From positions 1 to 46,093 of IMG/VR virus record IMGVR_UViG_3300036781_000124: DNA of 46,093 nucleotides. One strand, written 5' to 3'. The DNA comes from a virus. Under the pieces are notes generated by a model. That model was not told where the DNA came from and made no database searches. It worked only from the letters and a program-made list of their open reading frames with translations. Within the stretch, counting starts at the first letter, position 1. Each line of letters starts with the position of its first letter. Positions 1-46,093 of the stretch are shown here, in pieces. Position numbers and translations under genes: made by a program.

Positions 1-356
1 ACTTTCCTCCTCGCCTCCTCTGCAAAAATCTGCAATATCTCCGGGTCGATCCCATTGGTAACCGTTAACACTTCCGACATCTCGATTACCTGGATCACTT
101 CTCCCGTGTCGTCGTCCTCAATCTCTCTAACCGCACGCTCCGTCCGGCGTCTCGACGTAGGCGCTACCTCAACCGGTACCGTCTGTCTATACTGCCATCC
201 GGGATCATTAACAAAGGGAATTTGCTTCCCCGCCCTAACGTCCCGGATCGTCGCTTGCACAGGGGCGAAGTCGCGGCGTGCTATCCGCTTCCTCGCCAAC
301 TGTGCGGCGGCATGAATTTGAGCAAACCGGTTAGTTTGTTCCGGGAAGGTTGGCAT
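1..356 (-). CDS. Conserved hypothetical protein (3' end across the contig join)
   Basis: The reading frame opens at an ATG at 356 (MPTFPEQTNRFAQ...) and stays open to position 1, giving about 118 residues. Its 3' end is off this edge, but the copy at 45946-46093 shows the likely ending (...EEARRKV, stop). The protein is short, polar and basic in the N-terminal half, then very acidic around EIEDDDTGEVIQVIEMSE. No family is recognised and no membrane segment is visible. The start overlaps the end of the upstream small membrane-protein gene by 26 nt, which suggests translational coupling. It is probably the same gene as the fragment at the far end of the window. Confidence 0.7.
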   Translation of the reverse strand, partial: MPTFPEQTNRFAQIHAAAQLARKRIARRDFAPVQATIRDVRAGKQIPFVNDPGWQYRQTVPVEVAPTSRRRTERAVREIEDDDTGEVIQVIEMSEVLTVTNGIDPEILQIFAEEARRK

Positions 357-501
357 ACTGTAACCACCAAGTTACGGTACCGATAACGCAAACCATACCG
401 AGGAGCAATCCTAGTATGAATCCTATCAACACGCCCGCCGAGCTTCCGTGGTCGCGTGCTTCTTTGATGAGACTTCTATACTCTGTTTCTGAAACTTCCA
501 T
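331..501 (-). CDS. Small single-pass membrane protein
   Basis: This 56-residue protein starts at MEVSETEYRS; I prefer this ATG to the one at 546 because AGAGAGGGA lies about 10 nt upstream and the earlier start would overlap the exonuclease gene. After a short charged N-terminus, one strongly hydrophobic helix (GVLIGFILGLLLGMVCVIG) spans most of the rest, followed by WWLQYANLPGTN. It sits directly after the UDG/exonuclease gene and overlaps the next gene. A role in lysis or membrane attachment is possible but not shown by the sequence. Confidence 0.6.
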   Translation of the reverse strand: MEVSETEYRSLIKEARDHGSSAGVLIGFILGLLLGMVCVIGTVTWWLQYANLPGTN

Positions 502-526
502 AGCTGCACATTCCCTCTCTGTGATA

Positions 527-2002
527 CTAATCGTCAACATCCGCACGTGCTACTTTACGCCCCGTGTCCGGCGTCCATTCGCGTACCCGTTTTTCGAGTA
601 TCTTGTAATTGCGTCTAGTCGTGTTCGCGTCGAGGCATGCGTAGATTAACGCTTCCTCGAACGGCGCTAGATCGATGGTTAGCTTAGGTGCCAACCCTGC
701 CGCCGCCTGAATTGCTTCTTTCACTTCCTTGTCCCACGCGTTCCACTTGGTTAACGGGTCCCTGGGAACAACCGGGATAACGGATTTGTCCTTGAGCGTA
801 CGTGTGGTATCCGTACACGCCTTGATAAAAGTTTTGATACGCGAGTCTATAGACTTCTTGCGTCCCTCCGGTTTCGGGTAGGTCGCAAACACGGCGCGCT
901 GTGTGAGATATTCAAGCAAGGCGACTTTCGCGTATGGCCGTACGAGGTCGTCAAACTCTCGCATTCTAACGCCTAGCTCCCGGTAGCTCGTTGTCTTCAG
1001 GGATTGATTCACGCCATAGTTGCCGAGGTCATATAAGAGAATCATCGTATCGACAAACTCAACATCCTCTAGCAGGTCTAGCGTCCCTAGTCTCTCCATG
1101 ACCGGACCGTCGAAGGTAGATTTATGATAGATGACTTTTTGACGTTTAATCATTGAACGAAACCGCCCGAGCGCTTCCGTATCCCCCGCCCGAATCATCC
1201 ACCCGTTATTGTCGGCAGTTGAATACGTGAGACACCAAATCGTATCGGCAAACTGATCTAGCCCGTAGAGTTCCGAGTCAATCGCAATCGGGTAGCCGTC
1301 AGTCGGCAACTCGAACGCGTAATCGTTTTCGGCTGTGGCGACGGCGAACTCGTACCGACCCGCCATAACGTCCCTCGGCCAATCGTCAATACCGGAGAGC
1401 CCAACGTTAACCCATCGCGCGAAGTCCTCCCGGATCTCTCGTATCGAGTTAGTCGAGTGCATCCCTAACGCCGGATGTAGCGTAGTGATAACCTCGCACT
1501 TGTGCCCGAACAACTTCATACCCTGCCACAAACGCCCGTGCTCCAACTCGATACTAAACTCGGGCATACAGGGTTCGGCGACATCCGGGTACGTAAGCAT
1601 GCTTGCCGCGTCTCCGCCCATGAGGACAACGGTAGATGGTTCTAGCGTCCTGATCTCGTCGCGCAAGTGAACACGAGCACACGCGTGGAGCCGTTCCGCC
1701 GCTAGATCGGATTTCGTCTTAGGGTCGTAACACTTGACCACGTTGGTAACGTAGCAATCGTCCCGCGTCATTTGGCAAAGCGGGAGATATTGCTCGTTAA
1801 ACTCCTCCCCGACTCCACGGCTACTAAACGGAATGTCCTCGCGAAACCCTGACCCGCCGCCGACGAACATAACGCAACCCTTCCCGACCGGACCGTATCC
1901 GCTAACCGGTTTGTGGTCCGGTTTGGATGCATGGGGGCACTCTAGGCAAAGGTCCCCCGGAGCGATTGGGCATGGCGTTGTCAAGTCGTCGGCGTTTGTC
2001 AT
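527..2002 (-). CDS. UDG-like domain fused to 3'-5' exonuclease; N-terminal half of a split family A DNA polymerase
   Basis: Residues 1-205 resemble the uracil-DNA glycosylase superfamily (family 4/SPO1-polymerase type): cysteines C11, C19, C22 and C108, a VTNVVKC stretch, a VVLMGG strand and a TLHPA motif near 174-178. Residues 235-470 are a DnaQ-like proofreading exonuclease with all motifs visible: DSE (D242, E244), HKSTFD (D298) and YACLD (Y454, D458). No polymerase domain follows; that part is encoded separately at 43974-45386. In phage SPO1-type polymerases the UDG-like, exonuclease and polymerase parts are one chain, so this looks like a split enzyme whose halves would assemble at the fork. 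A palindrome copy (1143-1159) lies inside the exonuclease coding region. Confidence 0.85.
   Translation of the reverse strand: MTNADDLTTPCPIAPGDLCLECPHASKPDHKPVSGYGPVGKGCVMFVGGGSGFREDIPFSSRGVGEEFNEQYLPLCQMTRDDCYVTNVVKCYDPKTKSDLAAERLHACARVHLRDEIRTLEPSTVVLMGGDAASMLTYPDVAEPCMPEFSIELEHGRLWQGMKLFGHKCEVITTLHPALGMHSTNSIREIREDFARWVNVGLSGIDDWPRDVMAGRYEFAVATAENDYAFELPTDGYPIAIDSELYGLDQFADTIWCLTYSTADNNGWMIRAGDTEALGRFRSMIKRQKVIYHKSTFDGPVMERLGTLDLLEDVEFVDTMILLYDLGNYGVNQSLKTTSYRELGVRMREFDDLVRPYAKVALLEYLTQRAVFATYPKPEGRKKSIDSRIKTFIKACTDTTRTLKDKSVIPVVPRDPLTKWNAWDKEVKEAIQAAAGLAPKLTIDLAPFEEALIYACLDANTTRRNYKILEKRVREWTPDTGRKVARADVDD
1143..1159. repeat. Dispersed palindrome copy, 15/16 match
   Basis: CGTTTAATCATTGAACG matches the consensus CGTTTAATNATTAAACG with one mismatch. 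It lies inside the UDG/exonuclease gene. Confidence 0.75.
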
Positions 2003-2017
2003 AGGGTCAATGGGTCC

Positions 2018-3352
2018 TTACTTGGCTACGGGCGCTTTGCGTTTCGGCGCGTTCGGCTTGGGAGCTTCGCCGTTTTTGAACACGGGAGACGGATCGACTT
2101 TGGCCTTCTCCTTAGCCTTAGCCGCCTTCTCCTTCTCCTTCAGTTCCGCCGCCGCCTTCTTGTCCTTCTCCTTTTGAGCGAGCGCTTTGGCCTTCTCCTT
2201 GTCCTTCGCCGCTTGGACCTTCGCCGCGTCCTTGTCCTTCTTGGCCTTTTCCTTGTCCTTGGCGTCCTGAATCCGCTTTGCCGCCGCTTCCTTGTCAGCG
2301 AGTTCTTGTGCCGCTTTGACCTCGCCATACTCGGAGCCGGTCTTAGACTTGACGGCTTTGCGGAACGCGGCTACACTCTCCGCCGTGGGAAGCATGAGCC
2401 GTTCGACCGTGCGGAACAGTCCGGCGAGCTTGTCGCCCTCCGCGTCAGCACCGTTTAGGTATTCGAGGAACTGGTACGCGAGTTGACCCTCGAACACGCC
2501 GTGGCCCGCCGTGCCCAAGATCGTCTTGAGCCATGTACGGAATTCGGCTAGCAACGGTTTCGTATTCGGGTCCGCCGCCTTTTTCATGGCTCCCGAACGT
2601 GCGCCACGTTTCTGTTTGTCGCCCTCTCCCGCGTCGTCCTTGCTGTCCGCGCCCGCTCCGTGGGCATCCGAGCCCCCGGCATTACTTGACGCGTCGGAGG
2701 AGCCGGAATTCGTTTTTCCGCCATCGGCTTTCGTGCCTTCCGGTCCCGCTTTCTCCTGGAAGAACTTAGCAAGCAATTCTTGCTGTACCGTCTCGTCCTT
2801 GTCCGCCCAACCGTAGGCGACGTTAACCGGGATCTCGCCAGTGTGTACCCGGTCCTGAACTTCCGGGATGGCCTTGAGGAGCTTGAGGGTTTGCGTGATC
2901 CACGCGTTAGAACGCTTAAACCGTTCCTGGATCACTTTGCGCTTAACGCCGACAGCTTCGAGGCGTTCAATCGCGTTTGCCTGATCCATCGGTGAAAGGT
3001 CTTCGCGGTCGATGTTCTCGCCGAGATTCTCTAGCGCGTAGTCTGCCTCGACGTTGTCCTTGACTAGGACCTTGACGAGTGGACGCGTTGCCTCCGGGAT
3101 CATCCCAATCGCTTCATACCGGCGAAACCCGATACGGACAAGGAGCCCGGTACGCGGTCCTTCCGGCGTGTCGATGGGTTGGCAAACAATGTTTTGGTTT
3201 TGCCCGTCTGAGATAATCTGATCCCGTAACTCGGCGGTCTTCGCGGAGTTGGGATTGAACATGCGGGAATAGTTCAAGTCAGGGTCACACTTGATATCTG
3301 CCCATGCGACCTTGCGAAGTTCGCCATTCACGTACGGAGTTTTATTCGGCAC
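2018..3352 (-). CDS. ParB/Spo0J-family DNA-binding protein
   Basis: The 444-residue protein has the ParB N-terminal nucleotide-binding domain (residues about 12-110) with GFRRYEA at 75-81 in place of the usual GERRxxA box, then ENIDREDLSPMDQANAIERL (112-131), the classic ParB signature, and a helix-turn-helix (about 137-180). The C-terminal third is a long Lys/Ala/Glu-rich coiled-coil-like tail (about 350-430). The start is GTG with AAAGGAG 11 nt upstream. ParB proteins bind palindromic parS sites and spread as CTP-dependent clamps; no ParA partner is seen here. Its promoter (3434-3462) overlaps a copy of the dispersed palindrome, which would fit autoregulation. It could act in plasmid-like maintenance or as a global regulator. 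Confidence 0.85.
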   Translation of the reverse strand: MPNKTPYVNGELRKVAWADIKCDPDLNYSRMFNPNSAKTAELRDQIISDGQNQNIVCQPIDTPEGPRTGLLVRIGFRRYEAIGMIPEATRPLVKVLVKDNVEADYALENLGENIDREDLSPMDQANAIERLEAVGVKRKVIQERFKRSNAWITQTLKLLKAIPEVQDRVHTGEIPVNVAYGWADKDETVQQELLAKFFQEKAGPEGTKADGGKTNSGSSDASSNAGGSDAHGAGADSKDDAGEGDKQKRGARSGAMKKAADPNTKPLLAEFRTWLKTILGTAGHGVFEGQLAYQFLEYLNGADAEGDKLAGLFRTVERLMLPTAESVAAFRKAVKSKTGSEYGEVKAAQELADKEAAAKRIQDAKDKEKAKKDKDAAKVQAAKDKEKAKALAQKEKDKKAAAELKEKEKAAKAKEKAKVDPSPVFKNGEAPKPNAPKRKAPVAK

Positions 3353-3425
3353 CTTGGGTATTGCTCCTTTGGGACTGTGTCAGTTTTGAATTTGCGCCTT
3401 AGCGCGTTGGCCGTGTCAATCGACC

Positions 3426-3442
3426 TGTTTAGAGATTAAACG
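3426..3442. repeat. Dispersed palindrome copy, weaker (13/16), on the -10 of the ParB-like gene promoter
   Basis: TGTTTAGAGATTAAACG. On the minus strand its right arm supplies the -10 hexamer of the promoter at 3434-3462. Confidence 0.6.
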
Positions 3443-3462
3443 AAAGTATGCCTCGGCGTCAA
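3434..3462 (-). promoter_or_regulatory. Sigma70-type promoter for the ParB-like gene
   Basis: Read leftward: TTGACG (3462-3457), a 17-nt spacer CCGAGGCATACTTTCGT, then TTAATC (3439-3434). The first 11 spacer bases are identical to those in the promoters at 11199 and 39725. The -10 lies inside a palindrome copy, so a palindrome-binding protein could block it. The start codon follows about 80 nt downstream, with its own Shine-Dalgarno site. Confidence 0.7.
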
Positions 3463-3466
3463 CCGG

Positions 3467-4264
3467 TTATTTCACTTTCGGGCTCCGTTTTTTCCTAATC
3501 TGATCGAGGATGGATTTTGCCAACACCGGACCTATGCCCTCGATAGCGGTTAATTGCTTCTCCGTCAAAAAACAAATGTCCTCAGCGGAGTCGCACAGCT
3601 TACCAACGGCTATAGCGCGATCCGGTCCGATACCCGCTAGTTGAAACGCCCAACGCGCGCCGAGGGACGGACGCCCAAACCTCGATATCTCGGGCGTGTT
3701 GTCCTGGAACGCGTGGAGGGATTTGTGTTGATGCCACGGTTTGCCGAACCACTTCACGAGGGTTAGGACTTCTCGTATCGTCCCTTCCTCGTCTTCCGTC
3801 TGAACTACTCTACACTTGGTCCCGGTGCGGATTGACGTTAGGAACTGTGCCAACTCCGCGTATAGAAACTGTTGACTACCGAGTTTGACCGGACTCCACT
3901 TGCCGCCCCATTTTTGAGGACCGACTAGCATACCCTGTGCGTCCCGTCCCCATCGACCCTCGATAAACAGATACGAGAAGTCGTAAGCGGGGAGTGTCGG
4001 AGGTTCGGCTAACGGGTCCCCGAGCATGCCGCTAAGTTGCATAGCGAGTCGCCCTTCCCGCATGGAGCCGAGAAAGTCTCGCACCGTTTTGCGCTCGATC
4101 CCGACTCTAACCGTCTGCCCTCCCGGTCCGCAGTCGGAGGAAAACGCGAAGTCTCCGTATTTGAGGTCGGCTAACCGGGCGGTCCCCCTTGGGAATTGCG
4201 GCAACATGGGACCGGACCCGGCTCGTCTGTCGATCTCGACTACAATCTCGGACGAGGTAGCCAT
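3467..4264 (-). CDS. XPF/ERCC4-type structure-specific nuclease with C-terminal helix-hairpin-helix
   Basis: From the preferred ATG at 4264 the protein has 265 residues (MATSSEIVVEID...). The upstream ATG at 4324 would overlap the HD gene by 58 nt, whereas 4264 sits 2 nt after that gene's stop. The ERCC4 nuclease signature is present: GDFAFS (D38) and GIERKTVRDF (E57, R58, K59). The C-terminus (about 205-260) carries two helix-hairpin-helix motifs, LAGIGPDRA and IEGIGPVLA. Proteins of this family cut branched DNA such as flaps, forks and Holliday-like joints. Within this recombination/replication cluster it probably resolves branched intermediates before packaging. Confidence 0.85.
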   Translation of the reverse strand: MATSSEIVVEIDRRAGSGPMLPQFPRGTARLADLKYGDFAFSSDCGPGGQTVRVGIERKTVRDFLGSMREGRLAMQLSGMLGDPLAEPPTLPAYDFSYLFIEGRWGRDAQGMLVGPQKWGGKWSPVKLGSQQFLYAELAQFLTSIRTGTKCRVVQTEDEEGTIREVLTLVKWFGKPWHQHKSLHAFQDNTPEISRFGRPSLGARWAFQLAGIGPDRAIAVGKLCDSAEDICFLTEKQLTAIEGIGPVLAKSILDQIRKKRSPKVK

Positions 4265-4266
4265 AG

Positions 4267-5094
4267 TTAGAATAACCGCCGTCTGGTGATCCCGATAATT
4301 GCCGGATCGCTCAGTCCGTACCACAGGTTAAGGAACAGGGAGCGAGCCTCGGCGCGGGGTATGGAGAAGATCGCACGCCCGAGAGGGTTAGCGTCGATGT
4401 AGTCCCATTGGGAGGTTTGTTGATACACAGGAATAGACATGAGGTCCCGCATCTCGGTAACGAGGAGCGTCCGGTCGGCGGCTCGAATGTAATCTACGTA
4501 GGGCTCTGGATTGACTTCAAACGCGGCATAAATCGCTGCTACAATCCGGCGCTCCATTCGTTTGAACTCGTGCCCGCAATTGCTCCCGCGCTTCAACGGT
4601 CCCGACATGTCGCCGAGATACGCCGCCGCCGCATCGTGAAGGAGTGCCGCGCGGAAGCACTCCACAGCGAGCCCGTTACGTACTACATCGCCCGGTGGAT
4701 TATCCCGTGTCCACAGGTCCACGGCATGAAACGCGACCCGGATACTGTGCTCCGCTACTGAGTAGAAACTCAAACATTGCCCGGTGAATCGGCAGAGGTT
4801 CGCCAGTGCATACGAGATGTCCTTTATATCGACCTGTGTCGGGTCCGGGTCTAGTAACGGGAATTTGCGCCCCGAGTGTGTACGAATAAACGGCGGCTCG
4901 TTGGGCGGAGATAACGCCAGTGCCGCTTGTTGCCCATCCGCTGCCGTCCCCTGAAACGGGGAGATACCAGAGATGCCGATAATCGGGTAGCACTCGGGGC
5001 AGTTTGGCGAATCCCCCGCCGCTTGATGACAGATACACTTGCCCTGATTTTTGTGCACAATTCGCACCGTGCCGGGATTAATTGCAGTTTTCAT
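4267..5094 (-). CDS. HD-domain nucleotide phosphohydrolase
   Basis: The 275-residue protein shows the HD superfamily pattern: EH in SVAEHSIRVA (H116), HD in ALLHDAAAAYLGD (H153, D154) and a later ADR (near 207). The region DIKDISYALANLCRFTGQC is typical of phage and bacterial YfbR-like 5'-deoxynucleotidases. The N-terminus adds a possible zinc site (C20, C22, C32, C35) not needed for the fold. Such enzymes remove phosphates from deoxynucleotides, which would shape the nucleotide pool during replication. The next gene starts 2 nt after its stop. The exact substrate cannot be read from sequence. Confidence 0.8.
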   Translation of the reverse strand: MKTAINPGTVRIVHKNQGKCICHQAAGDSPNCPECYPIIGISGISPFQGTAADGQQAALALSPPNEPPFIRTHSGRKFPLLDPDPTQVDIKDISYALANLCRFTGQCLSFYSVAEHSIRVAFHAVDLWTRDNPPGDVVRNGLAVECFRAALLHDAAAAYLGDMSGPLKRGSNCGHEFKRMERRIVAAIYAAFEVNPEPYVDYIRAADRTLLVTEMRDLMSIPVYQQTSQWDYIDANPLGRAIFSIPRAEARSLFLNLWYGLSDPAIIGITRRRLF

Positions 5095-5100
5095 AGTCTC

Positions 5101-5904
5101 CTACCTCCACTCTCTCGGGTCCACTTTCGGCAATACCTTCGCCATGAGCAGCGGGAAACTAACCTCGTCCCTGCCCTCCAACAACTCGCCCTCAAGATCG
5201 ACGCCGGTACCGATGCGGCACTTGTCAATCTGCAACCCGAAATCCTTTTTACCGGGCTCGCCACCCTCGATGTCGAATTTATAAAGCTCGACATTTAACT
5301 CGGGTAAGTACTCCTCTAGCTCCGTCTTGCCTTTGGGGACGTACTTACCGGTCCACTCGGATTGTGTGGATGTCTTACCACTTCGCCCGGTGGTTTTCTT
5401 CTCCTTGTACTCCTTGTCCATTTTCGTCGTGACAACGAGAATCTTGTCGCACGCGTGGTACATTTTGAACAGATTCAGAAATTCGGCGTTGGGCGTTGCG
5501 TATTCAAACTGTGAAGCGCGCCGATTGCCAAAATACGCGAGCCGTTGCACGACTAGTAACTCGTCTTGGGTATCGACTACGACCGAGCGAAAGTACTTAC
5601 CCCGCATAACGGCGTCCCAAGAGTCTAAAAAGTCCTCCCACGTTTTCATCGTCGCCGCTTGATCGGACGGCTCATACTCAATGGGGAATATGTGAATGTC
5701 CTTGTCCCCCCGGTATTCGTCCAGCACTCCGCGCGTACTCATGTCAATGTTGTAGTAGGCAATCGGACGCGGTAGAGTGCCGCAAAAATGAGTCTTGCCA
5801 CACTTGCCCCGCGCTCGTACGTTAAGGAATACTTTGCCCTCGTCGCGTCGGCAGTGTTCCTCAACCGACATAAACCCCTGTAGCTCCCCGTCATGCTTTG
5901 CCAT
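5101..5904 (-). CDS. Sak4-like RecA-fold ATPase (single-strand annealing/recombination)
   Basis: The 267-residue protein has a P-loop near residues 32-39 (ARGKCGKT; the first Gly of GxxxxGKT is replaced by Ala) and a Walker B strand SVVVDTQDE (D111). Size and layout match the phage AAA_24/Sak4 family, single-domain RecA-like proteins that stimulate homologous pairing together with a single-strand binding protein. AGGAGGG lies 8 nt before the ATG. A PD-(D/E)XK nuclease is encoded two genes upstream, as expected for a phage recombination cassette. Confidence 0.75.
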   Translation of the reverse strand: MAKHDGELQGFMSVEEHCRRDEGKVFLNVRARGKCGKTHFCGTLPRPIAYYNIDMSTRGVLDEYRGDKDIHIFPIEYEPSDQAATMKTWEDFLDSWDAVMRGKYFRSVVVDTQDELLVVQRLAYFGNRRASQFEYATPNAEFLNLFKMYHACDKILVVTTKMDKEYKEKKTTGRSGKTSTQSEWTGKYVPKGKTELEEYLPELNVELYKFDIEGGEPGKKDFGLQIDKCRIGTGVDLEGELLEGRDEVSFPLLMAKVLPKVDPREWR

Positions 5905-5917
5905 ATATGAAACCCTC

Positions 5918-6391
5918 CTAGTATGGATAATCTACGTCCGCATCTATACGTCGATCAAACGGGCACGCGTCCCTTTCCGCTTGTTCCCGCTTCCGTTTGG
6001 CCGTGTGTGTAGCCGAGGGGCGGAACAATCGAGACGGACGCTTTACGCCGCGTCGGATATCGTTAATCGTTAAACACTCGCGTAACGGATCGGAGCCGAG
6101 GCACGCTTGCAGCGCAACGCGTTCGAGTTCAGACAGGGACTCGGTAGCCAAGGTAGCGAGCCTCACATGGATACCATCGCCGGACTTGCTAACCCAACGC
6201 TCCAACTCGATTAGCGGCACTTTGTTGGCTAGGCGCTTCCGTACCGACTCAAACCGCGCTATAGCGTCCTCGTCGTCAAGGTCGAGGAGCAACTCGTTAC
6301 CCTCGGCGTACTCAACGGTAAACCCGTCCTCTACGGCATCCGCTGTGTTATTGTCGGTACGCGCCTCACTGTACTCCTCGGATGTAATCAT
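5918..6391 (-). CDS. Small conserved phage protein with primase-polymerase-like motifs
   Basis: The 157-residue protein starts at MITSEEYSEA, where ATGA overlaps the stop of the upstream nuclease gene; the longer reading frame to 6589 would overlap that gene. ELLLDLDDED (D37, D39) followed by SKSGDGIHVRL (S68-H75) resembles motifs I (DhD) and II (sxH) of archaeo-eukaryotic-type primases. Next comes a stretch LERVALQACLGSDPLREC, which I recall from short conserved phage proteins. The third primase motif is not clear and the protein is much shorter than a true primase, so it may be a minimal or inactive member. A role in replication is suggested by its neighbours. Confidence 0.55.
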   Translation of the reverse strand: MITSEEYSEARTDNNTADAVEDGFTVEYAEGNELLLDLDDEDAIARFESVRKRLANKVPLIELERWVSKSGDGIHVRLATLATESLSELERVALQACLGSDPLRECLTINDIRRGVKRPSRLFRPSATHTAKRKREQAERDACPFDRRIDADVDYPY

Positions 6392-7035
6392 ATTGCGTGC
6401 CCCATCTCCTCCGCTTCGCTTAATATCACCGTCTCCCAAAAGCTCTCGATCTCGTCCGGCGTGAATCGCACTCCTAGGCTCCAGTGGTACGGCAACGGAG
6501 GCTTGTACGATCCGTTGAGATAGAGCCGATGTAGCACGCCTTCTGTGATTCTGTGGACGCCTGTAACCGGATGCCGCGACATGGCGCAATATGCCTTAAC
6601 CTGTGCCTCGTGCATCCAAGACACGCGCCCCGGTCGTTTGTCGTATTTCGGATTCTTGGCGCTTACCCATGTGGCTTTGATTTCGTGCCAACGGTAGACC
6701 CGTAAACTCGACGGGGAGCTTCGCCGGTACTGCACGTCTAGAAACTCCTCACCGTCTGGAGTACCGATAATTCCGTCGCGCGAAATCTCCCCCGGATGGT
6801 AAGTAAAACATCCCACGGATACCCGCTCCAGTTTCGCGCCTAACCGATCCTCCCATGCACAACCCAACTCGGCGCGTAACGTAGAGCGTTCGTCCCACCC
6901 GTCCTCGGCGTCCAAGTGTCCGAGCTTTCTAGCGGCAGAGGCTATGAGCGTGGACACGTGGAGTCCGGGGGAGCGATGCGGGTCCGACGTAGGCTCGTCC
7001 TGATTGATCAGGTCGGGAACGTCGAATAGTTCCAT
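6388..7035 (-). CDS. PD-(D/E)XK exonuclease (RecB/Cas4-like)
   Basis: The 215-residue protein contains GTPDGEEF (D94), HEIKATW (E118, K120) and EAQVKAYC (Q145), the metal-binding and catalytic pattern of the PD-(D/E)XK fold found in RecB-like and phage recombination exonucleases. It would resect DNA ends to make single strands for the Sak4-like protein encoded nearby. Its stop overlaps the next start (ATGA). It lacks the four cysteines expected of an iron-sulfur Cas4. Confidence 0.75.
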   Translation of the reverse strand: MELFDVPDLINQDEPTSDPHRSPGLHVSTLIASAARKLGHLDAEDGWDERSTLRAELGCAWEDRLGAKLERVSVGCFTYHPGEISRDGIIGTPDGEEFLDVQYRRSSPSSLRVYRWHEIKATWVSAKNPKYDKRPGRVSWMHEAQVKAYCAMSRHPVTGVHRITEGVLHRLYLNGSYKPPLPYHWSLGVRFTPDEIESFWETVILSEAEEMGHAI

Positions 7036-7036
7036 G

Positions 7037-7408
7037 TTAACGCCCTAGCGCGTCGGAACCCGCCGCCTCGGGGGACATCTTACCCTCGACTTGGCCGATG
7101 TCGATAGAGTACTGGAGGAACTTCTCCAACTTCTCAAGGTGTAGGGTTAAATCCGCGTCCGTCGTCTGTCCGGCGTTTGTGTCTTCAACCCAAGCGGGTT
7201 CAGAGGACAGGGTCAGCATAGCCGCGCTCAAGTCCGTGTACTCACTCATGAGCCGTTGCGCGTTGTCTTGATCCTGCCCGCGCTCCGTCTCGCTCAACCC
7301 GAACCGCAACGCTTTAAACGCCCGAGCCGCGACTTCTAACGCTTCCTCGGCTACCTTGGCAATGAGTGCCTGAGTACGCGATATCTTTGTGATCTGTGAC
7401 AATGTCAT
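7037..7408 (-). CDS. MazG-like nucleotide pyrophosphohydrolase
   Basis: In this 123-residue, mainly helical protein, KVAEEALEVAARAFKALRFGL (E21, E22, E25) and RLMSEYTDL (E56, D59) reproduce the ExxE...ExxD metal-binding pattern of all-alpha NTP pyrophosphatases. Many phages encode such proteins to clean the nucleotide pool or lower ppGpp. The start is preceded by AAAGGAG, and the palindrome copy at 7412-7428 overlaps this ribosome-binding region, so a bound protein could affect its expression. Confidence 0.65.
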   Translation of the reverse strand: MTLSQITKISRTQALIAKVAEEALEVAARAFKALRFGLSETERGQDQDNAQRLMSEYTDLSAAMLTLSSEPAWVEDTNAGQTTDADLTLHLEKLEKFLQYSIDIGQVEGKMSPEAAGSDALGR

Positions 7409-7411
7409 TCT

Positions 7412-7428
7412 CCTTTAATCATTAAACG
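7412..7428. repeat. Dispersed palindrome copy, 15/16 match
   Basis: CCTTTAATCATTAAACG, in the gap upstream of the MazG-like gene. On the minus strand it runs directly into the Shine-Dalgarno AAAGGAG. Confidence 0.8.
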
Positions 7429-7496
7429 TGTTTGGGGGAAGGGTTGAGGGTGTGCCTACTCCCCGTCCCCCTATCGGACCTCACGCTAGTTAAGCG

Positions 7497-8555
7497 TTAT
7501 TCCAATTCCGCAACCGACTTACCGTCAAAGTCCAACCCGTCCGAGCCGCCGTCAAACTTCTTGAGGAAGTCCTCGTCCGCCGCACGCGTGCTAACCGCCT
7601 TAGCCGTGTCCGCGTCGATGCTGGTATCGCCCTTGAGCACTGCAAACACTGCCCGCCGCACGTCCGCCGTTTTGATCTCGCCCTCGGCGGCGCATGCTTT
7701 CTTGAGGAACGCAATCGCCAACTCGTCAACATTGGGACCGGTCGATGCTTCCGCCGCTCCACGACGACGACGCCCGCCGCCACTCGCCTCAGCCGGTGCT
7801 TCGTCTGCCGGGGGAGCCGCCGCACGCCGCCGAGATCCACCGCTCGCCGGTGCCCCTGCATCCGCCTTGGGTTCTTCACGTCGGGTCGGTTCGGCTCTAC
7901 GGCTACCGGACTTCTCCTCCTTCGCCGCTTCCTTCTCGCCGCGCTGTTTCTTATGCAACGCGTCCGCCGCTTCCGGCTCCATGGCCTGCTTGGCGTCGAA
8001 CTCGTCCTCGACCCACTGCTTGAACACGAGAATGGTCTTCGCCTGTTTCGGTTTTTCTTCCTGTCCACGACGGCGGACGGGCGCGGCTCGATTTTTCTGC
8101 AACGCCGCCCAACCCTCAGGCTCCGGGATGCGCTGCATAGCGAATACATGCCCGTCTAACGCGCTCGTGTCGTCCTGCAAACCGGCGTGATCTTCCGGTA
8201 CGCCCGCTTCGATTGCATGGCTGAGGAAGATAGCGAACTTGGACGAGTTGGAGAATCCGTCTTTCGCCCCGACCTTCTGTACGTCGGTACCGTAACCGAC
8301 TTCCTTGCCCTTGGAATTGACGGGCACGAAATCATCGGCCAAACCGGCGCGTAAGTTCTCAATGCAAATGCTGCCCTCGGGTTGAAATTTTGCATTCAGC
8401 GGTTGAATCGCGATGCGGTAAAATACCGGCTTGTCGTCCGACTCATACCCATCGGGACTCTGGCTCGTCCACCGCGCCGAGAGCACGCGACCAAATCCGC
8501 CCTCTGCAAATGGAAGGCCGCCGCCCTGTACTAGTGTCTGTTTTCCGAAACCCAT
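7497..8555 (-). CDS. Uncharacterised protein with charged linker and acidic C-terminal tail; possible single-strand binding analogue
   Basis: The 352-residue protein has a folded N-terminal part (about 1-175), a long low-complexity linker rich in Ala, Arg, Glu, Gly and Pro (about 180-275) and a C-terminal domain of about 75 residues ending in an acidic tail (DGGSDGLDFDGKSVAELE). The folded-domain, linker and acidic-tip layout resembles single-strand DNA-binding proteins, and Sak4-type recombination cassettes usually include one, but I see no diagnostic OB-fold motif. AAGGAG precedes the ATG by 11 nt. Confidence 0.4.
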   Translation of the reverse strand: MGFGKQTLVQGGGLPFAEGGFGRVLSARWTSQSPDGYESDDKPVFYRIAIQPLNAKFQPEGSICIENLRAGLADDFVPVNSKGKEVGYGTDVQKVGAKDGFSNSSKFAIFLSHAIEAGVPEDHAGLQDDTSALDGHVFAMQRIPEPEGWAALQKNRAAPVRRRGQEEKPKQAKTILVFKQWVEDEFDAKQAMEPEAADALHKKQRGEKEAAKEEKSGSRRAEPTRREEPKADAGAPASGGSRRRAAAPPADEAPAEASGGGRRRRGAAEASTGPNVDELAIAFLKKACAAEGEIKTADVRRAVFAVLKGDTSIDADTAKAVSTRAADEDFLKKFDGGSDGLDFDGKSVAELE

Positions 8556-8606
8556 GTAGTTACTTTCTCCTTGGTGTGACTGTCTGTGTTACGTGTGGTT
8601 CTACTG

Positions 8607-10346
8607 CTAATCGGACACATCGTACAACGCCCGTATACGACCGGGTAGCGGTACGTCGTGCCCGTTCCCAACGCCCACAAGTGACGGCACGCTAGCGCCT
8701 ATACCTTCACTTGCCAAGCTAGGGGGAACTCTTGGTAAATCGTTGATCGCCCGTACGCGGAATGAATCGGGGACCAAATGTCTGTAGAGCTTTAAAAGCC
8801 ACGAAACGTTATTGTCGAGAATGAACGTCTCGCCTCGGTCGTCATCCGCTCGCATGACGCGCCCGCACATCTGCACGAGCGTTTGTATCGCTATGTGCAT
8901 CGGATAGTCCGGGTCCTGTTTCGACCGTGCGGCTACTACGGAATCGCGCGAATCTGGAAACGGGATTTTTGTAACCGCTTGCCACTCCGCCCGCTGATAT
9001 TTGAAATCGTACCCGGTAGCGACGGACGGACTTACAAACACCGTACCGGGAGGCGAGTTGAAAAACAGGTTAAGCGCCTCTGTCGTCCCGCCCTTGTTGT
9101 GGGTCGCCAATCCGTACGCGAGATCGGGAACCATACGACGCATGCCCGTTAGGATGTCGTCGCGGCGGGGATAACTGACCGAATGTATCAACCCTTTGCG
9201 GTCTTGGTGATACTCCATTAGATCCGCTAACGCGCCGAGCATGTTCTCCCATCCTTCGGACGACATGTTATGCCGCATCGAGGTAGTCCATAGATGATAA
9301 ACCGGACCACGCGCCCAAGGAAAGACGGGCGGGTAGACTAGTAACTCGTACTCGTCCGTGTGCATCCCGAGTAGTTCCGGCGTCTTGTGTGTGGCGGTTG
9401 CCGAGGTCATGAGTACACGCGGCGTGTTACACAAAAGCATGCTTTCTGTGTATTCCTTAGGCCAAAGCGGATCAAATGCAAAGTAACTCGGACCCTTGTA
9501 GGGTTTGCGCTTTTGAATGATCCAATCGTCGGGCATTCGGCATAACCGATCGATCTTACGCTTGACCCGCACAGCCGGACCGAGTTTAGCCACGAGCGCC
9601 CGATCTCCCGGAGTCTCGCGGATGGTCTCTTTAAGCGACGTTAACGCGCCCCCTAGCTCCGGTCCTATGTCAGTTGCCCATGATGCCCAAGTGCCGGGAG
9701 TAGTTGTCGAGGGTATCCGCACGTCGCGCCCGAGGATGAGTGCAAGCGCCCGGTCGTCAGTCTGAAACCAATCGACGCGCAAGTGATTGCACACGAGGTC
9801 CGGGAAATCGTGGCACTCGTCAATAATCAAGATGTCAAACGTCCCGAGCCCGCCCTCGATGAACTCATTCGCCGACATCCACATCGCGGCATTGGCACTG
9901 ACGAGCTTCGCCTTCTTTGCATCTTCAATCGCCGCTTTCGCCGGACATTTCCGCCCGCCGCGTAACGGGCAATTCGACTCCGCCCCTTGTTCGCAATTGT
10001 GTATCCCGCCACTGTGTTGTTCGCGCAACCATCCGCACGAGTACGCGGCTTTGCCTTTGACCGTCACTAGCCCTATGGACGAGAAGTCCTCGGCTATCTG
10101 ATCTTGTAACGCCTTGTTAGCCGTCAGGACCGCCGCACGCCATCCCATGAGCACAGCGACCGAGATGTAGTAGAGAGATTTCCCGGACCCGGTCGGCTTA
10201 TTGGCGACGACTATATCGAGTTCATCCCGAAACAGGTTTATCGTGCGGTCGATAGCTTGCTCCTGTTGTCCTCTCCACTGAGTAAAGTGTTTCGGCAATC
10301 CTAGCTCATTGGGATTACCGGGAAGGATCAAGGAGGAAGGTGTCAT
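8607..10346 (-). CDS. DinG/XPD-type superfamily 2 helicase with Fe-S cysteines
   Basis: The 579-residue protein has Walker A PTGSGKS (51-57), DECH box IIDECHD (D176-H179) and a later SPSVATGYDF and QMCGRVMRADDDRG, as in helicase motifs V and VI. Four cysteines between motifs I and II (C104, C118, C126, C134) match the iron-sulfur site of XPD/DinG helicases, which unwind DNA 5'-3'. It probably serves phage replication or recombination. A promoter with a palindrome on its -10 lies 38 nt upstream, inside the preceding small gene. No clear Shine-Dalgarno is visible. Confidence 0.88.
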   Translation of the reverse strand: MTPSSLILPGNPNELGLPKHFTQWRGQQEQAIDRTINLFRDELDIVVANKPTGSGKSLYYISVAVLMGWRAAVLTANKALQDQIAEDFSSIGLVTVKGKAAYSCGWLREQHSGGIHNCEQGAESNCPLRGGRKCPAKAAIEDAKKAKLVSANAAMWMSANEFIEGGLGTFDILIIDECHDFPDLVCNHLRVDWFQTDDRALALILGRDVRIPSTTTPGTWASWATDIGPELGGALTSLKETIRETPGDRALVAKLGPAVRVKRKIDRLCRMPDDWIIQKRKPYKGPSYFAFDPLWPKEYTESMLLCNTPRVLMTSATATHKTPELLGMHTDEYELLVYPPVFPWARGPVYHLWTTSMRHNMSSEGWENMLGALADLMEYHQDRKGLIHSVSYPRRDDILTGMRRMVPDLAYGLATHNKGGTTEALNLFFNSPPGTVFVSPSVATGYDFKYQRAEWQAVTKIPFPDSRDSVVAARSKQDPDYPMHIAIQTLVQMCGRVMRADDDRGETFILDNNVSWLLKLYRHLVPDSFRVRAINDLPRVPPSLASEGIGASVPSLVGVGNGHDVPLPGRIRALYDVSD

Positions 10347-10355
10347 AGGGTGAAT

Positions 10356-10550
10356 TTAAGGATCGGTATACAGCAGTTTATTGATTAAACGGGACGCCTC
10401 GGTATGAGTCAACTCCCCCATCCGCGCGACCTCAAACCGGACCCGCGCGGCGTCCATGTAGGCGCGAATGGTAGACACGCGGAGTCCTAGCTCCTTCACG
10501 AGCGCCTGTAATACGACGAGTTGTAACTTGCTTACCGGCTTACTCGCCAT
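10356..10550 (-). CDS. Small helical protein of unknown function
   Basis: This 64-residue protein starts at MASKPVSKLQ; the ATG at 10574 gives eight more residues but would overlap the upstream gene further. LQLVVLQALVKELGLRVSTIRAYM looks like a helix-turn-helix-sized helical pair, so DNA binding is possible but unproven. It overlaps the upstream gene by 11 nt. The promoter for the helicase gene and one palindrome copy lie within its 3' half. Confidence 0.55.
   Translation of the reverse strand: MASKPVSKLQLVVLQALVKELGLRVSTIRAYMDAARVRFEVARMGELTHTEASRLINKLLYTDP
10375..10391. repeat. Dispersed palindrome copy, 14/16 match, on the helicase promoter -10
   Basis: AGTTTATTGATTAAACG. On the minus strand its first half forms the TTTAAT hexamer of the promoter at 10384-10412. 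Confidence 0.75.
10384..10412 (-). promoter_or_regulatory. Promoter driving the helicase gene, overlapped by the palindrome
   Basis: Read leftward: TTGACT (10412-10407), a 17-nt spacer CATACCGAGGCGTCCCG, then TTTAAT (10389-10384). CCGAGGC is present but shifted 4 nt compared with the three promoters that carry CCGAGGCATAC. The helicase ATG is 38 nt downstream of the -10. Confidence 0.55.
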
Positions 10551-11151
10551 CGAAAGTGTCGTCCTGATAATCAATCTCAGCGAGTTCGCGTTTCTTCTCG
10601 ATCTCAGCGAGTAGCCCGGTTGTTTTGGTCGCCTTCATGTAGGGACCAAAGTTATCCGCGAAGGACTTCTTGTACTGATCCTTCCAGTCCCCCTCGGGCA
10701 TGTCGCGGATCGCCGCCGCCGAGAGCGCGAGATACTTCTTAGCTTCGTTCGGCTTGCCCGCGCCCATGAGCCGACCAACTGTACCGGACATCGTTTTGTA
10801 CACTTCCTCGAACTTCAACTGATAATCCGCGTCCCGGCTGATCTGGAGGATTAGATCCGCTTGTCCCATGATCGAGCGCACGGGTAGTTCGAGCGTCTTG
10901 AGCCAGTGTAGATGTCTCCATAGCGCGTGCCGGATAATGTCGGCGATACTCCCGTACGGCAAACACGTGCTACTCACATACGCGCCCATCTGTCTCGCGT
11001 GAGCCGGATTAACCCACGCCCACTGACGCGACTTGTCCCCTGTGTGATCCTTTGCCGGTATGTAAAATTCCTCCGCATCAATCCCCAACGCGTCCAAGTT
11101 CGGATACTGTGGCTCCGTTATTTTACGAGGCTGTTTTGTCCCAAATGGCAT
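10540..11151 (-). CDS. Conserved hypothetical phage protein, first gene of the leftward early unit
   Basis: The 203-residue protein begins MPFGTKQPRKITEPQYPN and contains CLPYGSIADIIRHALWRHLHWL (about 63-84), a helix pair that recalls ribbon-helix-helix or other small DNA-binding segments in phage proteins of unknown role. The rest is charged and helical (KKYLALSAAAIRDMPEGDW...). AGGA is 8 nt before the ATG. As the first leftward gene, divergent from the Cro/CI-like regulator, it may be an early regulator, but this is inference from position. Confidence 0.6.
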   Translation of the reverse strand: MPFGTKQPRKITEPQYPNLDALGIDAEEFYIPAKDHTGDKSRQWAWVNPAHARQMGAYVSSTCLPYGSIADIIRHALWRHLHWLKTLELPVRSIMGQADLILQISRDADYQLKFEEVYKTMSGTVGRLMGAGKPNEAKKYLALSAAAIRDMPEGDWKDQYKKSFADNFGPYMKATKTTGLLAEIEKKRELAEIDYQDDTFDGE

Positions 11152-11198
11152 AAGCTATTCCTAACTTTCCCACGGAGCGCCCGTTAGATCAACACGCG

Positions 11199-11227
11199 TT
11201 GACCCCGAGGCATACCCCGCCTAAACT
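11199..11227 (+). promoter_or_regulatory. Leaderless sigma70-type promoter of the Cro/CI-like gene
   Basis: TTGACC (11199-11204), 17-nt spacer CCGAGGCATACCCCGCC, TAAACT (11222-11227). Only 6 nt separate the -10 from the ATG at 11234, so transcription would start at or next to the start codon and the mRNA would have no ribosome-binding site. The spacer element CCGAGGCATAC is shared with the promoters at 3434-3462 and 39725-39753. Confidence 0.8.
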
Positions 11228-11233
11228 AATTAC

Positions 11234-11479
11234 ATGGCAGGCACAAAAGGCATTACACCGAAAGCTCTACAAGGCTCTGGTAAGACGCTCCTCGGCATCT
11301 CCCGAACAACCGGACTAGATCAAGGCTACCTATCCCGAGTATTCGCCGGGAAGCAACGCCCAAGCATCGTTACCGCTCAACGGATCGCGGCGGCGTGTGG
11401 ATGGGACTTAGGCGTACTGATTGCGAAACTCGACTTACAGCGCGAGAGTGCCGACGTGAGATTGATCAATGGCAATTAA
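11234..11479 (+). CDS. Cro/CI-type helix-turn-helix regulator
   Basis: In this 81-residue protein, KTLLGISRTTGLDQGYLSRV followed by FAGKQRPSIVTAQRIAAACGWDL is the standard HTH_3 pattern (about residues 17-57), with recognition helix QGYLSRVF. It lacks a dimerisation/protease domain, so it is Cro-like in size. It is read rightward between the leftward replication and tail units, the usual place for a switch regulator. Its leaderless promoter contains CCGAGGCATAC, which could be its own operator; the dispersed palindrome is the alternative target. Confidence 0.85.
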   Translation: MAGTKGITPKALQGSGKTLLGISRTTGLDQGYLSRVFAGKQRPSIVTAQRIAAACGWDLGVLIAKLDLQRESADVRLINGN

Positions 11480-11816
11480 GATCATTTGCGATGAGTGCGG
11501 GAGTCCGGTCAGATATGCCGATCTCAGTACGCCCCTAGACACGGATGCACTCCTCCAACTCGTCCACGAGGAGAACTTCGCCGCGACCCATGAACTCCTA
11601 GACTCGGTCGCCCACACCGAGGGAGGACTTGACCCTTTACGAGCGCTCGCGCAATCTGCAAATCTGCCTCTAGGAGAGGTTCTGTTGTTCCGTGCCCAAG
11701 AGACTACCCTCCTAGCCCAAAGATCGTACAGGGCGCGGCGTAGCGTCAATGCGCGGGCATTGTTGAGGAAGGCGGCAATGGAGTTGTTGCTCGTGGCGGC
11801 GGTTCTTGGCGACTGA
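11469..11816 (+). CDS. Hypothetical protein downstream of the Cro/CI-like regulator
   Basis: The 115-residue protein starts with MAIKIICDECGSPVRY, where CDEC resembles half of a zinc ribbon, although the matching cysteine pair is missing. The rest is helical. ALAQSANLPLGEVLLFRAQETTLLAQR may form a second small helical DNA- or protein-binding unit. It overlaps the regulator gene by 11 nt, so the two are probably co-translated. Its 3' end overlaps, in antisense, the small leftward gene at 11746-11880. Function unknown. Confidence 0.65.
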   Translation: MAIKIICDECGSPVRYADLSTPLDTDALLQLVHEENFAATHELLDSVAHTEGGLDPLRALAQSANLPLGEVLLFRAQETTLLAQRSYRARRSVNARALLRKAAMELLLVAAVLGD

Positions 11817-11880
11817 GCGAAATCCATCCCGCCAACAGTAGACCGAGCCAAATAAGACCTATCAACCATCCTCGTATCAT
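11746..11880 (-). CDS. Small membrane-anchored, proline-rich peptide coupled to the large tail protein
   Basis: This 44-codon frame begins with an ATG whose ATGA overlaps the stop of the 1174-residue tail gene, with GGGGGGA 8 nt upstream. It encodes one hydrophobic helix (WLIGLIWLGLLLAGWI) followed by a Pro/Thr/Ser-rich tail (RQEPPPRATTPLPPSS). Size and layout recall small spanin-like or lysis-accessory peptides, but there is no lipobox cysteine. The 3' half runs antisense to the end of the rightward gene, which lowers confidence. Confidence 0.5.
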   Translation of the reverse strand: MIRGWLIGLIWLGLLLAGWISLSRQEPPPRATTPLPPSSTMPAH

Positions 11881-14800
11881 TGAACCATCCCCCCTGTTTT
11901 AACTGGCAAATCCCAACTGAACAGACTCAAGTGATCCCACGCCCAATACTTCAACGTTGGTATTCGCGTCCTGCCCCATTCCAAGAACTCCGCGCGTCTC
12001 GGTGTACGCTTGGTGAATATCGGCATGAGGTATTCGACACTCGCCCGGTCCCATGTGTTCCCCCCGGTAAACGGCCATCGCATACACGCCCCAGCGTTGG
12101 TCACGTTGCTATACGTCGCGCCCCAACTCAAACACTCCATGAGCAACGAGTCCAGTCCCGATCCCGCCTTAGTCTTATACTCGTTCGGCCAATTCGCCGC
12201 GTTGTTGAATCTCCCGCCCTGTGCAAACGGTAACGCAGGAGTCCCGTATGTCGTTGGGTAATTCGTGTCCAGCGGGTAGAGCAACTGATACTCGACCGTC
12301 CCGCCCAATACCGCCCCGTTAACCCATGTCCTAACCGTGGAGTGATAGTCGAAGATCCGCTCTTTTAGAAAGTCCCGATCCGCGCCCGAGTTCACGGTCG
12401 GGTCGTCGTCCTGTGTCCAAAAATCCGCTAACGGTCTACCGAGAGCCGCTGTAGCCGAGAACGTCAAATCATCGTCGTACAACGCCATGCCGCCCCCGGA
12501 CACCGTGCCCGATCCGCTTACCCAAGTGCCGACGCCTATGCTACTGTTTAATGTGTAAACGCCCGCCCCGGTACGCGTAATCACCCAACGCCCGTTTGCC
12601 GCTGTGATCCCGGACACGCCGACGAGGACAACTGTCTGTCCCGTTGCGAAGTGATCCGACGCCGTTGTGATTGTTATCGGACTCCCGGCTGTAACCCCGG
12701 TTAAAACCACATTCGGCCATCGACTAAAGAACCAATACGTATTTTCGCCAAACTGAACCCGTGCCCTCATGCCCGCGTCAATCTGTGCTTGTGCCGCTTC
12801 CGCATACGCCTGTTTAACGTAGTCAGTTACCACAGTGGAAAACGTCAAGTGAGACGTGCGGAGATTGCGCGTCGTTACCCCGTCGCCGTCATACATCCCG
12901 GCATACAGGCTCGCGTCCGTTCCGTCGAGCGTGAACGTGTCCGCCCCGGTTACTGTGACCGTGTACGTCCCGGAGATGCCCGGTATCCCGAGATCGCTAA
13001 CCACACCGACCCGATTGCGTAGATTGATCGAGTCCCCCGTTTCGTACCCGTGAGCCTTTACCGTAAGCTCGACCGGAACGATCCCGCCAAGCGCGATACT
13101 AACGATCCGGTTCTCTGCCTCCTGCCCGAATCCGGTAGACGTTAACACTCTCACGCCGTCCGGGTACCGAGCACTCCAGATAGCCGAGATACCGGGATCG
13201 TCGGGAGGATTCAACAACTCGAACCCAAAGGTAACCGTAGCCGTGCGACCCGACGCCTGTAGCTCACCGAGGTAATCGTCCAACCAATCCTTAGCGCCCT
13301 TGGTGATTACGGGAGTCGTGGTCGTGTTGACTTCCCATATACCCTCGGACCCTTGGAGCAAATCCCCCGACACGCCTATTGTCCCGCCGCCCGAGTCCGT
13401 CGTCCAGTTGGTTACCGTGAACCGGAAAAACGGAGTACGATTACACACGGTCAACACGTTGGTTGCCTGTGTCGCGTAGACGCCTACGAACGTCTCGTTA
13501 ATGAACTCGCGAAAGTGCTTGGCGATCAATGCCCCATCGGTCCCATAACTAACATACTTGCCGATTGTGGTTGTCGCCGTCTCGTCTCCGATTTCAAAAA
13601 ACACGCCCTCGCCTGTCGTCCATGATCCGCCGAACGTCACGACCTGACACGCGATATTCCCGGTACCGGCTTTCTTCTGTCGCTCGTTCCAAAAGAACAC
13701 GCCCTCGTAGTGGTTCACGTCCCCGGTAAACCCGAGCCGGTCAAAGTTCCATACAAGGCGCTGAGGCGGTAGACGTAGGGTCGCGTCCGTGTCGTAGTCA
13801 GTAGCGAATGAATGCTCCGACATCTCGACCGGGTCCGGTACATCCGCTCTCGGTACCACGATTTCGACCGAGTCGAACCATGTAGACCCGCCCGAGTGAT
13901 TCTCTAGCCGGACCGTGTGAACACCCGCCGAGACGCCCGATCTCAGTAACCGCCGCGTCGTGATATCCTGCCCCGCCTGTAACGTGCTCGTCGTGGTCGC
14001 GCTATCGCCGTCTATGGTCACGTCCCAATCGCCCCCGGACGCGCCTACAACCGTCCACACGTACAGGTCATGGGTCGCGCTCGCCTTATACGTGTACTCG
14101 ACTGCCGAGCCGGATATCGAGGTACCCTGTAACGATCCGCGACAATAGAACCCGTCCACTCGTGCCCATGTGCCGGTGTAGCGTAACCCTTTCTCGTCGC
14201 TGCACAGCCGAAACCCCTTCGTGTAATCATTAAACGAAAGTGTCCGACTTCCCCCGGTAACCGTCCAGTTAGTGAAGTCCGCCTCGAAATCATAGGACCC
14301 GCCTAGCACTACCGAGACGTGATTGTCGAAACTCGCGCTATCAGCTAACTCAGGTCCAAGCGTCATCCATAGCACACGCGGCGTATCGATCCCCGGATAG
14401 TCCACCGCTAGATCGTCAAAGTTCAAATCGACCGACCACACCGCGCCTGAGTCCCCATCGGCTAAGGGTATATCGTTCTTGTCGCAGGTAGCCGAGAAAC
14501 ACACGGCGTATAGCGAGATGAAATTCCCCTCGAATCCCGGTTGCTCTCCTAAATACGGGTCGTCGGAATGTGCGCCCGCGCTCGTCTGCAACACGAGATG
14601 CTCCGGGTCCGTGACAGAATCGACTTTGTAGTATTCCGTCCCGCTAATGTAGAATTCCATGCCGGGTATCAGTCCCGAGAACTTGTCGCCTGACCGCCAT
14701 GTTACCGCCGTCCCCGATGTATCGACCGTCCCGAACCTAGCCGCCTTGATGGTCATAGTGTCGGCAGTTACACTCGCCATGATCGCAGTGGAAGGATTAA

Positions 14801-15401
14801 CCGAGGTCCAATCGGTCCCGTTAATGTAATCGCGTATATCCGTCAACGCGTCAGCATCCGTCCCCGGATACAGGAAGTTTTGAAACCAAACTTCGATGTA
14901 CGAACCGGGCGCGGTCGTAGCTTGTAACGTGCCCTTAGCCGTCGTGTAAGTCCCGCTGAGGTACGTTGCGTGATCCTTGAGCGGTACCGCGCCTGTCGTC
15001 CCGTCCTGTGCGATGTATTGCAATTTGGACGTACCAATCGAGTCAAACAACCGGGAGTCCAGAGGTCGCAACCCTCGGCTATACTGCACGTCAAAGCTCA
15101 AGTCCATGCCGGTAAAATCGAAATCCGGTAGGTATCGAATCTTGTAATACTCAAGCACGTTATCGGCGTTCCAGAACTCAACCACGCCGAAATCCGCCTG
15201 ATCCCGAAATGACCCGGACACCTTGAACGAGGTAGAGGTCGCGTCGTGCATCGACCCATTAGCGCCCCGTCGATCAAACGCGCCCCGAGTCTGTATAGTC
15301 CGATCCGGTTGGAGCTTATACACCGTGTCGGCGGCTCGTGTAGACACCGCCCCTAAGATAAGCATGCTTATTACTTTAATCATTAAACGCAATCGAGCCA
15401 T
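11877..15401 (-). CDS. Large tail tip/host-recognition protein with signal-peptide-like N-terminus
   Basis: This is the longest protein of the window, 1174 residues. It is rich in beta strands, with Gly/Thr/Asp/Trp-rich segments. Residues about 360-520 look like a jelly-roll carbohydrate-binding module (SYDFEADFTNWTVTGG ... TWFDSVEIVV), and around 950-1010 there are small repeated beta modules (VVLVGVSGITAANGRWVITR). The N-terminus (MARLRLMIKVISMLILGAVSTRAAD) looks like a Sec signal peptide, odd for a virion protein. It is the last gene of the tail module, after the tail hub, so binding to the host surface is likely. AAGGGGGGA precedes the ATG. Two palindrome copies lie inside. Confidence 0.65.
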   Translation of the reverse strand: MARLRLMIKVISMLILGAVSTRAADTVYKLQPDRTIQTRGAFDRRGANGSMHDATSTSFKVSGSFRDQADFGVVEFWNADNVLEYYKIRYLPDFDFTGMDLSFDVQYSRGLRPLDSRLFDSIGTSKLQYIAQDGTTGAVPLKDHATYLSGTYTTAKGTLQATTAPGSYIEVWFQNFLYPGTDADALTDIRDYINGTDWTSVNPSTAIMASVTADTMTIKAARFGTVDTSGTAVTWRSGDKFSGLIPGMEFYISGTEYYKVDSVTDPEHLVLQTSAGAHSDDPYLGEQPGFEGNFISLYAVCFSATCDKNDIPLADGDSGAVWSVDLNFDDLAVDYPGIDTPRVLWMTLGPELADSASFDNHVSVVLGGSYDFEADFTNWTVTGGSRTLSFNDYTKGFRLCSDEKGLRYTGTWARVDGFYCRGSLQGTSISGSAVEYTYKASATHDLYVWTVVGASGGDWDVTIDGDSATTTSTLQAGQDITTRRLLRSGVSAGVHTVRLENHSGGSTWFDSVEIVVPRADVPDPVEMSEHSFATDYDTDATLRLPPQRLVWNFDRLGFTGDVNHYEGVFFWNERQKKAGTGNIACQVVTFGGSWTTGEGVFFEIGDETATTTIGKYVSYGTDGALIAKHFREFINETFVGVYATQATNVLTVCNRTPFFRFTVTNWTTDSGGGTIGVSGDLLQGSEGIWEVNTTTTPVITKGAKDWLDDYLGELQASGRTATVTFGFELLNPPDDPGISAIWSARYPDGVRVLTSTGFGQEAENRIVSIALGGIVPVELTVKAHGYETGDSINLRNRVGVVSDLGIPGISGTYTVTVTGADTFTLDGTDASLYAGMYDGDGVTTRNLRTSHLTFSTVVTDYVKQAYAEAAQAQIDAGMRARVQFGENTYWFFSRWPNVVLTGVTAGSPITITTASDHFATGQTVVLVGVSGITAANGRWVITRTGAGVYTLNSSIGVGTWVSGSGTVSGGGMALYDDDLTFSATAALGRPLADFWTQDDDPTVNSGADRDFLKERIFDYHSTVRTWVNGAVLGGTVEYQLLYPLDTNYPTTYGTPALPFAQGGRFNNAANWPNEYKTKAGSGLDSLLMECLSWGATYSNVTNAGACMRWPFTGGNTWDRASVEYLMPIFTKRTPRRAEFLEWGRTRIPTLKYWAWDHLSLFSWDLPVKTGGMVQ
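14220..14236. repeat. Dispersed palindrome copy, 15/16 match
   Basis: CGTGTAATCATTAAACG, inside the 1174-residue tail protein gene. Confidence 0.75.
15373..15389. repeat. Dispersed palindrome copy, 14/16 match
   Basis: ACTTTAATCATTAAACG, inside codons 5-10 of the 1174-residue tail gene, immediately downstream of its start. Confidence 0.7.
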
Positions 15402-15412
15402 GTTGTCCCCCC

Positions 15413-17176
15413 TTATCTTCTCGGTGTAATCGTTACCGTTGCATCGCTTCCCGGCTCCGTGCCAACTGCGAACACTTCAAGACGCACATTCTTGCTAGCC
15501 GGTATCAGGTCGAGCGCGTCCAACGCTGTGCTATCAAGTTCCGCCGACGTGTCCCCCGCCGCTACGGTCAACTCTGCCCACGGAGTAGTTGCGACATCCT
15601 CGATATGCAATCTGAACACCGTGTCCGCCCCGTCAGGAGCGCCCCGCAATCTCACCCGTACGCTACCGGGCTGTACGTCAACATCGAAATCACCCGGCGT
15701 ACACGCGTCGGTCGTGATCGCCAACTCTCCCGGTATGCTCAACCGTAACGGAGCGTTCCCTCCCCCGGTTGCCGCGCCCCCTGTTTCCGTTGGCGTTGTT
15801 CCCTGTCGGCGTTTGGCCGTCTGCACGATCTCATCAGCTGTGCGAGTCCACGCGTTATCGAGCATTTGTAACGCTCTATTCGCCGTCGCCACTGTGCGAA
15901 GTGTCAACGGGTAACTCGGCTGTACCGTGTAGGTACAACTGTCGATCAAGAACGTCGCCGCGTCCAACTCCAAATTAGCGCGCGTAACGTCGATTGACTC
16001 TCCTGGACGCAAGAAGGTTTTAGTCGTCTCGATCCGTAGCGTCTGAGTCAGCACGCCGTAGGTGTCCAACATTTGCACGCCGAGGGTTACCGCGTAGTCC
16101 GGGTCTTTGATATCCTGTACGCTCGTCAGGTTCTCCGCAACCCCGCTCCCGCCCTCAATCGCTTTGCGCTCCGTGATCTTCGCGCCATCGCTCACACTGG
16201 CTATACGCGCGTTGGCAATCTGATACAGGATCAATACCTCGTCGCCACTAACCGGAGCCGTAGCCGTCCCGCGTATGACTTTGGGTTGCCCCTCAACGTA
16301 GTACCATTGCCTCGGCGTTCCCGCTGTGAAATCCGTATACGGTCCGATGTCGGTCTGATCCACGCCGTTATAATAGATCTTCATTTCGGTCGGACTCGGT
16401 TGCACGTCATAGGTTAACGTGAACGTGTCCGCCACAATCGCCGCGCCGTCGAGATTCTCTAGCCAGTTGTTTACCGCCGCGACGTTCGCACCGATACTGA
16501 CGTGTTGGACATTGCGATACGGTCCGTCCGACAAACTCTCGGTTAACTCGACCGCGAACGCGTTAGACGGCGACTCGTTGATATTGAACTCCGTCGCCGT
16601 CGAATCCACGGATTCCATGAACCGCAGGTCCGGCAAGTCGTCCGCCTCGATCACATCCCAAAACCAACCGTCTAACGAGTTGATCAGCGTATTGAATGCC
16701 TGACTCGCCGGGACGAATTCAAACACCACCTTGCCGGGAATCACCGGACCGTCCCCTCTAACGGGGCAGTTCTGTTTCGTGATCCCCTCGTCAAACGTCG
16801 CCCCGGAGAAGAACCGGTTATACATGTCGTCCAGGATCGTACCGAGTTTCGCATCGGTCCACGCGCCATAGACAATCCGTCTGTTAAACGTCCCGGCGTA
16901 ATCCTGAATCCTGAGCGACAGGTAAACTAGCGCCCCGCTGATATCCTCCCTCAGCGTTCGGCTATCTACCCGCCCCCGAAACTCCAACACGCCGTTAACG
17001 TCAATGCTCATGGGAGCGCCCGTTTGCAAATCCGTAATCGGATCACTAGAGCAAAACTCCAACGTGGCACTAGAGCGTTTCCCCAATGCCTTAGTCCATG
17101 AGCACTTTGTCAACTTCACGCCCGCCGTTAGCGCGCTACCGCTCTCCTTGACCTCGATAGTAACCGTATCCGCCAT
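15413..17176 (-). CDS. Tail hub / baseplate-like protein
   Basis: The 587-residue protein begins with a beta-rich part (VTIEVKESGSALTAGVKLTKCSW, then GVLEFRGRVDSRTLRED), as in tail hub proteins related to gp27/Dit-Tal modules. Then comes LGTILDDMYNRFF and a PASQAFNTLINSLDGWFWDV stretch, typical of phage tail hubs. A Thr/Gly-rich linker near 470-490 leads to a C-terminal beta domain. It follows the tape measure gene directly (stop and start overlap as TAATG). It probably closes the tail tube tip and links the tube to the large tip protein encoded next. Confidence 0.7.
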   Translation of the reverse strand: MADTVTIEVKESGSALTAGVKLTKCSWTKALGKRSSATLEFCSSDPITDLQTGAPMSIDVNGVLEFRGRVDSRTLREDISGALVYLSLRIQDYAGTFNRRIVYGAWTDAKLGTILDDMYNRFFSGATFDEGITKQNCPVRGDGPVIPGKVVFEFVPASQAFNTLINSLDGWFWDVIEADDLPDLRFMESVDSTATEFNINESPSNAFAVELTESLSDGPYRNVQHVSIGANVAAVNNWLENLDGAAIVADTFTLTYDVQPSPTEMKIYYNGVDQTDIGPYTDFTAGTPRQWYYVEGQPKVIRGTATAPVSGDEVLILYQIANARIASVSDGAKITERKAIEGGSGVAENLTSVQDIKDPDYAVTLGVQMLDTYGVLTQTLRIETTKTFLRPGESIDVTRANLELDAATFLIDSCTYTVQPSYPLTLRTVATANRALQMLDNAWTRTADEIVQTAKRRQGTTPTETGGAATGGGNAPLRLSIPGELAITTDACTPGDFDVDVQPGSVRVRLRGAPDGADTVFRLHIEDVATTPWAELTVAAGDTSAELDSTALDALDLIPASKNVRLEVFAVGTEPGSDATVTITPRR

Positions 17177-20100
17177 TAGGTAGCCCGCCCTTCTCGAATG
17201 CGTCTAAACACTTCCTCACCTACCGCGTCCGCGATCTTCGCGATATCCGCCGCGCCCGCAACGTTGCCTTGGATAATGATGTTGTCAATATACACGCCCC
17301 CGCCGCCCGCCATCATGCTAGCGTCGATTGAAGCAAGCGAGCTAACCATCGCATCCTCGCGCCCGCCCTGATCGACTAGGTAGTCATGGAACCAACCGCC
17401 GAATCCATCCGCGAACGCTTTGAAGTTATTACCCAACCCGAGTAACGCGTCATGTAACCCGCCTTGGTCGAAGTTCCACGCTAGATAGGACGTGTCGTTA
17501 TGCATCGCATTTAACGTGTCCTTCATGTTGTTCTGAACTGCCGCCGAGAATATCCCGGTACCTGCTGAGATGATCCCGGTAACAATCCCTGTGATACTCG
17601 CAACGCTCCCGAGTGTACTGGACGCCGCCGCGCCCGCCCCTGAACTTCCCGCGCTTGCTGCACTGCCCGCCGCGCCCGCCGCCGAGGATGCCGCGCCCGC
17701 TGCCGCCGTTCCAACTGAACCCGCCGCACCCGCCGCCGCTCCGGTTGCGGTCTTGGTCGCCGTACCGAAAATTAGATCCGCAATCGTCCCGATACCGGGG
17801 ATCTTATCAATCAGACTCGCGACCTGTCCAATCAACTTACCCATGATCTTCTCACCGGCTAATTCCAATATCTCTAGCCCGAACTCTTTGAGTACGTTAG
17901 TTACCGATCCGCCGCTCGCAAACGCGTTAATGATATCCCCGACCAAGTTACCAAACGTCTTGGATAGGTCAACCACTCCGTTCTTCATGGAGATTATACT
18001 AGTCGATGTTCCTAACCCGGCTAGCCCGTTATTGAGCCCCCCGAGCGCGGTTGTCGTGTCCCCGATACTAGAGCCGACATCCTCTAGCGTTGTACTTGTG
18101 CCGGTTAACTCGCCGTTGGTTGTCTTCAGTTGGCGATTGGTCGCGGCGGCGGCGGTATTGGTCCGCTCGATCCCAACCGCCATACCTAACCATCCCCGTA
18201 TACTCGGCTGAATCTTCTTGAGCACGGTACCGAGAAACGACTGAGTCGCCATGCCAACCCGACCCATAGTGCTAGTGATACCGGTAGAAAGCCGGTCCAC
18301 ATGGACCATAGAGAAGTCGGCCATGCGTCCGAATTCGTCAATCACCGGGTCCACGATCTCGTCAGGGACAATCGAGTGTCCAACGAGCGTATCGCCCAAC
18401 TTCTTAAACGTCGCGGTTACGTCGTTATAGAGATCGACCGTTAGCCCTTTGATAAGCTGCAACCCGCCTTGAAACACAGCAACAATACCTTGCCAGAGCC
18501 CCTGTACGATGGTCACGACTCCCTTAGAGAACGTGGACCAATTCAGCGTTAACGCGCCTAGTGCAACTTGGATAATCCCCGAGATCACCTTAACGCCGCC
18601 ACCGACTACTCCTGAAATCACCGTCCAAGACGAGGAGACGATTGTCTTAATTACATCCCACGTCTCCACGAACATTAAGCGTACGGACGGCATCTCTAGG
18701 ACCGCTAATAGGATCTTGGCGGAGTCCGTGACGATGGTAACTATGTCCGTCCAGATTGGACCTAGCGCGTCCTTGATACCGGCAAACGCGGCAATAGCGG
18801 TTGTCTGCAATTCCGCCAATACGGGCGCGGCGTCAGACTTCAACCGATCCCATAGCGCGCCCCATTGTTGGCCGATGGAAGTAGACCCGGATACAATCTC
18901 GTCCTTGAACGCGAGAAACCCGGTAACTAGTAACGTGATCGCCGCAATTGCCGCCGCCGTAGGTACACCGATTGCCGCGACCGCCGCCGTGATCGCACCG
19001 AGAGCCACGATAACCGGACCCGCCGCCGCCGCCACTACCGCTAAGATGGTTGCGAGTTTCAGCGTCTCCGGGTTGGTCTTAGCCAACATGTTAAAGAAGT
19101 CCGTAGCGCCGAGTAACACTTCCTCGAATACCTTTTTAAGTCCCGAGTCGGCAATGGCGAGTTGAAGAGTTTCCCATGAGCCCTTAATCTGATTGACGGC
19201 TCCGACAACTCCCGATTGCATCGTATCGGCCATTTTCGACGCGGTACCGTCCGCGTTGACGAATGACTTAGCGAGCTTGTCCGTAGCGTCGGAGTTCGCC
19301 CCGAGGATACCGGCAACGCCCGCCGCTTCCCGTCCGAAGATCTTGAACAAGTCGGAGGTCTGTACTCCCGCCGCCGAGAGTTTCTTTAACGCGTCCAGTG
19401 GTTTCAGTACGCCGGATTGCAACGCCGCCACACTGACGCCAAAATGCTCTAATACTTTGGTCGCCTGTTTGGACGGATCGAGCAACGCCGCGAATACGGC
19501 ACGCAACCCGGTACCCGCCTTCATACCTTGTACGCCCGCGTTAGACAGTGTGCCAATAGCCGCTACCGTCTCCTCCATGCTAACGCCCGCCAACTTCGCA
19601 ATGGGAGCCGCGTAGTTAAGCGCCTCGGCTAGACTGGTAACGCTCGCGTTGGACGCCGCCGCGCCCTTGGTCATTACGTCTACAATGTGCGTGAGATCGT
19701 CGGAGCCCTTGCCGAATCCGTACATGGCAGACGTAGCGAAGTCCGCCGCCTGTGCCATCTCGACCTCACCCGCCGCCGCTAAATCCATGATCGGGCGCGC
19801 TGCCTTCAAGATGTCGCTAGTACCTAACCCTGCCTGTGCGAGGATGCCCATCGCGTCCGCCGCTTGACCGGCACTGAACACAGTATCCGCACCAAGTTTG
19901 ATAGCCGACTGTCGGAGCTTGTCAAACTCACCCGCAGGAGCTTCTGTTAATGCCATTACCTTATTCATTGCGGTTTCAAACTGTACCGACGTGTGGAGAA
20001 TGTCAGTACCGACCGCGATGATCGGCAGCGATACCGTCTTCATTAACGACGTACCGATGCTTTTAAGGTTCGTCCCCGCCTTGGCTAACTTTCCCTCCGC

Positions 20101-20181
20101 CTTATCGACATCCTCGTCAAGCGTAGAGCGTAGACCGAGCGAGATAAAAATACTACCTAGAGAGCCGAGAGAGATAGCCAT
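17176..20181 (-). CDS. Tail tape measure protein (TP901 type)
   Basis: The 1001-residue protein contains the conserved TP901 tape-measure core (about 65-330), with TVFSAGQAADAMGILAQAG and EALNYAAPIAKLAGVSMEETVAAIG. Hydrophobic Ala-rich helices follow (about 375-425). The C-terminus is dominated by an Ala/Gly/Ser low-complexity part (about 820-880) and a hydrophobic segment. Length sets tail length; about 1000 residues predicts a tail of roughly 150 nm by the usual 1.5 Angstrom per residue rule (inference). It starts just after a hairpin and has no clear Shine-Dalgarno. Confidence 0.92.
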   Translation of the reverse strand: MAISLGSLGSIFISLGLRSTLDEDVDKAEGKLAKAGTNLKSIGTSLMKTVSLPIIAVGTDILHTSVQFETAMNKVMALTEAPAGEFDKLRQSAIKLGADTVFSAGQAADAMGILAQAGLGTSDILKAARPIMDLAAAGEVEMAQAADFATSAMYGFGKGSDDLTHIVDVMTKGAAASNASVTSLAEALNYAAPIAKLAGVSMEETVAAIGTLSNAGVQGMKAGTGLRAVFAALLDPSKQATKVLEHFGVSVAALQSGVLKPLDALKKLSAAGVQTSDLFKIFGREAAGVAGILGANSDATDKLAKSFVNADGTASKMADTMQSGVVGAVNQIKGSWETLQLAIADSGLKKVFEEVLLGATDFFNMLAKTNPETLKLATILAVVAAAAGPVIVALGAITAAVAAIGVPTAAAIAAITLLVTGFLAFKDEIVSGSTSIGQQWGALWDRLKSDAAPVLAELQTTAIAAFAGIKDALGPIWTDIVTIVTDSAKILLAVLEMPSVRLMFVETWDVIKTIVSSSWTVISGVVGGGVKVISGIIQVALGALTLNWSTFSKGVVTIVQGLWQGIVAVFQGGLQLIKGLTVDLYNDVTATFKKLGDTLVGHSIVPDEIVDPVIDEFGRMADFSMVHVDRLSTGITSTMGRVGMATQSFLGTVLKKIQPSIRGWLGMAVGIERTNTAAAATNRQLKTTNGELTGTSTTLEDVGSSIGDTTTALGGLNNGLAGLGTSTSIISMKNGVVDLSKTFGNLVGDIINAFASGGSVTNVLKEFGLEILELAGEKIMGKLIGQVASLIDKIPGIGTIADLIFGTATKTATGAAAGAAGSVGTAAAGAASSAAGAAGSAASAGSSGAGAAASSTLGSVASITGIVTGIISAGTGIFSAAVQNNMKDTLNAMHNDTSYLAWNFDQGGLHDALLGLGNNFKAFADGFGGWFHDYLVDQGGREDAMVSSLASIDASMMAGGGGVYIDNIIIQGNVAGAADIAKIADAVGEEVFRRIREGRAT

Positions 20182-20193
20182 ATAATAGAAAAC

Positions 20194-20235
20194 GCCCCGA
20201 GAGAGATCAGCCGTTAAGCCAATCCCCCTCGGGGC
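20194..20235 (-). terminator. Hairpin between tail chaperone frame and tape measure gene (attenuator-like)
   Basis: GCCCCGAG (20194-20201) pairs with CTCGGGGC (20228-20235), an 8-bp perfect stem with a 26-nt loop. Read leftward it is followed by GTTTTCTATTAT, a weak U-rich tract, 13 nt before the tape measure ATG. It could attenuate transcription or control translation of the tape measure gene. Confidence 0.45.
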
Positions 20236-20250
20236 TCCTTTGTCCAGTTC

Positions 20251-20846
20251 TTATCGTTTCTTCGCCGAGGCGCGCTTACGTTCCTCCGCCTCGATCTTGT
20301 GCAACATTGCCCAATGAGCAAACTCACTTTCGGATACTCGGACTCCCAACTCCGCTACAGTCATACCCAACTCTCGGGCTATTGTAAATTTGAGACGGAG
20401 CCGTTTATCCGTTAAGAGTTTTTTTCCGTGGTCGCTACCGCCTTGGGCGTCATCGCGGAAATCTCACAAATACGCTCAACGATGCGCGAGATCACGCCGG
20501 GATGCTTGGTAAGGAACGACGCGCGAGTCGCCGCGTTATCCGTGAACAGTTTCTCCCGTGTCTCGGGATGTACGACGCCCTCCATGATGAGCGGCATAGT
20601 CAGGGCTACGTCGCTCGTGTTCACGTCGCCCGCCTTGACCGACGCGCGGGCTGATTTGGCGAACGCCTCGGCAGTGGCGATGCTGACCGATTGGATACCA
20701 ACCGTGTGCCCGCCCCATTCGGGAATCGTCATCTTCTCGAACGCCTTATCGTCATGGGCTAGCAGTAGCTTTCCCAATTCCAACGCAACGGGGATTACTT
20801 TACCCGCCACTTCCTCGACTACTTCAAGTGTCTGTTTCATTGCCAT
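20251..20846 (-). CDS. Tail assembly chaperone, long form by -1 ribosomal frameshift (G-T type)
   Basis: The short chaperone gene ends with the slippery heptamer A_AAA_AAC (20424-20418), in the correct phase for a -1 shift just before its stop. After a -1 shift the frame continues 55 codons to a TAA at 20251-20253, adding LLTDKRLRLKFTIARELGM... with ELGVRVSESEFAHWAMLHKIEAEERKR. This is the typical short helical extension of lambda gpGT-like proteins, encoded between tail tube and tape measure genes. The predicted long form has 198 residues. Both forms would coat the tape measure protein and help tail tube assembly. Confidence 0.85.
20412..20846 (-). CDS. Tail assembly chaperone, short form (G type)
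   Basis: The 144-residue protein starts at MAMKQTLEVVEEVAG, chosen because AAAGGAG lies 9 nt upstream; the ATG at 20876 has no such signal. It is mostly helical (GKVIPVALELGKLLLAHDDKAFEKM, RASFLTKHPGVISRIVERICEI) and has the size and place of lambda gpG-like chaperones, between tail tube and tape measure. A slippery sequence near its 3' end makes the longer form. A palindrome copy lies 34 nt upstream of the start. Confidence 0.8.
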   Translation of the reverse strand: MAMKQTLEVVEEVAGKVIPVALELGKLLLAHDDKAFEKMTIPEWGGHTVGIQSVSIATAEAFAKSARASVKAGDVNTSDVALTMPLIMEGVVHPETREKLFTDNAATRASFLTKHPGVISRIVERICEISAMTPKAVATTEKNS

Positions 20847-20879
20847 TGTGTGTATCTCCTTTACACTTTCAACCAAAAT

Positions 20880-20896
20880 CGTTTAATGACTAAACG
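20880..20896. repeat. Dispersed palindrome copy, 15/16 match
   Basis: CGTTTAATGACTAAACG, in the gap between the tail tube and tail chaperone genes. Identical to the copy at 28611-28627. Confidence 0.8.
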
Positions 20897-20913
20897 CCCT
20901 AACGCCAAATCGC

Positions 20914-21594
20914 CTAAGCGTTCTCGGGCTCATCCGTTCGCAGGTAAACGCGTCCGTCCGCTGTGAAGCTGATACTCTGACTCGTCAACTCGTCATACGC
21001 AACGCCAACACCGAGCGTACTCACGACCGCCAAGCATTCGAAGCGCGGTTGTGGATCGCTAGGGTTAGTCGAGTCGTACTTCAACTGGAGCGACAACACC
21101 GTCCGATGAGGCGCGGACTCGTTCATACGCTCCAGAAACGTATCATCGGCATAGAACCCGCTAAGCGATCCCGTCGCCGACGCGATCCCGTGTTTCATCT
21201 CGGACCACGACGAGTCGCCTAATTCCGTACTGTCCAGGGCGGCTCGATCAACTTCTAAACTCCAACCCTTGAACCCGGCGACGGCATCCGGGATAACAGG
21301 CAGATACGCGCCGTCGTCAGTGGTTACCGCCGCCGACCCGCTGATCGCTGAGTTAAACACGATACGACCGCCGATGTACTCAATCGTGTAATCCTCGGGA
21401 TCAGCGGGGGAGCCATCCACGTTAACCGTGATAGCGGTATCCTGATCAAGGTATACGTGATCTTTGTTATCGATCTTGTACACCGTGTGAGCGGTAAAGT
21501 CAGTATCCTCGGTGTACGTCTCACCGTCGTCGAGTGCTACCGGGTCGCCCCCGGCTAATCGGATAAATGCATGCTTTCCAAAGAATGACGCCAT
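20914..21594 (-). CDS. Major tail tube protein
   Basis: From ATG 21594 the protein has 226 residues (MASFFGKHAFIRLAGG...). The C-terminal part, with GWSLEVDRAALDSTELG, ATGSLSGFY and STLGVGVAYDELTSQSISF, matches phage tail tube folds and is clearly related to the protein encoded next to it (21828-22244). An N-terminal insertion (about 20-95) may be a decoration domain. Its place just before the chaperone pair and tape measure fits. The Shine-Dalgarno AAAGGA is separated from the ATG by a run of ten cytosines, an unusual spacer. Confidence 0.75.
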   Translation of the reverse strand: MASFFGKHAFIRLAGGDPVALDDGETYTEDTDFTAHTVYKIDNKDHVYLDQDTAITVNVDGSPADPEDYTIEYIGGRIVFNSAISGSAAVTTDDGAYLPVIPDAVAGFKGWSLEVDRAALDSTELGDSSWSEMKHGIASATGSLSGFYADDTFLERMNESAPHRTVLSLQLKYDSTNPSDPQPRFECLAVVSTLGVGVAYDELTSQSISFTADGRVYLRTDEPENA

Positions 21595-21761
21595 AGGGGG
21601 GGGGGATTCCTTTATCGAGATAATCAAAAATTGAGGACGCCCGGTAGTGCCGAGGTAGTATACGGGTCGTTTAAGGCTACGCTTAGTTTAGAGAGAACTA
21701 GCACGCCTCCAAGTGGGGAGAGACTGATTACCGCACGCCGGGACGCCTGTACATTTTAGGT

Positions 21762-21778
21762 CGTTTAATGATTAGCCC
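21762..21778. repeat. Dispersed palindrome copy, weak (13/16)
   Basis: CGTTTAATGATTAGCCC: left arm perfect, right arm degraded. It lies in the roughly 230-nt gene-free gap (21595-21827) between the two tail tube paralogues. Nothing else is recognised in this gap apart from the cytosine run. Confidence 0.5.
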
Positions 21779-21827
21779 CCGTGGTTGGAATCACACAACG
21801 CGACGAGCTACCATCCCGAGTTACAGA

Positions 21828-22244
21828 TTAGGACAAAGTGGCGCTATACGCAATCGCGCCGTTGCCTGTGATCGAGAACGAACCGCTTTCGATCTCGTCA
21901 TACGCAACGCCGACGCCCAAAGTGTTCACGAGACAGTTACCCGTAAACCCTTTCTTACTGCCGGTCATCGGTGAGTCGTCCGTAATGAACTCAATGCCCG
22001 ATGTCGCGGTACCGTTCAGTAGCGCATTGATTAGCGCCAACTGCCCGCCCGTGTCGCCGGGATCGATAGCCGACTCAAACGAGCCCGTCCAAGATCCGAT
22101 ACCAGAGATATTCTCCTCCCAACCAACGCCGAGTTCAGAGTCGTTTAACACGCCTCGGTCGATGTCAAGTGTCCAGTTCTTAATCTTGACGACCGCCGTA
22201 CCGCCAATGCGAATCTTGCCAAGCCGTCCCGCTGTGGATGCCAT
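21828..22244 (-). CDS. Tail tube paralogue
   Basis: The 138-residue protein shares with the neighbouring tail tube protein the blocks WTLDIDRGVLNDSELG (compare WSLEVDRAALDSTELG), a GSF/GSLSGF strand and NTLGVGVAYDEIESGSFSI (compare STLGVGVAYDELTSQSISF). It lacks the N-terminal insertion. AAGGGA precedes the ATG by about 10 nt. The two genes probably arose by duplication. One may form the tube and the other a terminal ring or minor tube component. Confidence 0.7.
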   Translation of the reverse strand: MASTAGRLGKIRIGGTAVVKIKNWTLDIDRGVLNDSELGVGWEENISGIGSWTGSFESAIDPGDTGGQLALINALLNGTATSGIEFITDDSPMTGSKKGFTGNCLVNTLGVGVAYDEIESGSFSITGNGAIAYSATLS

Positions 22245-22293
22245 AGTAGTTAGTTCCCTTTCTTATGATAGGTCTGTGTGCTGCTTAGATCAA

Positions 22294-23418
22294 TTAGAAC
22301 CCGATGCATGGACCGAAGTTAACCCGATCCCCGGACACCGTAGTACCGGAGAACGTTACCGTTGTCGTGTTCTGTGCCGTCTGTGCCATGAGCCCGGTAA
22401 ACAAAGTTGGTACGGTTGTTTGATCCCATACATGGCAATTGACGCCGGTAGTGAACGCCAAAGACGACGACCACGTTATCACGACCGTACACGTCCCGGT
22501 CGTCCCGCTCGTAAAGAATCCCGAGCTATTAGTCGAGCCCGTCCCGATAGTTGCCGAGCATCCCGAGATAGCGGGCGCTCCTGTGTTTCCCGAAATCAGC
22601 TTAATAGAGACTTTGCCGTTAGCCGTCGCGGTCGTTCCCCCTACACATTGAAAGCCTGTATTGGATGTGCTAGGAGCAAACACCAATGTTCCGGCAGTTC
22701 CACACGAGAAACTAGCCCCTTGAATGTAGTTAACCAAATACCATCCATTTGAGGAAGTCGCGCTATAAACCATTAGCATAAAGTTGCTAAAATCGCCGAA
22801 TCCCTCAGTAGCACAGACGTTCGCGCTAATCGGCAATCCCTGATCTATGCCGTAGATTTGCTGTGCCCCGAACCCGTCTACATTAACGGTCGCGCCCTGT
22901 CCCGAGCATTGACGGTCGGGACGTAATAAAATCATCGTGCCCGTGGTCGGTGTAATGGAATACCCGGTTGTACATGCGTACGCGGTCGGAGGGGAGGACG
23001 ACGTACCCGAGGGGTTACACGGGTAAATAAATGTCGCGCCCGTGTCTATCAACTGTCCGCTTGAGTTCGTCCCCACTGTGCGCTTGGACACGGGCACACT
23101 CGCCCCGTTAACCTTCGACGTGTCGGCAGCTACGCCACTTGTCGAGAGCTTACCGCCTAACTGAGTCTGGATAGCCGATGTCACGCCGTCCAGAAACCCG
23201 AACTCGGTAGAACTCACACTACCGGGGGAGATGTTCGCCGGGTTGGTCGTGTCGGTCGTCGCGCTCGCCGCTAGCCCGCTTACCTGTGCCGCTTTGAGGT
23301 TGCCGCCGATCTTAGCGGGCACTCCGTTAACCGTCATGCTCGATTGTGCCCATGTGAGCATAGCAAACGCCCCGCCGACAATGGCGACTTGGGCTAGGAT
23401 TCGTAATCGTATTTTCAT
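22294..23418 (-). CDS. Secreted-type virion protein, probably fibre-associated
   Basis: From ATG 23418 (AAGGAG 3 nt upstream), the 374-residue protein begins MKIRLRILAQVAIVGGAFAM with a probable signal peptide ending near TWAQ. The body is Ser/Thr/Gly-rich. SSTEFGFLDGVTSAIQTQLGGKLS is common in phage tail fibres, and PTTGTMILLRPDRQCSGQGATVNVDGFGAQQIY resembles fibre-like proteins of soil phages and prophages. It follows the tail-fibre-like gene. How a cytoplasmically assembled virion part would use a signal peptide is unclear; it may be a divergent hydrophobic N-terminus. Confidence 0.5.
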   Translation of the reverse strand: MKIRLRILAQVAIVGGAFAMLTWAQSSMTVNGVPAKIGGNLKAAQVSGLAASATTDTTNPANISPGSVSSTEFGFLDGVTSAIQTQLGGKLSTSGVAADTSKVNGASVPVSKRTVGTNSSGQLIDTGATFIYPCNPSGTSSSPPTAYACTTGYSITPTTGTMILLRPDRQCSGQGATVNVDGFGAQQIYGIDQGLPISANVCATEGFGDFSNFMLMVYSATSSNGWYLVNYIQGASFSCGTAGTLVFAPSTSNTGFQCVGGTTATANGKVSIKLISGNTGAPAISGCSATIGTGSTNSSGFFTSGTTGTCTVVITWSSSLAFTTGVNCHVWDQTTVPTLFTGLMAQTAQNTTTVTFSGTTVSGDRVNFGPCIGF

Positions 23419-23425
23419 AGTCTCC

Positions 23426-24319
23426 TTAACTTGGGGTAGTCGTAACACCGATCCCGGTAGCGCATAGAATCGAACCATCAGGGGACGCGAACTCTTGGGA
23501 GTTTACCGTGTTCGCCGTTGGGTCGATATCCATGCCGCCGTATACGTTCGTTGGCCATACAAACGAGTGCGAGCCTGACCCGTCCTGTTTAATCATGAAA
23601 GTCACGCGGCGAAATTGCGTTAATCCGGTTACGGTCGAGGAAGTCACCGCCCCGGTTAACGTCAAAACCTGAACGCGCTTGGAAGCATCGAACGCCGGAG
23701 TCGCGGAGAAGGTCACCGTTACGCCATTGTCCACGGGCGCGTTCTCCGCGTTGCCGAGTCCCACTTGAGCCGCCGTTACTGCATGCGGGTTAGCGACGTT
23801 CGCCACATGGGACGCAAGCGACGTTACCGCTGTCTGTATGTTCGCGTTTGCGGGCTCGTATACGCCCGTGTGCAAATGATCGCCCGCCGCTACTTGCGTC
23901 GAACCTGTGCCGACATCCTTAGCCGCCGCTGTACCGAGAGTCGGTTTACCGGAGAGAGTAGAGTACGCAATCGTTCCCCCGTCCCCGTCGTTGTGGTCGT
24001 GTGAGTCGCCATTCGTCACGCCCTTAGCTATGGGCGCGTATGTCGCCGGTAGATCGGGAGCCCCGGTTAGATCGCTATAGTCTACCGAGTCCGCAGTAGC
24101 CAAGTCCCCTAGTCCAAGATTGCTCCGCGCCGTAGGTACGTCCGCTAGGTCGTCCAGGTTGTTAACCGCCAGTAACGCTCCCCCGCCGCCCCCACTCGCG
24201 AGGCTAACGATTTGCTCTACGGTTATTTGTTTCGACGTGCCGGATTGGTTACACGCCAACTGATCCGTTAACTCTGGAGTCTCGACGGCGGGTAGTTGCG
24301 AAATCTTCTTATTCGCCAT
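23426..24319 (-). CDS. Tail fibre-like protein
   Basis: The 297-residue protein begins MANKKISQLPAVETPELTDQ, a start common in phage fibre proteins (NKKISQLP...). Typical fibre repeats follow, such as NLDDLADVPTARSNLGLGDLA, YSDLTGAPDLPATY, YSTLSGKPTLGTAA and NPHAVTAAQVGLGNAENAPVDN. The C-terminus is a compact beta region (SFVWPTNVYGGMDIDPTANTV). It is placed between tail terminator and tail tube genes, earlier than usual for fibres. GGGGAC lies just before the ATG. Confidence 0.75.
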   Translation of the reverse strand: MANKKISQLPAVETPELTDQLACNQSGTSKQITVEQIVSLASGGGGGALLAVNNLDDLADVPTARSNLGLGDLATADSVDYSDLTGAPDLPATYAPIAKGVTNGDSHDHNDGDGGTIAYSTLSGKPTLGTAAAKDVGTGSTQVAAGDHLHTGVYEPANANIQTAVTSLASHVANVANPHAVTAAQVGLGNAENAPVDNGVTVTFSATPAFDASKRVQVLTLTGAVTSSTVTGLTQFRRVTFMIKQDGSGSHSFVWPTNVYGGMDIDPTANTVNSQEFASPDGSILCATGIGVTTTPS

Positions 24320-24331
24320 GTGTCCCCGATC

Positions 24332-24667
24332 CTAGCCGACAATGTTACAAATCGTCTGTACCGTCCGATTGGCGGTTTGATTGGACGTGAACTTGATACG
24401 GAATTTGCCCACGCCTCGGTACGTGTTAACGTCCAACGGCTGGTACCCGGAAGCGGCAAACGTCAACGCGGTAACGTCCTTGAACGTAGTGCCGTCTAAC
24501 GTCATTTGCAGAGTCGCGGCGGTACCGTCGATTGCTGACGGCCATGCGATCCCAACCAACTGCCCCTTGGTTGGATCGAGCGTTACCACGTTCGAGTTAT
24601 TCGCGTCAGTGGCAAATGTGACAATCAAATCATCCCCGTGCGAGGGTAAGTTCTGGAATACGGACAT
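24332..24667 (-). CDS. Small virion protein of unknown role
   Basis: The 111-residue all-beta protein (MSVFQNLPSHGDDLIVTFATDAN...) contains LVGIAWPSAIDGTAATLQMTLDGTTFKDV, similar to short beta-rich phage structural proteins encoded beside fibres. AAAGGAG precedes the ATG, and the palindrome copy 24679-24695 overlaps this ribosome-binding site. A minor tail or fibre-attachment protein is likely. Confidence 0.5.
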   Translation of the reverse strand: MSVFQNLPSHGDDLIVTFATDANNSNVVTLDPTKGQLVGIAWPSAIDGTAATLQMTLDGTTFKDVTALTFAASGYQPLDVNTYRGVGKFRIKFTSNQTANRTVQTICNIVG

Positions 24668-24678
24668 AGTGCAATTCT

Positions 24679-24695
24679 CCTTTAATCATTAAACG
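24679..24695. repeat. Dispersed palindrome copy, 15/16 match
   Basis: CCTTTAATCATTAAACG, running directly into the Shine-Dalgarno AAAGGAG of the leftward gene at 24332-24667, exactly as at 7412-7428. Confidence 0.8.
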
Positions 24696-24704
24696 CTCTA
24701 GGAC

Positions 24705-25169
24705 CTATTCGAGTAACAGATACCCGCCGTCCTCCAATAACACGCCGTCCCCGAATCCCGCGCCGAGGATGTACCAAAATTGCACACGGGGCACACATCG
24801 GAATAGCTCCGCGTCGGGCGCTTGCTGCCCCGGTGAATCCGCGATAAACAGAGTCGCCTGTATTCGTGTTCTACCCGTTACCAAGTCCCCCTTAAAGTTG
24901 GAGTATTGCGTGTAGATCGCGTCCCGAATCTCTCGCGCCTGTAACGTGGTTGTGGACCACCCGCTAAACGCGATCTCGATAAACGCTATATCCGCCGCCT
25001 CAGCTAACGAGGGGTTGTCGTACGCGTCGAACGTGTCCAACGTGATATTGGGCAACGTTGCCCCCGGAGGGAATCTCTCGACGTGTACCCGCGTGCCCAC
25101 TAAATCCGTGATACCGGGGACCGTCGCCATATTCGCTATCAGGTCTTTATAAAAGTCGGCTTGGCTCAT
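24705..25169 (-). CDS. Tail terminator protein
   Basis: The 154-residue protein (MSQADFYKDLIANMATVPGI...) contains RVHVERFPPGATLPNITLDTF and IEIAFSGWSTTTLQAREIRDAIYTQYS, matching the alpha/beta fold and size of phage tail-completion/terminator proteins (DUF3168-like). Its position after the HK97 gp10-like gene and before the tail genes fits. Its ATGA overlaps the stop of that gene. It would cap the tail tube and join it to the head. Confidence 0.65.
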   Translation of the reverse strand: MSQADFYKDLIANMATVPGITDLVGTRVHVERFPPGATLPNITLDTFDAYDNPSLAEAADIAFIEIAFSGWSTTTLQAREIRDAIYTQYSNFKGDLVTGRTRIQATLFIADSPGQQAPDAELFRCVPRVQFWYILGAGFGDGVLLEDGGYLLLE

Positions 25170-25582
25170 GTCGGTATCGTCCTCTTTCGCACTTCGTTCG
25201 TTATAACCTTCTTGGCGGCGGCGACCATGTCCTTACCCGCTTGCCGCGCGCCTCGGACCATGAACCGGTTAGCCGCCTGATTGAATCGCCGCCCTAGTTT
25301 GTCCTTACCGACAAACCCCTCATGGATGCGGCGAGCGTACTCAATGCCGAAACCCGCCTTGGCGCTATCTACGTCCGGCTCGACCGTACCGGAACGGCGT
25401 AACGCGCCCGACACGACCGGAGCCTCGGGCACAGAGTGTTTAAGCAACTCCGCGCCCATTGCGATACCGGTTACTACACTGACCTCGTTACGGTCAATCT
25501 GTTTAAGCGACTTCAGGCGGCGTAACACGTCGGTCATACCGGAGAACTTAACCTCCTGATCAACTGGCTTGCGGGTTGCCAC
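25166..25582 (-). CDS. HK97 gp10-like head-tail joining protein
   Basis: The 138-residue protein starts with GTG, with GGAG 12 nt upstream. The pattern FSGMTDVLRRLKSLKQID ... HSVPEAPVVSGALRRSGTVEP ... YARRIHEGFVGKDKLGRRFN is the HK97 gp10 family: helix, SGxLRxS loop, YAxxxHEG motif. These proteins complete the head-tail connector or tail. The C-terminus is very basic. It overlaps the small membrane-protein gene upstream by 23 nt. Confidence 0.75.
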   Translation of the reverse strand: MATRKPVDQEVKFSGMTDVLRRLKSLKQIDRNEVSVVTGIAMGAELLKHSVPEAPVVSGALRRSGTVEPDVDSAKAGFGIEYARRIHEGFVGKDKLGRRFNQAANRFMVRGARQAGKDMVAAAKKVITNEVRKRTIPT

Positions 25583-25805
25583 GGCTAGCGGGCGCTCCTC
25601 GTAACGCGGCGGACAGGTCGAAGGTCGCGCGCGTGTTGTCTTGGATTACCTTGCTTAGCATGAGCAAAGTTTCCGACGTTCGTAACGCCTCGGCTCGCTG
25701 ATTGCGAAGGAACAATACAACAAGCACGAGAAACACGCACATTTCCGGGACGCGTGTTACTAACGCCTTCATGCTCTCGTCTACCAAACTAGTTTCGATA
25801 CTCAC
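25560..25805 (-). CDS. Small single-pass membrane protein inside the connector operon
   Basis: I place the start at a GTG (25803-25805) that overlaps the stop of the upstream gene as GTGA and has GGAGAGG 7 nt upstream; the first ATG of the open frame lies within the upstream gene. The 81-residue protein has one hydrophobic helix (MCVFLVLVVLFL, about 22-33) followed by a charged helix. Its place between connector genes is unusual. Holin-like or membrane-anchoring roles are possible but unproven. Confidence 0.55.
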   Translation of the reverse strand: MSIETSLVDESMKALVTRVPEMCVFLVLVVLFLRNQRAEALRTSETLLMLSKVIQDNTRATFDLSAALRGAPASRGNPQAS

Positions 25806-26191
25806 GTTGTAACCTCTCCGATTCGCAGTCGTGTAAACGTACTCTGTCCGTTCTCCTCCGGTCCCTCGATTCGCCACAGAGTCCCGGCGATATCAACCCG
25901 GTGTAAGGTTGTGATACTCGGATACAAGGCATCCAATAACAGGAAGTCTGTAGCCGCTGTTTCGGTATGATCCGGGGCGCGTAGAACACTCGCTGAAATA
26001 GGCGTCTTTCGCGCTCTAACGCTCGCCATGCCCTCAACGGTTACCCAATGGTCGTACGAGTAGTCCGGTTGGTTCAATGCGTCCTGTGTGCCGTCATGCG
26101 ACTTTATCGAGACGGTCAACGGATAGAACCCGGCGAGCACTAACCGCCCAACCATACCAGGATTAACGATACGGGTTGTAGAGAGCGGCAT
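25802..26191 (-). CDS. Head closure / head-tail joining protein
   Basis: The 129-residue protein has mixed beta structure: MVGRLVLAGFYPLTVSIKSHDGTQDALNQPDY, then PDHTETAATDFLLLDALYPSI and a C-terminal RIEGPEENGQSTFTRLRI. Size and place, between the gp6-like connector and the gp10-like protein, match head-closure (stopper) proteins. The gene starts directly after the upstream stop, with GGGAG about 10 nt before the ATG. Confidence 0.5.
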   Translation of the reverse strand: MPLSTTRIVNPGMVGRLVLAGFYPLTVSIKSHDGTQDALNQPDYSYDHWVTVEGMASVRARKTPISASVLRAPDHTETAATDFLLLDALYPSITTLHRVDIAGTLWRIEGPEENGQSTFTRLRIGEVTT

Positions 26192-26581
26192 CTAGCATAA
26201 CTCCCGGAGCGCGGCGTCTAGCATTAGCGTGTCTTCCTGTCCGCCGAGTCCCATTGTGATAATCTCAAACGATCCCGAGCTAGCACTATCCCGCGTCCGC
26301 AGTTGAGCCGCGCGAACTCGCAAGGATTCAGCTACAGCCGGTCCGTCCGTTTGGATGTCATCCCCGAGGAGTCGCAATTTCTTGAGCACGAGGGTTTCGG
26401 AGTTCGCGATAATCTCTAGCGCCTCGGCAGTCGCGGCAAACACGGTAGTGAACATCGCGAGTAGATCGTTGATCTCGGCGTCCTGTAGTAGCGCGTTGTC
26501 GTCAGACACGTTGGTATCAGGGATCAGGAGGCGGACCCGGTTTAGATCGGTTGACGCGCCCGGTGTGTATGTTGCCGACAT
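26192..26581 (-). CDS. Head-tail connector (gp6/adaptor-like)
   Basis: The 129-residue protein with the pattern STDLNRVRLLIPDTNVSDDNALLQDAEINDLL, followed by helices (ATAEALEIIANSETLVLKKL), matches the adaptor family that binds below the portal (HK97 gp6/SPP1 gp15-like). It directly follows the capsid gene and a terminator-like hairpin. GGGGGGA lies 11 nt before the ATG. Confidence 0.75.
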   Translation of the reverse strand: MSATYTPGASTDLNRVRLLIPDTNVSDDNALLQDAEINDLLAMFTTVFAATAEALEIIANSETLVLKKLRLLGDDIQTDGPAVAESLRVRAAQLRTRDSASSGSFEIITMGLGGQEDTLMLDAALRELC

Positions 26582-26612
26582 GGTATATCAAATCCCCCCT
26601 ATACGCAAAATA

Positions 26613-26639
26613 GCGGACCCTCCGTTATGGAAGGTCCGC
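26613..26639 (-). terminator. Terminator-like hairpin after the capsid gene
   Basis: GCGGACC (26613-26619) pairs with GGTCCGC (26633-26639), with an inner TCC/GGA pairing. Leftward it is followed by TATTTTGCG. It begins 13 nt past the capsid stop and would lower readthrough into the connector genes, giving more capsid than connector. Confidence 0.6.
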
Positions 26640-26651
26640 CGTACATCTATT

Positions 26652-27875
26652 TTACGAGTTACTACCGTTCGAAGCAACGCCCGAGCGGTATTCAACCTGC
26701 GAGCCGCCCATAACGTGGCGGACCTTCCAACGCGCCGTGTCGGTTTCGAAATCGCCTTCCATCGGGGAGAGCGCCGAACCGTCTAGCGAAACCTGATTCG
26801 CCGCTTTCATGAGTAACTGAGGTTGACGCCGACCACGGAGAAACCCGACCTGGATAAGCGGGCGTCCGTCTGCCGGTTTCTGAATCAGGTACCATTGCGT
26901 GTGACCGTTGGCGGAACTTGCGATAGTCGGCAAGTACTCGTTAACGACAACCTCGATACCCGCCATGATCCAGTTACGGACACGGATAACACTGTTCGAG
27001 TCTCCGCCCGCCGCCGCCGCGTTGAAATCGGTCGTTACCATTTCCTTCATATTGGTCGCGAGGATCTTGAGCGCGGGCGGAACGAGAAGGATAGGCGCGT
27101 CAACCATGATCGGCTCACCGCTTGTATCCGTCTGTTTCGCGAGCAACGTGTATGCCGCCGCGATGTTCGGAATCGAGAGATTCGGGTTAGACGTTAAACG
27201 ATTCCCGCGCGCGGTCGTGAAATAGGTCGCGTTGGGACCGCTCGTATCCGCCAAGAGTTCCGCAACAAACCGGGTTTCGGTTCGCTGGCACGCGCGCGAG
27301 AGCTTCTGAGGCATTTTGCGAAGCGCGCCGAGGTCGTCGTTTACCAACGCTTCCCACTCGACCGGGATGATACGACCGCGCTTGTACACGCGATACGAGG
27401 TTTCATCGTCGGTTGGTTGAGCCTCGGGATACTCGGACTGTGCGCCAACTACCGCGCCCGCCGCCGATGCATCGACCACGGACAACGGACCGTCCGCGCC
27501 GTTGAGTTGCTTCAACTTGATCGCGCGGAAATCGGGAATCTGATCGTTGACATCGGTATACGATTCCCAAGACGGGGGACGCATGGCGAAGTCGGCTAAC
27601 AGGAGACGCTGTAGCGTGTCGCCGAAGTAGAGCGGCAAGTCCGAAACGCTCAACGCTTCCTTGAGTTGAATCAATGGGCGCGTCCCTTCCAGGACTTCGC
27701 CGTAGAACTTGGCAAACCCGAGCAAGTTCTTCTGATACTGTGGCGAGTTGCGATTGATCCGGGGAGTCACATAACCCGGAGTCTCGCCAAAGATGCTCGC
27801 GTGCAAATCGCCCTCGCGTGCGTCGAACTGTGCAACAATGTCTTGCACGTCATTACTGTTCAAAAAGTCGCGCAT
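26652..27875 (-). CDS. Major capsid protein (HK97 fold)
   Basis: The 407-residue protein contains an N-terminal helical arm (MRDFLNSNDVQDIVAQFDAREG), RIIPVEWEALVNDDLGALRKMPQKLSRACQRTE (about 170-200) and RNWIMAGIEVVVNEYLP (about 300-316), matching phage HK97/Mu-like capsids. The middle includes PILLVPPALKILATNM, the typical strand and helix after the spine. AAAGG lies 5 nt before the ATG. Neighbours are a scaffold/protease and a decoration-like protein upstream and connectors downstream. Confidence 0.85.
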   Translation of the reverse strand: MRDFLNSNDVQDIVAQFDAREGDLHASIFGETPGYVTPRINRNSPQYQKNLLGFAKFYGEVLEGTRPLIQLKEALSVSDLPLYFGDTLQRLLLADFAMRPPSWESYTDVNDQIPDFRAIKLKQLNGADGPLSVVDASAAGAVVGAQSEYPEAQPTDDETSYRVYKRGRIIPVEWEALVNDDLGALRKMPQKLSRACQRTETRFVAELLADTSGPNATYFTTARGNRLTSNPNLSIPNIAAAYTLLAKQTDTSGEPIMVDAPILLVPPALKILATNMKEMVTTDFNAAAAGGDSNSVIRVRNWIMAGIEVVVNEYLPTIASSANGHTQWYLIQKPADGRPLIQVGFLRGRRQPQLLMKAANQVSLDGSALSPMEGDFETDTARWKVRHVMGGSQVEYRSGVASNGSNS

Positions 27876-27914
27876 GTTAACCTTTCGTGAAATTCAAATT
27901 GTGAAAATGTGAGA

Positions 27915-27941
27915 CGGGGAGATCAGGAGATAACCTCCCCG
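27915..27941 (-). promoter_or_regulatory. Hairpin upstream of the capsid gene
   Basis: CGGGGAG (27915-27921) pairs with CTCCCCG (27935-27941), a 7-bp stem with a 13-nt loop, in the 93-nt gap before the capsid ATG. Leftward it is followed by TCTCACATTTTC. It could be an mRNA-stabilising 5' hairpin, a processing site or a weak terminator. Confidence 0.4.
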
Positions 27942-27968
27942 CCGTTTGGGTATAGGGATCGGAGGCGA

Positions 27969-28574
27969 TTAGGTCCGATCTTCCCAAAAAACGATTACCA
28001 AGTTAGACGCCGTGGACGTGCCCGCCGTGTTGTTGATTGTGTCGGCGGCAGTGATCAGGAACTCACTCGTCAGATTTGCGCCCGTCGCGATGCTAGCGGC
28101 GGTAGTGAACACGAGCACGCTAACAATGCGATCACCCGGAGCGATCCCGGTTAGCGTCAGGTTGCCCGCCGCGCCCCCGGTTACGATGTTCATTTTCAAG
28201 ATGCTCTTGGGAGCCGATGCCGGGAGGATCAAAACGTCAATCGACGTAGTCGCGCCCGAGACGACGGCTCCAAGTGCGAACCCAACGAACATACCGGTTG
28301 CCTTGGCGTTGAGCTTGGGAGTGTCGGCGTTAGTGAAATACACGGGATCACCGATAGCGATTGCAATGTCGCCGTTAACGCCGGTACCCTTAACGCTCAA
28401 CGTGAACACGCCGGAAAACTTAACCGTGGATTTGCCAGTTGCGTCGGTCCCCCGGTCGTTGAGTGCAATACCCATGAGGGACGCACCGATAGCGCAAGGG
28501 TCGCCCGCTGTAACGCCGGACGCGACGGTTAGCATTAACTGATCGCCCTTACCGAACTTTTGATTTTGTGCCAT
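27969..28574 (-). CDS. Capsid decoration-like protein (DUF2190-like)
   Basis: The 201-residue, strongly beta, Ala/Gly/Thr-rich protein (MAQNQKFGKGDQLMLTVASGVTAGDPCAIG...) contains ASGVTAGDPCAIGASLMGIALNDRG and GDIAIAIGDPVYFTNADTPKLN, the pattern of DUF2190-type proteins encoded next to phage capsids. A second half (about 115-201) adds another beta domain. TAGGAG precedes the ATG by 9 nt, and a palindrome copy lies 37 nt upstream. It probably cements the capsid surface. Confidence 0.65.
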   Translation of the reverse strand: MAQNQKFGKGDQLMLTVASGVTAGDPCAIGASLMGIALNDRGTDATGKSTVKFSGVFTLSVKGTGVNGDIAIAIGDPVYFTNADTPKLNAKATGMFVGFALGAVVSGATTSIDVLILPASAPKSILKMNIVTGGAAGNLTLTGIAPGDRIVSVLVFTTAASIATGANLTSEFLITAADTINNTAGTSTASNLVIVFWEDRT

Positions 28575-28610
28575 AATGCCGATTCTCCTAACTGCGAATT
28601 TGTCTGAGTT

Positions 28611-28627
28611 CGTTTAATGACTAAACG
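28611..28627. repeat. Dispersed palindrome copy, 15/16 match
   Basis: CGTTTAATGACTAAACG, in the gap between the protease/scaffold and decoration genes. Confidence 0.8.
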
Positions 28628-28635
28628 TGTCTAGC

Positions 28636-29097
28636 TTACTTACCGGCGATCTTGGCGGCGTCGGGACCGAGCTTGAAACCGGGACCGCCGAATACATCAG
28701 CCAAGGTTTCCTTGACTTCCGTAGCCGCGCCCGTGGTTGTGGACTCGCTCGCCGCTAACCCGAGGTTCTTGAGTTTCGGAGAGTCGCCGACGACCGAGCG
28801 GAGATAGGCGAACTCAGACTCGGAAACCTCTTTGACACGAACGCCCAACTTAATGGCGTCGAAATCGCCCGACTCCAACACGGGGATGTTCTCAATCACG
28901 CGTTGCATGATCTTAGCTCGGATGGTCGAATCTTTGACGCCCGCAGTGTCGAGCAATTCGCCCGCCGCTTCCTTGGCGTCACCAATCAAAACCCGCGCCA
29001 ACAGTCCCTTGGTCGCCTTGGTCGCTGCCTCGGCGGTCTGGAGTGCGGCGATTAACGCCGGATTCCCTTCGACGGTAGTCTTATTCTCTGTGCTCAT
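28636..29097 (-). CDS. Nested scaffold protein from an internal start (candidate)
   Basis: Within the protease/scaffold gene an in-frame ATG (29097) is preceded by AAAGGAG 12 nt upstream. It would yield the C-terminal 153 residues (MSTENKTTVEGNPALIAALQ...), a helical, charged segment typical of scaffolds. Phages such as lambda make separate scaffold copies from nested starts in protease genes. The Shine-Dalgarno spacing is longer than ideal. Confidence 0.5.
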   Translation of the reverse strand: MSTENKTTVEGNPALIAALQTAEAATKATKGLLARVLIGDAKEAAGELLDTAGVKDSTIRAKIMQRVIENIPVLESGDFDAIKLGVRVKEVSESEFAYLRSVVGDSPKLKNLGLAASESTTTGAATEVKETLADVFGGPGFKLGPDAAKIAGK

Positions 29098-29994
29098 GGG
29101 TGGTGCATTCTCCTTTGTTTCGATTTGAACCGGTTCGGTAGACAGAAACCCGGATACGTACTCGCCTCGTCCCGCCGCCTCGAACGCCTGTACAACTTTG
29201 CCGCCGCGACCCGCGCGAGTGACGAAATCAACGCTGTGCCCCTTGACGATGCGCGTAATCTCGGGGGACTTGCCGGGACGGGTTCGACCTTCGCACGCCG
29301 CACGGATCGACAACCCGGTAAACGCCGCCGCCTCGTTAATGAACGCCCGGTGTTTTTCCAGGACCTTCATGGTTGCGTATGCGCCCGGTCCTTCGGGTCC
29401 CGACTCCTTGTACTCGGCGGGCGACGTGAACACCGCACCGAGACGCATGAGATCCCCCTCAGGGCGCGCTGCTTTCTCCGCGTCGGTCGGGTGGTTAATG
29501 AACATTTGCGTACCAGCGGGAAACGCTTCGCCTACATCGCGCCGTAAAACCTCGGCGGAGTAGTGCCCGGTCGAACCCTCTCCGGGAGTGATAAAGCGTA
29601 CCAACGCGGTACCATCGGGTCCGACATACGCCTCGGACGCGGTTAGTGTGGTCAGGTCCCCGGACTCCGCAACCTCTAGCCCGCCGTCCACTTGGTCAGC
29701 GTGCGACTCGGTAACGTCGGTAGCTGGAATGTAGGAGATTACGACCGCCTCGGGAGTGCCGGACAGAGTAGCAACGCCGTTCGCGTATGTGTATTTCTGT
29801 CGGTACAGTTGGTTAGCCAGTTCGTATACGACTGTTTTCTTCTCGACGTTAACCACGTACGGATAATTGCCGTCCGTAGCACACGCGGTCGATACCGCCC
29901 CCCGGACCTTATCAACGATATCCGTTAATGATCCCGGCGTTGTCATCGCCTCGCGCGCGTCCCGTTGTGTGTTCTTGCCTTGGGATGCATCCAT
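28636..29994 (-). CDS. Prohead protease fused to scaffold
   Basis: In this 452-residue protein, residues about 110-265 resemble phage capsid maturation proteases: TQMFINHPTDAEKAARPEGD (candidate catalytic His), AFTGLSIRAACEG (candidate Ser) and GHSVDFVTRAGRGGK. The C-terminal third (about 300-452) is helical and charged, ending FGGPGFKLGPDAAKIAGK, as expected for a scaffold. The protease would cleave itself and the scaffold after capsid assembly. I use the first ATG, although Shine-Dalgarno evidence is poor; MTTPGSLTDI at residue 17 is the alternative. Confidence 0.7.
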   Translation of the reverse strand: MDASQGKNTQRDAREAMTTPGSLTDIVDKVRGAVSTACATDGNYPYVVNVEKKTVVYELANQLYRQKYTYANGVATLSGTPEAVVISYIPATDVTESHADQVDGGLEVAESGDLTTLTASEAYVGPDGTALVRFITPGEGSTGHYSAEVLRRDVGEAFPAGTQMFINHPTDAEKAARPEGDLMRLGAVFTSPAEYKESGPEGPGAYATMKVLEKHRAFINEAAAFTGLSIRAACEGRTRPGKSPEITRIVKGHSVDFVTRAGRGGKVVQAFEAAGRGEYVSGFLSTEPVQIETKENAPPMSTENKTTVEGNPALIAALQTAEAATKATKGLLARVLIGDAKEAAGELLDTAGVKDSTIRAKIMQRVIENIPVLESGDFDAIKLGVRVKEVSESEFAYLRSVVGDSPKLKNLGLAASESTTTGAATEVKETLADVFGGPGFKLGPDAAKIAGK

Positions 29995-30069
29995 GAGTCG
30001 AAATTATCACGGGTTCGTAGGAGCGCAAGACGTTGACGTATAGGCAACCCCTGAGGGAGACTAGAGGCT

Positions 30070-30558
30070 ATGAGAAAACACGTCGGGCTAATCGCCCTGT
30101 TACTGAGTTTTACCGGGATCATGGGAGCGCAAACCCGTCCCGCTATGGAGGACATGAAACTACGCACGCCGCCGCCGATCAGTGCGGTATTGCTGTACGT
30201 ACCGGATTTGGGGTTCGTGACTGCGAAGATCGACCCGAGTCTCAAGATCGAGAAGGACGATAGCGGACAATGGGTACTGAGAGCCGTGGAGCCCGAGATT
30301 CTACCCATCCCGGCAACCAAGACTTACAAAACCATTACCGACGTAGCGCATATCGCACTCGGGGACGAGACGGAGTTCAGTACGGCGCGGGTACCGGTTA
30401 GCGGGGTTGCACTCTATAAAAACGGCGTGCGATTGTATGGCGGGATCGACTTCGAGGCGTCTATTAGCGGACTTATCACATTGCGCCCTGAGTCCAAAGC
30501 GCACATTGGGGATTTGATCCTAATGGAGTATCAAGTAGTGGAAACGGTCGGTCTGTAA
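30070..30558 (+). CDS. Secreted protein on the opposite strand (moron-like)
   Basis: The 162-residue protein has a clear signal peptide (MRKHVGLIALLLSFTGIMGAQ, cleavage near GAQ). GGGAG lies about 11 nt before the ATG. The C-terminal part, VALYKNGVRLYGGIDFEA followed by a TLRPESKAHIGDLILMEYQV strand pair, resembles short beta units in fibre-like phage proteins (Y-NG-R-L-G-DY...GD-L). It is the only rightward gene inside the head operon and is followed by a perfect terminator hairpin, the layout of a moron expressed apart from the lytic genes. It could change the host envelope or be an accessory virion protein. Confidence 0.75.
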   Translation: MRKHVGLIALLLSFTGIMGAQTRPAMEDMKLRTPPPISAVLLYVPDLGFVTAKIDPSLKIEKDDSGQWVLRAVEPEILPIPATKTYKTITDVAHIALGDETEFSTARVPVSGVALYKNGVRLYGGIDFEASISGLITLRPESKAHIGDLILMEYQVVETVGL

Positions 30559-30567
30559 AATTGGTTT

Positions 30568-30603
30568 ACCGGGGCGTGTGGCGAGATTGTCACACGCCCC
30601 GGT
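30568..30603. terminator. 13-bp perfect hairpin between convergent genes
   Basis: ACCGGGGCGTGTG (30568-30580) pairs perfectly with CACACGCCCCGGT (30591-30603) around a 10-nt loop. It sits 9 nt after the stop of the rightward gene and 8 nt before the end of the leftward one, so it can terminate either direction. Neither side has a long U tract. Confidence 0.75.
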
Positions 30604-30611
30604 CGTTATCT

Positions 30612-31289
30612 TCAATTGCTCTCCACACGTCCGATGCTTGGAAACTTCAACGGTCCTGACCATAGCGTCGGATTCGATCCCGCCTCTTTCCCCCCGCCCG
30701 CTGTAGCCGTGAATGAGTTCGAGGTCCCGTGGAAGTATTCATCCAACGGATAGAGCGCGTACGGACGGAGTTCCTGAAATCCCCTACCGAGCTTTGCCTC
30801 AATCCGATACACCGCGTGAAAGAAGTTGCCGCGATCCATGCCGAGCTTGCGCGTGCAAAGTTTCCAATCCGCGCCGAGCAAATAGTGATACCGGAAGATG
30901 TCATGCTCCTCGGGCGTCAATAGGCGCTTAGACACGAGCGTAAAGTCCGCGATATACTCCTCGTCCTTGCGTCCCCATCCAGACGGGCGGTTACGTCCCG
31001 CGTGCGGCTCCAGTGTTACCCGGCTCATGTGACGCTCTTGTGTGACGCACTTCTCAAACCGAGCATAACACTCCCGGAAGATAGCACGTAACACACAGTG
31101 GCACGGTGCCATTACGCTACGCCGCCCCGTGAGCAAACCGGAGCCGTGACACTTGGCACAGTGAACCTGTGCAAGTGCTAGCGTGTTGGACCGCGTCCAT
31201 ACGTGCGGGGCGATTTGACCGGGAGCCACAGCGGGCGGCGGGGGATCGACTCGTTGCGTCTTAGCATAAATTACGTGTTGGATTCTCAT
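30612..31289 (-). CDS. Zinc-finger plus helix-turn-helix protein, candidate late regulator
   Basis: I use ATG 31289 (MRIQHVIYAKTQ), 225 residues, because the reading frame upstream only offers a TTG. CAKCHGSG...CHC (C44, C47, C63, C65) is a DnaJ-like zinc motif. LLTPEEHDIFRYHYLLGADW-KLCTRKLGMDRGNFFHAVYRIEAKLG (about 130-175) resembles a sigma70 region 4-type or ArpU/RinA-like helix-turn-helix of phage late regulators. It lies in the head operon, downstream of the GCACA repeat array at 32222-32340, whose binder is unknown. It could activate late transcription. Confidence 0.6.
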   Translation of the reverse strand: MRIQHVIYAKTQRVDPPPPAVAPGQIAPHVWTRSNTLALAQVHCAKCHGSGLLTGRRSVMAPCHCVLRAIFRECYARFEKCVTQERHMSRVTLEPHAGRNRPSGWGRKDEEYIADFTLVSKRLLTPEEHDIFRYHYLLGADWKLCTRKLGMDRGNFFHAVYRIEAKLGRGFQELRPYALYPLDEYFHGTSNSFTATAGGGKEAGSNPTLWSGPLKFPSIGRVESN

Positions 31290-31328
31290 GTATGTGTGTG
31301 GCTCCCTTGGGAGTTGTACCAAGTTAAA

Positions 31329-32186
31329 CTAAGCTACCCGATACGTCAATGTGCATCTACAACCCGGATGCTCCAACGGGCAATCGTGCCCCGAGTTGAA
31401 TCTCTCATCGTTCCCTATCCAGTCTTGCGCGTCGTTCGCGCGGCATTCGTCCGATGTCCGCTCGTCCCCAACCGCTAACCATTTCTTCTCCATAGGCGTA
31501 GTACGAGACACGCGGTTCATAACCTCGCGCTTCCCTTGCTCGTACGCGTTACCCATCTCGGTAGACGCGATCAGGTCCGCGCGCGTCCGTAAGTGTTTCG
31601 GCGCTTTGTTGACACCCGAGAACTCGCCCGAGTCTTTGTACTTGTCGCGAATAGCTTTCGCAATCTTCTGGTAGCTGTGCCCGTTCTCGACGCCGTTGGT
31701 TACGATGTCGCGAATCTCGTTCTTCGTGGTGTCGGATGTTTTACTGATTAAACGCCCCGCCTCTCGCGCGGACCAATCCCGAGCCGTCACGTTTCGCACA
31801 CTGAATAGATCAGACTTGGTATCTAATGCGCCGAGGGATTTAGACACGGACATGGCGCGCTCCCATCCCGCGCTAAATCCCTCTCGTAATGCGAGGGTCG
31901 AGGGTCGTAAATAATTGGTCGCGGGCTGTACTAGCGCGTCGTCCATGAGGTTGTCGAGGTTGTTAGGTAGCTGAGGGTCCGGGTCCGCCTCCGCCGCCTC
32001 GTACGCGGGAGATTGAGCATACAGACGGAGGGACGATAGGCGACTCGCCACAGCCTCCCCGGACGCGCGGAGGTAGCGTTGAGTTGCTAGCCCGATAGTC
32101 GCCATAGGTCCACGTAATCCGATGCGGCGGATCTCGACCTCTACCGCGTCGGGTACGGATTCCATAACTTGTAAGTACGGTGTCAT
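31329..32186 (-). CDS. Mu gpF-like head morphogenesis protein
   Basis: The 285-residue protein has the C-terminal signature TSTE/ASTEMGNAYEQGKREVMN, KKWLAVGDERTSDECRANDAQDW and HDCPLEHPGCRCTLTYRV with paired Cys/His, standard for the Mu gpF / SPP1 gp7 minor head family. It follows the portal gene, as usual. GGGAG lies 10 nt before the ATG. Upstream is the 20-nt TATATATAA element and GCACA array shared with 45853-45945. The protein likely enters the head or helps portal incorporation and DNA ejection. Confidence 0.85.
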   Translation of the reverse strand: MTPYLQVMESVPDAVEVEIRRIGLRGPMATIGLATQRYLRASGEAVASRLSSLRLYAQSPAYEAAEADPDPQLPNNLDNLMDDALVQPATNYLRPSTLALREGFSAGWERAMSVSKSLGALDTKSDLFSVRNVTARDWSAREAGRLISKTSDTTKNEIRDIVTNGVENGHSYQKIAKAIRDKYKDSGEFSGVNKAPKHLRTRADLIASTEMGNAYEQGKREVMNRVSRTTPMEKKWLAVGDERTSDECRANDAQDWIGNDERFNSGHDCPLEHPGCRCTLTYRVA

Positions 32187-32221
32187 ATTGTCTACTCTCC
32201 CTTGGGGAATGTGCCCATTCT

Positions 32222-32340
32222 TTATATATAAGGCACAGCCCCCCGTGCCATTGTGCTATGTGCAGAGAGCTAATGTGCTATGTGCTACTGTGCCCTGTGC
32301 CAATGTGTACAGTGTCAATGTGCCCTGTGCTCATGTGCTC
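32222..32340 (-). repeat. GCACA repeat array with TATATATAA box (copy A)
   Basis: Read leftward from the last portal codons, about nine GCACA units recur every 7-10 nt (AGCACAT GAGCACAG GGCACATT ... AGCACAT AGCACATT ...). A short GGCAC...GTGCC hairpin and the element TGTGCCTTATATATAAAGAA follow. The last unit overlaps the portal stop. The array ends about 36 nt before the gpF-like ATG. Copy B at 45853-45945 shares the units and the 20-nt element exactly. It could be an activator-dependent promoter or an origin with iterons. Confidence 0.75.
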
Positions 32341-33914
32341 GATTTCGCCTCGGGCGGGGTTTTGATGATCCGGCGTGTCGCTTCCATGACCACGGCGGTA
32401 ACCGTGTCGTTAAGCTCGTCGTCATCAAACCGGATACCGCGCTCCGAGAATACCGAGAGGATCAGTTTGCGCGCTAACGTCGCATCGATGATAGACTCGT
32501 TGATCTCTTTGCCGTCCAGTGTAATCGCCGAGATCACCGCTCGTACCATGTCGCCGAGATCATGTTCGACAATCGGCGGAAATGTCACGTCTACGGTCGT
32601 GTCCACGGTTTCAGCGATCACGATAGTCTGTGTGTCGCCGTTTGGATCTTCCGCGCCTAGACCGGCAAGCGGTCCGGTTTCCGCCATTGCCGCTTGTGCG
32701 AGTACGTAGTTATGCATGATCGTTAGCTCGCCTTTCCACAATTCCTGACGCTCTCGGTACTTGAGCGCCATTGGTTGATTAAGGTTGTCGGCAGTAGCTA
32801 ACGCGCCTTGCTGTACGTCCATGCTGATATGCGGGTCGGAGGTCCCGAAGTTCGCCGCGACCATGTGACGTACCATTTTGGAATCTTCCGGCGAGATGTT
32901 AGCGCCCGCTGTTTGAAACGGCTTGAGACTCAACCCTTCGCCGGATGCAAACATACTGCCCGCCGCTGGAGCCGGGTTGGACTCCCTCAGTGCGCCTCGC
33001 GTAAGGCTACTTTGCAATCTGTTTTTTAGCGCCGTGGGAGAGGCTCCCGCTTGGGTCTTAGCTTCCCATGTGAACACGCGTAACGACCTCACCACCGCCG
33101 CCCAATCGTCAAGGTGAGCCGTATAGGAGAGCGCCCAACGTAACCCGGCGTTAGGCTCCGGGACGCCGTAGAGCATGGAATCGAGCCCGCCGTCGCGGAT
33201 GTGCTGTACCGGCGTGTCCCACTGGATCGGCACATCTCCAAGCGAAGGGAGGCGGACCGTTGGGGAGTAAGACAGGTCAGGGTAGAGGAACTCTTTCGGC
33301 GTCGTGTTGACGCTCCGCCCCATTGACACGCTAGCCAGATAGGAACGCCGGTAGAATTGTGGCGTGTCCCGGTCGTCAGGGTCGGTTATGATCTCAGTGA
33401 TTTGGTCGATAGGGATTTTGCGTACTGTCACTTTGCCGAATACCTTGGACGTAGCGTAGACAATAAACACGTTGCCGTCCGTAGATAGAGTGCGATCTGC
33501 GGCGGCAAGACGTTTGTGTGACGTAAAGACGCGCGCGTTACGGCTCCAGAAGTCTTGAATAACTTGATTCACACGGGCGTCGCGACCTTTCACACTGACG
33601 CCTTGACCAAATACATACCGGGTCGCCAGAAGGATCGCTTGTTTCACTAACGGATTCATCAAGAACGCCGCGCGCGAGACTTCGATAATCCGCATGAGTC
33701 CGGTACGCGTGATTAGTGCTTGACCCTCGGCGGAGAACGCGAGCCACCCGCGATCCTCTAACTCCAACTCGGCGGACGCGAGGGATTCCATTGCGGTAAG
33801 CGTGCGGTTGACCTGTGCCGAGCGGAGGTTGTCGAAACGCTCCGTCTCGCGCGCGTCCACGGGCGGGGAGTGAGTCATACCCGCGTCATGGGGTACCAGT
33901 ATTCTAGTCGTCAT
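32331..33914 (-). CDS. Portal protein
   Basis: The 527-residue protein has the SPP1/lambda-type portal layout: N-terminal RDARVNQVIQDFWSRNARVF, the wing with IPIDQITEIITDPDDRDTPQFYRR, the clip PLPSLGDVPIQWDTPVQHIRD, and GEGLSLKPFQTAGANISPEDSKMVRHMVAANFGTSDPHISMD (about 335-375), common in portals of this family. It forms the dodecameric ring for DNA entry. AAGGAG lies 12 nt upstream of the ATG, which overlaps the C39-like gene end. The final codons overlap the first GCACA repeat of array A. Confidence 0.85.
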   Translation of the reverse strand: MTTRILVPHDAGMTHSPPVDARETERFDNLRSAQVNRTLTAMESLASAELELEDRGWLAFSAEGQALITRTGLMRIIEVSRAAFLMNPLVKQAILLATRYVFGQGVSVKGRDARVNQVIQDFWSRNARVFTSHKRLAAADRTLSTDGNVFIVYATSKVFGKVTVRKIPIDQITEIITDPDDRDTPQFYRRSYLASVSMGRSVNTTPKEFLYPDLSYSPTVRLPSLGDVPIQWDTPVQHIRDGGLDSMLYGVPEPNAGLRWALSYTAHLDDWAAVVRSLRVFTWEAKTQAGASPTALKNRLQSSLTRGALRESNPAPAAGSMFASGEGLSLKPFQTAGANISPEDSKMVRHMVAANFGTSDPHISMDVQQGALATADNLNQPMALKYRERQELWKGELTIMHNYVLAQAAMAETGPLAGLGAEDPNGDTQTIVIAETVDTTVDVTFPPIVEHDLGDMVRAVISAITLDGKEINESIIDATLARKLILSVFSERGIRFDDDELNDTVTAVVMEATRRIIKTPPEAKSST

Positions 33915-34308
33915 TGTCGAGCTTTGCTCCTTCTAGTTTATGGATGCGTAGATAGCTAACGATTGTTGTAGGGTAATAGAGCGCCGTATACGCGCCTCCG
34001 GGATCGAATATACCACCGTCCCAAAGTAATGCCCAATGTCCGTAAGCGGGTAGGGGTTTGACACGTTGGACCGTGTGGAGAATAGCGCGCCCCGTGTGGA
34101 TGCGACCTAGCCCGCGCTCGCCTACGGGATGCATGCGGCGGGACGTGGATAGACCAAAGTGCGCGAGCGCCTTACGCATGTCGGCGGTAGTGAGCCCGTC
34201 AGGACATCCGATGTAACGGCGGACGGATGCGAGACTGACACCCGCCGCCATTGCTATACAACAGTGCCCACAAGATGAATCGTCGGTCTGTATTATGAGC
34301 TTGGGCAC
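33904..34308 (-). CDS. C39-like papain-fold cysteine peptidase
   Basis: The 134-residue protein (GTG start) has QTDDSSCGHCCIAMAAGVSL (catalytic Cys13), YGHWALLWDGGIFDPGG (His91, Asp102) and the expected spacing of C39/double-glycine-type peptidases. There is no transporter domain and no signal peptide. In phages such enzymes may process head proteins, cleave host proteins or act on peptides in the wall. Here it is encoded directly upstream of the portal, which suggests a head or lysis link (inference). Confidence 0.65.
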   Translation of the reverse strand: MPKLIIQTDDSSCGHCCIAMAAGVSLASVRRYIGCPDGLTTADMRKALAHFGLSTSRRMHPVGERGLGRIHTGRAILHTVQRVKPLPAYGHWALLWDGGIFDPGGAYTALYYPTTIVSYLRIHKLEGAKLDNDD

Positions 34309-34315
34309 GGTGGGA

Positions 34316-34450
34316 TTACCTAGCTTGTGTAGCTGCTATTGCACACGCCGCCGCCCAATAGATAGCCGCCCGCCAGTCTCGCGCAATCGCATAACTGATT
34401 GCAGCGCCCAAGGACTCGGCGGCTATCCCGTAGACCAAGAAGCGCGCCAT
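34316..34450 (-). CDS. Small membrane protein (44 aa)
   Basis: The frame opens at an ATG that overlaps the stop of the metallophosphoesterase gene as TAATG, giving MARFLVYGIAAESLGAAISY... with YAIARDWRAAIYWAAACAIAA, two short hydrophobic stretches. It stops 7 nt before the C39-like gene. Coupled start and hydrophobicity support a real gene. Function unknown; a holin-like role is conceivable. Confidence 0.5.
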   Translation of the reverse strand: MARFLVYGIAAESLGAAISYAIARDWRAAIYWAAACAIAATQAR

Positions 34451-35364
34451 TAGTCCACGACCCGATGCGTCATCTCCCATTTGCCGGACGGTTCAATGAT
34501 TAAACGCCACATGTTGCACCCGCCCGCCGACATGCCCATGACTTCCGCGTATGTCCCGTAGTGAGACAGGAACGAGGACGACATGACGCCGAGATAGTGT
34601 TCCGCTACCATAGAGCCCTGTGGCTCGTGTGGATACGGGCGACGTTCCCGTACGTCGGTTAGCATGAGACAGTCATGCAAATGCCCAACCCAGTACACAT
34701 GACTGTCGCCCTGCGTCATGAACCGGTGGAGCATTTGAGCTTTCGCGCCCTTGGTCCGAGAGCCCGATCCGCCGTGCCACAGAGAGTTGCGATGCGGGAT
34801 TTGACGCCCGTAATGGATATCAACAAACTGCTTACCGGACGAGTAAGGAGTCTTGAGGAGCGTGGCGAGAAGATGGCCGAGATCTCCGAACGCGCGCTCC
34901 GATCTACGCTCGTGATTGCCGCCGACAAACCCGAGGATACGATGACGCATCGGCGCGGCGAGTTCCACGAAATCGTAAACCTGTGCTTGGGGCTCTTTCG
35001 TGTTGGAGTAGGGGGAGGCGACCGATAGCACGGTTGCCGCGTCTACCATGTCGCCGCCGAAGAACACGAACCGGTTAGGCTTGGCTAGAATCCAGTCGCG
35101 GTACTCGATAAACTTCGCGACGTTACAGTGTTTGTGCCCGTACTGCACGTCTGTAATGTGGAGGACTTCGATACCGTCCGGGTAAACACGGGGGGAGACG
35201 ATCACCTTAACATACTTGGACTCGTCCCCGTAGAGCATATCGGTTTCAATCTTGATACCGGGCGCGGACTTGGGGGACATCGTCGCGAGCCGGTCTAAGT
35301 ACTCTGACGTGGGTACGGTCATAGGCAGACGCGGACCCGGTGAGGCGATCAGGGGTTCAGACAT
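34450..35364 (-). CDS. Calcineurin-like metallophosphoesterase
   Basis: From ATG 35364 (MSEPLIASPG...) it has 304 residues; longer frames run into the 52-bp repeat. All metal motifs are seen: HITDVQYGH (D72, H77), GGDMVD (D105, D108), GGNHER (N150, H151) and VGHLHD (H228, H230). These enzymes cut phosphodiesters in DNA, RNA or small nucleotides. The substrate is not evident. No good Shine-Dalgarno lies at the ATG, whose context is the direct repeat, so the true start is uncertain. Confidence 0.8.
   Translation of the reverse strand: MSEPLIASPGPRLPMTVPTSEYLDRLATMSPKSAPGIKIETDMLYGDESKYVKVIVSPRVYPDGIEVLHITDVQYGHKHCNVAKFIEYRDWILAKPNRFVFFGGDMVDAATVLSVASPYSNTKEPQAQVYDFVELAAPMRHRILGFVGGNHERRSERAFGDLGHLLATLLKTPYSSGKQFVDIHYGRQIPHRNSLWHGGSGSRTKGAKAQMLHRFMTQGDSHVYWVGHLHDCLMLTDVRERRPYPHEPQGSMVAEHYLGVMSSSFLSHYGTYAEVMGMSAGGCNMWRLIIEPSGKWEMTHRVVD
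34490..34506. repeat. Dispersed palindrome copy, 14/16 match
   Basis: GGTTCAATGATTAAACG, inside the 3' end of the metallophosphoesterase gene. Confidence 0.7.
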
Positions 35365-35413
35365 GTACCATTTTAACGCTAGATCTTGGCTAGGTCGATT
35401 CGGCGGGTAGTGC
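35362..35413. repeat. 52-bp direct repeat, copy 1
   Basis: Identical to 35857-35908, 495 bp away and in the same frame, encoding YPPNRPSQDLALKWYM in both. It contains the metallophosphoesterase ATG and the stop of the small basic protein gene. Confidence 0.95.
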
Positions 35414-35660
35414 GACGGGAACGGGACCGGTAGCGCTCCGCCTCTAGACGCTTGGGGGATTTGCTGTAGCGCACAGAAGCGGGGCGGCGAGTGCCATCGG
35501 GACGGCGGCGGACCTTGCAATTAGAGCAACGGCGCGCGCGCCCGTGTACGTAAGCGGACTTATTACAACGGCGTTCGGGATGTAAGCGGCAAACGATAAA
35601 CCCCTCCTCCCAATTGATCGCGCGGATACGTTGGGAGAGTGTGAGAGGAGGGGAGGGCAT
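35379..35660 (-). CDS. Small basic cysteine-containing protein, possible nucleic acid binder
   Basis: The 93-residue protein from ATG 35660, which follows the stop of the upstream gene (AAGGAG further upstream). CRLHPERRC...RRCSNC gives four cysteines, zinc-ribbon-like. The second half is extremely basic (RRRPDG, RYRSRSRRTTRR). It ends inside the 52-bp repeat (RIDLAKI, stop), so its C-terminus may be borrowed from the repeat. It may bind DNA or RNA; no family is recognised. Confidence 0.5.
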   Translation of the reverse strand: MPSPPLTLSQRIRAINWEEGFIVCRLHPERRCNKSAYVHGRARRCSNCKVRRRPDGTRRPASVRYSKSPKRLEAERYRSRSRRTTRRIDLAKI

Positions 35661-35664
35661 AGGG

Positions 35665-36720
35665 TTAAGACGGACTCCTTCGAGACTGATCGAGTAAAGG
35701 CACACCTTCCCAATCTACACACGTCCCGTAGTGCTCGTTAGCTAACTTACAGGCTACGCTACCGCAGTCACGAGGCGGTACAGAGTGCTTGCCCTCGTGC
35801 CCCAAGGGATGCGTACACTCGGCGACGACACAGTGTGGTATCGCGTTACGCCGCTCCATGTACCATTTTAACGCTAGATCTTGGCTAGGTCGATTCGGCG
35901 GGTAGTGCTCCAACGGACGGACGCACTCGGTTACTAGCCCCTTGTCGCACTTCGCCATCGGATGTACGGCGTCAAGGGCGGAGCGGTATTGCTCACATCC
36001 GCACTTGATCCAGTCACCGCACCGTCCCCAACCCGCGACGTTAGGACCGTCGAGCGGCTCAGCGTGATCCGCCCGCAGACACCCGCAGACACACAGAGGC
36101 GTAACCGTGGGCAACGGCTCCGACCGCTCTACGGCGTCAAGGTCGTAATCGAGATCCAACTTAACCACGCCCTCAGTCGCGTTGTGCTCGTCTACCGCCG
36201 CCATGAGCGACCCGCCCCATAGAACCGCCCCGGCGTTGTCGTCTGTCGGCACACGCCCTAACCGGTAATCCTCAAGCCACAGGAGCGCATGTTTGATTAC
36301 GTGGTTGACTCGCGCCACGATCCACTCGCGATCCGCTAGGCGCTTGGCGTAATCCTCGGGAGAATTGAGCGCGCTAAACGCTTTCTCCTTGTGCTTCACG
36401 TGACCGAGGGAGTAACGGTTGGCGAGGGAATCAATCGCTACACGAGGGACGCGCGAATACTCGGGGCATAGAGTCGCGGTTGCGCCCGAGGCAAACAGGA
36501 CAGTGGGCTCGTTACCGTGGTCCCGTGGGAGGTTGCCTAGACCACATACCCCGGCATGCCCTTTACGTCGTTGGCATGGACTAGGCGGCGTGTTTGCCGC
36601 AGCGTGATACAGTTGCCCACATAGCACGACTGTCTCGTGGCCGTGGTCACGGATCGGCGTAGTAGCCCTGTGCTCCGTATCACCGTGTGCATTCTTCATA
36701 GATCCGCAATCGTTGTCCAT
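35665..36720 (-). CDS. DUF5664-like dATP/dGTP diphosphohydrolase-type domain with extra cysteine-rich ends
   Basis: From ATG 36720 (GGAGAGGG 7 nt upstream), it has 351 residues. The middle (about 90-180), VPRVAIDSLANRYSLG, REWIVARVNHVIKHALLWLEDYR and DNAGAVLWGGSLMAAVDEH, resembles phage DUF5664/MazG-related nucleotide hydrolases, which have the same all-helical His/Glu pattern. The flanks have many Cys pairs (CVCGC, CGDWIKCGC, CVVAECTHPLGHEG), probably zinc sites. It carries copy 2 of the 52-bp repeat in its C-terminal region. Confidence 0.55.
   Translation of the reverse strand: MDNDCGSMKNAHGDTEHRATTPIRDHGHETVVLCGQLYHAAANTPPSPCQRRKGHAGVCGLGNLPRDHGNEPTVLFASGATATLCPEYSRVPRVAIDSLANRYSLGHVKHKEKAFSALNSPEDYAKRLADREWIVARVNHVIKHALLWLEDYRLGRVPTDDNAGAVLWGGSLMAAVDEHNATEGVVKLDLDYDLDAVERSEPLPTVTPLCVCGCLRADHAEPLDGPNVAGWGRCGDWIKCGCEQYRSALDAVHPMAKCDKGLVTECVRPLEHYPPNRPSQDLALKWYMERRNAIPHCVVAECTHPLGHEGKHSVPPRDCGSVACKLANEHYGTCVDWEGVPLLDQSRRSPS
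35857..35908. repeat. 52-bp direct repeat, copy 2
   Basis: Perfect copy of 35362-35413, inside the DUF5664-like gene, where it reads as part of the protein; copy 1 looks like the derived one. Confidence 0.95.
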
Positions 36721-36733
36721 GTATTCCCTCTCC

Positions 36734-36750
36734 TGTTTAATCACTAAATC
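36734..36750. repeat. Degenerate palindrome copy (12/16)
   Basis: TGTTTAATCACTAAATC, in the 28-nt gap between terminase and the DUF5664-like gene, next to its Shine-Dalgarno. Confidence 0.4.
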
Positions 36751-38362
36751 AGTATTTCGATATCGGCTCACTAATCTCAGTTTGCGAGAGATACCGGGTC
36801 TCGTCAAGTAGATTAGGCGCAAACGCTAACATACAACTCTCGGCGTAGTCAGGGGAGGGAATTCCCTTCTTGAGGAAGTCGCGCTTTGACTGCATGATGA
36901 TCGTCCCCTTGACCGTGGGGAGATATTGCAATCCGGCTAACTGCCCCGTCAATAGGTCTAACGCCTCCTTGCCCATTGTCGCCTTGTGGAACTCGACACA
37001 CTTCCTAATCGCGTCTTGGTGTCGGGTCGGCTCTAGGCAACTGTCCTCGAAACTCAACTGACCGTCCTTCACGAGGTCGCCCAATCCCCAATATAACTCG
37101 GCTTTGAGATTAGCGAACCGCTTGGGTTCACATGACGGTCTGTCTACATTGACCAATTGAACAATACCGCCCTGTCCCCATAGACCGAAGTGGTCGCCTA
37201 GAAAGAGAGCGAAGTTGTACCCGAGCCCGATGCTATCGACGTTAACGAGATCCACTGGACCGAGGGACAGTATCGCCCGTATGAGCGCGAGCACTGACGC
37301 TCTAGGGTCCGCCTCACCGAATCCCCACACGCCTAAGACGCGCGCGCCTATAGCCCATGTAACCACTGTGTCCGCGTCTCCCGATCCCGCTACGTCGATA
37401 CCGATACGCGAGGTCGAGTCTGGTACGTCCTCTCCTTCCTTGCGCGCGTCCATGAGAAGTGCTAACGGGAATAGAGCAAACTTACTCTGTGTCGGGAAGC
37501 GCCCTAGAATACGCGCCTGTACGAACGGGTGATCGAGCCCGAACTTACGCAACATCGCCCATACCCATCGGCGCGCTACCAGAGACGGCATAGGCATGAT
37601 GTCGAGACGCGCGTCGTCCTTGGTCCACGTCATCATGTCCTCTGGAGTTAGCCCGATCAGGTTAGGCGTATCAAACGCCGATATCGTAATCACGTTGTAC
37701 GACGGATCGGTCAACGCGGCAAACGCCGGACCTTCGGGCACGGTTGGATTCATGAGCCCGAGGAAGCGCACATAGCCTGCCGACATGAGCCCTTCAAGTG
37801 CCGTCCAGATAGACGGATGGATACCCAACGCCTCATCGAAGATCACGAGGATATGCCCGCCGTGGAATCCCTGGAACTTCACGCCCTCGTTGCCGCCTGT
37901 TACGTTGGTCGAGAATCCGTACGCCCAATAGTCCTCGTTGATCCGTAGCTCCGTGAGATTGGGCTCCGGGAAGTGAACCGTACCGAGTTGACGGGCGCGA
38001 CGTATGGACGCGTGGACCTCCCCCCATAGCGCGCGTTGCACTTGGTTGGATGTAGGCGCGGTAGTGATCACCTTCGCGTCATTGGGGAATCGGAGGAGCC
38101 ACCAAGGGACGAGGTTACCGGCTAGTCCGGTTTTGCCGGATGCGTGACACGCGGGTACGATAGTGCGGATGTTGTCGATAACGGATTGAGCTATCTCTTG
38201 CTGCTTGGCGTAGGGCTCGAATCCGAGTATGCCGGGTAGACAGAGACACGGGTCCGCGATGCACTCGGCTAGGTCCATCTCGGCTTGAGAGAGTGAGTCC
38301 TCGCGACTATCGCCCTCCGAGGCGTCATCAAGTAGCGAGAGGTCGTATAGCGTGGAGTCCAT
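36749..38362 (-). CDS. terL: Terminase large subunit
   Basis: The 537-residue protein has ATPase motifs ACHASGKTG (Walker A, 71-79) and ILVIFDEALG (Walker B, about 171-180), and nuclease acidic residues in IGIDVAGSGDADTV and VNVDSIGLGYN (RNase H-like domain). This is the packaging motor that cuts concatemers and threads DNA into the portal. Its start has no clear Shine-Dalgarno; a palindrome copy lies 50 nt upstream. The small-subunit candidate lies upstream, separated by one rightward gene. Confidence 0.92.
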   Translation of the reverse strand: MDSTLYDLSLLDDASEGDSREDSLSQAEMDLAECIADPCLCLPGILGFEPYAKQQEIAQSVIDNIRTIVPACHASGKTGLAGNLVPWWLLRFPNDAKVITTAPTSNQVQRALWGEVHASIRRARQLGTVHFPEPNLTELRINEDYWAYGFSTNVTGGNEGVKFQGFHGGHILVIFDEALGIHPSIWTALEGLMSAGYVRFLGLMNPTVPEGPAFAALTDPSYNVITISAFDTPNLIGLTPEDMMTWTKDDARLDIMPMPSLVARRWVWAMLRKFGLDHPFVQARILGRFPTQSKFALFPLALLMDARKEGEDVPDSTSRIGIDVAGSGDADTVVTWAIGARVLGVWGFGEADPRASVLALIRAILSLGPVDLVNVDSIGLGYNFALFLGDHFGLWGQGGIVQLVNVDRPSCEPKRFANLKAELYWGLGDLVKDGQLSFEDSCLEPTRHQDAIRKCVEFHKATMGKEALDLLTGQLAGLQYLPTVKGTIIMQSKRDFLKKGIPSPDYAESCMLAFAPNLLDETRYLSQTEISEPISKY

Positions 38363-38637
38363 AGGGATAGTTTAACTGAGGGCAGGGCAGAGGTCGAGCT
38401 AGGCAGGGAGGAGTTTAACGATTAAACGAATCGCGTAATTGTGTGGTACTGCGAGTACTAGGCATGCAATCAAGATGCCAAAACTCAATTTGCCGTGTTA
38501 TCAACGGGCTATGTGGAATGGGTACATTTGTTGCGAAACCATTGTGACTGGTACGTACTCTTAGAGAGCATAGACGTACTACGCCGGACGCGATGACGCG
38601 GAACCGGTAGTCAGATAGTGAGATAGGAGTAGTTGAG
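38363..38637. other. 275-nt gene-free divergent region
   Basis: Between the leftward terminase and a rightward small gene. It contains the palindrome copy at 38412-38428 and AT-rich stretches (ATTACGCGATTCG, AAAACTCAATTTGCC). I found no promoter with a convincing -10 in either direction, although both genes need one. Confidence 0.6.
38412..38428. repeat. Dispersed palindrome copy, 14/16 match
   Basis: AGTTTAACGATTAAACG, in the divergent region upstream of the large terminase. Confidence 0.75.
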
Positions 38638-38892
38638 ATGAGACGATTAGGAAAGAATGCAATAGCGCCAATGCGCCCGAGGCGAGTAGAAGCAGTATCC
38701 CCCGAGCTTGCGGTCAGGCTCGCTAAGTATCATCCGGTAGGGAGTGACGCGGGTATCATTGCGTCGGCAGAACTAGCGCTACACAAAGCGTCCGAGGCTG
38801 TAGGCGCGCTCTCGTCAGTGGAGAGCCTGTTACGTAAGGCGCTTCGTGGTATGACGGGCGGGGTACGCGCTAACCGGACTCAGGTCGCGTAA
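38638..38892 (+). CDS. Small hypothetical protein (84 aa)
   Basis: MRRLGKNAIAPMRPRRVEAV... is a basic N-terminus followed by helices (ELAVRLAKYHPVGSDAGIIASAELALHKASEAV). AGGAG lies 8 nt before the ATG, good support for a real gene. It is the only rightward gene between the two terminase genes. Function unknown. A hairpin (38911-38944) lies 18 nt past its stop. Confidence 0.65.
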   Translation: MRRLGKNAIAPMRPRRVEAVSPELAVRLAKYHPVGSDAGIIASAELALHKASEAVGALSSVESLLRKALRGMTGGVRANRTQVA

Positions 38893-38910
38893 GTTGGCAG
38901 ATATCGAATT

Positions 38911-38944
38911 GAGAGCCCTTGGGCTGTTACGCCTTGGGGCTCTC
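38911..38944. terminator. Hairpin at convergent gene ends
   Basis: GAGAGCCC (38911-38918) pairs with GGGCTCTC (38937-38944), loop 18 nt. It overlaps the 3' end of the leftward small terminase gene. No U tract follows on either strand, so termination strength is uncertain. Confidence 0.45.
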
Positions 38945-39649
38945 CTCGTCCGTGTGTGTGACCGGAGGCGCTAGGGGCACTGTCGGAGGTTGCCCTTGAC
39001 CGCCTCGCGCTTTGGCATCCTTGGCGCGTTTCATGATCTCCCCGATTCTGTCGAGCGATAGCGCACCGGTCACAGTGGCGTCTAGCTTAGTGGCGCTATC
39101 CAACCCGAGCAACGCCGCTCTACGATTCGACACTGCGAGTAATCGATCAATCACACCGCCGACTCCCGGTTGAACGGATTTCGTTTTACTAAACCCGCCC
39201 GATGCATTCGACCCGCTCTCGTTTGTAATCAGAGTCCCGCCATCCTGTTCCAATAGCTCACTCAGTTTAATCTCTAAACGATCCAGCTTGGACAGTTCCA
39301 GTTTCCGCAAATCCTCCGCCGACTCGTTTAGCTCCTTGCGCGTACGCCCGAGTGCCTTGGTCACGATTGCATGAGCTACCTTGGCGTCCAGCTTGGGGCG
39401 GCAGATATCAAACTCCACGCGCCCCGCTAGCTCCTCGGTGATTTGATCGTAACTCATACCGCGTAGGCGCAAATCCATAACGCGTTTAGCCCGGAGTCCG
39501 TTGGCGATACGTTGCTCCTCCGTTAACGGATCATCCCGCAACTCGCCTACCTGCTTTAACGCTGTGCGCTTGGCGAGCATCGCCTTCATGTGCTCCCGCG
39601 CTTTGGCGAGCTTGACAGGGTCAGTAATCTTTCGTCCTTTGGCGGGCAT
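38927..39649 (-). CDS. Probable terminase small subunit
   Basis: The 240-residue protein has RVMDLRLRGMSYDQITEELAG (about 55-75), a helix-turn-helix, then a helical oligomerisation segment (KLELSKLDRLEIKLSELLEQDG) and the Gly/Pro-rich C-terminus. The layout of HTH, helices and tail matches small terminases, and it is encoded just before the large subunit apart from one inverted gene. It would recognise the packaging site. The start has no clear Shine-Dalgarno. Confidence 0.6.
   Translation of the reverse strand: MPAKGRKITDPVKLAKAREHMKAMLAKRTALKQVGELRDDPLTEEQRIANGLRAKRVMDLRLRGMSYDQITEELAGRVEFDICRPKLDAKVAHAIVTKALGRTRKELNESAEDLRKLELSKLDRLEIKLSELLEQDGGTLITNESGSNASGGFSKTKSVQPGVGGVIDRLLAVSNRRAALLGLDSATKLDATVTGALSLDRIGEIMKRAKDAKARGGQGQPPTVPLAPPVTHTDEESPKA
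39264..39280. repeat. Palindrome copy, weaker (13/16)
   Basis: AGTTTAATCTCTAAACG, inside the small terminase candidate gene. Confidence 0.5.
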
Positions 39650-39697
39650 GACTTTAGACTAAGTCAATAGAGAGCCTAAGGCAAATCTGAGAGTTGC

Positions 39698-39714
39698 CGT
39701 TTAATGATTAAACG
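39698..39714. repeat. Dispersed palindrome, perfect copy (16/16)
   Basis: CGTTTAATGATTAAACG, the only perfect copy found. It ends 10 nt before the -35 of the leaderless promoter at 39725-39753 and lies between the divergent small-terminase and rightward clusters. Confidence 0.9.
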
Positions 39715-39724
39715 TTTTAGGGGG

Positions 39725-39753
39725 TTGACACCGAGGCATACTTTCCCTAAGAT
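39725..39753 (+). promoter_or_regulatory. Leaderless sigma70-type promoter of the rightward small-gene cluster
   Basis: TTGACA (39725-39730), 17-nt spacer CCGAGGCATACTTTCCC, TAAGAT (39748-39753), then 6 nt to the ATG at 39760. Same arrangement as 11199-11227, including the shared element CCGAGGCATAC. A leaderless transcript is expected. Confidence 0.85.
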
Positions 39754-39759
39754 ATTGAC

Positions 39760-39984
39760 ATGGCCGACAACACACCAACCACTCAGACCGGGAAGGTTTA
39801 CGCGACGTATGCAGAGGCACAGGAGGCGTACGAGACGCGGACAGATTGGGCACAGTTGGAAAGTGTGGAGTGTGCGTTTGAGATGTGCGGACAGAAGTTT
39901 AGACGTGAGGTTGTAGGGCAAACGGAATGCCGGGATTGCCTCGCCTGTGACTGCACGGGATTCTACGAAGGGGAAGAGAACTAA
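39760..39984 (+). CDS. Small zinc-binding protein, first gene of the rightward cluster
   Basis: MADNTPTTQTGKVYATYAEA..., 74 residues. CAFEMCGQKF...CRDCLACDC provides six cysteines, consistent with a small zinc finger. Its ATG lies 6 nt past the -10 of a strong promoter, so translation probably starts on a leaderless mRNA. Function unknown; as the first gene of the unit it may be a regulator or host-directed early protein. Confidence 0.7.
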   Translation: MADNTPTTQTGKVYATYAEAQEAYETRTDWAQLESVECAFEMCGQKFRREVVGQTECRDCLACDCTGFYEGEEN

Positions 39985-39986
39985 TC

Positions 39987-40151
39987 ATGATCTACGCGAA
40001 TAAAGAACGAGCGGTTGAAGTGGCTAAGTCACTCCGGGAGGACCCCATGCTAGGACGCCCTCATATGTTCGCGGCGTTGACTGTACACGGTTGGACGGTA
40101 CGCCATGATCACGGGTATAGCAATGGCGATGTATTGGAGTGGGCACGATGA
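39987..40151 (+). CDS. Small hypothetical protein (54 aa)
   Basis: MIYANKERAVEVAKSLRED... is followed by RPHMFAALTVHGWTVRHDHGYSNGDVLEW. It starts 2 nt after the upstream stop and overlaps the next gene (ATGA), so it is part of a coupled chain. No family recognised. Confidence 0.6.
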   Translation: MIYANKERAVEVAKSLREDPMLGRPHMFAALTVHGWTVRHDHGYSNGDVLEWAR

Positions 40152-40372
40152 CGGTCAAACGGCACTATCAATTGGTCGCGCTGACGGCTCAAGGCGGGCG
40201 AGATACGACTTATCACCACGGCAAAGAACCGGTAAGACGGCAATTGCGTAAGTACGGTAAGCAGGTTATCCGGTGTGAAGTGTGGGTACATCTTGGACCC
40301 GCCGTATGGAGACAGTTGTACTTGGGGCGTCCTGTGTTGTCGAGATTGTTTGACGAGGAGAACGCTCTATGA
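40148..40372 (+). CDS. Small basic hypothetical protein (74 aa)
   Basis: MTVKRHYQLVALTAQGGRDT... is basic, with RRQLRKYGKQVIRCEVWVHLG. I start at the ATG that overlaps the previous stop as ATGA. Possibly nucleic acid binding by charge; no motif supports it further. Confidence 0.55.
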   Translation: MTVKRHYQLVALTAQGGRDTTYHHGKEPVRRQLRKYGKQVIRCEVWVHLGPAVWRQLYLGRPVLSRLFDEENAL

Positions 40373-40602
40373 GGCGCACAGGTCCGAATCTGCAAAACAT
40401 CCCGATTAAGCTCTCGCCCGAATCCCGAGAAGTCGTCAACCGGGTTCGCGGGTTCTCAATTAACGGGATCGGGATTGATACGCCAACTCGTCGATGTGTG
40501 TTTGGCTGTGGACAGGTTGCCGTGGTTAACTCGGCGGACGTGGCTATCTGTACCGACTGTCGCGCGTATTTCGATAACGTAGAGGGAGTGATTGTAAAGT
40601 GA
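40369..40602 (+). CDS. Small protein with a DNA polymerase A-like motif plus zinc finger
   Basis: In this 77-residue protein, residues 2-27, RRTGPNLQNIPIKLSPES..., match the segment TGRLSSSDPNLQNIPSRSELG of family A DNA polymerases just before motif A, including this phage's own polymerase at 43974-45386. Then comes CVFGCGQ...CTDC, a four-cysteine finger. It overlaps neighbours on both sides (ATGA upstream, GTGA downstream). It is too short to be a polymerase; it could be a remnant or a protein that mimics or binds the polymerase primer-template site. Confidence 0.55.
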   Translation: MRRTGPNLQNIPIKLSPESREVVNRVRGFSINGIGIDTPTRRCVFGCGQVAVVNSADVAICTDCRAYFDNVEGVIVK

Positions 40603-40775
40603 CAAGATCCAGACGGGGCGAGAATCGGTTGTTTGCAGTGGGCGCGTTAGCCGTCGTGTTGATGTGGCTCCCCAAGGACGTGTTAGCGTTCCTCGGTTAC
40701 GCGGTCGCGGTTGTTACCGTGGCGTTGGTCGCGTTTATGTTGGGCGTGGGTCCGAGATTACGAGATCGGATGTAA
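40599..40775 (+). CDS. Two-segment small membrane protein (58 aa, GTG start)
   Basis: The GTG overlaps the previous stop (GTGA). The protein begins with RSRRGENR, then hydrophobic segments AVGALAVVLMWLP and FLGYAVAVVTVALVAFMLGV joined by KDV, a holin-like hairpin layout. Stop and next possible ATG overlap as TAATG. Lysis function is an inference only. Confidence 0.55.
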   Translation: MTRSRRGENRLFAVGALAVVLMWLPKDVLAFLGYAVAVVTVALVAFMLGVGPRLRDRM

Positions 40776-40843
40776 TGTTATCCGGCGTTGGAGTCGATGA
40801 GTTGTACAGTTTGATAGTTTCACCAAAGGAGAGAAGGGAAATC

Positions 40844-41305
40844 ATGAAACACACTGAAGGCACGTACACACTAAACAATTTGAATGAAGTATTGGGCATG
40901 GCGTCAGACCTGTTGTCCGGGAAACTGGCGGCGACATTGCCGGATACAACGTCGATACTACTCGACCCGCCGATTAAAGCGACATTGATCCGGGAGACGC
41001 TGTCGGACAAAAGCGAGGTATTCAATCTCGCAATCAATCCGGTCGGCGATGTCGGCGAGAATCCCGAGGACGTAACGGATTGGAAACAGGCGATCCGGTT
41101 ACTCGATCTCGTGTGGGCGGGCGGATGGCGTCCGGGTATCGAGATCCCTCAGGAGAATTGGGACATGGCGATTGTCATGCTCGACCTTGAGGACAATCTG
41201 CCCAATGCCGTTACGCGGGATTTAGTGATTAAACTCGGCGGCGAACGCATGAGCACGGAAGCGGTTATGCAGACGGGGAGCTTTCCGCGAAAGGCACAGG
41301 GATAA
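40844..41305 (+). CDS. Hypothetical protein (153 aa)
   Basis: I start at ATG 40844 with AAAGGAGAGAAGGGA just upstream, rather than at the coupled ATG 40775. MKHTEGTYTLNNLNEVLGMA... includes acidic helices (DWKQAIRLLDLVW) and a beta region. No family recognised. It is the largest gene of the rightward cluster, between membrane-peptide genes. Confidence 0.65.
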   Translation: MKHTEGTYTLNNLNEVLGMASDLLSGKLAATLPDTTSILLDPPIKATLIRETLSDKSEVFNLAINPVGDVGENPEDVTDWKQAIRLLDLVWAGGWRPGIEIPQENWDMAIVMLDLEDNLPNAVTRDLVIKLGGERMSTEAVMQTGSFPRKAQG

Positions 41306-41309
41306 AGCC

Positions 41310-41411
41310 GTGAGTCCCCGTTGGTGGAAACTAGTCCCGGTAATCCTGATCGGACTCGGGCTGTACGTGGCGGCAGTGTTACTCGGTAACTTGATGGGGC
41401 TAACGCAATGA
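41310..41411 (+). CDS. Tiny membrane peptide (33 aa, GTG start)
   Basis: A GTG start 4 nt after the previous stop gives MSPRWWKLVPVILIGLGLY... with one hydrophobic helix. It overlaps the next gene as ATGA. Below usual gene size, but the coupled chain supports it. Confidence 0.45.
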   Translation: MSPRWWKLVPVILIGLGLYVAAVLLGNLMGLTQ

Positions 41412-41548
41412 TGCAGGAATGGAGCGACAACCGGGGGCGGGGCAGTGGCAAACCGTCCCTCGGCGATTGGGTGGTTGCGGTGTGCTGCATACTGCCGGGG
41501 GCGATTGGTTGGGGCGTGACGCTATGGGGGTTGATACATGCCGGTTGA
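41408..41548 (+). CDS. Tiny membrane peptide (46 aa)
   Basis: A polar start (MMQEWSDNRGRGSGKPS) is followed by one hydrophobic helix (WVVAVCCILPGAIGWGVTLWG). Coupled to both neighbours by overlaps. Lysis or envelope roles are possible but unproven. Confidence 0.45.
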   Translation: MMQEWSDNRGRGSGKPSLGDWVVAVCCILPGAIGWGVTLWGLIHAG

Positions 41549-41903
41549 TGGATTCGTAGAGGAGTTGGGCGACTGTGACAGGTGCGGCGGGAGTCTCGGG
41601 TCCAAGACGTGGCACGGGGGTAAAAATGGCAATTGGGAGAGTTACAAAGATCACAATTGCATCGAGACGCTACGGGGGAGGATCGAGCGGCTAGAGGAGT
41701 GTAGTCATTCGCCTCAGCCGGTGATTCTGGAGGCGGATACTGTGACCGTCAGTCCGGGGCAGTTATGGTTATTGCTCCAGTTAGCAACGGTCTACGCGGG
41801 AGAGGGGCAGGGGTCGGACGAGTACGTACGGAAGTGTCGCGAAGTGTGCCCGCAGATTGTCCCGTTTCGCCGAGTCGTGTTGTGGGTTGATTGGACGTTG
41901 TAG
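41538..41903 (+). CDS. Hypothetical protein with zinc-like N-terminus (121 aa)
   Basis: MPVDGFVEELGDCDRCGGSLG... has CDRCGG, a half zinc site, and a second half with LEADTVTVSPGQLWLLLQLATVY and CREVCPQIV. It overlaps the previous gene by 11 nt. No family recognised. Confidence 0.6.
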   Translation: MPVDGFVEELGDCDRCGGSLGSKTWHGGKNGNWESYKDHNCIETLRGRIERLEECSHSPQPVILEADTVTVSPGQLWLLLQLATVYAGEGQGSDEYVRKCREVCPQIVPFRRVVLWVDWTL

Positions 41904-41927
41904 ACAGGGCACGCAAGGGATTAAAGC

Positions 41928-42173
41928 ATGCTTATTTTGTATCGGCTACTAGCCAACGGGCGTACGCGCAAAATGCCGTTTACGCCCGCGCGATGGGAGG
42001 AGGGAATCGCGCTACCTGAGGTCGTGTGCCAGGAGGGGAATGCAACCGGTACGCCTTGGTGGAAAGCGTACCCGGACTCGGTTGCACACGTCGAGGGATT
42101 ACGCCGGGTCACCCTCCTTAACCTCGTCAACTCCTCCGGTCGGGGATACCGGGGCGGCGTTAGAATCATCTGA
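41928..42173 (+). CDS. Small basic hypothetical protein, end of the rightward cluster
   Basis: This 81-residue protein (MLILYRLLANGRTRKMPFTPA...) has CQEGNATGTPWWKAYPDSVAHVEG and RYRGGVR at the C-terminus. Its 3' end overlaps, in antisense, the end of the leftward gene at 42099-42272. AGGG lies 12 nt before the ATG. Function unknown. Confidence 0.55.
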   Translation: MLILYRLLANGRTRKMPFTPARWEEGIALPEVVCQEGNATGTPWWKAYPDSVAHVEGLRRVTLLNLVNSSGRGYRGGVRII

Positions 42174-42272
42174 CGCTATGTCGTCATCCCCCGGAGGTCG
42201 GGAGCGCTTGGTCACATGGGAGAGCCTCTCCGCTCGCGCCCCGAGGAGCGTATCTAGCCTGCTCTTGCTCAT
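42099..42272 (-). CDS. Small acidic hypothetical protein (57 aa)
   Basis: The ATG at 42272 has GGAGAGG 5 nt upstream and overlaps the stop of the upstream gene as ATGA. MSKSRLDTLLGARAERL... becomes acidic and disordered (PPGDDDIASDDSN). It runs 75 nt antisense into the last rightward gene. Function unknown. Confidence 0.5.
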   Translation of the reverse strand: MSKSRLDTLLGARAERLSHVTKRSRPPGDDDIASDDSNAAPVSPTGGVDEVKEGDPA

Positions 42273-42556
42273 AGTTCCCTCTCCTCTCCCGTCGCTGGGT
42301 TGATGCATCGACTCCACTCATCGTGATACGTCCGGTCGTCGTTCGGCTCCTCGCACCAAGGGCAGATCGACCCGGCGTGTACCCGGTGCCAAGTGACAGG
42401 TTGCCAGTTTGCTAAAACGCGCTGTAGGACGCGTCGGATTCCCAGGAGCCACCTAGCTACCTCCGAGGCTCCACACGTGGCAAGGGCTACGGGGAACCGG
42501 GCAAGAATGCGCCAATTAGCGGACTGGAGCCATAGCCAAATTACGACCGCTACCAT
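42269..42556 (-). CDS. Membrane-anchored zinc-motif protein (95 aa)
   Basis: N-terminal hydrophobic stretch (MVAVVIWLWLQSANWRILA), then an amphipathic middle and ICPWCEEPNDDRTYHDEW-SRC, a CxxC zinc-like site. Its ATG overlaps the previous small gene. Function unknown. Confidence 0.55.
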   Translation of the reverse strand: MVAVVIWLWLQSANWRILARFPVALATCGASEVARWLLGIRRVLQRVLANWQPVTWHRVHAGSICPWCEEPNDDRTYHDEWSRCINPATGEEREL

Positions 42557-42690
42557 ACGACCGACCGGGGGCGGCGTTTCTTGATAGGCTCCGCCGCTGC
42601 CCGACTGGACGTGATCACGCCGACGATTAAGCCGACGAGAAACCCGGACAGGAAACAGAACGCCGCCGCCGAGATTAGGAAGATTACCAT
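42550..42690 (-). CDS. Tiny membrane protein (46 aa)
   Basis: MVIFLISAAAFCFLSGFLVG... is one or two hydrophobic helices followed by a basic tail (KKRRPR). It overlaps the neighbours on both sides (last codons of the upstream gene and the ATG of the next). Confidence 0.5.
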   Translation of the reverse strand: MVIFLISAAAFCFLSGFLVGLIVGVITSSRAAAEPIKKRRPRSVVW

Positions 42691-42821
42691 ACGCGCCCCT
42701 GATTCCGGCGAGCTTGAGCTAGGAGCATGCGCTCGCGTGCATCACACAGCCACTCGATAAACTCGACAAGCAAGAAGAATGCGCCGACCGTGCATGCCGC
42801 GATTCCGATTACGACTATCAT
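42684..42821 (-). CDS. Tiny membrane protein (45 aa)
   Basis: MIVVIGIAACTVGAFFLLVE... is one hydrophobic helix, then charged FIEWLCDARERMLLAQARR. The ATG overlaps the stop of the dUTPase-like gene as ATGA. First of three coupled small membrane-protein genes; together they may form a lysis or envelope module. Confidence 0.5.
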   Translation of the reverse strand: MIVVIGIAACTVGAFFLLVEFIEWLCDARERMLLAQARRNQGRVW

Positions 42822-43375
42822 CGTCCTGAACTCCCCGGAGGTACTTGCCAGCGCGTTGCCCGGTCGTCAGGCGGGTTATCAATAGGCAAGTCCTCAAACG
42901 GTTGCATGAGGGTTTGCGGATCGATCCAAGGCAGTATGAATAGTTGCGCGACCCTCTGCCCCTTGAGGACGGTTTGTTGCGCCTTGGTCGGATTCGTCAC
43001 GGGAATCCGTAGCTCCCCGCGATACCCGCTCGATACGACGCTAGCTGTAACCACGAGTCCGCGATCTGTGAAGACGCTTAGCCGACCGATTATCAAACCG
43101 ACCGTCCCAACTGGCACGGCGAGCCGGATTCCCGTAGGCACAAGTCCCGAGGAGTGGGGAGGCAGTGACACGTTAATGGACGCCGGGAGATCGGCTCCCG
43201 CGTCATCGAACAGGCGCGCGGTCGAGATGTCGAAAGTCTGCCCCTGATCGACGGACACGCGTAACAGGTCGGCGTTCGGGCGGACCTGGATAACCGGCAA
43301 TGACTCCTCGATAGTCTCCGCGTCGGGTAACTTCTCGGGCGGCGTAACCGGATCGGGCGATATTCGTTTAGCCAT
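42818..43375 (-). CDS. dUTPase-fold protein lacking the usual catalytic aspartate
   Basis: The 185-residue protein has trimeric dUTPase motifs: AGADLPAS (59-66, motif 1), GRLS (97-100, motif 2), VVSSGYRGE (113-121, motif 3) and GQRVAQLFI (139-147, motif 4). In motif 3 the catalytic Asp of G-V-V-D-x-x-YRGE is Ser115 here. The C-terminal motif 5 is not recognisable. So it may be inactive and act as a regulator (some phage dUTPases do), or have changed specificity. It sits in the small-gene region before the polymerase genes. Confidence 0.75.
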   Translation of the reverse strand: MAKRISPDPVTPPEKLPDAETIEESLPVIQVRPNADLLRVSVDQGQTFDISTARLFDDAGADLPASINVSLPPHSSGLVPTGIRLAVPVGTVGLIIGRLSVFTDRGLVVTASVVSSGYRGELRIPVTNPTKAQQTVLKGQRVAQLFILPWIDPQTLMQPFEDLPIDNPPDDRATRWQVPPGSSGR

Positions 43376-43380
43376 TAAAT

Positions 43381-43737
43381 CTATTTAACCTCCTTGGGTT
43401 GGGTAACTCGGATCTCGTAATACGGCGTGAACACGGTTGCAGCTTTGACGACCTCGGCACACTGAGTCGGCGTGAACTTGTGAGCACTCATGAGGTAGTC
43501 GTTAAGCGCGTCGGCGGTAATCCCGGATCGACCGGATTTTGAATACGTGACTTTCTCCCCCGTCGCGAGTTCCCGTTCCCACGCGGCGGCGTCCCGCTCC
43601 CCAAACCCGAGCTTGGCACGTTCGCCGAGTTCCTTCTCCGCCTTGTGCAGCGGAGAGAGTTTAGCCTTCACGTCCGCGAGTTGTTTGAGGATCGTGCTAA
43701 ACTCCTCAGCGGGTACGGCGAATTGTTTACGAGCCAT
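43381..43737 (-). CDS. Hypothetical coiled-coil protein (118 aa)
   Basis: An N-terminal helical segment (FSTILKQLADVKAKLSPLHKAEKELGERAK) is probably coiled coil. The rest is SKSGRSGITADALNDYLMSAHKF and a beta tail. The start follows the previous stop directly (TAA then ATG). No family recognised; placed between the zinc protein and the dUTPase-like gene. Confidence 0.55.
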   Translation of the reverse strand: MARKQFAVPAEEFSTILKQLADVKAKLSPLHKAEKELGERAKLGFGERDAAAWERELATGEKVTYSKSGRSGITADALNDYLMSAHKFTPTQCAEVVKAATVFTPYYEIRVTQPKEVK

Positions 43738-43977
43738 TTATTTTGATCTCCTGTAGCGGGCGTTAATCTCTCTGTGGTGTTTCATATAAGCGTCAACCGG
43801 GAGCCCGAGCGCGTGTTCCTCGCATTCGTCTGCCCGGTCGAAGTCTTCCTCGTCGTCGGCGTAATTCACCGGGGTAGACGCACATGTAAAGCACTTCCCC
43901 GCCCCCATGGAGTACTCTCGCCCCGTACACGCGGCGTTACACAGGCGGCAATATCGATCTAACGCATTTGCACTCAT
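43738..43977 (-). CDS. Small zinc-motif protein coupled to DNA polymerase
   Basis: The 79-residue protein from an ATG that overlaps the polymerase stop as ATGA. CRLCNAAC...CFTCAS gives two CxxC-like pairs. The C-terminus is acidic, then basic (HHREINARYRRSK). The tight coupling suggests it may work with the polymerase. Confidence 0.6.
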   Translation of the reverse strand: MSANALDRYCRLCNAACTGREYSMGAGKCFTCASTPVNYADDEEDFDRADECEEHALGLPVDAYMKHHREINARYRRSK

Positions 43978-45386
43978 CGTTCTAACATCTCCCAATTCTC
44001 CTCGGTCATACCATAGCCCGCTGAGATTGGCGCAAGGAGACGGCAGCAATTCGGTATTACCTCTTCTGCCGCCCACTGGAGGAACTCGGCGAGGATCGAG
44101 GGGCGTCCTTCAAACACTAGCTCATCGTGGATTTGGATCAACGGGACGAGCACATACGGGTCGTGTGGAAACTGTGATTGGATCTTACACACGCGCTCCC
44201 ACAGGATTATCATAATGAGCTTGAGCAAATCCCCGGCTGTACCTTGGATCGGCGTATTGGAGGCGAAACGATTCCCTTCCTCGGCGATCTTGGGTACAGC
44301 GGATTTTACCTCAGGGATGTAACGAATTCGTCCGAATAGCGTATACACGAGACCGTACAAACGTGCTCTCCGGTGTTGCTCGTTTTGGTAGTCCCCGATC
44401 TCGTAATACATGTCCGGGGCATAGAACGTATCAAGAAAGTCGGCGCAGTGTTGATCGGTCCATACGTCCGGGTCGGCTCCCAATCCCACCATTCGGACGC
44501 TGAGCCCTCCGGGAGTGATTTCATAGATCGATCCAAAGTTTCCGATCTTGGCATTGGAGCGTTGGTCCTTTCGATCAAGGTTCTCGGTTAACCATGATTT
44601 GAGTTTCTTCTTATCGACGTTAACCGGGTTGCCGTATTCACCGGGCCAATTGAAAAACTTTGCCGCTGAGATCGAGTGGATGTCCGCTTTCTTGTTGAGC
44701 GCCTCTAGCAGACGGATGGATTTTGAATAGTGAGCCGCTAGTACAATCTCGATCTGGGCAAGATCGATAGCGCCCAACGCATTACCGAACGACGGGACAA
44801 AGCATCCACGGACCGCGCGTCCGAGTTCAGAACGTGACGGGATGTTCTGGAGGTTAGGATCGGAGGACGACAAGCGCCCGGTGAGAACTTGGCAGTTGTT
44901 GAATGTCGTATAGATGCGCCTAGCCGGATCGAGACGCGCGCGAGCCGCCAACGGGACCGCGTAGGTGGTTAGGAGTTTGCTACAGCCGCGCCAGTCGCGG
45001 AGATGCGGGATACATGTATGTTGCGCCTCCAGGAACGCGAGCGCGTCATCGTCCACTTTGTAGCGCGATTGGGATTTAGTTAACCGGATGTTGCCGGGAT
45101 CTAGGTCTAATCCGCCTCGGGAGCGTTTACCGAATAACACGCGCTCGACTTGGTCCGGGGAGCCGATGGCGAAATCGTTACGACCAACCGCTGAGTAGAA
45201 CGCGGTTTCATGTTCAAGCATTAGCCCGCGTACACGGTCGGCGAGTCGGTCGGCGGCAAACGGATCGAACTCAATCCCGGTCCGCATCATTTGACACAGC
45301 ATGGGTACGATACCGTGATCGAGCCGAGACGCGTTGCCGGGATTTGGCTCTCCACAGAGGAGAATACCGCCATGGAGAGTTTGCAT
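43974..45386 (-). CDS. Family A DNA polymerase, polymerase half
   Basis: The 470-residue protein contains TGRLSSSDPNLQNIPSR (169-185), motif A AIDLAQIEI (D208), motif B RSNAKIGNFGSIY (R276, K280, F284, Y288) and motif C IHDELVF (H420, D421, E422), plus a thumb-like N-terminal 150 residues. No exonuclease domain is present: that half is encoded at 527-2002. Together they match SPO1-type polymerases. Four pieces lie between them around the join (membrane protein, hypothetical, repeat array, 132-aa protein). No clear Shine-Dalgarno precedes the ATG. Confidence 0.9.
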   Translation of the reverse strand: MQTLHGGILLCGEPNPGNASRLDHGIVPMLCQMMRTGIEFDPFAADRLADRVRGLMLEHETAFYSAVGRNDFAIGSPDQVERVLFGKRSRGGLDLDPGNIRLTKSQSRYKVDDDALAFLEAQHTCIPHLRDWRGCSKLLTTYAVPLAARARLDPARRIYTTFNNCQVLTGRLSSSDPNLQNIPSRSELGRAVRGCFVPSFGNALGAIDLAQIEIVLAAHYSKSIRLLEALNKKADIHSISAAKFFNWPGEYGNPVNVDKKKLKSWLTENLDRKDQRSNAKIGNFGSIYEITPGGLSVRMVGLGADPDVWTDQHCADFLDTFYAPDMYYEIGDYQNEQHRRARLYGLVYTLFGRIRYIPEVKSAVPKIAEEGNRFASNTPIQGTAGDLLKLIMIILWERVCKIQSQFPHDPYVLVPLIQIHDELVFEGRPSILAEFLQWAAEEVIPNCCRLLAPISAGYGMTEENWEMLER

Positions 45387-45422
45387 AGTATGTAAGAGTG
45401 GATGTGTGGATACAGTCGCGGG

Positions 45423-45438
45423 CGTTTAATGATTAACG
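45423..45438. repeat. Palindrome copy with 1-bp deletion in one arm
   Basis: CGTTTAATGATTAACG, between the 132-aa gene and the polymerase half. It would be a perfect site with one more A. Confidence 0.65.
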
Positions 45439-45831
45439 AGTAAAACCCATGGGCGCGTACGGGATTGCTGATCTCCCGCCCCATCCCAACCGGATACGTT
45501 GGAAGTAGCGCCCCCGGTCCCCCCGGTTTGCTACGTACACCGGTTCGGTTGAGACGCCGTTGTCAAGTACCTCAATACGGCTGTGGTGTGCGGGGCACGC
45601 GGTACACATGCGGTTCTTACAATACGCCCGCCCGCGCTTCTGACTCTTAGACACGCCGCACGTATCGCAATACGTGGAGACGATGACCTTACTGCGTCTG
45701 ACGCCTTTGGAGACTTCCCCAACCTGTTGTTGCAACTTGGGCGCTACTTTGCCGAACCTCTCTACCGCGCCTCTCGCTTCCATCGTGCTACCTGTCAACG
45801 CGCTTAACGCTGCTAATAACATCGCTCTCAT
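45433..45831 (-). CDS. Zinc-motif protein between the polymerase halves (132 aa)
   Basis: MRAMLLAALSALTGSTMEAR... starts with a short hydrophobic helix, then a basic linker and CDTCGVSKSQKRGRAYC-KNRMCTACPAHH, rich in Cys and His (zinc ribbon). GAGGAA lies 9 nt before the ATG, just downstream of repeat array B. Not HNH-like. Function unknown; it could be host takeover or polymerase-associated. Confidence 0.6.
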   Translation of the reverse strand: MRAMLLAALSALTGSTMEARGAVERFGKVAPKLQQQVGEVSKGVRRSKVIVSTYCDTCGVSKSQKRGRAYCKNRMCTACPAHHSRIEVLDNGVSTEPVYVANRGDRGRYFQRIRLGWGGRSAIPYAPMGFTR

Positions 45832-45852
45832 GTGTACTCGTTCCTCGTTTCT

Positions 45853-45945
45853 TTATATATAAGGCACAGGGGGTAGTGCTATTGTGCTGTGTGCTATGAG
45901 ACAGTGTGCCCTGTGCTCATGTGCTGTGTGCCAATGTGCCGTGGG
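45853..45945 (-). repeat. GCACA repeat array with TATATATAA box (copy B)
   Basis: Read leftward: GGCACATT GGCACAC AGCACAT GAGCACAG GGCACACT ... AGCACAC AGCACAAT AGCAC, then a short GCAC...GTGC hairpin and TGTGCCTTATATATAAAGAA. The last 20 nt are identical to copy A at 32222-32340. It lies between the stop of the join-spanning gene and the 132-aa gene, 22 nt before that ATG. Confidence 0.8.
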
Positions 45946-46093
45946 TTAGACTTTCCTCCTCGCCTCCTCTGCAAAAATCTGCAATATCTCCGGGTCGATC
46001 CCATTGGTAACCGTTAACACTTCCGACATCTCGATTACCTGGATCACTTCTCCCGTGTCGTCGTCCTCAATCTCTTTGATCGCCCGCTCCGTG
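45946..46093 (-). CDS. 3' end of the join-spanning gene (second version)
   Basis: This frame gives ...AIKEIEDDDTGEVIQVIEM...IFAEEARRKV then TAA at 45946-45948. Bases 45950-46075 equal bases 1-126. After that the codons differ but conserve meaning (Lys for Arg, Ile for Val, one synonymous), so this is a natural variant, not a sequencing error. It completes the gene at 1-356. Confidence 0.75.
   Translation of the reverse strand, partial: TERAIKEIEDDDTGEVIQVIEMSEVLTVTNGIDPEILQIFAEEARRKV
45950..46093. repeat. Terminal redundancy with bases 1-144
   Basis: Bases 1-126 are repeated exactly at 45950-46075; the last 18 bases differ at five positions. It shows a circular or terminally redundant molecule assembled past the join, with sequence variants present. 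Confidence 0.85.

Follow-up and report, generated by a model that had tools for sequence, protein, structure and literature searches.

Iterons are longer repeats that lie about two helical turns apart, and the met boxes of E. coli are palindromic operator words of 8 bp, set in tandem at 8-bp spacing and each bound by one dimer of the ribbon-helix-helix (RHH) protein MetJ, a repressor. In pSM19035, parS consists of 7-10 heptads that overlap promoters and are bound by omega2/ParB-pSM, likewise an RHH protein (PMC9499535). A further class is formed by intergenic direct repeats of the heptamer TAACTGA in Beggiatoaceae, Cyanobacteria, and Bacteroidetes, for which translational control has been proposed (PMC4679880). 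The window analyzed here is a complete virus record (G000; 46,093 bp, 56% GC) with nearly all recognized genes on the minus strand, and it carries two arrays of GCACA words, A and B, which most likely represent a matched pair of promoters under protein control and not origins of replication. The arrays and the genes around them are as follows.

32331-33914, minus strand: portal protein gene, upstream of A (phrog_10963, E=1.1e-57)
32338-32244, minus strand: array A, nine GCACA units plus GCACG and three degenerate slots
32232-32249, minus strand: GGCAC-N8-GTGCC inverted pair linking array A to its box; its length is conserved, its interior is not
32218-32237, minus strand: box A, TGTGCCTTATATATAAAGAA, a putative core promoter; TTATATATAA at 32231-32222; box start to ATG 45 nt
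31329-32186, minus strand: MuF-like head morphogenesis protein gene, downstream of A (PF04233, E=1.3e-18; PHROG head morphogenesis)
3-356, minus strand: 118-aa gene, which in a circular genome would lie upstream of B; the ORF runs on from 45949, with the stop at 45946-45948
45939-45875, minus strand: array B, seven GCACA units plus GCACT and one degenerate slot
45849-45868, minus strand: box B, the identical 20-mer; TTATATATAA at 45862-45853; box start to ATG 31 nt
45433-45831, minus strand: gene for a 132-aa protein with a Cys-rich segment, downstream of B
43974-45386, minus strand: family-A DNA polymerase, polymerase domain; second gene downstream of B (PF00476, E=2.9e-73)

The ends of the record have 143 nt in common at 97% identity (1-143 and 45950-46092), so the genome is probably circular or terminally redundant. 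Within this repeat the first 126 nt are nearly all identical and the last part has diverged, which suggests either terminal redundancy or a circular genome put together from strains that differ slightly. Array B lies between the 118-aa and 132-aa genes, within a stretch holding a seemingly split polymerase: a UDG plus PolA N-terminal part (527-2002) and the PolA polymerase domain (43974-45386) align to neighboring segments of phrog_17, and the family-A enzyme thus appears to be divided between two genes. In a circular genome, these halves would be separated by array B and two small genes. The Cys-rich segment of the 132-aa protein is possibly zinc-binding; its match to Zn_Tnp_IS91 is weak and below the cut-off (E=0.005).

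Both arrays, as the original prediction had it, are real and end in an identical 20-mer, of which the minus strand holds two exact copies (32237-32218 and 45868-45849), and both elements, in the same orientation, separate a stop codon from the start codon that follows. Near matches to the 20-mer are not expected by chance (0 in 100 shuffles, even allowing 3 mismatches), and the two boxes contain the only A/T runs of at least 11 nt, which are also the longest, in this 56% GC genome. Counted on the minus strand, GCACA occurs nine times in 120 nt at A and seven times at B, and at most three times elsewhere, the maximum in 110 nt among 200 Markov-1 surrogates being four. The two-spacer pattern GCACANNNGCACANNGCACA, with up to 2 mismatches, has seven matches, all of them inside the arrays (0.06 expected).

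With the leading T of TTATATATAA taken as offset zero (32231 for A and 45862 for B), the units of A lie at -107, -99, -92, (-84 and -77, degenerate), -69, -62, -54, -47, (-40, degenerate), -32, -25, and -17, and those of B, in the same register, at -77, -69, -62, -54, -47, (-40, degenerate), -32, -25, and -17. The GCAC starts at -17, -25, -32, -47, -54, -62, and -69 are common to the two copies, and the slot near -40 is degenerate in both; at -77, B has a GCAC unit and A has ACACA, beyond which A extends on to -107. Successive units are thus 7 or 8 nt apart, mostly in alternation, so that every second unit recurs at 15 bp, instead of the 7-10 nt predicted. The last word is inverted in both arrays (TGTGCC) and touches the box. 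The first unit of A (32338-32334) had been said to overlap the portal stop codon and to have been kept despite coding constraint; it in fact abuts the TGA (32333-32331) as part of the last two codons, which makes the constraint argument a weak one.

Position-by-position comparison of the two copies in a gap-free register separates what was kept from what drifted: the GCACA cores are identical at 38/39 positions and TGTGCC plus the box, i.e., the 20-mer, at 20/20, against 12/32 for the spacers and 5/30 for the sequence downstream of the box. Fisher's test of cores against spacers (p=1.6e-8) is optimistic, as the word categories were taken from these same sequences, whereas the contrast with the post-box sequence is independent of that choice. 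Because cores and box were kept while spacers and downstream sequence diverged, the comparison indicates that the words, their spacing, and the box are under selection in otherwise diverged copies. This contrast, with conservation stopping at the box, is the strongest evidence for what appears to be a functional composite. The GCAC/GTGC hairpin described earlier is present as an inverted pair, GCAC-N8-GTGC, in A and B; its 8-nt interiors differ (GGGGGGCT and TACCCCCT), and many shuffles folded as well as the two elements did (z -1.29 and -0.54). Rfam matched no RNA element, and with folds unremarkable against shuffles, an RNA-element reading was dropped.

We hold, with slightly better than even confidence, that a promoter preceded by a protein-binding array is present at each locus and that the pair co-regulates the head and replication blocks; promoter activity, a binder, activation, and co-regulation are what we infer from the arrangement. 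The AT box TTATATATAA(AG) would be the core promoter element, -10-like if the host is bacterial and a TATA box if it is archaeal. The binder, encoded by phage or host, would be a protein that oligomerizes cooperatively on the GCACA words, each 7-8 bp taking up one subunit or dimer; from its first site, 17 bp ahead of the box, it would control RNA polymerase there. One regulator could in this way govern both the head block, from MuF onward, and the replication block, from the 132-aa gene and the PolA domain onward. With the array placed ahead of the box and no -35-like element detected, activation seems more probable than repression; the lack of any sigma-70 match at either array or box (-35 and -10 hexamers 16-18 nt apart) is consistent with a factor-dependent start. 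The center of the box is about 27 and 41 bp from the ATG in the two copies, and an archaeal TATA box lies about 26 bp upstream of the start, so the distances would be compatible with one. The argument that an archaeal host would prove a TATA box was nevertheless dropped once bacterial relatives were found (see below). The promoter half of the original prediction is consistent with the orientation of both copies, their short distance to a start codon, the end of conservation after the box, the lack of a sigma-70 match, and the conservation of cores and box against drifted spacers. That the sample comprises two copies in one genome, for which no close relative was found, counts against the promoter reading, as does the failure to recognize an array-binding protein among the virus proteins scanned.

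The other half of that prediction, replication origins in which initiator-binding repeats adjoin an AT-rich unwinding element, is quite improbable. Short direct repeats do adjoin the genome's two longest A/T runs, B is among replication genes, and the array-bounded segments show a modest difference in third-position GC skew (0.057 vs -0.039); however, the skew shifts gradually from about 26 to 37 kb without switching at 32.2 kb, and GC skew has no sharp switch at array A or B, which leaves an origin call by skew unsupported. Additionally, a pitch of 7.5 bp is unlike that of 17-22-bp iterons, and the copies are locked to gene orientation at a similar distance from the start codon, A being within the head block.

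The pitch, as read from the sequence, is not helically phased; therefore, an oligomer that follows the groove is favored as the binder, by inference, over ordinary activators lined up along a single helix face. Neither an RHH protein nor another candidate for array binding was recognized among the virus proteins scanned, small ORFs being partly covered. The Zn-HTH protein (30612-31322), which the original prediction named as a possible binder along with the helicase and the ParB-like protein, has no relative in the databases searched, and its single-sequence structure model (mean pLDDT 39.5) is fairly good only for a helical segment at about residues 124-180. Directly after its gene lies a strong 16-bp hairpin, ACCGGGGCGTGTGGCGAGATTGTCACACGCCCCGGT (30568-30603), which is likely a terminator.

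The virus also encodes a ParB-like protein of the HTH type (2018-3352), and this, together with a probably circular genome and the heptads of parS in pSM19035, speaks for a phage-plasmid with centromere-like arrays, whose partition protein would bind them and also repress the promoters. We nonetheless consider such parS-type arrays very improbable. The usual targets of HTH ParBs are palindromes, and 13-bp palindromes are dispersed through this genome at 22 sites; moreover, ParA and an RHH protein both went unrecognized in the virus. The palindrome in question, TTTAATSATTAAA, mostly flanked as GTTTAATSATTAAAC, reaches those 22 sites with up to 2 mismatches (0.34 expected), among them 7414-7426, 20882-20894, 24681-24693, 28613-28625, 39700-39712, and 45425-45437. 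Eight of the 22 precede listed gene starts by no more than 60 nt and others are inside genes, a distribution that resembles dispersed, stoperator-like operators and, if so, a second regulatory layer. Separately, an exact 52-nt direct repeat (35362-35413 and 35857-35908) recurs 495 bp apart in the region of ORFs 34450-35520 and 35665-36822.

Searches with the DNA polymerase, terminase, and MuF proteins found no close relatives; those found share the head module only, at about 30-43% amino-acid identity. Methanoculleus virus Blf4 is the best match of the portal and capsid genes among the phage records searched, and relatives of the MCP also occur in a Microbispora contig and an Anaerolineaceae MAG; because head-module relatives span these three, the host may be bacterial or archaeal. 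No match was returned by an exact 18-mer scan of viral contigs, by blastn of array A against phages, or by blastn of array B against plasmids, and the array-box element is absent from the distant relatives. Since the portal and MuF frames overlap in 17 of the 29 related loci with both genes recognized, leaving no space for such an element, A has probably been added in this virus lineage. What five of the relatives do carry is degenerate 7-8-nt repeats of other words at gene junctions.

L088:12917 (Anaerolineaceae MAG): array of ATCAGTG
L013:3606: array of ATCAGTA
L015:7590: array of GATCAGT
L037:1938: array of GATTGCG
L008:6872: array of GGTGACA, running to the contig end

These five loci are the main argument for widespread intergenic repeats that act on mRNA, e.g., as sites of a single-strand RNA-binding protein, or that are passive; the class is a described one with a proposed role in translation (PMC4679880), and the unrelated L005 has GCACA at 8,7,8,7 spacing beside other heptamer arrays. 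We regard this explanation as unlikely for the window, as an adjoining TATATATAA box is found at 0/5 of the relatives' loci, whereas here an identical box at a fixed distance, with kept words and drifting spacers, points to joint constraint on array and box. Furthermore, a 4-unit GCACA array pattern occurs in 0/400 sampled genomes of the phylum of L088, and the array would fall outside the mRNA of the downstream gene if transcription starts at the box. The same loci also count against the promoter reading, in that heptad-like arrays lacking such a box indicate that a promoter need not accompany every array. Given that five relatives carry junction arrays of a known class, those of the window may have been recruited from intergenic heptamer repeats, from which their box and register distinguish them. 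Two results of the GCACA-array pattern scans were judged convergent, as they share no protein with the virus: the GCACA array of L005, which has heptamer arrays of its own, and GTGCACATTGCACAC in one unrelated phage family of 37-38% GC (L089-L094), where GTGCACATTGCACACTTGCACAGTGCACAC immediately follows a stop codon, with another, partial copy about 150 bp downstream.

A more specific version of the promoter reading, though a rather unlikely one, is that a phage regulator polymerizes along the 7.5-bp-pitch, non-helically-phased GCACA array and thereby activates two promoters that consist of the box alone, so that head assembly is coupled with replication. To our knowledge, no array-activated promoter class of this kind has been described in phages. 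If right, the promoter reading as such would provide a compact cis-element of word, spacing, and box that links replication with structural gene expression in a lineage without known regulators. A heptamer-type intergenic array joined to a promoter-like box also bears on the open question of the role of such arrays.

Set against known systems, iteron origins share with the window direct repeats beside an AT-rich stretch and differ in their longer, more widely spaced units, the window elements having a promoter-like position. MetJ operators are likewise tandem short words at promoters, which in the window are putative, but met boxes are palindromic and 8-bp spaced, unlike the units here. By its 7/8-nt pitch, the layout instead resembles the pSM19035 heptads or the intergenic heptamer repeats. 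The latter likewise present short tandem words at a pitch of about 7 nt in the space separating a stop codon from the following start; however, their main example adjoins start codons, with an AT box undescribed there (PMC4679880), and many sets of the same word occur per genome, in contrast to the window's two sets, in register and both with a box. The RHH-bound heptads of pSM19035 appear closest by analogy, being consecutive short non-palindromic words in several copies at a 7-bp pitch (7/8 in the window). Their word is WATCACW rather than GCACA, and the window differs further in its alternating pitch with one degenerate slot, its attached AT box, the single orientation of all units but the inverted last, and the absence of a recognized RHH protein or ParA among ORFs of which the small ones were partly scanned. 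In pSM19035 the arrays overlap promoters of different operons, with one dimer per word, and it is this arrangement that the two arrays and their promoter-like boxes would most nearly parallel.
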